Source of the DNA: a virus
DNA length: 46,037 nucleotides
Virus record (IMG/VR): IMGVR_UViG_3300025127_008154
Span: 1-46,037 of that record
Reading direction: 5' to 3' (one strand)
The position numbers and the translations under genes were made by a program. Shown here piece after piece: positions 1-46,037 of the stretch (position 1 is the first letter of the stretch; every line of letters starts with the position of its first letter). Below the pieces are notes generated by a model, which saw nothing but the letters and a program-made list of their open reading frames with translations, was not told the origin of the DNA and ran no database searches.

Positions 1-1615
1 CTCCTAAATGCACGCCCTCAACAAAAGGCTTTAGTTTTCTTACAAATTCATTTAAAAAGTGTTCTACAGAAACTTCGTGACCTAAAAGTCTATGAGAGAG
101 ATAAGGATTTACAGGACCATCTATACTTAAATGCATTTTGTCGCCATAAGTTACAAAAGTCTTGCGAGTTAGTCTTTCAGGAACAAAATATAAAGGAACA
201 TAAAAAACTAAGTCTAAATGTAATTCATTTGTTAAACTATCGACATGATTTTTCATATCTAACAAAACTTGTTGCTTTAGTCTAGATGAAGTATATATTC
301 TTAAATCAGCTATTTCAGCATTTAATGCTAAAGAGTCAGAAGATGTCGTATCTAAACCATCTTCAAATTGAGGCAAAGATCCTCCAAAAGTTGTTATTGC
401 ATTAGACCTGCCATTTGTTACCCCGTTATTGTAAGACGCAAAATCTGTTGCAGCATCACTGCCAAAATAATAATCATACAAAGTATTAAAGTTATTTATC
501 CAGTCAGCTTTACTTGAATAATTGTGTCTATTTCCTATATAAATTATTTTTGAAATAGACGTTGATGCATTATTTAAATTTTCAATTCCTGTTACATTGT
601 CTAATATTGAATTACCATCAACAAAAAGCTTTAAAAGTTTATTTTTGACTGATATACTTATATGATACCATTTATTTTTATCCAAAATATTATCATTAGT
701 TATTATTCTAGAATTACTAATAACTTTTGCACTAGAATTATTTAATAAGCTAGCATCAGGCAACAAGTAAGATGACTCTTCTAAGTCAATTAAAAGTCTA
801 AATTTATCTGTATAGGCATATTCATCTTTAGATGTTCCTTTTGCTATATAAATATTAATTAAACCAGGAATTGATAAAATAGTTCCAATATTATAGTCGT
901 ATCCATTAACATTACTTCTTCTAGGATTTATCCAAAAAGAAATGTTAAATTCACCAGTTGCACCTTGCATAGATGCAGGTGTGTAAGTGTTGCTGTTAGG
1001 ATTTGGATATATTACACAAGTTTTGTGACTTTTCTTAGCTACAGTTGTATCTAAAGTATAGTCCGGATGCACACCAAGAGTAAAAAAGTTTAAAGAGTTA
1101 TAATTGCTAAAACCGTAGTTATAATTTTCTATATTAGTGGAAAACTTTTTATATTTATTATATAAAACATTTTTTATTAATATTTTTCTACTAAAAGATG
1201 TATTCTCACTTCCATCTGGTAGTTCATTACCATTATCACTTAAAGTACCTTCAGGATTTCTATATTCAATTACATTTCTATTTATTTTAAAAAAATAATT
1301 ATCAGATTGTGCTTTTTCTACGTCAGCGTATATATTATTTAAATACAAATAACCATGGTTGTAGTCTCTATTGTTTGTTGGTCCGTTTTTTCTTAAAGCT
1401 TCTATACCGTTATAATGAAATATATTTAAGTAAAAATTAGATAAGTTATCAATTTCTTTAATTGACTTAGATCTTGTCCTAACAGCTGGAACACAACCTA
1501 GCTCTCCTACATTAGTATTTAAACATAAAGATGACCCGCTAGTAAAATGTTGATGAGGAAATACTTTGATTTTTGTGTTGTCAAAGTTTGATTTTTTTAA
1601 TTCGACAAACGTCAT
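1..1615 (-). CDS. LamG-like domain virion protein, 3' end cut by window
   Basis: An ORF starts with ATG at 1615 and stays open for 538 codons to the window edge, so the C-terminus is missing. An AGG lies about six bases before the ATG, and the start is 8 bases after the stop of the preceding gene. Residues about 215-420 look like a concanavalin-A/LamG jelly-roll: a FNISFWINPRR strand, KWYHISISVKNK, LKLFVDGNSI and IYIGNRHNYS, closing with EIADLRIYTSSRL. Such domains bind carbohydrate or mediate contact in phage tail proteins. It is the last gene of the structural run, so a tail or fibre component is likely. The exact role is unknown. The LamG call rests on motif reading only. Confidence 0.75.
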   Translation of the reverse strand, partial: MTFVELKKSNFDNTKIKVFPHQHFTSGSSLCLNTNVGELGCVPAVRTRSKSIKEIDNLSNFYLNIFHYNGIEALRKNGPTNNRDYNHGYLYLNNIYADVEKAQSDNYFFKINRNVIEYRNPEGTLSDNGNELPDGSENTSFSRKILIKNVLYNKYKKFSTNIENYNYGFSNYNSLNFFTLGVHPDYTLDTTVAKKSHKTCVIYPNPNSNTYTPASMQGATGEFNISFWINPRRSNVNGYDYNIGTILSIPGLINIYIAKGTSKDEYAYTDKFRLLIDLEESSYLLPDASLLNNSSAKVISNSRIITNDNILDKNKWYHISISVKNKLLKLFVDGNSILDNVTGIENLNNASTSISKIIYIGNRHNYSSKADWINNFNTLYDYYFGSDAATDFASYNNGVTNGRSNAITTFGGSLPQFEDGLDTTSSDSLALNAEIADLRIYTSSRLKQQVLLDMKNHVDSLTNELHLDLVFYVPLYFVPERLTRKTFVTYGDKMHLSIDGPVNPYLSHRLLGHEVSVEHFLNEFVRKLKPFVEGVHLG

Positions 1616-1623
1616 ATTAAAAC

Positions 1624-2841
1624 CTAGTAGTCTAATCTAACTCTAATTGTGAGATCAGTTTCTGGGTTTTTCTCAATAGGCCTGCTTGTTTTTGCTACTG
1701 CAAGAAGTTCGCCGGCGCTATTATAAAGACCAATAGTAGTAACATATGAAAATGGCATATCATCTTCGTCATCAACAACACGAATTTTACCGTCACTGTC
1801 TGTATATGTTGGGTTTGTTGAATAATTAAACTGACCAGGTGCTGCTCTGCAAAAATAAAGTGTAGAGTTAATTGATGTTTTGTTTTGATACGCAATAGCA
1901 GTTGTTAAATCACTATTACCAAATCTAGACATAGCTAAATGGTCAACAACATCATCAATTGATGCAGAAACATAAAGATCAGGAATAAATGACGCTGAAA
2001 TTACAGACTTGCCACTTGAAAACTCTGCTTCAGCACTTGAATTTACAGAATCAATTGCACCAGAAATAGCTTGGTCTGTCTTAAAACACCTTTTAGCATC
2101 CAAAACAATAATACCTTTATCATAAAAGATAAGACCTGCATTAACATCACTAGCGCCAGCCGTATAGACTAAGTTTCCAACTTCACCACAGACAGAAATT
2201 CTTCTATTTGTTAGTGAAGCCTTATCAGTTAAAATAATTTCATCGTTACTATTAAGTGATGATGAAAGAATGTTTGTTTTATTTAATTCAGTTGAACCGG
2301 TTGCAAAAACACGCATTGCAAAAGTTTCTTTTCTAATTCCATCTCTAGCAAAAAGACGCTTAACGTTTAAGAAAATTGCTTCGTCAATTCTTTCAATATT
2401 ATTAGAAGCAACTGTACTTCCAAAAGGAGAAACAAAATGTGACTCTGGGTTTCCTAAAAGAATTTGTGCATGTTGCTTATAAATATTAATTTTTTCTCTC
2501 ATCATTAAAGACTGAGATGGAAACAAAATTTTGCCAGAGGAGTCTAGACCAGGTGATGTGTTAGCAACTGTATCACTACCACTAAATAAACCAATTGTTA
2601 AGTCTAAAATAGGATTAGATGTTTGAAAGCTAAAATTTTGATCATGTACAGTTTGAAATAATGATGATGTTACTGAACTTATATTTAATCCGCCCGTAAC
2701 GAAAACTTCATATTTCTTTCTGGTATTAGAACCGCTAATGTCACCTGATATTACGTCAATAAGCTGGTAAAGATTGGACTTATTAGTTGTAATATCAGAT
2801 GGTCCTATTGTTGCTTTTGCAAACTGTGGTGCATTGTACAT
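1624..2841 (-). CDS. Virion structural protein, baseplate/tail associated (unnamed family)
   Basis: A 405-residue protein rich in Ser, Thr, Asn and beta-strand-like segments, without signal peptide, membrane segment or obvious enzyme motif. The C-terminal 40 residues (YVTTIGLYNSAGELLAVAKT, then a Pro-Ile and a final strand ending in Asp-Tyr) have a form I associate with structural proteins of large myophages. That is a family impression, not an assignment. It lies between a LamG protein and a small protein with a recurrent tail-associated N-terminal motif, in a string of late genes. I infer a virion part; adaptor, fibre-attachment or sheath-like roles cannot be told apart from sequence alone. 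Confidence 0.7.
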   Translation of the reverse strand: MYNAPQFAKATIGPSDITTNKSNLYQLIDVISGDISGSNTRKKYEVFVTGGLNISSVTSSLFQTVHDQNFSFQTSNPILDLTIGLFSGSDTVANTSPGLDSSGKILFPSQSLMMREKINIYKQHAQILLGNPESHFVSPFGSTVASNNIERIDEAIFLNVKRLFARDGIRKETFAMRVFATGSTELNKTNILSSSLNSNDEIILTDKASLTNRRISVCGEVGNLVYTAGASDVNAGLIFYDKGIIVLDAKRCFKTDQAISGAIDSVNSSAEAEFSSGKSVISASFIPDLYVSASIDDVVDHLAMSRFGNSDLTTAIAYQNKTSINSTLYFCRAAPGQFNYSTNPTYTDSDGKIRVVDDEDDMPFSYVTTIGLYNSAGELLAVAKTSRPIEKNPETDLTIRVRLDY

Positions 2842-2853
2842 TATTTACCTCAA

Positions 2854-3603
2854 TTAAATTTCGTTTTTATTAATGGTTATAGGAATTACTAAGCTTCTAC
2901 CAGAACTTAAACCAGAAACTGTTATTTGTGTATAAATAATAGTTTTATCATCTGGACTACCATATACTGTATACGTTTCGTTACTAATATTTTGGGGAAG
3001 CAGTTTAAAAATTAACTCTGTTACTCCTGTATTATTTGCTATAGAAGTATTTTTTAAAGAAGCATATACATTTCCAGAGTTATCATTAAAAGATGTTCCA
3101 CTTTGAATATTACTGTTACTATCTAAAAGCTTTAAAAATCTATTATTAAAAATTATTTCAAATTCTGTATCTTGGACAGACTCTGGAATTGTTCTTTCAG
3201 AATTTTCTGATAGACGACTTCTAACTGTTAATGTTGATTCATTTGTAATTTGTGTAGCTGCAGCAGATAAATTAACAGGTGTTGTTGCTGGGGAAGATAA
3301 AACTATATTTGGAATATAAAGAATTCTGTCATCTGCAGCATTACCCGAAATAGAAATTAAATGATGCTTAATGGCGTACTTATCATTTGTTATAGCTTCC
3401 ATAACAGGTGTATTCTTTTCAATTTTATCTTTGCCTGTTACATTACCATATTTAGTTATTGATGTATAGTCTACTTCATCATCAGCAAAAGCGAAGCTAG
3501 TAATTTGAAATGAACCATCATTTCTTGCTAATAGTGAGCGACCTTTTTCGGTTAAAACTGCATCTATAATAATATTTGATGTTGAGTGATTTAAAAATCC
3601 CAT
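2854..3603 (-). CDS. Virion protein with recurrent LTEKGR N-terminal domain
   Basis: A 249-residue protein. Residues 8-49 hold a compact motif: an Ile-rich strand with IDAVLTEKGR, a Leu-Leu, a DGSFQITSFAF strand and an acidic DDEVDY. The 345-residue protein at 12200-13237 starts with a related pattern, so the two may share a domain. The middle is Ser/Thr/Asn-rich and the C-terminus reads as beta strands. Its ATG shares one base with the stop of the preceding gene (TAATG), which implies coupled translation. I know this N-terminal pattern only as a feature of phage structural proteins. A role as a small baseplate or tail accessory protein is inferred. Confidence 0.65.
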   Translation of the reverse strand: MGFLNHSTSNIIIDAVLTEKGRSLLARNDGSFQITSFAFADDEVDYTSITKYGNVTGKDKIEKNTPVMEAITNDKYAIKHHLISISGNAADDRILYIPNIVLSSPATTPVNLSAAATQITNESTLTVRSRLSENSERTIPESVQDTEFEIIFNNRFLKLLDSNSNIQSGTSFNDNSGNVYASLKNTSIANNTGVTELIFKLLPQNISNETYTVYGSPDDKTIIYTQITVSGLSSGRSLVIPITINKNEI

Positions 3604-5561
3604 TATGATTCCCTGTTTCTTATGTAGATATTTTGTCTTGACGTATTAAGTGTATTCATATCAGTTAAACTTATTGAAAAATAATTTGTTAATGCTGGAT
3701 TAAATATGCTTATTTTTTCGCTGCCTTTGTCTATTGTTTGATAGTCAGGTGTAAAATATATATTCATCTTGCTTTTGTTTCTAATTATAGGTGTATTAGA
3801 AATAACATCGTTTTCAAAGTTATAAAACTTAGTCTTTCTAGGAAAAAGTTGATTAGGATACTGCTTTAGTGCGCCCGCCAAAGATATTGTATCTACTTCT
3901 AAACGAGTTGTTAAACCATTAAATCTACCTGCTACTTGAGTTGAATATGCTGAACTTAAACCATGCGCATCAACACAACAAACTGCATAAATATAAATTT
4001 TATTATTTTTTATATTTTTGTCTAAATAGTTAAATTTCATAAAATTATTTTTTTCAACTAAAGAACTTTCAGGAGTTTCTACCCCTATATCGGAATTATC
4101 AACTACACTAATGTCTTTCTTACGATATTCTTTAATTAGCTTAAACGGTTCAAACGGACTTTCTCTTTTAAATATTTGAAAATTAGTTATGTCTCTTTGT
4201 CTATTTGCAGGAATACCCCATTTAAGCTTTATTCCTTTTTCATTTTGATTGTAATGTAATTCTAAATGTGATGGCGGGAGCGGACTTTCTCTTTCAACGC
4301 ACTTTATTGCATATGAACTAGTTCTATTTCCAAGAATAAGATAAAAAACTCTAGATGGAATATCAGTATCTTCAGGGGCATCAACAAAACTTTGTAGTAA
4401 GACAGGTCTAACTTCATAAATATAGGTTTTACCATAATTAACAGCTAGATCTTTTATTTCATAGCTACCGCCTTTAAATCCTCTAATAAATTTAGAGCAT
4501 AAATATTTTTTATTATTATTATTTAAATGATATTTATCAATTAATATTCCTACAACAAACTCGTTTAGTTCTTTAAAGTTATTGCCTATACCTTCTAGAT
4601 CGTCAAGAGATCTTGCTAGAATTTTTGGATTTGTTCTAAAAATTTGCTTTCTAGATGATCGAGCACTTCTAAGAATAACACCTAAATTTTCTTCAGATAT
4701 TTCAGGTATCTCGTTATCAAAAGCGTCTCCTAAGCCTGATAAAAAACTTCCCGGATTTCTTACAGCATCAAAAACTCTATTAGTAGTCTCAACTTCATTT
4801 TGATTTAAGTCTTGTATAAAATCTTCTACAGACTCTTGAAGTGTTCCTATGCTATTTTGTTTTAATATTGTTCCAAAGTTTTTATTAGACTCAGATTGTT
4901 TGTCTTCTAAATAAGAGTAAATAAGTTTTTTATTAGAATTTTTAATTCTTCTAAAAATATTTCTAGAAATTACAGTAGAGTCTCCATTTTTTTGTCTTTG
5001 TTTAAAAAGTCTAAACTCATTTTCCTTATTTCTATTAGAAGAATTAATATACCTAGAGTTTTCGGACGTTGGAACAATTAACTCTGGGTCTTCTTCATCA
5101 AAAAATAAAATTAGCTGTTTATAAGGTTCTGAAGAATCTTCGGGTAAAGTTAAGTCTATTTCTGTATCAAAAACTTGATTTTGTTTTAAAAATGTGATAT
5201 CATTAAAATATTTTTTTCTTTTATTTTTATCAAATAAATTATCTAAAGAATTGCCAAAGCTGCTTATTTTTCGAAGTTGGTTTTCTACGGCAGTTAAGTC
5301 TGCAAGACTTTTGTTATTATTACTTGTTTCAAATAAGTTATATTGAACTATTTTGTTTGAATCTATATTAAAAGTAATAAAACGAGGTTCAGTAATTTCT
5401 CTAGCATTAGTAGTTCTAATAGAGTAATAGTCCTCTTCTCCATCAAAAATGTTAAATTTTTTATCATTAATATTTTCTTCTTTTTCAGAATAGTAATTAT
5501 AGATAAAATTCTCTTGTGATATAGAGACTTTAGGAGTTTTTAAAACTGTAATTGTTTTCAT
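3603..5561 (-). CDS. Large virion protein with fibronectin type III-like domain
   Basis: A 652-residue protein. The N-terminal 340 residues are rich in Asn, Lys, Glu and Asp and I do not recognise them. Residues about 426-545 look like a fibronectin type III domain: PLPPSHLEL start, IKLKWGIP strand with its Trp, ITNFQIFKR, and a YIYAVCCVDAHGLSS ending. A partial preceding module is suggested by KTYIYEVRPVLL near residues 378-390. Fibronectin III folds are common in phage tail and fibre proteins, where they serve as spacers or weak carbohydrate binders. The gene sits inside the tail-protein string and its stop overlaps the next start by one base. Structural role likely, exact position unknown. 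Confidence 0.7.
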   Translation of the reverse strand: MKTITVLKTPKVSISQENFIYNYYSEKEENINDKKFNIFDGEEDYYSIRTTNAREITEPRFITFNIDSNKIVQYNLFETSNNNKSLADLTAVENQLRKISSFGNSLDNLFDKNKRKKYFNDITFLKQNQVFDTEIDLTLPEDSSEPYKQLILFFDEEDPELIVPTSENSRYINSSNRNKENEFRLFKQRQKNGDSTVISRNIFRRIKNSNKKLIYSYLEDKQSESNKNFGTILKQNSIGTLQESVEDFIQDLNQNEVETTNRVFDAVRNPGSFLSGLGDAFDNEIPEISEENLGVILRSARSSRKQIFRTNPKILARSLDDLEGIGNNFKELNEFVVGILIDKYHLNNNNKKYLCSKFIRGFKGGSYEIKDLAVNYGKTYIYEVRPVLLQSFVDAPEDTDIPSRVFYLILGNRTSSYAIKCVERESPLPPSHLELHYNQNEKGIKLKWGIPANRQRDITNFQIFKRESPFEPFKLIKEYRKKDISVVDNSDIGVETPESSLVEKNNFMKFNYLDKNIKNNKIYIYAVCCVDAHGLSSAYSTQVAGRFNGLTTRLEVDTISLAGALKQYPNQLFPRKTKFYNFENDVISNTPIIRNKSKMNIYFTPDYQTIDKGSEKISIFNPALTNYFSISLTDMNTLNTSRQNIYIRNRES

Positions 5562-5569
5562 TTATTCTC

Positions 5570-8500
5570 TTACTCAAAAATAACATTAACTTTCAAACTA
5601 TAATTATTACTTTGTCTTGGTAAACCACCTTCAAAAATAAAATTCTCATTTGTAATAGGGATATAATAAACTCTAGTAAATTCTTTTGGCATAAAAATTT
5701 CACCTAATGATTCTTTAGATATATTTTGATAATCAAATTGTATTAATCTTTTATAAATGTCTTGTTTGTTTTTAATATTAGTATCAATTATATCAGTATA
5801 AACATCGTTTTTGACGTTATAATCTATATTATCAAGTATATTAGTAAATTCTCCATCTTCTGATATAGTGTTTTCTGAAACATCTAACATCTCGATGTAT
5901 TCATCATTTAATGTTTGTAAATGATTATTAATATTTGTTAAGTCTTGAGTAAATACTCTTGGTGATTCTGCTTTTCTTGCTGTTGTTTTATCTAAGTCTA
6001 ACTTTAAAGATGATTCATCAATTCCAAAACCTGATATTATTGACAAGTATTTTTTTGCTAAAAAGCTATAAATGTGATTATATTGTATATTTAAGTTTTC
6101 ATTACCAATTTCTATAAAATTCTTATCTATAATATCGTATTCTTTAACAATATAGTTAGATACATCACTTTCAAAACCAGAACTTTCAGAAACAAAATAA
6201 TTAAAGTTAAATTTAATTTCATATGGCAAAGAATACTTTTTTTCAATACTGTCATATTTAGATATTTGAAATTTAACTATTTTGTTTAATGTATTTATAG
6301 CGTTCTCTCTTAAACCTATACATAAAATAGATAAAGGACTTCTTCTATTAACTTTCATATTAAAGAAAATATTAGCATCATTAAAGTGTTTTTTGTTATT
6401 AAGAGGACTTCGACTAGAGTTTAGTGCATTTTGCAAATTTTCTATTTTTTTATTTGAATAGAATTTAATTAAAGAATTTTGCGCAGAATTAATTCTTGTA
6501 ATATAATCATTAAATTCAAACTGAGAAGGATTATCATAATGCTTTGATACTAAGTCTGTTATATTATCAATAACTTCTTGAAGTTCTTCGCTGTTAAATT
6601 CTATTTCTCCAGTTTCCTCGTTTAAAATTTCACTTTCTAAATATTTTTTATATTCTTTTAAGTGCAAAAAAGCATATCGATATGCATCAAATAAATAAGA
6701 AATCGAAATATCTTCAGCAAGAATACCTGTATGAATTTTATTTAATACGTTAAAAATAGCATCTTTATTTTCTTCATCAGAAATCTCTGGTAAAAACGTT
6801 GATTCTAGTTTATCTGATAGACTTCTGTAGGGGTTTTCAACTAAACCCTTATAAACATTATAAACGTAATTTTTTTTATGAATTAAAGGATAATTTGCAT
6901 TATATTGTGACCAATATGAAATATAGACTTCTTCATCAAAAAATCTCATATTTTGAACTTCTTCAAGAATAGAGTCGATTTTAATATTATTTGCATAAAG
7001 AAACTGGTTTGCTTCTTGAATTAAATCTTCTGTATATTCGTTGTCATTATTTTCTCGATCGTTAATTCCGTCGTTTTCATGAGAAATTGAATTCCAAGTA
7101 AATATTTCTTTATGAAAAGCTCCTCCTGTAAATTTAGTTCCTGTAGCTCTTGCAAAATTTTTATTTGCATCATCTAATGATATAATTTCATCAGTAAAGT
7201 CATTCTGCCTATAGAAACTTAAAAATTGCTGTTTTGCATTTTCATTTCGATAGTATAATGTATTTAGAATATTATTAATTGTTGCAGGAATAGCTGATCT
7301 TTGATTGTCAAATCCGTTCCAGCCGTTTACAAAACTTTGATTATTAGACTTGTTGTAATAGTTTATAGAGATCTGGTGCCTAGGAACCTTACCATTTAAC
7401 CCTTGATTACCATCTTGGCCTCTAAAAGGATATAACCATCTTCTATTAGCACGAATAAAGTGTCTAATAACATTAAAATCAGGACCACTTAGACTTTCTC
7501 TGCTATATATATTAAATCCTCTCGTTTCATTTAGAGGATAAGCTTGATAATTAATTCTATCATTAGCACTAATTTGTGTTTCTGCAGGTTCATCCCAAAT
7601 TACGCGTGTTTTGAGGAAGTTTGAATAACCTCCTTGTGCTATTGATCTTGCTCTTTGAATCCGCGAAGGACCTACACTTATAAGAACGTCTGTTTCTCCT
7701 GAAGTTTGTCTCTCTTGTGTAAAGCCTGAACCTCCTAGAAAACCATTAGATGAATATACCTCAACACTATCTCCTGTCCTTAGAATATCTTCTCTCTTTG
7801 CCGAAAAATCTTTTGGATCTATACCTAGAATAAAGTCTACAGGCGCTTCTGAAAATATTTTTACTGCATTTATTGCAGTTGTATATTCAAAAGTTTGAGA
7901 AAGCTTTGCAATAACAATATTACAATATGCCTCAAAGCTGCTAGTTATAAAATCTAAAATATTTTGATCATTTGTTTTTTCTTGATTAATACCAAGTTTA
8001 GTAAAGTATTTTTCTAAAAATTTAATAAATGATTTTATAATTCCATTTGTTTCTTGCGATAACTGTGACAATATTCCATTTTCTTTGTCAATTTCATGAA
8101 ACGTGTTGACTTCACAAAGCCTTCCTTGATGTTTAAGTAAAAATCCCGCAAAAGGTTTATAGAAAACTTCAAAGCTCTTTGAAATTTTATCTAATTCTTC
8201 TTGATCGCTTAGATAACTAAAATCATTAATATAAGCCCTACTGGAAGAATAAACATCTGGAAAAGGAATGCCACAAACTGTGAAATATCTAGGACTTATT
8301 AGACTATTTGAATTTCTTTCATCAGAATTTAAGTCTTTAGAATATCGTCTAAAGTCAACTTCAGCTCTAGTAATTCCTCGTCCAGGAAGGTTTCGACTAT
8401 TGTCAATAGTTGGAATAAAGTTTCTAAGTTGTACCCTTGTTGATAGTGCAAATCTACCCATGAAGCCATTATCAAGATTTAGTAGGTCAAATATGTCATT

Positions 8501-10426
8501 TGCTTCTATTTTCCTAGCCAATTCTTTAAAGTCATCTATAGGTTCATCATCATCTCTTATTTGACTTTGAAAGCTTCTTGGTATACGATCAATCAAGCCA
8601 GAAAAAACATCTTTATTATTAGCTCCTGCATAAAGCAAATTAACAAAGTTACTCTTAAATTCTTCTTGATTGTTAGTAAGCGGCTCTAAATTATGATTTG
8701 TATTTCCTGTAAATCTAGTAATAAATGCAACTTCTTCTAACAAATGAACAGGTAAATTACCATAGCTAAACTTACTTGACTCATTGTGACGAAGCAAACT
8801 ATTATTAACGCCTTCAGAAGCAAATCTTAGAATGTCTTTATATAGTTCAGAGTTATTAATTTCTTGTTGATAATAATTGTCAATTAAACTTTCAATGTTA
8901 GACTTTTCTTCACTATGAATATCAACTACATTTTGAAGATCTTCTAAATTTCCTCTAGTAAAATATACAAAACCGTTTGATGATAAAAAGTTATTTGATT
9001 CAAAAACATCAGCATTATCATAAACAAATAAATTTTTAGCAATACTTTCTTCTTGTCTAGTAATCAAGCTATTATTAGCATCAGTATGTGTAACACCAAG
9101 TTTTGATTTAATACCATTGGCTACTAAAGCTTTTTTATAAATAAAATCAAGCAAAGAATTGTTATTATTTAGATTACTAAAAAATATTTTTGATAAGTTT
9201 TTTCTAGCACCTGATATTTTCTTTTTTGTTAATTGTATAAACCGTGACAAGTTATTATGTTCATCAGAAATATCTGTTCCAAATAGAATATTATTAATTT
9301 CTATGTTGGAGTTTTGAATAAAAGTTTTTGCCGATTGTCCTCTATAATTAGGTATTCTATCTTCAAAGTTGCTTTCTTCACTTGAAATTCCTAATGAAGT
9401 AATTGCAGAATTTGCCTGTAAAATTGGCTTCATAAATCTTTGATAATTTTCAGGTACGTCTTGATTTAAGATATCAAAAGAAATAAAATCATCATGCCTA
9501 TTTGTAAGACTGTCACTTGAAAATGTATTTTGCTGAAATGTATAGTTTGTTCTTAATACTTCATTTGAATATATATTTTCGCTTAAAGAATTTCTAGTTC
9601 TTTCTATGTTAAATGCTTCATTTAAATCATTATTAAGAACATCGCTATCAAAATAATTTAAATGAATTACAGAATTAAACACACTTCCTAATACAGTATT
9701 AATAAATTTTGAGTCTCTTTTATTAAAAGTCAAATATTTATTATCGTCATTATATCTTGTTTGATTAAATAAATTAGTGCTATGTGTTAAAGATTTATTA
9801 TTACCATGAAATAATGTTGTATTTAGTAATTGTAATAAAGATAGAATAGCAGTATTTTCTGTTATAGCATAAACTTCTTCATCGTTAATATTCTCAATAT
9901 TGTCTATTTGACTTGTAATTACATCATCTCTATGATTAAATCCTAAACAGTTTCTATAAAATGTTTTAAAAGTTTCTTCATTAGTATCAGCAGAAAAAAA
10001 CTGTTTAAGTTGATTTGTATCTAAGTTTAGCTTATTTAATGCATAGCCAAAACTATTTTCTAAGCCTGAAAAATAGTTTTGTGAATTTTTAAGTAATGAA
10101 ATAAAAAATGAAAATCTTTTTCTATCTCCGTAAAGTATATTATTCTCAAATTGGTTTAGAATTTCGCTAGTATCATTTATTGTATTTTCAATATTACTTT
10201 GAAAGTTTTCTTGATTATAACTCTTATAGAATTTATTAATTATAGCATCTTGACATAGACTGCTTTTACTTAAAAATGATAAATAGTCCTGACTAAAACT
10301 AACATAATCAGGCGAAGCATCATGTAAAGATATTATAGTAAAATCTGCTTTTGAGCTTGAATAGCTATTTAAGTCTGCCAAGTGCGCTAATGCTAATATG
10401 TTTGTGCTTCTAATATTTTCTGCCAT
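5570..10426 (-). CDS. Giant virion protein, 1618 residues, unrecognised
   Basis: The largest gene in the window, 1618 residues, very rich in Asn, Ser, Ile, Phe, Asp and Glu. I recognise no domain. There is no membrane segment, signal peptide or long uninterrupted coiled coil, though the first 350 residues and residues about 1150-1400 look largely helical. A Gly-rich stretch near residues 900-960 (SSNGFLGGSGFTQE) and the Trp/Tyr-rich RRWLYPFRGQDG near 1020 look like ordered cores. It lies between small structural genes with spacings of 2 to 8 bases, so co-expression with the tail is very likely. A tape measure is possible by length, but it lacks the repetitive helical pattern usual for that role. 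A large baseplate or peripheral protein is equally likely. Confidence 0.6.
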   Translation of the reverse strand: MAENIRSTNILALAHLADLNSYSSSKADFTIISLHDASPDYVSFSQDYLSFLSKSSLCQDAIINKFYKSYNQENFQSNIENTINDTSEILNQFENNILYGDRKRFSFFISLLKNSQNYFSGLENSFGYALNKLNLDTNQLKQFFSADTNEETFKTFYRNCLGFNHRDDVITSQIDNIENINDEEVYAITENTAILSLLQLLNTTLFHGNNKSLTHSTNLFNQTRYNDDNKYLTFNKRDSKFINTVLGSVFNSVIHLNYFDSDVLNNDLNEAFNIERTRNSLSENIYSNEVLRTNYTFQQNTFSSDSLTNRHDDFISFDILNQDVPENYQRFMKPILQANSAITSLGISSEESNFEDRIPNYRGQSAKTFIQNSNIEINNILFGTDISDEHNNLSRFIQLTKKKISGARKNLSKIFFSNLNNNNSLLDFIYKKALVANGIKSKLGVTHTDANNSLITRQEESIAKNLFVYDNADVFESNNFLSSNGFVYFTRGNLEDLQNVVDIHSEEKSNIESLIDNYYQQEINNSELYKDILRFASEGVNNSLLRHNESSKFSYGNLPVHLLEEVAFITRFTGNTNHNLEPLTNNQEEFKSNFVNLLYAGANNKDVFSGLIDRIPRSFQSQIRDDDEPIDDFKELARKIEANDIFDLLNLDNGFMGRFALSTRVQLRNFIPTIDNSRNLPGRGITRAEVDFRRYSKDLNSDERNSNSLISPRYFTVCGIPFPDVYSSSRAYINDFSYLSDQEELDKISKSFEVFYKPFAGFLLKHQGRLCEVNTFHEIDKENGILSQLSQETNGIIKSFIKFLEKYFTKLGINQEKTNDQNILDFITSSFEAYCNIVIAKLSQTFEYTTAINAVKIFSEAPVDFILGIDPKDFSAKREDILRTGDSVEVYSSNGFLGGSGFTQERQTSGETDVLISVGPSRIQRARSIAQGGYSNFLKTRVIWDEPAETQISANDRINYQAYPLNETRGFNIYSRESLSGPDFNVIRHFIRANRRWLYPFRGQDGNQGLNGKVPRHQISINYYNKSNNQSFVNGWNGFDNQRSAIPATINNILNTLYYRNENAKQQFLSFYRQNDFTDEIISLDDANKNFARATGTKFTGGAFHKEIFTWNSISHENDGINDRENNDNEYTEDLIQEANQFLYANNIKIDSILEEVQNMRFFDEEVYISYWSQYNANYPLIHKKNYVYNVYKGLVENPYRSLSDKLESTFLPEISDEENKDAIFNVLNKIHTGILAEDISISYLFDAYRYAFLHLKEYKKYLESEILNEETGEIEFNSEELQEVIDNITDLVSKHYDNPSQFEFNDYITRINSAQNSLIKFYSNKKIENLQNALNSSRSPLNNKKHFNDANIFFNMKVNRRSPLSILCIGLRENAINTLNKIVKFQISKYDSIEKKYSLPYEIKFNFNYFVSESSGFESDVSNYIVKEYDIIDKNFIEIGNENLNIQYNHIYSFLAKKYLSIISGFGIDESSLKLDLDKTTARKAESPRVFTQDLTNINNHLQTLNDEYIEMLDVSENTISEDGEFTNILDNIDYNVKNDVYTDIIDTNIKNKQDIYKRLIQFDYQNISKESLGEIFMPKEFTRVYYIPITNENFIFEGGLPRQSNNYSLKVNVIFE

Positions 10427-10428
10427 TT

Positions 10429-11385
10429 TTAGTCCTGCAATATAAATGTTTCAGTTTTATTTTTTATTATACTGTCATTATTTTTAGCATAAAACCTTAT
10501 TTCTATCTTTAACTTAAGAAATTTATAGCTATTTAAGTAAAAGTCATATGTCTCTTTTTTAAGTAAATTAAAATAAGCTTTCTTTTTATTTAAATTATTT
10601 TTAATTTGTTTCTTACTAAAGTCTGCTTCTTTAATAACATATTCAATACTTTTTTTAGATGATATAAACTTAATGCTTTTTATATCGATATCGTATTTTA
10701 GAATTGAGTCATTTAATAAATTAACTTCAAGCAATAAATTATTTTTATTATATATTAAATTAGACTTTATACTAATGTCTTGCTTACCTATATTGTTTAG
10801 TTGTATTGTTTCCGTAGAACCTCTATTAACTTCATAGATACTATAAAAAATCGGATCTAAATTTTGAAATCTTTTGTTTTGTTTTATTTGAGAAACTATT
10901 TTTTTTAACTTTCCAGAGCTTAAATTTGCCTTATATTTTTTATAGTATTCATAAATTAATTCTTCTTCAATTTTTATATTTGACAAATTTACAAGATTTG
11001 TTTGAAATGAAAAATATTTTACGTTATATAAAATACTACACTTTTTATTGCGAGATAAATTTTTAATTGTTGGAATATTATTTTTAATCGAGTTTTCGTT
11101 ATCTTTAAAGTTAAACAACATTTCTTTATCATTGTTTTCTAAAACAACAACAAAATAATTTGTAAAAAATTCGTCTTTAGTAGCTAACTGCCTTTCTATT
11201 ACCAAGCCATGTAAAAATGAAATATCACTTTTTATATTTTTTGCATCGTCTAAAAAGACATCGCTTAAATTATTTTTATTTTGAGCTTTAAAAATAGTAT
11301 CTTTAATTGCATTGTTTTTATTAACAGTAACTTTAAGATCAGGCACGTTGTTTACGTTATTTAAATTTAATAATAAATTACTCAT
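10429..11385 (-). CDS. Lys/Asn-rich protein in tail gene string, unrecognised
   Basis: A 318-residue protein with very high Lys and Asn content and many short beta-like segments. The N-terminus repeats Asn-Leu and Asn-Val, and a Lys-rich helix-like stretch lies near residues 150-175. No enzyme motif, signal peptide or membrane segment is visible. It begins 8 bases after the 11394-12191 gene ends, and ends 2 bases before the 1618-residue protein starts, which suggests it is made together with that protein. A virion or assembly role is inferred only from position. Confidence 0.55.
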   Translation of the reverse strand: MSNLLLNLNNVNNVPDLKVTVNKNNAIKDTIFKAQNKNNLSDVFLDDAKNIKSDISFLHGLVIERQLATKDEFFTNYFVVVLENNDKEMLFNFKDNENSIKNNIPTIKNLSRNKKCSILYNVKYFSFQTNLVNLSNIKIEEELIYEYYKKYKANLSSGKLKKIVSQIKQNKRFQNLDPIFYSIYEVNRGSTETIQLNNIGKQDISIKSNLIYNKNNLLLEVNLLNDSILKYDIDIKSIKFISSKKSIEYVIKEADFSKKQIKNNLNKKKAYFNLLKKETYDFYLNSYKFLKLKIEIRFYAKNNDSIIKNKTETFILQD

Positions 11386-11393
11386 AGTTTACT

Positions 11394-12191
11394 CTAAAAT
11401 AAAGGATTTGTGTTTATATTAAGCTTTCTATTACCAAAGCTAATTTTTGCTTCGCCGACAGCTTCTTCAATACTATTTACTTCATATACGTATATACTTT
11501 TAGTAAACGCTGCATTATTAGGTATGTTTAGGACTAATTCATTTTGTAAATCTAATGCTGTTAAACTTTCTAAACTTGTGTAGCCAAACTCAAATGTATT
11601 AATAATTCTATTTTCATTTATATTTGCTTCCATCAAGACTTTAATTTTATTTTCTCTGTTAACTTTTTTTGTAGCAGAAAGAAGATTAAAAAGAAAACCG
11701 TAACTACTTGAATAGCGAGATCTAAGTGAAATTAAAGTATCAAACTCTAATCTAATATTATTAATAGATACTATATTACCTTCATCATTTAAAACTTTAT
11801 TATATTTAACTGTAGTATTTTTCAAATCAAGAAGATCAAAAATATTTGAGTTTTTAGAGATAGAAATACTTTGTTCATTTTCAGTAAAAATTCCTACGTT
11901 AGCTGAAAGAGCTCTTAAAAAATTTTCTCTTCTTTCTCTTTCATCGCTGATCATATCAAGAATTTCTCTCATTTGATCGCCGCTAAAAACAGAAAATGGA
12001 TTTCTGGAAATATCTGCACCTTGATATAATAAAGTTCTTATACCATTTGCTATTTGATCTTCTGATATACCTGTGTCATCATTTGTGCTGTTGTTTGTAT
12101 TGTTGTCTGTATTATTGTTATTGCCTGTATTATTACCCGTGTTATTATTGCTTGAGTTATTTCCAAAGTTTAGACCGTATAGATTTAGCAT
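11394..12191 (-). CDS. Virion protein with Asn/Thr low-complexity N-terminus
   Basis: A 265-residue protein. Residues about 10-40 are almost entirely Asn, Thr, Ser and Asp, coded by repetitive AAT/ACA codons (near 12075-12165). This gives a flexible, polar linker after the short start MLNLYGLNFG. The rest is compact: a helical part with RNPFSVFSGDQM near residues 60-72 and an Arg/Glu-rich helix, then beta-like segments. The repetitive codon run is a likely site of length change by slippage. No known family is recognised. It sits between two structural genes, so a small tail or baseplate protein joined through a linker is a reasonable guess. Confidence 0.55.
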   Translation of the reverse strand: MLNLYGLNFGNNSSNNNTGNNTGNNNNTDNNTNNSTNDDTGISEDQIANGIRTLLYQGADISRNPFSVFSGDQMREILDMISDERERRENFLRALSANVGIFTENEQSISISKNSNIFDLLDLKNTTVKYNKVLNDEGNIVSINNIRLEFDTLISLRSRYSSSYGFLFNLLSATKKVNRENKIKVLMEANINENRIINTFEFGYTSLESLTALDLQNELVLNIPNNAAFTKSIYVYEVNSIEEAVGEAKISFGNRKLNINTNPLF

Positions 12192-12199
12192 TGCAATTA

Positions 12200-13237
12200 T
12201 TATTCCTCAAATGATATAGTAAAAATATTAGCAAAACCAAAATAAGACTGAATTTTAATTTGCTGATCTGATTGTAAATATCCAGGCTCAATAATGTTCT
12301 TTTCTATTCTATATAATTTGCCTGCAGAAAATACTCTTCTAAACTTTCTTTTTCCTTGTCTATCAATATATTGATTATCACCATGGTCAATAATTGCTAA
12401 CTTTTCAATTTTACTTTTAAAAGAATCTATACTGTAAATTTGAAAAATATACTTTGGATCTAACTTTTTTTTGGTAAAATTAAAATATTTTTTTTGTATT
12501 TTAGGATTAGTATCAATATTTTTTATAGAGTCATTAATTGCAGTTTCTATATTTTCTAAATTATTAACACTGTTTTTAACTAATATTTTGCTAATTTTTT
12601 GTTGGGTATTTGTATAAACACCTAATTGTGATCCATTTAAATTTTCTGGCGGCAAATAAAGAAAATTTGTTTTATTACTAAATCTAGCATCATCTTTTAT
12701 AAGCTCAAATTCAGAAAGAAAAACATTTTGCTTTAACATTGTAGGTGGAAGTTCAAAATCAAAGTCTTTTTTTTCTAAATAAAATTGTGATAATAATTCA
12801 GGCTTTTCTGAATATATTTGCATATTTTGTAAATCTAATGTGCCTGTTGTAAGTAAAATATCTTTTTCTTTTAAATTATCTTCAATTCTTTTATAAAGAT
12901 CAGCTGACGCTGTTAAGAATGTTTGCTCATCTTCATTTAATAAATCGTACGCAAAAAAACTAGAATTGTCTTCTGTTGATAAGTCTATATTATAAAAACC
13001 GCCCCTGTTTAAGTCCAATTCAGGGTTAACAAGGTCTTTTACATTATGAGAAGCTTCAAAACGAAAATTATGTGTGCCGCTTAAAAAAACATTATTTTTG
13101 TCACTATGATAAATAGTACTTGTATCTGAAAACGTTGCATATTTAAAGCGAATATCATGTAGTGACATTTGCTTATAACCTTCAGGTGTTAAAATAAAGT
13201 CAATTACTCTATTTTTTTTATCAAGTATTCCTGCCAT
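12200..13237 (-). CDS. Virion protein with recurrent N-terminal motif, paralogue of 2854-3603 head
   Basis: A 345-residue protein. It begins MAGILDKKNRVIDFILTPEG, then a Leu/His/Asp stretch, an FKYATFSD strand and a Tyr-His. The same layout is seen at the start of the 2854-3603 protein (LTEKGR, then FAFADDE and Tyr). I associate this opening with structural proteins of large phages, so a virion role is likely. The C-terminal third contains RKFRRVFSAGKLYRIEKN and ends with aromatic strands, with no enzyme motif. Its ATG shares a base with the stop of the 741-residue gene before it (TAATG). Which particle part it forms is unknown. Confidence 0.65.
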   Translation of the reverse strand: MAGILDKKNRVIDFILTPEGYKQMSLHDIRFKYATFSDTSTIYHSDKNNVFLSGTHNFRFEASHNVKDLVNPELDLNRGGFYNIDLSTEDNSSFFAYDLLNEDEQTFLTASADLYKRIEDNLKEKDILLTTGTLDLQNMQIYSEKPELLSQFYLEKKDFDFELPPTMLKQNVFLSEFELIKDDARFSNKTNFLYLPPENLNGSQLGVYTNTQQKISKILVKNSVNNLENIETAINDSIKNIDTNPKIQKKYFNFTKKKLDPKYIFQIYSIDSFKSKIEKLAIIDHGDNQYIDRQGKRKFRRVFSAGKLYRIEKNIIEPGYLQSDQQIKIQSYFGFANIFTISFEE

Positions 13238-15462
13238 TATGACTCCTCAAAGAAGGTTGTTATTTTGGCATTAAAGTCGCTATTAAAAGATAAAGTTCCG
13301 GTTTGATGAAGCGTATTACCTTCTGTATCATAAAACTTTTTCTCAATAGGATAAATTACAACATTATCTCCTGTTTTAAAATAGCTCGTATAAGGCCTTT
13401 GTTTGTAAATATCAGAATAATTTCCATAGCTATTATAATTAAAATGTATTTTTTCAGATAGCAAAGATCCTGTTAAAGAAATATCATTATTTTGCATTTC
13501 TACAGCCTTTAAATGAGTACCCCTATTACCATTCGAATAATATCCTGCAACAGCTCTGTCGATCTTATTGTTACCTGTAGATACAACTATTTTATCAATA
13601 GAGCTGCTAGCATAAAGCTGTATTGGTAAAGTATCAAATTTATCTGTATTAAATTTGTCACCAACAATACCTGTTCTTAAGTTTTTACTTGTTAAAAATC
13701 TTTTATCAAACTCAAACTTAGGATAATTATTATTAATTGGTGTCCCAACTAAAATTATTTTTGCTTTATCAAGAAAAGAACTAAAGCTTTGATTGGAAGC
13801 TGCACCGAAGTTAAAATAAAAGTTTGAAAAGGATGAATATCCTATTAATAGTTCATCTTCTGGATAAAGAATATAAGGAACTTGTCTATTGTCATTATCT
13901 AAAACGTTATGGACTATGTTAGAATTATAAATAGAATTATATTGCTTTATTACAGAAGAGTAATTTTCACTGTTATTTACTAAAGATTTATTAAGGTCCT
14001 TTCCTAATAAAGTTCTGCTTCCTAAACTATTACCAACAAAAAAGTAATCGCCAGAAGAAAAACCATTCAAGTGACTTAAATTTTCATTAGAGATAGACTG
14101 TCTTACTGGAACTTCTGCTTGAACTTCAAAAGTGTTTTCTGTTAAAGTAACTTGAATATGTGATCCAAAATCGGTATAACTTAAATTACCTTCGCTAAAG
14201 TCGTCAGCTTGTTCTTTTAATTTTTTAAAGTCGTAAGTATTTTTTGTTCCTATTAGATCACCGTCAAATATAGCAGAACTTGATCCTGAAATTGCTGTTA
14301 CAAATTTTGCATATGTTACCAGATCTCTTACTACATCTTGATTAAATTCTCCTGTAAGATTATGAACAACATTGTTTTGATCGCGCGTTTTAATTGATTC
14401 TGAGTCTACATTGTTTAGTTTTCTTTTTGATTTTATTTTTTTATTATTTAATATAAAAAAATTAGACGTTACTGCGAACGGTAAAGGAAAGTTATCTGTA
14501 GATCCGGCAGTATTATTAATCATGATAGACAAACGATTGGCTCTTTCACACTTAAAAATTATTTTTTCTAAAAGAAAAGGTTTGTCAATATAGTTTGACA
14601 TTTTTAAAAAATTTTCGTCTAAAGGATCATACTTTTTAGAAAAAGGAAAACCAAAATTTGATATAGGTTCAGCAATAGAACCGCTTATAAACTGAAACGC
14701 GCTTGTCCGGTCAGGTCTATTCCAGGATGATGGTGAAAATGGTATTGATAGTCTTTCTGGTTTATTTTGTAATTCTGTTATGTTATAAGTATGAAGGCCG
14801 CCAATCTGTGCTGGATTAATAATTCTATCTGATCCATCTCCTGGTGCAAATCCATTAAATCTAGTCCATTTATTGCTTGAAAAATTATAATAGCTAAATG
14901 TATTAATTAGTATGCCAGCACTTAAAGTTTCAGTTTGACAAACTTCTTGTGTAGATTTAGAATTTGACAAATCAATTTCAATTTTTTCTCTAGAGAGTAA
15001 GCTTTGTTGAAAATTATCTGATACTAAAGGGCTTGTTCCACTTACATAAAACTCTGAATCACTGACTATTTCTATTTGATTTTCTTCTTTGTAAGGATTA
15101 AAATCTATATTTAATCTTTCTTTTCGCCTTTCATCTTTTAAGAATTTTTGAGAAATAACACTGTTTTTTGAAAATACAGTTCCTACTGTATTTGGTGTAG
15201 ATACAATATCTCCATAAAAGCTATCACTTAAAGGCAACCCTTCACTTATATTTTTAATGGCATAGTTTTGACCAAAAACATAGTTGCTAGAAGAATCATC
15301 AAATTTTATATTAGTGTTTACTAGTTTATGCCCATTAATTGATAAGTCCAAGGGTATTGTGCCTTGTAAGTTATCAATTTCCTTTAACTGATTTTTAGGT
15401 TGGAGCGATATTGCACCTGATTTTCTTATGTTACCTTTTCTTTTCTGTCTTATTAAAGGCAT
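13237..15462 (-). CDS. Large beta-rich virion protein (tail/baseplate periphery)
   Basis: A 741-residue protein, basic at the start (MPLIRQKRKGNIRK) and then Ser/Asn-rich with many beta-like segments. A segment around residues 265-325 (NFGFPFSKKYDP, then FLLEKIIFKCERA) and a later one around 535-600 (PYILYPEDELLIGYSS, then KIILVGTP) look like jelly-roll strands of the kind seen in receptor-facing or decoration proteins. No catalytic motif is visible. The start follows the 372-residue gene by 3 bases. I infer a baseplate-peripheral or fibre-linked protein; the domain type needs structure comparison. Confidence 0.6.
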   Translation of the reverse strand: MPLIRQKRKGNIRKSGAISLQPKNQLKEIDNLQGTIPLDLSINGHKLVNTNIKFDDSSSNYVFGQNYAIKNISEGLPLSDSFYGDIVSTPNTVGTVFSKNSVISQKFLKDERRKERLNIDFNPYKEENQIEIVSDSEFYVSGTSPLVSDNFQQSLLSREKIEIDLSNSKSTQEVCQTETLSAGILINTFSYYNFSSNKWTRFNGFAPGDGSDRIINPAQIGGLHTYNITELQNKPERLSIPFSPSSWNRPDRTSAFQFISGSIAEPISNFGFPFSKKYDPLDENFLKMSNYIDKPFLLEKIIFKCERANRLSIMINNTAGSTDNFPLPFAVTSNFFILNNKKIKSKRKLNNVDSESIKTRDQNNVVHNLTGEFNQDVVRDLVTYAKFVTAISGSSSAIFDGDLIGTKNTYDFKKLKEQADDFSEGNLSYTDFGSHIQVTLTENTFEVQAEVPVRQSISNENLSHLNGFSSGDYFFVGNSLGSRTLLGKDLNKSLVNNSENYSSVIKQYNSIYNSNIVHNVLDNDNRQVPYILYPEDELLIGYSSFSNFYFNFGAASNQSFSSFLDKAKIILVGTPINNNYPKFEFDKRFLTSKNLRTGIVGDKFNTDKFDTLPIQLYASSSIDKIVVSTGNNKIDRAVAGYYSNGNRGTHLKAVEMQNNDISLTGSLLSEKIHFNYNSYGNYSDIYKQRPYTSYFKTGDNVVIYPIEKKFYDTEGNTLHQTGTLSFNSDFNAKITTFFEES

Positions 15463-15465
15463 AGA

Positions 15466-16584
15466 TTACTCCATAGTATCACTAAATGCAATTGAATCTA
15501 GTCCTTGCACTTTTGATCTATCATATGTATAGCCAGTACTATATTTATCTTCAAAAATTTTAGGATATTGATTACTTATTGTAATATTATTTTCTGTATA
15601 GTATTTTATTATTCCACTATTGTTTAATGTAATGTAGCTTGAATAATCTATTTCTAATTTTAATGTATTATATTTTTCCTCATATGGGACAATAATAGTA
15701 TTATCATTAGAAATCCATGACATATCTAAAATTTTGTTATTATGAACTTTGCCAGCGCTAGCAGTTTTAGTAAACTTTTTAGTTAATTTATCATATTTTT
15801 CAACAAAATTATTGTTTATTATAGTATTACCTTGACTTATAAAAGCATCTACATTGTCTTCGTAAAATTCTATTCCTTTATCATCATATTGTATTGTTTC
15901 TTTAATAGAAAAGGATCTCATTCTAATGTCATTAACTGTTAAAGATGACTTAAAAGACTTTTCATTAAATTCAAAAGTAGATGTTTCTCTTATGTAAAGC
16001 GGTTCAATTAAGCCATTTTTAGATATTTTATTAGGACTGCTATAATATTCAACTGAAACACTATTGTTTAAGTACATTTCATCTAGCAAATTTAAATCAG
16101 GAGGCGATTTAAAAATAGTAGGAATTTCTTTATACTTTCCCTTATCTAACAAAAGCATATCTGTTTCAAGCGAAGAAATTGTATTACTTGTACCAAAGCT
16201 TGTAATATCATTTAATAAAGAAGACTTAATTATACCTTTTCTAGTTTCTAGTTTAGTATTTGTTTTTTCTGTTTTTCTATTAAGAACATTTATTTGTTCT
16301 TTGTCACTAAATTTTGTTTCTTCTAAAACAAATTGCTGTATTGTTTCCGGAACTTTAGAATCAAATCTAGTGTTTATATTTCTATCTGCAAGAGGAATAG
16401 ATGTCTTTTTTTCTGATATTGTTGGGGAAGCAAATACCGATATAACAAGATCACCAACCTGTTTTTTTCTTTTTCGTCTTGTTTCTATAGAATCGTTAGA
16501 TCCTTCTCTATAAGGTAAACTACCTTCAACTCTAATGGTATTTGAACTCCTAGCTGGGCTTATTATTTTGCATGAAGTTGACAT
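15466..16584 (-). CDS. Unrecognised virion-associated protein
   Basis: A 372-residue, Ser/Thr/Lys-rich protein. It opens MSTSCKIISPARSS and has a basic RRKRKKQ cluster near residue 40. Residues about 90-130 are charged and likely helical, while the C-terminal half, with YIRETSTFEF and WISNDNTIIVPYEEKYN, reads as beta strands. No known domain, signal peptide or membrane segment is seen. It follows directly after the large tail-protein-I-like gene, a place where P2-type phages encode fibre or fibre-linked proteins, so a baseplate-to-fibre connector is possible. That is inference from order only. Confidence 0.5.
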   Translation of the reverse strand: MSTSCKIISPARSSNTIRVEGSLPYREGSNDSIETRRKRKKQVGDLVISVFASPTISEKKTSIPLADRNINTRFDSKVPETIQQFVLEETKFSDKEQINVLNRKTEKTNTKLETRKGIIKSSLLNDITSFGTSNTISSLETDMLLLDKGKYKEIPTIFKSPPDLNLLDEMYLNNSVSVEYYSSPNKISKNGLIEPLYIRETSTFEFNEKSFKSSLTVNDIRMRSFSIKETIQYDDKGIEFYEDNVDAFISQGNTIINNNFVEKYDKLTKKFTKTASAGKVHNNKILDMSWISNDNTIIVPYEEKYNTLKLEIDYSSYITLNNSGIIKYYTENNITISNQYPKIFEDKYSTGYTYDRSKVQGLDSIAFSDTME

Positions 16585-16592
16585 ATATTTCC

Positions 16593-19500
16593 TTATTCTA
16601 AGTGTTGATTTTTATTTCTTAATATATTAAGAGCACTTCTATATAAAGTTGGTATTCTATTTTGTGAATATTTATATTGTATTTTATGTCTTTCTAGTAT
16701 ATGTGATTCAATTGTATAATTATGACCTGTGTAATATGCTTTATCTGGGACCATTTGAACAATAAGATCGCTTATTAAATTGTCCATATACTTATATAAA
16801 AAATAAAATGCTCTATTGTCAATATGCGTAATTAAATTATTAAAATAAATGTTTCTTAAAGAAACTATATTGTTATATTGAACATCAAATAAAGAAGCTG
16901 AATCGCCTAAAGAGTTGTTAAATTCATCTAAAGAAGACATAATTGTTGTAATATCTTTGTTAAGAACTAAAACGTTTGACATTTCCACAATAAATCTATT
17001 GTCTTCTTCAGGACGAAAGTTAAATGGTCTATCATATGTAAAATTTTCCCCTGAGTAGTTGGATAGTATTCTAACTTTATTATTTTCAGACATTGAATCT
17101 ATTACTGTATCCAGCTGTTTCATAAGGTAGTAATTAGAAGTTATTTCATTTTCTGGTTTATAAATAGAGTTTTTAATTTCAAAAGACGCAGTAGTGTATA
17201 AGTTTTGAGTACGATCTAAAATATTTGCACTGTTGTACGTACCATTAAAAGATGAACTAATATCTGTTAACAATGGTGAAATTTGAATATTAAGACGTTG
17301 ATTTGAGCCGGTCGTATAATTATTAAAATTATAATTTATATGAGGCAATCTTGTCCCTACAGAACTTATATACTTTGCATGATTTTCTCTTTCAGCTTTT
17401 TCTAAGTCTTTTGTAAATAAGTTAACATTAAATAACTCTCCTTGAAAATTTGTAGTTAAAGTATTTAAACCGCTTATTTCATTAAGTCTATTAGTTTGTC
17501 CTAGTGTAGTATCAGAAAGGTTGCCTACTGAAGTATGAAATTTATAACTTCCTACGTGAAAAGAAAAGTTTTTACTGGTTTTATTATAAGTTGGATTATG
17601 TTTTTGTTGTAAGTCAACATAAGGTGTATTTGTAGCATCGTTATAAACGTAATAATCTTCACTTAATTCAAGTTCTTTCTTAAAGTCACTTCCGCATCTA
17701 TGCACATTTAAAAAATATTCTGATTTATTTCTTAAACCTTTTTCTACTTTTCTTCTTCCTACAGAAAGTCTATATATGTTTCCATCAAAAATAGGAATAT
17801 TACTAGAAGAAAGATAAATTGTTTCAGCATTAGAATCATCATACGGCCTTGAAACAAAGTGAACCGTACCATTTTTGCTTAACGAATTCTCCTTATTGAC
17901 AATTATGTTAGAAATAGGATATGTTATTGTTTCTGCATTATTTTCTGTTACTATTCTTCCTAAACTTTGACTTAATTCATATTGAAAATTATTTTTTATT
18001 GGAAATCTATAATATCCTTCAATCTCCCACGATCCACTTAAAGCACTGTCATTTAAAGCATTTACTTCACTTGATGATAAAAAAGTTTCAGGATAATTTC
18101 CAAATGTTGTATTAACTAAATTATCAATTCTTAAAAACATTTTATTTGTCGAAGGTTCATTTAAATTATCTAATTCGACTGTATCATTTATTCTACTACT
18201 GAAATCAAACGCTTTAAGCAAAGTTTTTTTATCATTATAATTTTCATTTAAGTTAATTGTCGATATACCGGACTTTTCTTTAACTACATAAAATAAATCC
18301 GGATCTAAACCAGCAGCTCTTATAATTGATTTTGTGCTATCAGCCGTGCCTTTTTGTCTTAGAAAATCTTGACTGTTAATTAACAATCTTTTCCAAATTT
18401 CATTTTGGATTTTTCTAATTCTAAATTCTGCCTCAGAGTTATTATATTGTAAATCTTTTCCTTCTAAATTTCTTAAAGTAGGACTATTTAAAATTTGAGT
18501 AAAGTTAAACCCTAAAAATTTTGCCATTTTAGGCAAAAAAACGCTTGACCCCGGCTTCTCGTTTTGAATACTGTCATAGTCTATATTTATAATTTCAGTA
18601 TAATTGTCAACATATAATTTTAATGTATCAAAATATCTTGCCCAAATAAGCAATAAGGAGACAAAATTGCCGACTGCTGGTGAGGTTAATGATCCTGCTA
18701 AAGCTTCTCTATAAGAAAAAGGTTTGTTAATATTTCCATAAAGAGAATCAAAGCCTTCTTTTTGAGACTGACCGTCAAAATATTGTTTTGGAAATAAATT
18801 AAAAATTAAATTTGGATTATTTTGATCATAAATATGGGCATTTTTAAACAAGTTATTACGCAAAGTAATAGTGTTAGAATAATCCGGAAATAATACAGGG
18901 CTTAAGTTTATATCTTCATAAACTAATGGCGTATTAATATCAGGATATTTTTCTCTTAAACTTGAATAATCTTGTTGTACACCTATTGAATTTATTTTTG
19001 CATGCAAAGAATTGCCACTATGATCCATTACAACGTTAACGTTTTGATAATTTCCAGATGGCTCATTAAACTTATAGTATAGTTTAAGATTATTTTTCTT
19101 AAAGATATTTGTATTTAATTCTTTTTTAATAGTATCTTGATTTCTAACAGAATGAAATACTCTAAAGTCGTCTAGCGCTCCTGAAAATGTCAATGTATTA
19201 TTAATATTTAAACTACTGTACGTAGAGCCTGTGTCTATTTTATGATCAGATCCAGAACCAAATAATAAAGAATTAGTTCTAAATTCAATATTTTCTATAT
19301 TAAGTCCACTACCTATTAAATTATTTTCTTTCTTTTCTCCGTTGAGATAAACATCAATTTCTCTTCTTCCAAGTTTATGTTTAACATTAAAGCATAAATG
19401 ATTAAATTTATTTTTTTCTATTATAGTAGAAGCTTTAATAAAATTATGATATGTTTGCGTAGAAGTATTGCTTAAATTAGAAATTAATAACGAAACATTA

Positions 19501-20129
19501 GCAGAATTAAGCTGTTGATTTTCAATAAAACAGGTAAACCCATTATTAGTATTTGACTTTTTTTGAAAGATTATTTGATTTTCAGTAGAAGATGTTTCTG
19601 GTATATAAACCCAAAAGTCAAAGGAAAATTGACTATTTTTAGGATCTAAAACATTTCTTCCTGAGTCTTGATCGCCTGTTGTAAATAATGCCCCACTTTG
19701 ATCTTTTACTTCAATATATGTTTTACCTTCAAACTTTAAATAACCAAGATTTTTATATATGTTATCTAAAACATAATCTGTAAAACCATCTAAGTTTCTT
19801 TTAAAAGTTTCGTAATCTTCATAAGTTCCTTCAAAAGGAAAGTTATTAATTATTCTACTAAATGCATAATTAACTTTTGCTTCTGCTGAATCGTAAAAAG
19901 TATGGTTTTCAAATTTAGAAAAATCTACTGAATCTTTAAGTTGGCAAGTACTGAAAATTCCAAAATAGTCGTCAAATGTTATCTTGTCTTCTAAATTATT
20001 TGTAATAAAACCAAGAGAATCTAAGTTTATATTACTTTTTTTCTCAACATTTGTAGATAAAGATCTTTTTATAGCATCTTTGCTTTTTAGTGACGTTTTT
20101 AAAAAAGTAGATCCGTGATTTTTAATCAT
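16593..20129 (-). CDS. Tail protein I-like baseplate protein with LamG-like domains
   Basis: A 1178-residue multidomain protein. Residues about 125-345 look like a LamG jelly-roll (FSFDFWVYIPETS, FNHLCFNVKHKLGRREIDVYLNGEK, GALDDFRVFHSVRN). Residues about 475-620 carry a helical segment ending in RLLINSQDFLRQKGTADSTK and AAGLDP, which is the signature I associate with phage tail protein I and gp7-like wedge proteins. A second LamG-like region near 640-930 ends in FQGELFNVNLFTKDLEKAE. The C-terminal 140 residues are helical and end near IESHILERHKIQYKYSQ. Position after J and before fibre-type genes matches P2 gene I, but P2 I is far smaller, so the LamG parts look like insertions. Role: wedge protein linking the baseplate to peripheral adhesins. 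Confidence 0.7.
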   Translation of the reverse strand: MIKNHGSTFLKTSLKSKDAIKRSLSTNVEKKSNINLDSLGFITNNLEDKITFDDYFGIFSTCQLKDSVDFSKFENHTFYDSAEAKVNYAFSRIINNFPFEGTYEDYETFKRNLDGFTDYVLDNIYKNLGYLKFEGKTYIEVKDQSGALFTTGDQDSGRNVLDPKNSQFSFDFWVYIPETSSTENQIIFQKKSNTNNGFTCFIENQQLNSANVSLLISNLSNTSTQTYHNFIKASTIIEKNKFNHLCFNVKHKLGRREIDVYLNGEKKENNLIGSGLNIENIEFRTNSLLFGSGSDHKIDTGSTYSSLNINNTLTFSGALDDFRVFHSVRNQDTIKKELNTNIFKKNNLKLYYKFNEPSGNYQNVNVVMDHSGNSLHAKINSIGVQQDYSSLREKYPDINTPLVYEDINLSPVLFPDYSNTITLRNNLFKNAHIYDQNNPNLIFNLFPKQYFDGQSQKEGFDSLYGNINKPFSYREALAGSLTSPAVGNFVSLLLIWARYFDTLKLYVDNYTEIINIDYDSIQNEKPGSSVFLPKMAKFLGFNFTQILNSPTLRNLEGKDLQYNNSEAEFRIRKIQNEIWKRLLINSQDFLRQKGTADSTKSIIRAAGLDPDLFYVVKEKSGISTINLNENYNDKKTLLKAFDFSSRINDTVELDNLNEPSTNKMFLRIDNLVNTTFGNYPETFLSSSEVNALNDSALSGSWEIEGYYRFPIKNNFQYELSQSLGRIVTENNAETITYPISNIIVNKENSLSKNGTVHFVSRPYDDSNAETIYLSSSNIPIFDGNIYRLSVGRRKVEKGLRNKSEYFLNVHRCGSDFKKELELSEDYYVYNDATNTPYVDLQQKHNPTYNKTSKNFSFHVGSYKFHTSVGNLSDTTLGQTNRLNEISGLNTLTTNFQGELFNVNLFTKDLEKAERENHAKYISSVGTRLPHINYNFNNYTTGSNQRLNIQISPLLTDISSSFNGTYNSANILDRTQNLYTTASFEIKNSIYKPENEITSNYYLMKQLDTVIDSMSENNKVRILSNYSGENFTYDRPFNFRPEEDNRFIVEMSNVLVLNKDITTIMSSLDEFNNSLGDSASLFDVQYNNIVSLRNIYFNNLITHIDNRAFYFLYKYMDNLISDLIVQMVPDKAYYTGHNYTIESHILERHKIQYKYSQNRIPTLYRSALNILRNKNQHLE

Positions 20130-20131
20130 TG

Positions 20132-21937
20132 TTAAAACCTAAAAACTTTATCATTTTCTATAATAAGGTTGTTATAATCCTTAAGATAAAACTTAAATTT
20201 AATTTGTCGATCTTTAAATAGACTTGAATTAAATAAAGTAAAATAGTAATCACCATCATCATATGACATTTTGGTTCCGTTTACTAATGTTTCAAAAGGA
20301 ACTAGTTCTTTATTTGTGTTTGAGTCAAAAACAGAATAGAAAACTTCTCCTAAATTTTCTCCTTTTCTTCTATAAGGAATTTTTATGGCATCTAAATTTG
20401 CAATAGTATCAACAAAAGAAACGAGAAACATGTTTTGATTTTTAGAACCTTTTTTGTTATGATTAAATCTAATGTCAGATATAATAAACTTTTCGGTTAC
20501 AGGCAAACAACTTCCTGTCGATATTTTAATTGATGAACTTTTAATTAGAGTATTAAGTTTTGGACTTTCATCAACTAATATATGCCATTGAAGCCCAGCT
20601 TCAATATCACCTGATGCTGTTAAGTAACCGTGTAATTTATCAGTAAACATATCGATATTAAAGTCTACATAATATGAACCGCTTATTTGTAGACCATTTG
20701 TGTCAATAGACTGTGTTGCGTATGCGCTTGTTTTAAAGTCACGATAAGCTAAAGATGCACTTAGTTGATCTTTAGTTGCATCTAAAACATGGCTACCTGT
20801 AAAAAACAGGTTTCTATTAAAGTTGCCTTGCTTATTTTCTAGATAGATTCTAGTCGGATTATTCGTATAAATAATATTATCAGGTTTAGTAAACGAATCA
20901 TCACAATAAAAATCAATTCTTGGAGATAAAAATTGATTTTTTAAATGTCTTGAACCAAATCTTTTAACAAAATATGTATTACTATTTTGATCCATATCAT
21001 CATGGAACTCTACTACTAAACCATTATTATTAAGTTCACCAGAAAGTGATTTAGAGACAAAATTTGTAATATCTATTGATAAGTCTTCATCACCTTTTAC
21101 AAATTTTTGCTGATTAGAATAAGTAACGTTATCTGATCCTGTGATGATATCAATGTTTAAATCGCCATTTGAACCTTTAGATCTAAGACCACTTAATGAC
21201 CATTTATTAAAAACTAAACTATTTTCATCTCTAGAAGAAGTTACAAAATTTGTCCAACCAGCGTGACCAAACGAGTATATATCTCTACCAATACCTTCAT
21301 CAAAAGATTTTGACAATGGATAAACACTAATAGAAAAGTTTTTTGGTTTAACTTGACCTGTAGATATATCAAATAACTTTAATTTTGCTCCAAATTTTTT
21401 ATTTTGTTCTATGTCAAATTTTTCTTTAATCGTATCGTAATTAAATTTAATTAATATTTTAGAAAATTCTTTTATAGAAAAGTCTGTTAAACTAATTGAG
21501 TCATTATTAGAAACATTATTTTGTTCACCTAAAAATCCACTTTGTTTTTGTTGTAAAATAATTTTTTTATTAGACTTTTCAACAGCTTCAAAAGTTTGCA
21601 AAGATTCATTTATAACTTTGTAAGTTTCATCAATAGTTAACTTAATTGAGTTTTTTCTTTTTATTTTTTTTATATTACTTGCTTCATCCGATTCATCATC
21701 TGTAAATTTATAAGTTATTTGGGACCCAACATTATTTGTCAAATAAAAAGAGTCGTCAACAGCAGGGATTGTATTTAAAATTAGACTTGCTTGTGCATTA
21801 GCTAATTTATTTTCTGATTGAAGTTTAAATAAGTCTAAAGAGGAAGCTTTACCTATATTAGAATATCTACCATCATTAACATTAAGTTTACGATTTGTAA
21901 CATATGTGTCCTTGCTTGCTGTTAAAATTAAATACAT
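20132..21937 (-). CDS. Virion protein with DNRLRE-like beta domain
   Basis: A 601-residue protein. It begins MYLILTASKDTYVTN and goes on with a Leu-Asp-Leu-Phe strand and ASLILNT, which resembles the start of DNRLRE-type beta-sandwich domains found in phage and bacterial surface proteins. The middle part, FSISVYPLSKSFDEGIGRD followed by GWTNF, fits the rest of that fold. The C-terminal half is beta-rich (KFIISDIRFNHNKKG, RQIKFKFYLKDYN) with no catalytic motif. It lies between the J-like and I-like baseplate genes, 11 bases after J ends, where P2 has no gene. I infer a baseplate-attached structural protein special to this phage group. The DNRLRE link is tentative. Confidence 0.6.
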   Translation of the reverse strand: MYLILTASKDTYVTNRKLNVNDGRYSNIGKASSLDLFKLQSENKLANAQASLILNTIPAVDDSFYLTNNVGSQITYKFTDDESDEASNIKKIKRKNSIKLTIDETYKVINESLQTFEAVEKSNKKIILQQKQSGFLGEQNNVSNNDSISLTDFSIKEFSKILIKFNYDTIKEKFDIEQNKKFGAKLKLFDISTGQVKPKNFSISVYPLSKSFDEGIGRDIYSFGHAGWTNFVTSSRDENSLVFNKWSLSGLRSKGSNGDLNIDIITGSDNVTYSNQQKFVKGDEDLSIDITNFVSKSLSGELNNNGLVVEFHDDMDQNSNTYFVKRFGSRHLKNQFLSPRIDFYCDDSFTKPDNIIYTNNPTRIYLENKQGNFNRNLFFTGSHVLDATKDQLSASLAYRDFKTSAYATQSIDTNGLQISGSYYVDFNIDMFTDKLHGYLTASGDIEAGLQWHILVDESPKLNTLIKSSSIKISTGSCLPVTEKFIISDIRFNHNKKGSKNQNMFLVSFVDTIANLDAIKIPYRRKGENLGEVFYSVFDSNTNKELVPFETLVNGTKMSYDDGDYYFTLFNSSLFKDRQIKFKFYLKDYNNLIIENDKVFRF

Positions 21938-21948
21938 TATAAAACCTC

Positions 21949-23781
21949 TTAAGTATTTACACTAATGTCAAAAGAAGGATATTTTAATTCAAAAATACTT
22001 CCTTCAGGCGGATATAAAACGCCATCTTTTATATTATTTTTAAGATTAATAACATTATTACTATATACTCTAGTGAAATCATCATCTGCTAATGCTATTG
22101 ATACTAAATTTTCTGGTAAAGTTGAAAGAGAAGTTACGCCTTGCGTATTTATAACAATATTAACAATGTCAGATAAAACTATTGGCTGATCGATATTATA
22201 TGATTCTAATCTAAGATTACTAATTAGTCTATTAATAACTCTAGCAATTACAATATCAGTATTTTCGCCCACACCTACTTTAATATCCAGATTTATAGCA
22301 ATATTAATAATTTTAGTATCTACAATTTCAAATATATCACCAATTAATCGAAATTCATTAAGATACTTACTTAAATTGTTTTTAATTGCATCATTTGCTT
22401 GTATTAAAGTTCCGTCTGTATCTTTACAAATAATATGAAGATATTTTGACAATATTGCATCTTCGTTATTTCTTATAGCAGCTCGATGAATTCTTCCAAA
22501 AGGCGCTGGAAGCGTATAGATTCTTGCCATAATGTCATGATAATTTACAACTCTATTTTGCATTTTCATATGAGTAGGAATTAATTCTTGTAGTTCGTCA
22601 ATATTAAATCCTTCTGTTCCGCCTACAGCATTTTCTAAATTTCTAACGTCTAAAGTTTCTAAAACTTGATCTACTATAGAAGCAGTTGCACCATCTGGGG
22701 ATGAAACATTAATTGTTAAGACTTCATTTATGTCACCTGCAGAAACATTATGTGAAACACCACCACCATGCATATATCTTACTGATATTGTTGTATTTCT
22801 AGGTGCTATTCCAAGCGTATTTGTTCTTAACAAACTTGCAGGATCTATAGAAAACTTATTAATATATGTTTTTCCATAAAGAGGCAATGCAGCATCAGAT
22901 GGATCTTTTAATATTTCATCTTCTAAGTCTTGTCCGTTATCAGATCCAAATCGTAAAACTGTTACACCACTTTCCGAATCATCTTCTTTAATAAACCTTC
23001 TAAGTGCTGGTTTTACTTTTAAGTTAAAAATTTCAGATGCATTTGATCTTTCACCTTTTAAAAATATAGTATCTTGAGTTAAAAATTCAACTTCAAAAAA
23101 CTCATTATTATCTGTGTCTAAAACACTTAAAACTTGTGTTACACCAGAGTTACTAAGTTCTACTGTAGGAAATTTAATAAATTCTGTTCCAAATGTAAAT
23201 GTTTCTGTAGTTATATTGCCTGATACACACAAACCTTTTTTAGAAATAATAACTTTTGTTGGTTTATTATCATTATCTCTTTCTGAAACTATAAAATTAT
23301 CATAAAGATTATCAGAAAAATCAACATCTTCCATTAGCGTAAAACTAGTTGTCGAAGAGTTAACAATGGTATTTGTTTTTATTGTTAATAATTGCGTAGA
23401 CTCTAGAGATATTCCTTCAGAATTATTATTATCTTCAAAAGCATCTACTTCTATAAAAAAACTAACATCCACCGAAGCTGGTGATGGCGGAACTGCTTTT
23501 ATACCTGCTCTTCTAATATGTCTAAGAATATTATCTCTTTCAGAGGCAAGAGAAGGATCTAATTCGCCAAATTGGTGATCCATATAATAAGAAAGAGCGT
23601 CACCAGTTATAGCAGCAAAATCTAACAGCATACCACCAAGCGAAGATTCAGAAAAATCATTTATTTTATTAGGAAAATATGCCCTAGCGTAACCTAAAAG
23701 CTCGCTTCTATAGTCAGTAAATTCTTTAAGAAGATAATTTTTTTCTCTTACATTTTTTAGTTTGTTTTTAATATCGGCCAT
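21949..23781 (-). CDS. Baseplate wedge protein, gp6/gpJ-like
   Basis: A 610-residue protein of the baseplate J / T4 gp6 family, which forms the ring of the wedge around the hub in contractile tails. Typical marks: residues 30-95 with FAAITGDALSYYMDHQ, an ERDNILRHIRRAG helix and PPSPA; a central J domain; then GGTEGFNIDELQELIP followed by DIMARIYTLPAPFGRIHRA near 390-440, and the C-terminal alpha/beta repeats (IAINLDIKVG, then QPIVLSDIVNIVINTQGV). It starts 7 bases before the gp25-like gene ends in map order, i.e. right after it in transcription, as in P2 (W then J) and T4-like phages. No damage is seen. Confidence 0.9.
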   Translation of the reverse strand: MADIKNKLKNVREKNYLLKEFTDYRSELLGYARAYFPNKINDFSESSLGGMLLDFAAITGDALSYYMDHQFGELDPSLASERDNILRHIRRAGIKAVPPSPASVDVSFFIEVDAFEDNNNSEGISLESTQLLTIKTNTIVNSSTTSFTLMEDVDFSDNLYDNFIVSERDNDNKPTKVIISKKGLCVSGNITTETFTFGTEFIKFPTVELSNSGVTQVLSVLDTDNNEFFEVEFLTQDTIFLKGERSNASEIFNLKVKPALRRFIKEDDSESGVTVLRFGSDNGQDLEDEILKDPSDAALPLYGKTYINKFSIDPASLLRTNTLGIAPRNTTISVRYMHGGGVSHNVSAGDINEVLTINVSSPDGATASIVDQVLETLDVRNLENAVGGTEGFNIDELQELIPTHMKMQNRVVNYHDIMARIYTLPAPFGRIHRAAIRNNEDAILSKYLHIICKDTDGTLIQANDAIKNNLSKYLNEFRLIGDIFEIVDTKIINIAINLDIKVGVGENTDIVIARVINRLISNLRLESYNIDQPIVLSDIVNIVINTQGVTSLSTLPENLVSIALADDDFTRVYSNNVINLKNNIKDGVLYPPEGSIFELKYPSFDISVNT

Positions 23782-23788
23782 CTTAACC

Positions 23789-24271
23789 TCAATTAGATAA
23801 TTCTAATTTTAAATTTAGTGTTTTTTCTGAGTTATTATTAATTTGATACGTGATGTATATATTTAAAATTTTTGCATCGCTAGTCGTATTGTCATAATTA
23901 GAAGAAAATCCTTTAAGTTGCACAAATGGCATATATGTTGCTACAGCAGACTGTATTCTATCCATTGCAACTTGATCAATATCTTCTTTCCCTAAACCAT
24001 GTAAAACATCAGAAAGATTAACTCCATAATCTGGAAAACCTAATCTTTCTCCAGGCTTAGTTAAAACTAAAGTTTTAAAATTATCTTCTAGTTGATCTTC
24101 AATTTTAGTGTTCATTTTAAAAAGCCCATTACCAGAAGAATTTATGTCTAAAGGCAAAGAAAAACCTAAAGGTAATGCTTCGCTTTCTTTATTAGCTTTT
24201 TCAAGCTGCTTTTTAGCTCTGTCAACTGTTTTTCCTGAGCTTTTAAAGTTAAAATCTTGACGAACTGCCAT
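23789..24271 (-). CDS. Baseplate wedge protein gp25/gpW-like
   Basis: A 160-residue protein of the GPW/gp25 family, a conserved wedge subunit that contacts the sheath and starts its polymerisation. The hallmark lies at residues 60-90: LEDNFKTLVLTKPGERLGFP and then DYGVNLSDVLHG. The family is called lysozyme-like for historical reasons; in phages its role is structural. The 35 residues before the core are charged and helical, a little longer than in P2 W. An AGAGG ribosome site six bases before the ATG, in a 27-base gap, indicates strong translation. Neighbours on either side are baseplate genes. Confidence 0.92.
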   Translation of the reverse strand: MAVRQDFNFKSSGKTVDRAKKQLEKANKESEALPLGFSLPLDINSSGNGLFKMNTKIEDQLEDNFKTLVLTKPGERLGFPDYGVNLSDVLHGLGKEDIDQVAMDRIQSAVATYMPFVQLKGFSSNYDNTTSDAKILNIYITYQINNNSEKTLNLKLELSN

Positions 24272-24298
24272 TTTATACCTCTGGTTATATTTATCATA

Positions 24299-24820
24299 TT
24301 AATTAGTAATCCAGTTTATTCTTGTCCCGGCACTGACATTATTTATTGCTGAAGTATTTAATTTTATTATAAAGCCTTCTACTATTGCGTTTGACAAATC
24401 ATAAGAAGTAGAAGATGGATTAGACAAAACTGGACCTGTTATTTGAATGAGGTCAGTTGATAAATTAAAAGATGCAACTTCTGGAATGTCACCAGGGGCT
24501 AAAAGAAAAGTTTGTGGTAATAAAAATATTATTGCATCTAAACTTGATCCTACTTTAGATGAATATTCTTGAGGTGCTTGTATAGATGTTGCTATACCTT
24601 TCATGTTTTCCTCAAAAATATCTTTTATAGGTTTATTAAGAGCTGCAACTTTTATTCTATCAAAACCAGGATAAACTAGACCTTCGCCAGGAGTTTCAGC
24701 AATAAATCTAAAAAATAAATTTGAAAAATTTTCTATATAATTAATATCTAAATTTTCAAAACCTACAGGAATCTTTTCAAAAAAACTTGTTAATTGAATT
24801 TTTAATGATGCTTTATTCAC
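24299..24820 (-). CDS. Baseplate-associated protein between spike and gp25, unrecognised
   Basis: A 173-residue protein that starts with GTG, the G and T of which lie inside the last codons of the spike gene (overlap GTGA), so it is probably translated by reinitiation. The first 60 residues are helical with several Phe residues (FFEKIPVGFENLDINYIENF). The remainder, with TGPVLSNPSSTSYD and a beta-like end, has no known domain. Constant placement between spike and gp25 suggests it is part of the inner baseplate or needed to build it, but I cannot name a homologue. Confidence 0.6.
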   Translation of the reverse strand: MNKASLKIQLTSFFEKIPVGFENLDINYIENFSNLFFRFIAETPGEGLVYPGFDRIKVAALNKPIKDIFEENMKGIATSIQAPQEYSSKVGSSLDAIIFLLPQTFLLAPGDIPEVASFNLSTDLIQITGPVLSNPSSTSYDLSNAIVEGFIIKLNTSAINNVSAGTRINWITN

Positions 24821-26442
24821 TGTAGTTTAGCCATTTTACTTTGAATTGTAATAAGATTTTCTTTTATATTATTTACTTCTTGTGATATGCTAGAAGTATC
24901 ACTTGCAGTAACTCCTATGTCAGAAGGAGTATTAGGTCCTCTAGCTGGACCAATTGCTGCTGAAGATGCATGGCCATGATTGTTAAATATTTCTATAAAA
25001 CTTATAAATTGTTGACATAAATTGTCTAACATATCTTTAAGCGTATTACCAAGAACCATAGGTTGAGAATTTTCATTATTCTGTCCTATAAAAACTTGGT
25101 CACCATTTCCATGAGTATCAGATATTCTTAAATTACTTCCTAATTGTATCTTTGTACCATCTAGTGCAATATTACCAATTTCATCCAATGCTATAAAAGA
25201 TTGTGTTCCTTTACGACTCTCACTTGGAGACATACCCTCTTTTAAAAGAACAATAGATGACATTGATTTACTAGAAAACTCATTATTATTTATATAATTT
25301 TGTCTAGCAATTAATCTAATATTGTCAGACTTACTTACAATTGACGATAGATTTAAATTTTGAGGAAAACTCATGTCAAACTGATTAAAAAAAGTATTGA
25401 ATATATTAAATTCTCTATCTAAATTTCTATTTTCTGACAAACAAATTCTAGAAGCATCATGATTAAAGTCGGCCTTACCTTCTTGATTAGCATTAGGAGT
25501 TTCTTCCAAAAAATTTTCAAAGTTTTTATTATTTTCAAATTTACCTAAAGAATTAACAATAGTAGAATAACATGTTCTAAAAGAAGAAGTTGTAAATGTT
25601 TTTTGAAAATTACTAATATCATTTATATCAAAAAAATCATTACTGGAAGGCAATGTATTGAAACGACTTCTTCCTGCAACTATATCGATAAAACCATCGT
25701 TTTCTATGTTGACTTTATTTATATTGCCATAAAAGACATCTTCAGCTGAGTATTCTTGAGTATCCCATTCCCTGCTAGAAGCATATCCATCAAAAGTTTT
25801 TAATGCAATTAGTGTATTATTAGAACCTTGAAGTGCTAGTTCATCTTCATTTTTATAATATCTAGGTACAGGTTCTAAAGTTATGCTATTTGACTTAGCT
25901 AGGCTTTCTAATGCTTGCTCTGGGCGATCATTGCTACTAATTATAAATACTTGACTTTCATCAGGTAAAGTAACAAAATTATCAAACTTTGGATAATCAG
26001 CAATATTATATTCTTGCTCAATTAATTGTGACTTATTAAATGCGCTAGTCGTATTGACACTTTTTTCTGTATTTAATCTATTAGGAGATGTAAAATTTGC
26101 GTCTTCAGTAGAAATATTGCCATGAACTCTAGAAATCCAATAGTAATTAAAACTATTTTCTGACTTTTCTTCAAAGCTAATAAGCCAAACAGCCTCACCT
26201 TTTTTAAGAGGCATTGATATATGAGAAGAAAACAAAGGAATACATGCAACTCTTGTATTTTTTTGAATAGAAGAATCTATTATATTTGTTATACCTACTA
26301 TTTCAACAACAATGCTGTTAATAGGCATATTATCAGATAATTCTGGATTTTCTGTAAGTAATGATTTGGCTATGTTTTTATCTTGTGTATTTTTAATAAT
26401 GTGCCTAACAATACCTTTATCCATTAAAACTGATAATGACAT
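24817..26442 (-). CDS. Baseplate spike protein, gp5/gpV-like
   Basis: A 541-residue protein. Residues about 35-110 resemble the OB-fold that opens gp5, gpV and VgrG spikes (NSIVVEIVGITN, RVACIPLFSSHISMPLKKGE, AVWLISF, YYWISRVHG). The C-terminal 150 residues have short beta turns of needle type (IALDEIGNIALDGTKIQLG, QVFIGQNN, QPMVLGNTLKDML), then a helix with FNNHGHASS and a Pro/Gly-rich tip region ending in a coiled-coil-like tail. No lysozyme domain like that of T4 gp5 is seen. The role is to puncture the outer membrane at the tail tip. Order spike, gp25, J agrees with P2 V, W, J. Confidence 0.8.
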   Translation of the reverse strand: MSLSVLMDKGIVRHIIKNTQDKNIAKSLLTENPELSDNMPINSIVVEIVGITNIIDSSIQKNTRVACIPLFSSHISMPLKKGEAVWLISFEEKSENSFNYYWISRVHGNISTEDANFTSPNRLNTEKSVNTTSAFNKSQLIEQEYNIADYPKFDNFVTLPDESQVFIISSNDRPEQALESLAKSNSITLEPVPRYYKNEDELALQGSNNTLIALKTFDGYASSREWDTQEYSAEDVFYGNINKVNIENDGFIDIVAGRSRFNTLPSSNDFFDINDISNFQKTFTTSSFRTCYSTIVNSLGKFENNKNFENFLEETPNANQEGKADFNHDASRICLSENRNLDREFNIFNTFFNQFDMSFPQNLNLSSIVSKSDNIRLIARQNYINNNEFSSKSMSSIVLLKEGMSPSESRKGTQSFIALDEIGNIALDGTKIQLGSNLRISDTHGNGDQVFIGQNNENSQPMVLGNTLKDMLDNLCQQFISFIEIFNNHGHASSAAIGPARGPNTPSDIGVTASDTSSISQEVNNIKENLITIQSKMAKLQ

Positions 26443-26445
26443 AAC

Positions 26446-26817
26446 TTAACCTTCTATTTGACTAAATATATCATCAGATGATATAGCTTCAGACTTTTCT
26501 TCTTCTTTTGCTATTAATTCAGCAAGTTTAAGAATCTGGTCATTTGATCTACACATTCTTTCTAAATACTTTGCTATCACAGATCCTACATTTGCATGGT
26601 CACTTAAAACACCTGACAAACTTATGTACACATCATTGAATAACATTTTTGCATTTTCTCTATCATTTACTGCATTTTCATAAATTTCTTTCCAAAGAAG
26701 CTTTTTTTTATCTTGCAGTGTATCAATATTGTCAAGTATGTCAGCAAAATTTTTAATTTTATTATTTTTTTCTTCAAACTTATCTAAAGTTTTATTAATA
26801 TTGTCTAAATTTTCCAT
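26446..26817 (-). CDS. Small helical phage protein next to sigma factor
   Basis: A 123-residue protein. An in-frame ATG exists at 26865, but that would overlap the sigma gene by 40 bases; the ATG at 26817 has an AGAGGA site at perfect distance and follows the sigma stop directly, so I use it. The product is almost all helix and strongly charged: an N-terminal coil, KKKLLWKEIYENAVNDRENA, HANVGSVIAKYLERMCRSND, and an acidic end SSDDIFSQIEG. I believe related small proteins occur in other large myophages, without known function. Location between sigma and spike makes a role in late transcription (T4 gp33-like co-activator) or in tail assembly conceivable; neither is shown. Confidence 0.65.
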   Translation of the reverse strand: MENLDNINKTLDKFEEKNNKIKNFADILDNIDTLQDKKKLLWKEIYENAVNDRENAKMLFNDVYISLSGVLSDHANVGSVIAKYLERMCRSNDQILKLAELIAKEEEKSEAISSDDIFSQIEG

Positions 26818-26825
26818 ATATCCTC

Positions 26826-27518
26826 TTAAAAAAAGAAAGAAACACTTAAGTTTGACTTTTTCCAAACTTTTCTAATTCTAGATAAAGAAGAACTTAATTC
26901 TGAGCTATCTAAACCTGATATTTCTCTAAGATAAACAAAGACTGCTCTTTTATTAAAATAATCTAAAGTTTCAACGTTTTTAAATATATGAATTATTGCA
27001 TGTATACATTTTTTATCGTTTTCTTTAATTAAAATTTTTGCTATTTTATCTAGCTCAAAAAGAATTGTAGAATTAATTTGACTATTTTTTAAAATATCTT
27101 CCGGAGAATTTTCATAGTCATTGTCAATTGCTGTTAAACATTCTCTTTCTTGCATTGTCATAGAATCAGACTCATCAATACATACAGATCTTCTAGAATT
27201 TTTATTAATTCTTCTTGTTTGAATTGTTAACCAGTTTTTTGCAACTACATTAAAATACGAAAATGCTTTTTTACCTTTACTAGCGTCCCACTTTCTAATT
27301 GTTTCAAATAAAAATGTAATACAGTCATTCTTAAGATGATTCATATCTTCATTTGAAGCATTATATTTATAGACTGAAATTAATTTTGTTACTAGCTCAT
27401 CAAAAGCAGGCATTATATATTCAACGTATATTTGATCTTTTACTGCTTTTGACTCTGCTTCTTGATATTCTTTAATCTTTTGTTGTGTTTCGTTATTAAA
27501 ATAATAATTTTTACTCAT
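26826..27518 (-). CDS. Late RNA polymerase sigma factor, gp55-like
   Basis: A 230-residue protein resembling compact phage sigma factors such as T4 gp55. Residues about 55-110 match sigma region 2: LKNDCITFLFETIRKWD, KGKKAFSYFNVVAKNWLTIQ, then TRRINKNSRR, the helices that bind core polymerase and the -10 element. Residues 188-223 (KRAVFVYLREISGLDS, SSLSRIRKVWKK) look like a helix-turn-helix. The last residues, SVSFFF, are strikingly hydrophobic; T4 gp55 uses a hydrophobic C-terminal tail to hold the sliding clamp, so the same may hold here. Its ATG overlaps the stop of the small membrane protein gene (ATGAGTAA). It probably recruits host polymerase to late promoters. Confidence 0.8.
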   Translation of the reverse strand: MSKNYYFNNETQQKIKEYQEAESKAVKDQIYVEYIMPAFDELVTKLISVYKYNASNEDMNHLKNDCITFLFETIRKWDASKGKKAFSYFNVVAKNWLTIQTRRINKNSRRSVCIDESDSMTMQERECLTAIDNDYENSPEDILKNSQINSTILFELDKIAKILIKENDKKCIHAIIHIFKNVETLDYFNKRAVFVYLREISGLDSSELSSSLSRIRKVWKKSNLSVSFFF

Positions 27519-27792
27519 CTTCTACTTCTTCTATTGAGTTAGATAACTGACTAGCAATAAAAAGTAGAATATCTCTTACATTTTTAATCTCATCTAGAGT
27601 GTTTTTAACTTCTTTGCTGTCATAAAATAATGGAATTTGTAATATCTCGGAAATTTTGTAATAACTATCATCGATTTTTTCAAACGAATCTTCTATTGCG
27701 TCTTTAACTTTTATTATAATTAATGCAAATTTAATACAATAAAACAATGTTACTAAAAACAAAATACTTAAAGATATTATAATCCAAATCAT
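27511..27792 (-). CDS. Small membrane-anchored protein with coiled-coil tail
   Basis: A 93-residue protein with one hydrophobic segment at residues 2-27 (IWIIISLSILFLVTLFYCIK) and then an acidic, helical tail rich in Asp, Glu, Ile and Ser. The end, EEVEDE, overlaps the sigma start by 8 bases. It is the only clear membrane protein in the window. Its N-in or N-out placement is not obvious; the tail would probably be cytoplasmic by charge. Small single-span proteins of this type accompany sigma genes in other T4-like phages as far as I recall, with no assigned function. It lacks marks of a holin with several spans or of a spanin. Confidence 0.65.
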   Translation of the reverse strand: MIWIIISLSILFLVTLFYCIKFALIIIKVKDAIEDSFEKIDDSYYKISEILQIPLFYDSKEVKNTLDEIKNVRDILLFIASQLSNSIEEVEDE

Positions 27793-27793
27793 A

Positions 27794-28969
27794 TTATAAA
27801 CTTTCTATAAGTCTATTATAGTCTTCTTTGATTTTATTAAAATTAAAGTTTTCTTTTACTTTATAAGACAACTCTTTAGCGTCTTTTTTATCTTTACCAT
27901 AATTAGTAAATAGTTTTTTTAATGCAAGTCTTAGCTGCCCATAAGAAACTTCAGCCCATTTTGTTCCTTTCATGAAAATTTTATTATCTACTCTAGATTC
28001 GTGAATTTCTTCTAACTTATAAGGTAGTCTAGTAAAGTTTCCTAGTTTCATAAAGTCTAAATGTCCGCTCCAGTTTGTTGCAACAACAGGAAGTCCTAAG
28101 GCTGCAGACTCTAAAATTGGAAGCCCAAACCCTTCGCCTCGTGTTGCTGTTAATAAATAATTAATTTTTTTATGAGTATAAAGAGTTCTTAACTGATTTT
28201 CTGTCAAACTTCCATGCAAAACGTGTATTTTTGGAAATATATCTTTACCGACTTCTCTTAGTAGACTTTTAACAATGTTAATTGTTTTCTTCTTGTCAAT
28301 CTTAGTGTTTCTACCTACATTTGTTTTAAATACTAAACCAACTTCTTTATTATCTTTATAAGCTTCAATAAATGCTTTAATTGTATTAAATAAATTTTTG
28401 CGGTCACTGAAAACATTTGTTCCAGTTATTTGTCCTAAAACTAGAAAGTTTCTTTTAGTTTCTAAATTATCTAAAAATTCATCTATCTTAGCATCTCTTT
28501 CAAAGTTATCATTTTCAAACTCAATCGGATATGTTTCATGAACAACAACAACTTTATCTTCGCTAACGCCTGTTTTAACTAATACATCTTTTGTAAACGA
28601 AGAAGGAACAATTACTTTATCCATTCTTTCACAACACTCAATCCATTCAGGATTACAAGTATTTGTTTCAACAGCTGCTGTAATTCCTATGTTTTGTTTA
28701 GCAAGAAAAGGATTCCACTCGTTAGGTAATTGAATTTGAAATGACATGTCAAATTGCGTATTGTTTTCTGTTACAGTTCTGGTCATAATTTCACTAATTG
28801 TTTCATCATTATAGTCTAAGTTCCAACTACATTGCCCCCATGGTGTTACAATACATTTAACATCAAAATCTTCTCTAGACATTAACCAGCGAAATACTTG
28901 CCGGCAATGAACACCATAACCACTTTGAGTCATTAATGGACCTTTAATTACTACAGACTTTTTGCTCAT
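27794..28969 (-). CDS. GT4-family glycosyltransferase
   Basis: A 391-residue soluble GT-B glycosyltransferase. The N-terminal fold opens with a strand and GPLMTQSGYGVHCR loop, typical for GT4 acceptor domains. The C-terminal donor domain carries EGFGLPILESAALGLPVVAT at residues 279-298, the EX7E motif that holds the nucleotide sugar in a retaining enzyme. No membrane segment is present. It follows another GT4 gene with one-base overlap. The pair sits between a nuclease and the sigma gene, apart from the main glycan cassette by composition (less AT-rich), which suggests a resident phage function. Donor and acceptor are unknown. Confidence 0.85.
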   Translation of the reverse strand: MSKKSVVIKGPLMTQSGYGVHCRQVFRWLMSREDFDVKCIVTPWGQCSWNLDYNDETISEIMTRTVTENNTQFDMSFQIQLPNEWNPFLAKQNIGITAAVETNTCNPEWIECCERMDKVIVPSSFTKDVLVKTGVSEDKVVVVHETYPIEFENDNFERDAKIDEFLDNLETKRNFLVLGQITGTNVFSDRKNLFNTIKAFIEAYKDNKEVGLVFKTNVGRNTKIDKKKTINIVKSLLREVGKDIFPKIHVLHGSLTENQLRTLYTHKKINYLLTATRGEGFGLPILESAALGLPVVATNWSGHLDFMKLGNFTRLPYKLEEIHESRVDNKIFMKGTKWAEVSYGQLRLALKKLFTNYGKDKKDAKELSYKVKENFNFNKIKEDYNRLIESL

Positions 28970-30213
28970 TATAACGTCTCCATGCTTATATTATCATACT
29001 CAGACTTCCAATTATTAATAGTTTCGGTTAAAGAGTCGTGCCATAAATCAACAGTTTTTTGATAACTAAACTCTGAACGCACATATTCTCTAGCTTTTTT
29101 ACCTAATTCTTTTCTTTTTTCTTCGCCCATATTATATAGTTTTATTAAACCTTTAGCTACTGTTTCTTGCTTGACATAGTCTTCATAAATGTAAGGAACA
29201 TGTTGAGATCCTACTAAAGCTTTAAATTCAACTGGAAGAGCAATTCCGTTTTCTGATCCATCTCTGTGATCAACTACTTGTCTTGTCATTCCTCCCGTCT
29301 TAAGAGCAACAATAGGTGTTCCAGTTTGCATTGCTTCTAAGGTTCCAAGGCCAAATCCTTCTGCAAGACTAATATTAATATAGCAGTCAGAAATGTTATA
29401 AATGTTATTCATTTCTTCAAAAGAAATTCTATTTGTAGAAAATATAATGTTTTGTGTCAAACCCTGCTGTTCAGCAACCTCGTAAAGGTTTTGACCCTCT
29501 TTATCCAAAGGATCAGTATGCAAAAGCAAGCTAGCTTTTCTATGACCTGTTTTCTTTTCTAGCTTCTCAAGAAAAATTCTAAATGACATTAAAAGATCTC
29601 CCGGGCGCTTTCTTCTGGCATTTCTATTTACCCAAGAAACAATAAAATGATCTTTTTTATCTTGTGGAATCATCTTGCTTTTTAAAACTTTTATATGATC
29701 GTCACTTAATGGATAATATATATTTTCTGGAATTGCATGAGGAATAAAATTAGTTTTATCTGCAAAATTTTCTTTACACATGCTATAAGTTAAATATGAA
29801 TGACAATTAATTGCATCAGTTGCTTCATAAAAATGATCATTAAATCTAGGTGTAGGATAATTGTCCCAAACATGCCACCATAAAATTGGACACACTTGAT
29901 GAATTTCATCTTCAATTTCATAAAGCCAAGTAAAAAATCTTGGATCAGTAAAGATTAATAATGCATCTGGTTTTTCTGTAGCAAGTAAAACTCTAATTAA
30001 TTCTGGACTACCAAATCCATCAATAGGTTTAATAATAAAATCATCATTAATGACTATAGTTCTATAGTCTGAATGTTTGATTGCTGCACCTAACTGTCTA
30101 AATGACCAACATCCTTTTTGTATTAGACCATTTATTAAATGTCTAGTTTGCGTTCCTACTCCACTAGTTGATAATGCGTGGTCTGATAAAACAATTATCT
30201 TTTTCTTACTCAT
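28969..30213 (-). CDS. GT4-family glycosyltransferase
   Basis: A 414-residue soluble GT-B enzyme. It begins with IIVLSDHALSTSGVGTQTRH, the glycine-rich first loop of GT4 proteins, and the donor half has EGFGLGTLEAMQTGTPIVAL at 285-304 followed by TGGMTRQVVDHRDGSENG. A WHVWDNYP stretch near residue 113 and SWVNRNARRKRPGD near 193-206 are strongly patterned and match a glycosyltransferase family that I have seen as typical for large marine and environmental myophages. Its stop and the next ATG share one base. It probably works with its downstream partner on the same acceptor. Confidence 0.85.
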   Translation of the reverse strand: MSKKKIIVLSDHALSTSGVGTQTRHLINGLIQKGCWSFRQLGAAIKHSDYRTIVINDDFIIKPIDGFGSPELIRVLLATEKPDALLIFTDPRFFTWLYEIEDEIHQVCPILWWHVWDNYPTPRFNDHFYEATDAINCHSYLTYSMCKENFADKTNFIPHAIPENIYYPLSDDHIKVLKSKMIPQDKKDHFIVSWVNRNARRKRPGDLLMSFRIFLEKLEKKTGHRKASLLLHTDPLDKEGQNLYEVAEQQGLTQNIIFSTNRISFEEMNNIYNISDCYINISLAEGFGLGTLEAMQTGTPIVALKTGGMTRQVVDHRDGSENGIALPVEFKALVGSQHVPYIYEDYVKQETVAKGLIKLYNMGEEKRKELGKKAREYVRSEFSYQKTVDLWHDSLTETINNWKSEYDNISMETL

Positions 30214-31047
30214 TTATTTACAAAACTCCGTATTTGCAAAATCACAAAATTTACAACTTTGTTTGTTTTTTAAAGTCATTTTACTATTAATGCCTTTAAT
30301 CATACTTCTTACTAACTTATTACTTTTTTCTAAAGTTTTTGGACCACTTGAAACTCTAATAATTTGACATGCCTTGTCTTTCTTTTTAACTTTTTTTAAC
30401 AAGACAAATCCACACAAGATGTCACTTAGTTTAACATTATTTTTCTTAGCCCAATAACTTTTATAAAGAACTACTTGGGCTTGAGTTAAAAAGTCTCTTT
30501 TCTTATCAGTTGACCATCCTCGCGCTGATGATGTTTTCCAGTCTAAAATCCAATATTTATATTTTCCATTGTTTTGTGGAATTCTAATTATACAATCGAT
30601 ATAGCCTTTAAACTTTGTATTGGTTATATCATCAATTGATTCATAAAGTTTTTCTTCTGCGGAAACTACTTCCCAATTAGGAAAATTTTCTTCTAAAAAG
30701 TCAGGCAAAGCAAGAAGACATGTTTGACCCCACTCGATCCAGTCTTCTACTTTGTTATGCTTATATTTCCAACCCTGTAACAAAGCTCTATTACTTTGAA
30801 GAGTTATGTAGTCGTCAGAATCAAAGCCGTGATCTTCCCATGCTACTTTGATTTTATTTTTAACTTCTTCTAGTTTTAGTTCTTTTGTTTTTAAATAGTG
30901 TTCGCAAGCATCATGAATAATTGTACCATAATGCAAATGAGGTGACTCTTCAAAAGATTGCAGCTTATCTATATAAATAAGTTTATGTCGCCAAGGACAC
31001 TCTTTCCACTGGCGAATTTCAGAATATGATACATGCTCTTTTAACAT
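30214..31047 (-). CDS. Cas4/RecB-like PD-(D/E)XK nuclease with cysteine cluster
   Basis: A 277-residue nuclease of the PD-(D/E)XK group. Visible parts: Cys17 in WKECPW; His45 in YGTIIHD; Asp151 in FKGYIDCII; Asp169-x-Lys171 in WILDWKTSS; the QAQVVLY motif at 189-195; and Cys265, Cys268 and Cys276 at the C-terminus. One early plus three late cysteines is the arrangement that holds a 4Fe-4S cluster in Cas4 and AddB-type nucleases. Phages use such enzymes in recombination or DNA end processing. No CRISPR array or cas gene is nearby, so an adaptation role is not supported. It lies at the junction between the glycan cassette and the GT4 pair. Confidence 0.85.
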   Translation of the reverse strand: MLKEHVSYSEIRQWKECPWRHKLIYIDKLQSFEESPHLHYGTIIHDACEHYLKTKELKLEEVKNKIKVAWEDHGFDSDDYITLQSNRALLQGWKYKHNKVEDWIEWGQTCLLALPDFLEENFPNWEVVSAEEKLYESIDDITNTKFKGYIDCIIRIPQNNGKYKYWILDWKTSSARGWSTDKKRDFLTQAQVVLYKSYWAKKNNVKLSDILCGFVLLKKVKKKDKACQIIRVSSGPKTLEKSNKLVRSMIKGINSKMTLKNKQSCKFCDFANTEFCK

Positions 31048-31069
31048 TATAATACTTTCAATTTATTGT

Positions 31070-31075
31070 ATTATA
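31070..31075 (-). promoter_or_regulatory. Possible -10 element in the largest intergenic gap
   Basis: The 56-base gap 31048-31103 is the longest in the window and lies before the nuclease gene. On the minus strand it holds a consensus TATAAT, 22 bases before the ATG. No convincing -35 box is present at the usual distance, and the gap is so AT-rich that chance matches are expected. It could start a transcript for the nuclease, GT4 pair and sigma factor. Confidence 0.25.
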
Positions 31076-31103
31076 AATAGTTTTTATCAATTGTATAAGT
31101 TAG

Positions 31104-31685
31104 TTATGACAATATGTTATACAACATTGAGTAGTAATTTGTAACATTAGGTTGAAAAATTTCTACTTCTATATTGTTTTCTTTAAACAAGTTAATATTT
31201 AGATAGTCAGATCCAGAAGGCCCTGATATGTAATCTTTTGCATTAAGGCTTTTGCAAATATTTAACAATAATTCTGACTTTTTACCGCTTACATTCAGTT
31301 CAGATGCAAAAACTATAGGGGTATTAATATTTAGTTTTTTTCTACACCATTCAATAGATGACATATTAATATCAATAAGTTTATTATATTTATATATTTC
31401 TTCTAAGTTAACATTTAAATTGTTTCTTAATTTTGAGATAACTTTTCTTCTCCAATTAAGAACTTTATCATTTGTTGTTATTTCATTTAATAATTTTTTA
31501 TTTTTATCAACTGGAAAACCAAACCATTCATCTTTGCTATTTTTATTTTTTATTTTATTTCTATTGTGAAAATAATTTTTTCTGTAATTAACGTTATCTA
31601 AAATAACAAAAATATCAGATTTTTTCATTTTTTGAAAAAATCCTTCATAAGGAAAATGCTCTGGCTGATGTATTGATATTTTCAA
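31104..31685 (-). CDS. WbqC-like protein, glycan biosynthesis
   Basis: A 193-residue protein with the opening ISIHQPEHFPYEGFFQKM, then DIFVILDNVNYRKNYFHNRN, which is the pattern of the WbqC family. WbqC-like proteins are found in O-antigen, capsule and flagellar glycan loci; their reaction is not firmly established, with a link to amino-sugar modification. I place the start at a TTG (31685-31683): a GGAG site lies five bases ahead, the family motif starts right after it, and the start follows the upstream stop by one base. An ATG 33 bases earlier would overlap the PIG-L gene by 32 bases. It is one of three genes (with PIG-L and FemAB-GNAT) that look like a unit. Very AT-rich. Confidence 0.8.
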   Translation of the reverse strand: MKISIHQPEHFPYEGFFQKMKKSDIFVILDNVNYRKNYFHNRNKIKNKNSKDEWFGFPVDKNKKLLNEITTNDKVLNWRRKVISKLRNNLNVNLEEIYKYNKLIDINMSSIEWCRKKLNINTPIVFASELNVSGKKSELLLNICKSLNAKDYISGPSGSDYLNINLFKENNIEVEIFQPNVTNYYSMLYNILS

Positions 31686-31686
31686 T

Positions 31687-32328
31687 TTATCTCCATTTAA
31701 GTAATTTATAACATTCATAATAATTAAAGTCTAAATAAATAAAATTTTCAAAAAAATAAGAGTTGTTTAGAAAATTTTCAATACCATTGTCTTGTAAATA
31801 GTTTCCTACTGATGAATACGATTGTTCGTTTTCTATATTATAATTTACTACTAATTTTTTTTTAAAGTCAAGTTCTAAGTCACTAATTCCAACCCAGAAA
31901 TTTGGATTAAACGAAGAAGAGCTAGGAGAGTATATAGACAAAAATCTGTCTGTGTATTTAAATAAGCCTTTAGCAATTTTATAAACAGCAGTATGATCTG
32001 TGTGACAATCTTCAGCATCATGTGTTACAATATCAAATCTAATATTAGAATTAAAAGTAATAATATTATAAAATTTATCTTTTACATCGTCAAAGTCTGA
32101 TGTGAGTCTTCTTTGATTAAAATTTAAGTTTATATAATCAATATCTTTATTTAAATATTTTTTTATTTTTTCCAAATTGCTTTTCCAAATACTCTCTTTT
32201 TTAGACCAAGTAGATGCAATAATAATTTGTATCTTGTCATACTCTTTAAAATATTTAAATAAATAACCCAAGCATGAAATTTCAAAATCATCAATATGTG
32301 CCAAAAAAAATATTAGTTTTTTACTCAT
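31687..32328 (-). CDS. PIG-L/LmbE-family N-deacetylase
   Basis: A 213-residue protein with both zinc-site motifs of PIG-L deacetylases: AHIDDFE at residues 10-16 (His11, Asp14) and DCHTDHTAV at 107-115 (His112). These enzymes remove an acetyl group from the N-acetyl of GlcNAc-type or related amino sugars, giving a free amine. Length is in the normal range. It overlaps the FemAB-GNAT gene by 8 bases (ATGAGTAA) and is followed by WbqC, so the three are probably translated as a set. I infer that an N-acetyl on a sugar is removed so that another acyl group can be put there. The substrate could be a free, nucleotide-linked or polymer sugar. Confidence 0.85.
   Translation of the reverse strand: MSKKLIFFLAHIDDFEISCLGYLFKYFKEYDKIQIIIASTWSKKESIWKSNLEKIKKYLNKDIDYINLNFNQRRLTSDFDDVKDKFYNIITFNSNIRFDIVTHDAEDCHTDHTAVYKIAKGLFKYTDRFLSIYSPSSSSFNPNFWVGISDLELDFKKKLVVNYNIENEQSYSSVGNYLQDNGIENFLNNSYFFENFIYLDFNYYECYKLLKWR
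31691..31694 (-). promoter_or_regulatory. Ribosome binding site that fixes a TTG start
   Basis: GGAG read on the minus strand lies inside the last sense codons of the PIG-L gene, five bases before the TTG at 31685. Its spacing supports that TTG over the earlier ATG at 31718, and it implies coupled translation of the two genes. Confidence 0.6.
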
Positions 32329-33334
32329 TTTTTAAACCAAAAAACTTTCTTTTATACAAATTTGTTGTTTCTTCATAAGTTAAGTCTTTATTTAAACTAA
32401 TTTTCCATTTATCATCATTAACAAAGGCAAACATAGGCTCAGGACTAAAATGTAATTTTTTCTTATACGAGAAGCTTCCTCTGCCACCATTTAAAAATAA
32501 TTTATTTTTATTGTTCATTATAGCATATTTTTTTGATTCTTCTAAAGCGTCTAAGTATATTAGATAGTTGATGTTACTATCTTTTAGGTCAAAGCAATCA
32601 GCAAAAGCCAAAAAAGCTTCATTGTTGTTAAAAACTATATTGTAATTAGCTACTATTTTTTTATTTCTGTAAATAACTTTATTTAAACAACTGTAATTTT
32701 TAAAAAAATAATTATTTATCTTTAAGTAAAGTTCACTATGTTCGTCCCAAGAATTAACGACACCTCTTTTTTTAAAAAAATTTATTTTATTACTTAATAT
32801 AGTATTTATAAATTCTTTATTGTATAAATCACTTTTAATTTTAACAAATGAATACTCGCTTTTTTTATTAAAAGCTCTTTTTAATTTGTCTCTTTTCTTT
32901 TTTGATAAAGTTTTATTTAAAATATTTTCAAAGCTAAAGTTTATAACATTATTAAAAATCCAATTTTGGTTATAAGGTACATCGTATTTTTTATATTCAT
33001 TAGGTAAAAAATTAACCGGATCTTTATAAATCGATGTAAAAGAAAATTTAATGTTATTTTTTAAAAAATAACTTATTGATTTATCTACTAAGTCTTTAGA
33101 CGAAGGAATTAAATTATAATCATTGTATGGTAAGTTTCCACCATAAAAAAAAGCTTTGTTATTTTTTATGACAGTCCTAAGTATTTTTTTCTCTGATTTA
33201 AAAAACATAAAATGATCTGGATTATAATAGTCATTTAAAATTTTTTTAAAATTAAAGTTTGAGACAATTAAATTAGTTTGATTATTATTTAATAACAAAT
33301 TTTCGCATATTTCTTTTTTGCAAATAATTTTCAT
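32321..33334 (-). CDS. FemAB/GNAT-type acyltransferase (BioF2-like)
   Basis: A 337-residue protein that looks like the double-GNAT acyltransferases of the FemAB/BioF2 group. Support comes from the central KKKRDKLKRAFNKKSEYSF helix-strand, the IVANYNIVFNNNEAFLAFAD strand pair, NYLIYLDALEESKKYA, and the LFLNGGRGSFSYKKKLHFSP loop near 282-300. Such proteins transfer acyl or aminoacyl groups to amines and are frequent in polysaccharide loci. Next to a PIG-L deacetylase the natural guess is re-acylation of the amine made by it. Composition is extreme in AT and the protein is full of Asn, Lys, Phe and Ile. The acyl donor is not predictable. Confidence 0.75.
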   Translation of the reverse strand: MKIICKKEICENLLLNNNQTNLIVSNFNFKKILNDYYNPDHFMFFKSEKKILRTVIKNNKAFFYGGNLPYNDYNLIPSSKDLVDKSISYFLKNNIKFSFTSIYKDPVNFLPNEYKKYDVPYNQNWIFNNVINFSFENILNKTLSKKKRDKLKRAFNKKSEYSFVKIKSDLYNKEFINTILSNKINFFKKRGVVNSWDEHSELYLKINNYFFKNYSCLNKVIYRNKKIVANYNIVFNNNEAFLAFADCFDLKDSNINYLIYLDALEESKKYAIMNNKNKLFLNGGRGSFSYKKKLHFSPEPMFAFVNDDKWKISLNKDLTYEETTNLYKRKFFGLKNE

Positions 33335-33337
33335 TTT

Positions 33338-34519
33338 TTAAATATTTAAACATTTTTCAATTATATTATTACAATTTTCTTCAATAGAAATTAAGTTTTT
33401 CCAAGGCATTTTATTTACATTTATTTTTAATGCATTTTCAAGTGCTAAATTTAAGCTCGTCGAACTATTTTGATCATATTCTTTAGTAAATTGCAACCAA
33501 TTTTCTGGAACAAAAGAAGTCTTACCGATTTTTTCAATGTAGGGTTTATTATACGTTTGACCTAACAAGCAGTAAGAGTTACAAGATAAGGACTCACCAA
33601 AACATCTAGAAGTTCCTAGCGTAGGCTGATGGGGTAGATCTACGTATGGATTCATAACTGTAAATTTTGAGTACGTCAATATGTCGCATAAAAATTTAGG
33701 ATTTACATAAGTTGTATGCAATAAATTAATTTTCTTTTTATTGGCGACTTGAATAATTTTATTATAATAGCTGTAGTCGTCTATGTTACCATATAAAACT
33801 ATTATATAATCTTTAATTAATTCAGGATCTACTTTTTCTAACCACTCGAGTTGTCCTTTCCACCAAACAATTGTGCCTACTATTGAAATAATATTATAAG
33901 ACTTATAGTTTTGTTTTTTTCTAGTATCATTTGACTGATTTGTAAACTTTCTTCCTCCAGAAGTGTAAAATTCATAAAATTTAAAAGCATAGTCTTCGCC
34001 ATGATTCTTACAAGGAGTATAATTCATATCATTTATGTTTATTTTTTTACCTGACTCTTTGAAGAGCTTGGCATCAAAGGCTCTTAATTTTTTTAGTGAA
34101 TCAGACTTAGAAATTATTAAATCATATTTTTTATTAAAATTGTTTTTTGGAGAAGTTAGGTTACCGTTTTTAACATTAAATATATAACACTTTTTGTTAT
34201 TTGAAATTCTATTTCTTGAGTCAAAATAACACATGTCTATATTTGCATTTTTCATAATTTTTGATATATATAAAGGCATTTCTAAAGCTTCTAGCTCATA
34301 TTTCATTGGAGAAAAATGAGAAAATAAAATGCTTATATTTGAATCATTTCTATATTCGTAATCTTTAAATTTAATATCGTGTATTATATCATTAAATGCA
34401 TGATGTCTATATTCTTTTTGCAAAGGCAAAAATACTTTTTCAATTTTATTATTCCAGACTTGATTTAAAGGTTCAATATTTTGTAATAAAAAATCAATTG
34501 TTTTTTCTGAATTATTCAT
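33338..34519 (-). CDS. Probable GT-B glycosyltransferase
   Basis: A 393-residue protein without membrane segments. The C-terminal half reads as a GT-B donor domain: ISIVGTIVWWKGQLEWLEKV near 210-230, then YIIVLYGNIDDYSYY, a helix, NLLHTTYVNP, and LTYSKFTVMNPYVDLPHQPT followed by GTSRCFGESLSCNSY. The Glu of CFGESL may correspond to the family donor-site Glu. The N-terminal half is unusual, with HFSPMKYELEALEMP near 70-84. Calling it a sugar transferase is likely, but the CAZy family is not evident. It follows the CMP-sugar synthetase-like gene by 2 bases, so the two may share a sugar. Confidence 0.65.
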   Translation of the reverse strand: MNNSEKTIDFLLQNIEPLNQVWNNKIEKVFLPLQKEYRHHAFNDIIHDIKFKDYEYRNDSNISILFSHFSPMKYELEALEMPLYISKIMKNANIDMCYFDSRNRISNNKKCYIFNVKNGNLTSPKNNFNKKYDLIISKSDSLKKLRAFDAKLFKESGKKININDMNYTPCKNHGEDYAFKFYEFYTSGGRKFTNQSNDTRKKQNYKSYNIISIVGTIVWWKGQLEWLEKVDPELIKDYIIVLYGNIDDYSYYNKIIQVANKKKINLLHTTYVNPKFLCDILTYSKFTVMNPYVDLPHQPTLGTSRCFGESLSCNSYCLLGQTYNKPYIEKIGKTSFVPENWLQFTKEYDQNSSTSLNLALENALKINVNKMPWKNLISIEENCNNIIEKCLNI

Positions 34520-34521
34520 GT

Positions 34522-35202
34522 TTATATTTCTTTAATAAATTTTAACTGCCAGTGATCATCGACTTCCATTTTTGTTTCTTCAATAAAAGGATAAATATTA
34601 TGTCCTAGCCAAGGAAAAGGATTTAAACCATTTTTTGATAAAACGATATTTCTTCTGCATATAAAAAAAGAACCGTTATTAAAAAAAATATCGCCTGCAA
34701 AATTTTTATCATTTGAATTTTTTGGAACTTCAATAAAATTATTTAAAAAATTGTTTTTTATTTTAAATGCTCTATAAGGGTTGAACATATTAAATTTTGA
34801 AACTGATTGTATGCTGTCGTAGTCTTTGTTGTCTTTTAATATTTTAATACATTTTTCAATATTATGACAACTTGAACCTAAGCTATTACCTAACAGAAAT
34901 ACAATTAATGAAATTTTTTTCTGGAAAAGACTTTCAATATGGTTTATGGCATGTATCATTACATCATGGTGAGAAGCTTTGTCTGTAGAAAGGTAACTTG
35001 GTCTGTCAATTATTAGTACATCTTTATCAGTGTTATTTTTTATATATTGACAGTCTGTCGTTATAAAAATTTTTTCAATAACTTTGCTTTTTTTTACTTT
35101 ATCAATAGGATGTAAATATAAAGGTTTGCCTTTAACAAGGGTAATATTTTTATTAGGCACGGACTTGCTACCAGCTCTGGCAGTTTGAATAGCTACTATC
35201 AT
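34522..35202 (-). CDS. CMP-sugar synthetase-like cytidylyltransferase (NeuA family)
   Basis: A 226-residue protein resembling acylneuraminate cytidylyltransferases, which use CTP to make CMP-sialic acid or similar CMP-nonulosonates. Seen: the nucleotide loop ARAGSKSVPNKNI at 8-20 (usual ARGGSKGIPxKNI), DRPSYLSTDKASHHDV at 66-81, NNGSFFICRR at 175-184, and EVDDHWQLKF at 213-222, matching the family's IDID-type end. Odd: the normal LQPTSPLR strand is replaced by FLLGNSLGSSC near 102-112, so the sugar pocket may differ or activity may be altered. It overlaps the HAD gene by 4 bases (ATGA). No NeuB-type synthase is in the window, so the sugar would come from the host or from elsewhere in the phage. 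Confidence 0.8.
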   Translation of the reverse strand: MIVAIQTARAGSKSVPNKNITLVKGKPLYLHPIDKVKKSKVIEKIFITTDCQYIKNNTDKDVLIIDRPSYLSTDKASHHDVMIHAINHIESLFQKKISLIVFLLGNSLGSSCHNIEKCIKILKDNKDYDSIQSVSKFNMFNPYRAFKIKNNFLNNFIEVPKNSNDKNFAGDIFFNNGSFFICRRNIVLSKNGLNPFPWLGHNIYPFIEETKMEVDDHWQLKFIKEI

Positions 35203-35594
35203 AATATTTTTTTAACTTCTTCTATACTAAAAAAATCTTCCCAACTTTTAAATCTATAAGCTCTATCATCTACGTAAAATAACGCCCTAGGCTTTTCTGC
35301 TGTTACGTCTTTAACAAATTGAGACATATTGTTTTTATGTAACCACTCCCAGATTAATTCTTCGCCTGTTTTGTTATCTACTAAAGGCCTATCTTTTCTT
35401 GCTTTTGCTGAGTATATAATTATGTTATACTTTTTTGACAAAACTTCTAAAGCACTAAATGCTCCATCTACTGGTAAGTCATAAATTGTTCCATCATGAA
35501 ATCCTTTGGTACATCTATGAATTACACCATCAAAGTCAATGCCTATATTTGTATGCTCGTCTGGAAAAGATTTAAAGTTTTTTTTAAACGTCAT
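35199..35594 (-). CDS. Small HAD-type phosphatase
   Basis: A 131-residue cap-less HAD protein. Motif I is IGIDFDGVIH with the nucleophile Asp20 and acid Asp22; motif II Ser62 in IIIYSAKA; Lys101 in AEKPRAL; motif IV Asp109-Asp110 in YVDDRAYRF. The set is complete, so it should be an active phosphohydrolase. Proteins ending in DDRAYRF are frequent in phages without known substrate. Its position between a sugar-phosphate isomerase and a CMP-sugar synthetase is like KdsC in CMP-Kdo synthesis or GmhB in heptose synthesis, so it may remove phosphate from a sugar before activation. Overlaps the isomerase gene by 11 bases. Confidence 0.8.
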   Translation of the reverse strand: MTFKKNFKSFPDEHTNIGIDFDGVIHRCTKGFHDGTIYDLPVDGAFSALEVLSKKYNIIIYSAKARKDRPLVDNKTGEELIWEWLHKNNMSQFVKDVTAEKPRALFYVDDRAYRFKSWEDFFSIEEVKKIL

Positions 35595-36192
35595 TTTTTA
35601 TACCTAGAGACCACGGGTCTTTTCTTTTAACTTCATCAATAATTGAAGGACAAATAGATCCAGCTTCGTGTATTAGCTGATAAAAAAGGATCAAGGTTAA
35701 AACTTCACATGTATGAAAAAATTTACAATTTAAAACAACTTCGTTTATTTCTTTTTCAAGTCTTTTCGAAGTTTGACCTGAAATTAGCGCAGTTTTAAAG
35801 TTTGAAGCTTTTGCCCAAGTTAAAGCTCTGGTAATGTTTTTTGAATTACCTGAACATGATAAACCTATTACCATTGATGAATTAATATCTTCAGAATCAG
35901 TTGTTGATTCTAACCATTTTAAAAATATATTTTCGTATCCATTGTCATTTGCATATGAAGTTATATGTCCGCAAGAATCAAAAGACATTATTACTTTATC
36001 TTTTATTAAGCGAGTGCAATCTGTTGCACCATGTGCTGCAACAAAATGAAGTCCTCCATTTCCGATTAAATATACTTTTTTTGAAGATAAAAAATCATTT
36101 GTTAAGTTTTTCCATTCTAGCGTTTCGAGAGTTTCTTTAAATTTATTTTCAATATTTTCAAAATCAATCAATTTTAAATTCCTTGACAACAT
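35584..36192 (-). CDS. SIS-domain sugar-phosphate isomerase, GmhA-like
   Basis: A 202-residue single SIS domain protein. GNGGLHFVAAHGATD at 44-58 and GLSCSGNSKNI at 110-120 form the phosphosugar site. HTCEVLTLILFYQLIHEAG at 160-178 matches the C-terminal helix of GmhA, with Glu163 and His175 in likely catalytic places. GmhA changes sedoheptulose-7-phosphate into a heptose phosphate; the related KdsD makes arabinose-5-phosphate. The family alone does not decide. The ATG at 36192 overlaps the GT29-like gene by 29 bases; a TTG at 36171 behind an AAGG site would cut that to 8 bases and is an alternative start. It begins a run of isomerase, phosphatase and cytidylyltransferase. Confidence 0.8.
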   Translation of the reverse strand: MLSRNLKLIDFENIENKFKETLETLEWKNLTNDFLSSKKVYLIGNGGLHFVAAHGATDCTRLIKDKVIMSFDSCGHITSYANDNGYENIFLKWLESTTDSEDINSSMVIGLSCSGNSKNITRALTWAKASNFKTALISGQTSKRLEKEINEVVLNCKFFHTCEVLTLILFYQLIHEAGSICPSIIDEVKRKDPWSLGIKNDV

Positions 36193-36928
36193 TACTATAG
36201 TTTTCTTTACTAAATTTACTCATATGTAATAATTTTAACAAAAAAGGATCAAATTTACAAATATTGTTTTCCAATAATATATTTTTTGTATAATTCCACA
36301 TATTTTTATGAATATGTCTTTTTGATAAAAAAGCTTTTTCAGATTCTTCAAATTCAGTAATACCATACTTTTTTTCTATTCCAGCTTCTCCGCCCCAGTA
36401 TCCTTGTAAGACACCTGATAGGTAAAAACTAAAACCTGTTATATATAGCTCTTTAGGTTTAAAAGATAATAAGTCTAGTATTGCAGAAAATCCTGTAGTA
36501 GGTCTGCATTGAATTTTTTTACTAATTTGATTATAAAATTCATAATCAATCATTCTTAATTTTAAATTTGAATCTTTTATTATTTTTAAAGTATCTTCTT
36601 TTACTAAAGGGCTGAAATAATTTCCTGTTGAAATACCTTGCATATTTGAGTTAGGATGTGTACAAATCCATTCACAATTTAAACTTTTTAAATAAGATTT
36701 GTCTAAATATCCCCCGCATTTTACATCGTTAAGAAGACTATTGTATAGAATGTTAGTTTTTTCTCCTAAGAAATTTTTATAATTTGATATTAGTTTTGGT
36801 CCTATATTAGGCCTTACAACAATATCAAAACTATCAATTTTTTTACCGTGATCACTTTTTAATAAAGTCATATAGTCAGCTGGGCCTACTATTGCAACTT
36901 TTTTATTATGAATATATTTATCAAACAT
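36164..36928 (-). CDS. GT29 sialyltransferase-like protein
   Basis: A 254-residue protein with two blocks that recall the sialyl motifs of family GT29. Residues 10-40 (KKVAIVGPADYM, then GKKIDSFDIVVRPN) resemble motif L, and 142-168 (RPTTGFSAILDLLS, then ELYITGFSFY) resemble motif S. A conserved-looking His-rich stretch, SKRHIHKNMW, follows near 202. GT29 enzymes transfer sugars from CMP-sialic acid, and a CMP-sugar synthetase-like gene is three genes on. I start at ATG 36928, which lies after the upstream stop; an earlier ATG (36988) would add a hydrophobic 20-residue lead and overlap the upstream gene by 47 bases. The lead may be mistaken for a membrane anchor. Confidence 0.7.
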   Translation of the reverse strand: MFDKYIHNKKVAIVGPADYMTLLKSDHGKKIDSFDIVVRPNIGPKLISNYKNFLGEKTNILYNSLLNDVKCGGYLDKSYLKSLNCEWICTHPNSNMQGISTGNYFSPLVKEDTLKIIKDSNLKLRMIDYEFYNQISKKIQCRPTTGFSAILDLLSFKPKELYITGFSFYLSGVLQGYWGGEAGIEKKYGITEFEESEKAFLSKRHIHKNMWNYTKNILLENNICKFDPFLLKLLHMSKFSKENYSNVVKEFKID

Positions 36929-36941
36929 ATAGTTTATAACC

Positions 36942-37742
36942 TTAATATTGGTAATGATTATTTTTGCAAAAAATAAAAAGTTCTTCAAACGATTCTATGT
37001 CGTACATACCCCTGTGTATTCCTTTGACTTGACCAGGTTTGTCATTTTTTGAAGCATGCATATGATATATCCTCGGTTCCAGATGACCTTCGCCTAAGTC
37101 AGCTTTTACATGAGGCATTTTAACTTTTTCTCTGTTATCTTTTCCTCTAACATTATATTCTATTGGTAAAATATAAATACTTGCATCTGTTTGCCAAAGA
37201 GCTATTCTTAATGATATCTGGTCCCAGCCATTTGTTTTTGAAAAGTTTTCATAAAATTTTTCTTTCCACAGATTGAAAAATTGATCTGTATTTTTATTTC
37301 TTTTAAAAGCAAAAACTCCTCCATTTACTTCTGAAAATCCATACGGTATTTCACTGTATTCGGGAATAATTTTAGAATATTTTTCTCTTTTTCTGGCAAA
37401 ATCATGTATAGCGGCAATATCATATTTGTCTAATACTTTAAACATGTCTGATATATCTCTTGCAATGCACGTGTCTGAGTCTAAGTATATTGTTCTTTCA
37501 AAAGGCGACTCAGACACGTAATCAACTTTAGATCTAATGTGATTTATTTTTACTAGTCTAATATAATCAACAAAAGGACTGTCAAATTTAACGTCTGTTA
37601 AAAAAGCAACTGGTATTCCTGGGGAAAACTTTTTAACACTTTCTGCTGAATACAGAGCTTCTTTAAGAAAATCTTTCCCAAAAGCAATGTAAATTATACC
37701 ACTTTTGGAAAACTTTATAGATTTGTCTATAATTTTTGTCAT
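36942..37742 (-). CDS. GT8-like glycosyltransferase
   Basis: A 266-residue GT-A enzyme. The metal-binding motif YLDSDTCIARDI at 86-97 (Asp88, Asp90) is preceded by a strand-rich nucleotide fold that starts GIIYIAFGKDFLKEA. EVNGGVFAFKRN near 138-149 and GWDQISLRIAL near 175 are further marks of GT8 and related families. A late His-containing YHMHASKND fits the metal or donor site. No membrane part. It precedes the GT29-like gene by 13 bases and probably extends the same glycan. Donor sugar unknown; GT8 members use UDP-hexoses as a rule. Confidence 0.8.
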   Translation of the reverse strand: MTKIIDKSIKFSKSGIIYIAFGKDFLKEALYSAESVKKFSPGIPVAFLTDVKFDSPFVDYIRLVKINHIRSKVDYVSESPFERTIYLDSDTCIARDISDMFKVLDKYDIAAIHDFARKREKYSKIIPEYSEIPYGFSEVNGGVFAFKRNKNTDQFFNLWKEKFYENFSKTNGWDQISLRIALWQTDASIYILPIEYNVRGKDNREKVKMPHVKADLGEGHLEPRIYHMHASKNDKPGQVKGIHRGMYDIESFEELFIFCKNNHYQY

Positions 37743-37750
37743 ACTATACC

Positions 37751-39103
37751 TTAAGTTAAATTAGCTGTTGCTCTAAAACCTACTTTATATTTAGTTCCTT
37801 CTAAAAAAGGATAATTGTTATTTGTAAGATAATGATAAAGAGGAGACTTATAATTTTTATTTTTTAGTTTACTATTTATATTTAAAAATTCTTGTACTAA
37901 TTTTCTATCTAGAAAAGGATACCTCACTTCAATACCATAACTTCCGCCTACAGACTCATCTTTATAAGCAAAGTCTATCATTCTATAACCGTTGAAATTT
38001 TTCCAAGGAAAATACTTTGTCATGTCATTTCCATAATACCCAGCAATATCACAGTGTTCAAATCCTGGTATTGGTCTTCCTTGAAATCCATAGTCACTAT
38101 ACACTTCGTCTGAGCCGTGCCCAGACATGTAGATTTTATATCCATTTTTTTTAGCATGAGAGCATATAAAAGATGTTCCTACCGCTCCTTTATCATTTTG
38201 AACAATATATCTTTTATTATTCATTACATATTCAGATTCATAAAACTCAGAGTTTTCAAGTATATATTTTTTATGTCCGACAAAGTCATCTTTTGACATA
38301 AAAAATAAGTTTGCTTTATCTTTATCTAGCAAACTATGTCTTTTTTTTAATAAGTTTAAATCTTCATCAGCACGAACACTATAAGTTGTAAAGTTAGCTT
38401 TATTTTTTTGTAAGCTTGAAACTATACAACCACTATCATATCCGCTGCTTAAACCTACAAATGTTTTTTCACAAGTATTTTTTATTCTTTTTTTAATTGA
38501 CTCATCAAATAGTAAACACCAATTATCAAAACTATTAATATTTTGATTTAAATTAAAGTTATATATTACGTCTTCTTTTATGTTAAAAGAATTTAGATCT
38601 ATTTCGTAAATAGTATTAGGTTTAATTTTAAATGTATTTTTTCTATTAAAACCTAATCTTAGATTTGATGATAAATAGGAAGAAACAGCAAATTTCTTAC
38701 CTTGTAAAGAGATCCAGCAAGGTTTTGTAGCAAAAGTATCAGATGCAACTAGTAGAGAATTATTTTTTTTATCATGTGAAACTATAGCAAATTCACCATC
38801 TAATTCTTTCCAAAGTCTATTCTGAAAAATATTATTTAAGCAGTATCCGTCTGACTTACTTGTACTATCAAAGTCTTTATAATTGTATATTTGACCATTG
38901 AAAACGGAAATTTGTTTTTCTGATATGAATGGTTGTTTTGTTTTTTCACCAGTAATATGTAATAAATTATGAATCCACGTAATATTTGATTCTTTATCAA
39001 AATAGCTATTTGTTAAATCAGGTCCACGAGAAAGTGAAAATTTATTTATAAAATCTATTTTTATAAGACTTGGATCTATATTAGTAACAATAAAGCTACA
39101 CAT
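37751..39103 (-). CDS. Asparagine synthase-like glutamine amidotransferase
   Basis: A 450-residue protein of the AsnB family. The start is set at ATG 39103 because it gives MCSF, placing Cys2 as the N-terminal nucleophile after Met removal; an upstream GTG (39115) would bury it. The class II amidotransferase half has FNGQIYNYKDF at 69-79 and LDGEFAIVSHD at 101-111. The synthase half has the ATP loop LSSGYDSGC near 218-226 and SGHGSDEVYSDYG near 319-331. Such enzymes occur in polysaccharide and antibiotic loci, where they amidate carboxylic acids. Here a uronic or nonulosonic acid of the glycan is a possible target. True asparagine synthesis is less likely in this setting but not excluded. Confidence 0.85.
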   Translation of the reverse strand: MCSFIVTNIDPSLIKIDFINKFSLSRGPDLTNSYFDKESNITWIHNLLHITGEKTKQPFISEKQISVFNGQIYNYKDFDSTSKSDGYCLNNIFQNRLWKELDGEFAIVSHDKKNNSLLVASDTFATKPCWISLQGKKFAVSSYLSSNLRLGFNRKNTFKIKPNTIYEIDLNSFNIKEDVIYNFNLNQNINSFDNWCLLFDESIKKRIKNTCEKTFVGLSSGYDSGCIVSSLQKNKANFTTYSVRADEDLNLLKKRHSLLDKDKANLFFMSKDDFVGHKKYILENSEFYESEYVMNNKRYIVQNDKGAVGTSFICSHAKKNGYKIYMSGHGSDEVYSDYGFQGRPIPGFEHCDIAGYYGNDMTKYFPWKNFNGYRMIDFAYKDESVGGSYGIEVRYPFLDRKLVQEFLNINSKLKNKNYKSPLYHYLTNNNYPFLEGTKYKVGFRATANLT

Positions 39104-39104
39104 A

Positions 39105-39830
39105 TCAAATACCACATCTTACAATCATTGTTTTTTTACAATTTTCAATTGCGTCTGTGTCATTAACAATTTGTACATCTTTAACATTAAATCCAAAAAA
39201 GTTTAACATGTTTACAAATTCAATTTCGTTCCATTCTCTAACATGCTCTAACTTATTTGAATACATACAATCAAGCCCTCTTTTTAAGTCTCTTTCAGGC
39301 GTACTAAAAAATATATTTGTTGATTCATTGGAGATTTGTTTAATTACATTTAACATTATAGAAGGATTATATAAATGCTCGATAACATCAAAACAAAGTA
39401 TATTACTTAATTTTACATTTGAAAAAATATCTAATAAATCTTTTGAAGAAGTTTCTAGATCATGAACAATACATTTGACATTTTCTTTAATGTAACCTAA
39501 TTGACTTGCAATTGAAAATGACTCATTTTGATCAATACAATAATAGTCTTTTGTAAATCCATTAGAAAAATAAAATTTATTTTGCTTTGTTAAAGTTCCG
39601 CATCCTATTTCTAAAACTGGATCTATTGCACTTAAAATATATTCTTTCGAATATCTATAACAGTCTGCTTGATCCCATGCAGAATTTGTTATTCTTCCTA
39701 TATCCCAATAATTACTACTTCTATTAGATGTAATAGTATTATTTTTAGTTTGTGATTTATAACCTTTTTTTATAAAAAAGCTATTTACATCACCTTCAGA
39801 AACAACTTTTATATCAGAATCTTTTAACAT
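39105..39830 (-). CDS. SAM-dependent methyltransferase
   Basis: A 241-residue class I methyltransferase. VLEIGCGT at 72-79 is the SAM glycine loop, DYYCIDQN near 95-102 the acidic second strand, and NILCFDVIEHLYNP near 142-155 the post-motif II pattern seen in small-molecule and sugar methyltransferases. The first 45 residues are variable, with SNYWDIGRITNSAWDQA before the fold. It ends 1 base before the AsnB-like start, so the two are tightly coupled. Methylation of a sugar hydroxyl or carboxyl group of the glycan is inferred; a DNA methyltransferase is unlikely because no DPPY-type motif is seen. Confidence 0.8.
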   Translation of the reverse strand: MLKDSDIKVVSEGDVNSFFIKKGYKSQTKNNTITSNRSSNYWDIGRITNSAWDQADCYRYSKEYILSAIDPVLEIGCGTLTKQNKFYFSNGFTKDYYCIDQNESFSIASQLGYIKENVKCIVHDLETSSKDLLDIFSNVKLSNILCFDVIEHLYNPSIMLNVIKQISNESTNIFFSTPERDLKRGLDCMYSNKLEHVREWNEIEFVNMLNFFGFNVKDVQIVNDTDAIENCKKTMIVRCGI

Positions 39831-39839
39831 TGCACTTTC

Positions 39840-40718
39840 CTAAAAAACAAATCTTTTATTTTCTTTATAATGATCTAAAAGCCTTTTGCTTTGAATCATT
39901 TGTGGTCTTCCTAATCTTTTATAAGTTTGACACCTTTGCTCAAGTTTATTTAAAACTTCACCATGCCACTTAAAATGATGAACAATAAAACCATATTCCT
40001 TTTCTATCTTATTATAGACTTCTTTTGTAAAGTTTTTAGGATTATATTTAATTGTTTTTTCAGCAGACCAGTTTCCTAAAAAACTAACAGCAAATTTAGT
40101 CATATGTAAAGAATCTTTACCACCATGAATATAGTTTACCATTTTATGACAAGCTTTATGAATCTGACCGGAGCCATTATTAGCTCTCATATGACCTTTA
40201 TACATCATTAACTTTACACCTGTCAAACCAATTAAATTAGCAAAGTTAGCCTTGACAGGAAATTGATCAAAAATACTTAAATCAGTATTACTGCTTACTT
40301 TTTTAACTTTTCCATTATCAGATACTCTATCAATTAAAAATCCCTGAATGGCATTAACACCTGATTTATTCATTTGAAATGTTAAATTTTCTAAAGTATC
40401 AGGAAATTGAAAAAATTCATCTGCATCTGGGTGTATTACCCAATGATTTTCATTTGTTTTTTTTGATAGAAGCCGATGAACTCTTTCCCATTTTTCTTCG
40501 CTTTCATATTCTTGACACCAAATATCTCCTGGATTTATTTCATGTTTTTCTAATATTTTTAAACCTTTTTTTAAATTGTTAAAATCTTTAAAGACATTAA
40601 GCACTAATAAAAAGTTTTCTTTTTTAATTCCTAAAGATTTATAGTGAGATATAAATTGATCTAGTAATTCTAAGTCAAAATCTAAACTAAAACAAGAAGT
40701 CAAATAAATATTATTCAT
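39840..40718 (-). CDS. GT2/GT92-like glycosyltransferase
   Basis: A 292-residue GT-A-like enzyme. WVIHPDADEFFQFP at 93-106 gives the metal-binding DxD (Asp98, Asp100) plus Glu101, the usual arrangement in the GT2-4/GT92-type group. The start, NIYLTSCFSLDFDLELLDQF, followed by HYKSLGI and FLLVLNV, fits the same group, and HHFKWHGEV near 250 is the typical C-terminal acceptor-side motif. It overlaps the next gene upstream in map by 4 bases (ATGA). Donor unknown. Probably adds a hexose or pentose to the glycan. Confidence 0.8.
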   Translation of the reverse strand: MNNIYLTSCFSLDFDLELLDQFISHYKSLGIKKENFLLVLNVFKDFNNLKKGLKILEKHEINPGDIWCQEYESEEKWERVHRLLSKKTNENHWVIHPDADEFFQFPDTLENLTFQMNKSGVNAIQGFLIDRVSDNGKVKKVSSNTDLSIFDQFPVKANFANLIGLTGVKLMMYKGHMRANNGSGQIHKACHKMVNYIHGGKDSLHMTKFAVSFLGNWSAEKTIKYNPKNFTKEVYNKIEKEYGFIVHHFKWHGEVLNKLEQRCQTYKRLGRPQMIQSKRLLDHYKENKRFVF

Positions 40719-41362
40719 TTTAAACCTTTACATACAACAATTTTATTAGGATTTCCAGAAGCTGTTTTTCCTAAGTCTATAACCACGCTTTCTTCACTAG
40801 CATTTATCAGTGTAGATATATCATAAAAACAACCAAATCTATTATCAAAGTCATCAAATATCCAAATCGTATCTTTATGAGAAACTTTTAATAAATTTAA
40901 AAAGTCAGTAATTACTGAATAGTGATCATGCGCACCATCTATCCAAAACAGATCTATTAAGCTGTCTTGACTTTTTATTTTTTTATACATTTCTTTTGAA
41001 TCACCTTTTACGAAAAATAAATTAGAAAATTCATGAAATAAATTTTTTCTATCATCAATTATATCACATGTATAAACTTTACTTTCTTTAACACATTTTG
41101 CAAAAGATATACTTTGCAAACCTTGTGCAGTACCAACTTCTGCTATATTCTTACATTTAAAATAATTTGCTAATTCTACAAGTAGCGAAGGTCTTACTTT
41201 AAGGCCCTCAATTATTTCATGAGAATCTTTTTGACTTGACATATATAATTTAGCTTTATTTTTTTGAATTTCTAGACTTACTTCGTCAAATATTTCACTG
41301 ACTTGTTTAGAAATAATATTTTTAAAGTCAATATTTTCTAAAAAATTTTTAATATTACTCAT
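40715..41362 (-). CDS. Class I methyltransferase (Methyltransf_24-like)
   Basis: A 215-residue protein with IAEVGTAQGLQSISFA at 73-88 as SAM loop, YTCDIIDD as the second acidic strand, and FWIDGAHDHYSVITDFLNLL near 139-158, the last being the mark of the Methyltransf_24 / cephalosporin-hydroxylase-like group common in capsule loci. IWIFDDFDN near 170 follows as a metal-type strand. The N-terminal 50 residues form a helical cap. The start overlaps the GT4 gene stop by 8 bases. O-methylation of a sugar is the likely job; a second methyltransferase in the cassette suggests more than one methylated position. Confidence 0.75.
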   Translation of the reverse strand: MSNIKNFLENIDFKNIISKQVSEIFDEVSLEIQKNKAKLYMSSQKDSHEIIEGLKVRPSLLVELANYFKCKNIAEVGTAQGLQSISFAKCVKESKVYTCDIIDDRKNLFHEFSNLFFVKGDSKEMYKKIKSQDSLIDLFWIDGAHDHYSVITDFLNLLKVSHKDTIWIFDDFDNRFGCFYDISTLINASEESVVIDLGKTASGNPNKIVVCKGLK

Positions 41363-42272
41363 TTATTAAATCTTTCATTATTTTAATATATTTTTTAGCA
41401 CTATCTTCTATAGAAAGACATGTATTATTATAGCTGCTGGAATATATTTCAAAAGATAACGGAGGCGGCTCGTATAACTTAAAAGGCTTGAAGTCCCAAA
41501 TCATATCTTTTAATACTATATCTTCACTATTACAAATTTCTTTTGTGCCTCCTGAAGATGATACTATTGCTATGCAATTACAAGATTTTGCATCAACAAC
41601 AACATTAGGACAAGAATCTAAAAGCGCAAGATGTATAAAATATTTTGATTTTTTCATACAAGATATTAATTGTGGCCAATTTAATTCACCAAGATAAAAA
41701 ATATTTTCATCTTTCATTAAATCCAAATATTTTTTAGAAACATGATTTAAAAAGTTTTTACCACAAATTAAAAGGCAATCATTCTTTTTTTTATGTTCTA
41801 AATAGTATCTTATGTTTTCACTAAGCCTTTTATGAGGCCGCCATTGTGAAGCACACATCCAGACGTTTTCAAACCTATTTACAATTTCATTTTCTAAAGG
41901 AGGAATAACTTCAATTTCTTGTAAGTTTGTTCCATTAATAACAACATTTACGTTTTCTTTTTTACCAAAATATTTTTCAATAAGCTCTTTGTTGTAATTA
42001 CTTTGAACTACAACAGCTTGAGAACTTAAATAAGACAACCTTATTTGTTCATTTAAAGATTTCCAGTCTTGATCTGTATTGAAATATAAATTATCAAGTC
42101 TAAGCACACACGGGTTAAATTCGTTTACTTTCTGAATAAAACTTAGTTGAATGCTAGGGTTTGAATTTACTATTTCATAACCTTGTCTATAAAATTCTTT
42201 TGCTAATTTTACGCCAAAACCATTTGGTCCGTTATTTGAATTAAAGTTTACATTATCAAACCTAATTTTCAA
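41355..42272 (-). CDS. GT4-like glycosyltransferase, short form
   Basis: A 305-residue GT-B protein. The start MKIRFDNVNFNSNNGPNGFG has the glycine-rich acceptor loop. WMCASQWRPHKRLSENIRY near 138-156 is the lysine/arginine donor-site segment, and LLDSCPNVVVDAKSCNCIAI near 217-236 stands for the usual EX7E region; the first Glu is replaced by Asp and the second by Asp as well, a change to note. It is shorter than most GT4 enzymes (350-400). No membrane segment. Overlaps the GT2 gene by 11 bases. Probably active, sugar unknown. Confidence 0.8.
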   Translation of the reverse strand: MKIRFDNVNFNSNNGPNGFGVKLAKEFYRQGYEIVNSNPSIQLSFIQKVNEFNPCVLRLDNLYFNTDQDWKSLNEQIRLSYLSSQAVVVQSNYNKELIEKYFGKKENVNVVINGTNLQEIEVIPPLENEIVNRFENVWMCASQWRPHKRLSENIRYYLEHKKKNDCLLICGKNFLNHVSKKYLDLMKDENIFYLGELNWPQLISCMKKSKYFIHLALLDSCPNVVVDAKSCNCIAIVSSSGGTKEICNSEDIVLKDMIWDFKPFKLYEPPPLSFEIYSSSYNNTCLSIEDSAKKYIKIMKDLINE

Positions 42273-42999
42273 GATAGCCTCTTTTTCTTAAGTTTATTGC
42301 AGAATCTTTTTGACGATAAGCTCTTTCAGTCTGATAGATACTTGGATCATCAGTTTTAATATTATAATGGTAAGCAGTTAAAGGAAAATGACCATATTTT
42401 CTACCTCGAAGATTTGTTTTATGTAAAAGAGGTAAAAATATTGCTTGATCACACGCAATCATAATATAATCACCTTCAGCGTCTCTAAAGTTTGAGTCTG
42501 GTATATCGTAAAATGCTGATCTTCTAAAAGTTTTCATATGACTTGATACCCATGGGTGCTTATAAACATCACAACCTAAAGGCATTCCGTTAGATATATT
42601 TTTAGGAGTATATCCCCATCTATGATTTGTCCACAAAACGTCTAAGTCTAAGTTTTCTGTATACACATTATTTAATAAATATAAAACATCATTATCAACT
42701 AACCAGTCGCCGGCGTCTATTCTACAAACTATTTCGTCATCTTCTATTTTTTTAAGAGAATCTAAAGTATTTTCTACTTCACCATATTTTCTTACGTTAT
42801 TTATTAAAGTAATTTTATGAGAAATTTCTCTATGGCTATCAATAAATTTTTTTATAGAATTAAGAGTATTATCTGTTGACATATCATTTCTAATAATAAT
42901 ACGCCACTTTTCATATGACTGCGAGTATATAGTTTTTAGTGTTTTAATAATTCCTGTTTCTTCATTAAAACAAGTTATTAAAAATACAAATTTATTCAT
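42262..42999 (-). CDS. GT2-family glycosyltransferase
   Basis: A 245-residue GT-A enzyme of family GT2. FLITCFNEETGIIKTLKTIY at 6-25 is the nucleotide-binding start. IIIRNDMSTDNT at 34-45 gives the first Asp, and CRIDAGDW at 92-99 the DxxD-like metal site (Asp95, Asp98). DAEGDYIMIACDQAIFLPLL near 173-192 lies in the acceptor half and contains the catalytic-type Asp. No membrane segment, so it is not a processive synthase or a dolichol-phosphate type. It follows the next GT2 gene after 18 bases. Confidence 0.85.
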   Translation of the reverse strand: MNKFVFLITCFNEETGIIKTLKTIYSQSYEKWRIIIRNDMSTDNTLNSIKKFIDSHREISHKITLINNVRKYGEVENTLDSLKKIEDDEIVCRIDAGDWLVDNDVLYLLNNVYTENLDLDVLWTNHRWGYTPKNISNGMPLGCDVYKHPWVSSHMKTFRRSAFYDIPDSNFRDAEGDYIMIACDQAIFLPLLHKTNLRGRKYGHFPLTAYHYNIKTDDPSIYQTERAYRQKDSAINLRKRGYLEN

Positions 43000-43017
43000 T
43001 AAATATTTACCTAATAT

Positions 43018-44034
43018 TTATACTTCTTTATTAGAATTCCAGTTATTCATAATTGCTGGATGTGACCACTGTTTTTGAATCCATGTAGTTTTATTAGACC
43101 AGTCAACAGGCCTATGGAAAATCCAACCTCCTAACTCTTTTTCATATAAATTAGCTAATTCTACCATGTCTGCTTCAGTAACTTCTGACCAAGGCTTATC
43201 GAACATAATATTATTTTCTGAAGTGTCGTCAGAGTTTTCTCCAAATAATTCGTTCCAATGCTTTCCCCAAAGAAGTTTATAGTCATTAATCTTTCTTTTA
43301 ATAGAATACCATGAATAATGATGAAGTGTTGGCATGTTTTCAATAATAGAGTTAATAATTAGTTGATACTTTTCACAATTATTATTTAACAAAGCATCTC
43401 TTCTTGCCATTTCAATCTCATTTGTCATAAATGTTGCAATAGAAAGTTGCTCAAATGTATCTTTATGAATATAATCATCAGCATCAGACCCGCCTGAAGA
43501 TATTAGCTTTCCTGATTCGTCATATTTTCTTAGTTCTTTTCTAACACCATGAGTAATATGTGGTTTATTTCTACTAAGACGCCATTTCCAAGGATTAATA
43601 TCTACTCTAACTTTACCTTTAGGTCCCCAATATTCAACAATTGGAAGACAAACTATATCAATATCTTCAGGTAAAGATTGGTCTAAACTGTTTACCATTT
43701 CTTTAATTTTATCATAATCTTTTTCATGAACAATTTCATCAATATCCATTTGCCAGCACCAGTCACCTGTGCAATAACTTCTAGCAACAGCTTTCGGAGA
43801 TTCTGTTAAAGTACTAACTCCTTTGCTATTAATTTCTCCTTTGTATAGTTTAATTCTAGAGTCTTCTTTAGACCATTCTTCTAATTTTTCATAAGTACCG
43901 TCGTTAGAGTATGCATCCACAACAACTACTTCATCTGAAAATCCTAGAAGAGAAGTAATACATTCTATGAAAGGAAAGTCTTGTGCTATACAATTATAAG
44001 TTTGTGTATAGCTAGAAATTGTTTTATTAGTCAT
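43018..44034 (-). CDS. GT2-like glycosyltransferase
   Basis: A 338-residue GT-A enzyme. VVVVDAYSNDGTYEKLEEW at 36-54 is the GT2 strand-loop-helix with its Asp, and WCWQMDIDEIVHEKDY at 92-107 the DxD site (Asp97, Asp99) with a following Glu. The region SPKAVARSYCTGDW links both, as usual for this group (SRARNxG...). After residue 150 come KWRLSRNKPHITHGVR and HHYSWYSIKRKINDYK, the acceptor half, which is longer than in the downstream GT2. No membrane segment. An AGG lies about nine bases ahead of the ATG in a 41-base gap. Confidence 0.85.
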   Translation of the reverse strand: MTNKTISSYTQTYNCIAQDFPFIECITSLLGFSDEVVVVDAYSNDGTYEKLEEWSKEDSRIKLYKGEINSKGVSTLTESPKAVARSYCTGDWCWQMDIDEIVHEKDYDKIKEMVNSLDQSLPEDIDIVCLPIVEYWGPKGKVRVDINPWKWRLSRNKPHITHGVRKELRKYDESGKLISSGGSDADDYIHKDTFEQLSIATFMTNEIEMARRDALLNNNCEKYQLIINSIIENMPTLHHYSWYSIKRKINDYKLLWGKHWNELFGENSDDTSENNIMFDKPWSEVTEADMVELANLYEKELGGWIFHRPVDWSNKTTWIQKQWSHPAIMNNWNSNKEV

Positions 44035-44075
44035 ATTAAGCCTATTCAGTTAATTATATTTTTTATTACTTGTTA

Positions 44076-44942
44076 TTATATACCTAAAATATTGTTCCAA
44101 AAATAGTATGGCTGGTCTGAAAGATATTTTATAATATTATTTGCACTTTTTTTAAACCAAGGTTCATTTCTATGCTGAACGAAGTGATTATCTATTATTT
44201 TGCATCCTAATAACTTAGCTTCTATTACCCATCTAGGACAAGTATCATAACCATTAGGTAAATAAACTATACCTCTATGTGTAGCTAATAGCTTTAGTGT
44301 ATCTTTATAGGGTAAATTCCAAACAACTTTTGTTTCTATGTTTCTTTCTTCACAATACTCTCTGGCTCGATCAAATCCTTTTACCCAAGAAGAACTGCCA
44401 AGAAGCAATATTTCGCTATTCTTTTTTACATTCTCCGATTCTAGAATTAGATCTTTGATAGTTTCTAAATCTTCTTGAGAAAAGATTGAAGAAAGAACAA
44501 AATTGTTATTATTTTTTAATTGAGGAAATTTGGTATGATAATGATACATTTGATCATATGACATCCAGTTTAAAGTTTTTGCGCTTGAATAAAACTTTGA
44601 AATAAGATGACCAACAGGTAGCGACTCACAATTACACTCACCACCGTGTTCTGGATGCTGGGGAAGTCTGTATCTACAATATTTGTAGTCATATTCAATA
44701 ACATGATAATTAACCAAATTTTCAGCTATATATCCAATTAATTGAGGATTTAATAAACTAAAATTTGTAAATATCCAAGTAGACTCTTTATTATTAGATA
44801 GCATATCCAATGTTACTTGTCTACTTTTAACTTCTATACATTCTCTATCACAATAACTAATAAGGGAGCTGGTTGATAACTCAGCTCCCCCTACATACTC
44901 ATCGATAAAAAAATCGGATACTATATAAATATTTTCTTCCAT
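44076..44942 (-). CDS. GT4-like (GT-B) glycosyltransferase
   Basis: A 288-residue protein. It begins IYIVSDFFIDEYVGGAELST, the glycine-rich acceptor loop of GT4. The donor side carries LLGSSSWVKGFDRAREYCEE near 179-198, then VVWNLPYKDTLKLLATHRGI and YLPNGYDTCPRWVIEAKLLG near 226-245, equivalent to the EX7E zone. A Cys/His-rich patch, PQHPEHGGECNCES near 94-107, is unusual and could bind a metal. It is the first enzyme after the fibre gene, and the glycan cassette starts here. It may add the first sugar to the acceptor, an idea based on position only. Confidence 0.75.
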   Translation of the reverse strand: MEENIYIVSDFFIDEYVGGAELSTSSLISYCDRECIEVKSRQVTLDMLSNNKESTWIFTNFSLLNPQLIGYIAENLVNYHVIEYDYKYCRYRLPQHPEHGGECNCESLPVGHLISKFYSSAKTLNWMSYDQMYHYHTKFPQLKNNNNFVLSSIFSQEDLETIKDLILESENVKKNSEILLLGSSSWVKGFDRAREYCEERNIETKVVWNLPYKDTLKLLATHRGIVYLPNGYDTCPRWVIEAKLLGCKIIDNHFVQHRNEPWFKKSANNIIKYLSDQPYYFWNNILGI

Positions 44943-44960
44943 AACACTTACTATTTTATT

Positions 44961-44968
44961 AATTTATA
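44961..44968 (-). promoter_or_regulatory. Possible T4-type late promoter box before glycan cassette
   Basis: The 51-base gap between the fibre and the first cassette gene holds TATAAATT on the minus strand, one change from the T4 late promoter TATAAATA, 18 bases before the ATG at 44942. A gp55-like sigma factor is encoded downstream. The sequence is so AT-rich that chance is a real alternative, and the start-to-ATG distance is short. Confidence 0.25.
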
Positions 44969-44993
44969 GTAAATGTTAATACTCTTTGAAAAA

Positions 44994-46037
44994 TTAGATG
45001 ATTACGAATTGTGATCCTGTTGCTATTAACGTTACACTTGAGAATTGACTTGGAAGATCAAATGTTGCTGAACCATCGATACCTAAAACACCTGTAGAAC
45101 CTGTTATATGAACTGTACCAGCGCCAAATCTCTTAATATTTACTTCATATCCATCATATGTTGTGTTACCAGGTGCAGCTAAAGTAGCTGTAACAGCTGA
45201 TGCACTATCTACAATATAAAGCTGTCTTTCTTCAGCACCAGAAAATGTTGTAGTTGTAAAATCAGCTGTTTTTGTAGATGTTAAGCCATGCTTACCACCA
45301 CCAGATCCGCCTCCACCGGAAGCAGCGTCCCAAACAGCTTTTGATCCGTCCCACTTTAAGAATTGACCGCTTGAAGGAGAGTCTTGGCCAATCTTCGTAA
45401 CATGACCGTCGCCATCAAAAGTAAATGCTGCAGTTCCACCGGCTTCTTTTAATGAACCACCATCGTCAAGAATAATATCACCTGTAACTTTTGCGTCACC
45501 AGCAACAGTTGTTACTGAAGCAGCTCCATTACCAATTGTAACATCAACTTCATCTTCAGCACTTCCGTCTGTTAAAACTAAGCCAGGCTGAATCTCACCA
45601 TCATGGGTTGCAACACTTAATGTAAGCTTACCGCCTTCAGCACCATTACTAGCATCAGCTACCGCAGCTTCAACTTTTGCAAACAAAATATTGTCTTGGT
45701 TATCGTCGTCTGCATAGAATTCGATAAGACCCGCTACATCATCATCAGCGCCTGCTGCACCTTTATCTTTAACAAATCTAAGTCTAGCACCTGCAGCATC
45801 ATTAGTTGTATTTTTTATAATAACTAAAGGATCACTAGCATTTGCTGAAGCAAATGTGGATGTATCACCATTTACAGCCAAGTCTCCACCAACAGTTACA
45901 TTAGAGTTAAATGCTGCTGCACCAGCTTCTGAACCGTCAAGTGTTAAGAACGTTGTATCAGAACTTCCATCTGTTCCCTTGAAAATAATGTCTGTATCAT
46001 TACCTTGTGCGTCAAGAGTTATGTTTCCTGTGCTCGT
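44994..46037 (-). CDS. Tail fibre-like protein, 5' end cut by window
   Basis: The reading frame is open from the window edge, giving 347 residues of the C-terminal part. The start is outside; the internal TTG at 45881 is not taken as a start because the frame continues upstream with STGNITLDAQGND and similar strands. Short beta repeats rich in Gly, Asp, Thr and Ala (ITLD, GDIILDDGGS, FDGDGHVTK) suggest a beta-helical shaft as in fibres of marine myophages. SGQFLKWDGSKAVWDA leads into a glycine linker (residues about 241-248) and a C-terminal head ending FSSVTLIATGSQFVII, a common trimer-end form. GC is far above the other genes (34 of 60 in 45301-45360). It is a natural candidate acceptor for the glycosyltransferases that follow. 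Confidence 0.8.
   Translation of the reverse strand, partial: TSTGNITLDAQGNDTDIIFKGTDGSSDTTFLTLDGSEAGAAAFNSNVTVGGDLAVNGDTSTFASANASDPLVIIKNTTNDAAGARLRFVKDKGAAGADDDVAGLIEFYADDDNQDNILFAKVEAAVADASNGAEGGKLTLSVATHDGEIQPGLVLTDGSAEDEVDVTIGNGAASVTTVAGDAKVTGDIILDDGGSLKEAGGTAAFTFDGDGHVTKIGQDSPSSGQFLKWDGSKAVWDAASGGGGSGGGKHGLTSTKTADFTTTTFSGAEERQLYIVDSASAVTATLAAPGNTTYDGYEVNIKRFGAGTVHITGSTGVLGIDGSATFDLPSQFSSVTLIATGSQFVII

Follow-up and report, generated by a model that had tools for sequence, protein, structure and literature searches.

CMP-activated donors are, to our knowledge, mainly ulosonic acids, namely sialic acids, Kdo and their kin. Known cytidylyltransferases (CTs) of the CTP_transf_3 family act on 2-keto acids, activating a hydroxyl of the phosphate-free sugar, and glycosyltransferases of family GT29 use CMP-sialic acid. 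Phosphate is hydrolysed from sugar phosphates by HAD enzymes, whereas DHQS-type cyclases eliminate it from the open-chain form. In bacteria, the CMP-Kdo pathway (KdsD-KdsA-KdsC-KdsB) draws on isomerase, phosphatase and CMP-sugar synthetase superfamilies that recur in the viral cassette described here, and the activation of a free sugar acid by CTP may be listed as a further likeness. The cassette differs from that pathway in carrying a GmhA-like SIS protein instead of KdsD, a HAD protein that is not KdsC and no KdsA; its CT scores far below the KdsB, NeuA and PseF cut-offs, and a GT29-like enzyme replaces the GT30-type transferase. GT29 sialyltransferases have been reported from marine proteobacteria in a study whose main text mentions neither viruses nor phages (PMC5811610). 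The viral enzyme shares with them the sialyl motifs L, S and VS and the fold, but it comes from T4-like viruses and its identity to them is low. The literature searched does not describe the cassette, most subscription journals lying outside the scope of that search.

The window, that is, the whole stretch of DNA analysed, is an IMG/VR record of 46,037 bases that is catalogued as linear and may be a fragment. Baseplate-wedge proteins encoded at 21949-23781 and 23789-24271 indicate a myovirus of T4-like build, in agreement with the original prediction that a phage makes these enzymes. Despite these recognisable baseplate proteins, eight of the larger proteins encoded at 1624-16584 match no PHROG family at E 1e-3. 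A minus-strand run that starts near 45.9 kb and reaches down to 27 kb encodes many glycan enzymes, including GT2, GT4/GT1 and GT8 glycosyltransferases, methyltransferases, an asparagine-synthase-like protein, PIG-L and WbqC, and the four-gene cassette lies within it (Table 1). The asparagine-synthase-like amidotransferase of this run occupies 37751-39115. The four predicted genes proved real and correctly placed, and their ends overlap by 29 nt (GT29-like/SIS), 11 nt (SIS/HAD) and 4 nt (HAD/CT). The ATG start of the GT29-like gene sits within a longer TTG-initiated open reading frame that extends to 36988. A gap of 2 nt separates the CT gene from the glycosyltransferase-like gene directly downstream, which is probably on the same transcript. 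Further downstream in the run, 31104-33334 encodes a WbqC family protein, a PIG-L deacetylase and a protein of 337 aa that belongs to no family, which may modify the sugar. The results given below, from family and fold assignments to residue conservation, gene order, the mutual exclusion of HAD and cyclase and the scarcity of PEP synthases, are computational.

Table 1. Genes of the cassette and the adjoining downstream gene in the window.
Feature	Coordinates	Strand	Length	Basis
GT29 (sialyltransferase-like) glycosyltransferase	36164..36928	-	254 aa	Pfam PF00777, profile, model, sialyl motifs
SIS-domain sugar-phosphate isomerase-like protein	35584..36192	-	202 aa	GmhA models/structures; distinct virus subfamily
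Small HAD-type phosphatase	35199..35594	-	131 aa	phrog_1238, HAD motifs
CMP-sugar cytidylyltransferase (CT, CTP_transf_3)	34522..35202	-	226 aa	PF02348, model, invariant residues
Glycosyltransferase-like protein	33338..34519	-	393 aa	Weak GT1 match (E=0.049), below cut-off

The GT29 sialyltransferase-like protein and the NeuA/KdsB-type cytidylyltransferase of the original prediction were both borne out by Pfam searches and structure models. The transferase scored 27.4 bits against Glyco_transf_29 (cut-off 23), and a profile built from 11 viral homologues matched the human and rat sialyltransferases ST6Gal1/ST3Gal1 in the PDB at E=1.8e-6. Its structure model, of modest confidence (pLDDT 67), best matched human and rat GT29 enzymes (E=2.8e-5, TM about 0.4-0.5), and the best 21 PDB matches were all GT29 enzymes. 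The key residues of sialyl motifs L (D, N), S (T/S-G) and VS (catalytic His, H205) are kept in 10-11 of the 11 viral proteins. Profile and model point to a GT29-like fold with sialyl motifs L, S and VS, and use of a CMP-sialic acid or similar donor is predicted. Scanning viral contigs with the window GT29-like protein alone returned no relatives; these were reached through the CT and SIS proteins. Comparison of the GT29 profile with that of a second transferase type found in L005 and L001 gave a probability of 45%.

The CT scored 46.7 bits against CTP_transf_3 (cut-off 22.6), and its model (pLDDT 90) gave Vibrio cholerae NeuA, A. caviae CMP-Pse synthetase, Neisseria meningitidis NeuA and KdsB as top structural matches. 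It has the CMP-sugar synthetase fold and the nucleotide-binding motif R-x-G-S-K-(x)4-K-N, and R9, GSK 11-13, K18, E213 and D215 are invariant in 12 of 12 relatives. The E213-x-D215 pair near the C terminus resembles the Mg-binding acid pair D209/D211 of the N. meningitidis enzyme (PMC2901514), an equivalence judged by position, with Glu for Asp at one site. The best NCBIfam model was PseF (74.9 bits against a cut-off of 205.7), and KdsB models gave 16.7-27.5 bits. Assignment as a KdsB, NeuA or PseF equivalog was rejected, as no curated NCBIfam cut-off was reached; with scores so far below the PseF and KdsB thresholds, its sugar cannot be named. The LLQPTSP stretch of NeuA reads LLGN in the viral protein, so that the sugar pocket probably differs.

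The CT clade is confined almost wholly to viruses. A scan of viral contigs recovered 13 loci at 36-57% identity, and 84,980 prokaryote (GTDB) genomes yielded only three weak loci at 26-30% identity, near NeuB; these scans depend on short exact patterns, and absence from them is no proof. The GenBank phage records hold almost no relatives of the CT, the GT29-like enzyme or the HpcH/HpaI-like aldolase discussed below. In the phylum to which L016 (a Sphingobacterium MAG) belongs, the SIS scan of 395 genomes returned ordinary SIS proteins only, the best at 80 bits. With prokaryotic CT relatives at just 26-30% identity and only ordinary SIS proteins in these 395 genomes, the searches turned up no bacterial counterpart of the cassette. 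In two cassettes, the CT has a cupin domain fused to its C-terminal end (L022:5990-7126 and L023:7343-8476). In L008, L009, L011, L012, L013 and L014, a CT of the same clade lies amid several radical-SAM genes and next to a gene for a protein of about 300 aa, and in L003 the CT reading frame runs on into a homologue of that neighbour (9980-11620). The radical-SAM loci belong to a different virus group and probably reflect different biology.

The SIS protein is closest to GmhA, matching GmhA-type NCBIfam models at E=6e-16, far under the equivalog cut-off, and GmhA structures at E=3e-15; pairwise scores were 56 bits to GmhA and 5 bits to KdsD. It shares with this phosphoheptose isomerase the SIS fold, H61, an acid at the E65 position (Asp in the cassette proteins) and S119/S121/S124. 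However, in an alignment with E. coli GmhA as reference, 55 of 55 cassette SIS rows, many of which derive from overlapping or duplicate loci, have Tyr in place of H180 and Leu in place of S55. Other viral GmhA-like proteins retain H180 in 18 of 19 cases and S55 in 19 of 19. A canonical GmhA was rejected on the catalytic pair E65/H180, and KdsD on both its score and its architecture, the viral protein having a single SIS domain where KdsD has SIS plus CBS domains. Because the catalytic His of GmhA is Tyr in all rows, the protein may bind a phosphosugar rather than isomerise it.

The HAD protein gave no family in Pfam or NCBIfam searches and matched phrog_1238 at E=5e-12, a PHROG family named phosphoheptose isomerase. 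Seven viral homologues share its DxDGV, Ser, Lys and DD motifs. Identification as KdsC was rejected on a negative alignment score, and as GmhB on the absence from the alignment of the Cys/His zinc-binding loop. Its motifs suggest a predicted phosphatase of the small type, which could serve another purpose. The original prediction had likened the enzyme set to KdsD, KdsC and KdsB; that likeness holds for the CT, which shares the KdsB fold, and fails for the SIS protein, which is nearer to GmhA, and for the HAD protein, which is unlike KdsC.

To place the window genes among relatives, we defined a cassette set of 34 distinct viral loci, the window included, with SIS proteins of at least 45% identity. 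A CT gene lies within 6 kb of the SIS gene in 32 of the 34, against 1 of 26 control loci with distant SIS proteins, and in the two cassette loci without one the SIS gene is about 2-3 kb from a contig end. A GT29-like gene is nearby in 21 of the 34. The SIS-HAD-CT order of the window recurs in L005, L021 and L054; L001 and L002 have SIS-SDR-cyclase-CT with a more distant SIS protein, and in three other viruses (L003, L008 and L010) the CT gene adjoins a diverged SIS gene. Aminotransferase genes are common near SIS (class III in 22 of 34, DegT-type in 15, at least one in 29), and the window proteins scanned include none, which means that the window pathway may differ from most.

The slot occupied by HAD in the window is filled in most relatives by a DHQS-like sugar-phosphate cyclase, usually accompanied by an SDR. 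HAD was found in nine cassette loci, the cyclase in 24, both in none, and neither in one, which lies near a contig end; the exclusivity gives a Fisher p of about 2e-7 with kinship among loci ignored. None of the 26 control loci has either the cassette HAD or the cyclase. The exchange takes place at one position, CT-[HAD or SDR-DHQS]-AT3-SIS, as seen in L042, L052 and L070 compared with L039, L046 and L066. On the SIS tree, the swap requires about seven changes, at least three of them on well-supported branches; the three supported independent pairs all go opposite ways, too few for significance alone. It is hard to explain this pattern otherwise than by HAD and the cyclase being alternatives in one pathway, and a functional link among the cassette genes is supported. 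The partner enzymes are related to AroB and resemble TIGR04425 (24 viral loci in marine virus glycan operons, e.g., L022:7795-8856); the L022 cyclase scored 397.7 bits against a TIGR04425 cut-off of 400. No such cyclase was found in the window.

We consider that the four genes probably constitute a modular viral operon, in its phosphatase form, through which a CMP-activated sugar is made and transferred to a glycan. The order of steps, the substrates, the acceptor and the benefit to the virus are deduced from homology and gene order. The SIS protein would act on a phosphorylated sugar, and HAD would hydrolyse the phosphate, a step that the DHQS-like cyclase, usually with its SDR, would take over in most relatives. 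The CT would then join CMP from CTP to the phosphate-free product. The GT29-like enzyme would pass this product on to an acceptor that probably belongs to the infected cell, as part of its lipopolysaccharide or capsule, or else is a glycan of the virion. Phosphate removal before CMP transfer is common to the HAD and cyclase versions, which argues for the order SIS, dephosphorylation, CT, GT29. No PEP-dependent synthase would take part within the module. In a more specific form, which we put forward only tentatively and regard as less likely than the general one, a GmhA-derived SIS protein without the GmhA base feeds either a phosphatase or a cyclase, and the NeuA-like CT yields a CMP-sugar or CMP-carbocycle for GT29, again with no PEP synthase.

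The original prediction held that only the PEP-using synthase (KdsA/NeuB type) was missing here. Among 39 related virus records, which are fragments of up to 165.6 kb, NeuB was found in four (L001, L005, L021 and L068) and a DAHP/KdsA-type synthase in one (L081). In all five, the gene group of the synthase includes a further CT: the synthase stands directly beside it in L001, L005, L021 and L081, and in L068 a more distant CT homologue lies about 3 kb away within the NeuB group. Neither NeuB nor KdsA was detected in cassette contigs of 156.6 and 165.6 kb. The 46-kb window record, a fragment, has no NeuB, and its Pfam-scanned proteins include no DAHP/KdsA-type match, though a synthase may lie elsewhere in this virus. 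The PEP-dependent synthase seems to belong to a separate module outside the cassette, contrary to the idea that it is the single absent step. Since these synthases are each grouped with another CT, it is unlikely that the SIS-linked CT serves them.

Known CTs act on 2-keto acids, and the module visibly makes none, which speaks for a keto acid that comes from the host or from another locus. Because the CTs and GT29 enzymes known so far work with ulosonic acids, the chief rival is a route in which a host or distant viral PEP synthase provides an ulosonic acid or its phosphate (Kdo-8-P, NulO-9-P), with HAD acting like KdsC, the CT like KdsB or NeuA, and the GT29-like enzyme as an ulosonic acid transferase. 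This is possible, though we judge it rather unlikely. The CT fold, that of NeuA, CMP-Pse synthetase and KdsB, is consistent with such a route, as are the CMP-sialic acid donor of known GT29 enzymes, the NeuB genes downstream in the two closest relatives (L005 and L021) and the fragmentary state of the window. Against it stand the confinement of PEP synthases to five of 39 records, each with another CT in its group, their absence from the two long contigs, the exchange of HAD for a cyclase, and the fact that SIS and HAD are not KdsD and KdsC. Accordingly, the earlier proposal of a compact route to a CMP-activated acidic sugar and its transfer stands in its broad sense of a CMP-sugar synthetase with a transferase, and its Kdo- or NeuB-type form is not well supported.

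A keto acid could also arise from pyruvate and a sugar aldehyde, with an HpcH/HpaI-type aldolase elsewhere in the virus giving the CT a 2-keto-3-deoxy sugar acid. HAD, CT and an HpcH/HpaI-like aldolase occur together in L006, adjoining a GT29-like gene, and in L007, adjoining a possibly sialyltransferase-like gene; the aldolase-like protein is flanked there by the same CT clade and HAD family (L006:10717-11430 and L007:10724-11440, 74% identical to each other). It was absent from the GenBank phages searched and restricted to these two records among viral contigs. Both lack SIS and the aldolase role there is itself predicted, the window has no such gene, and SIS-bearing relatives give just two weak hits below cut-off, which makes this source improbable for the cassette.

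A heptose route, the competing reading in the original prediction, would have SIS as GmhA and HAD as GmhB producing a heptose phosphate for activation by a nucleotidyltransferase. GmhA is indeed nearest to SIS, and the phrog_1238 name points the same way, but the H180 and S55 replacements in all 55 rows, the missing GmhB zinc loop, the lack of a heptose kinase among 20 window proteins scanned and a CT that is not of the sugar-1-phosphate nucleotidyltransferase type make it very improbable. Least likely of all is a chance adjacency of separate bits of the glycan cluster serving different sugars: such clusters are rich and mosaic in these viruses and some SIS loci have no GT29-like gene nearby, but the CT linkage and HAD/cyclase exclusivity of the cassette loci have almost no counterpart in the controls.

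Under the favoured reading of a modular operon, carriers of GT29-like enzymes now extend to viruses, and TIGR04425 cyclases gain a defined pathway context. A viral CMP route free of a PEP synthase would, if true, represent a new class of CMP-activated donor. The combination of a CMP-sugar synthetase and a GT29-like enzyme with a phosphatase or a cyclase that can replace one another, in most cases with no PEP synthase, suggests viruses that may place unrecognised sugars or carbocycles on surfaces.
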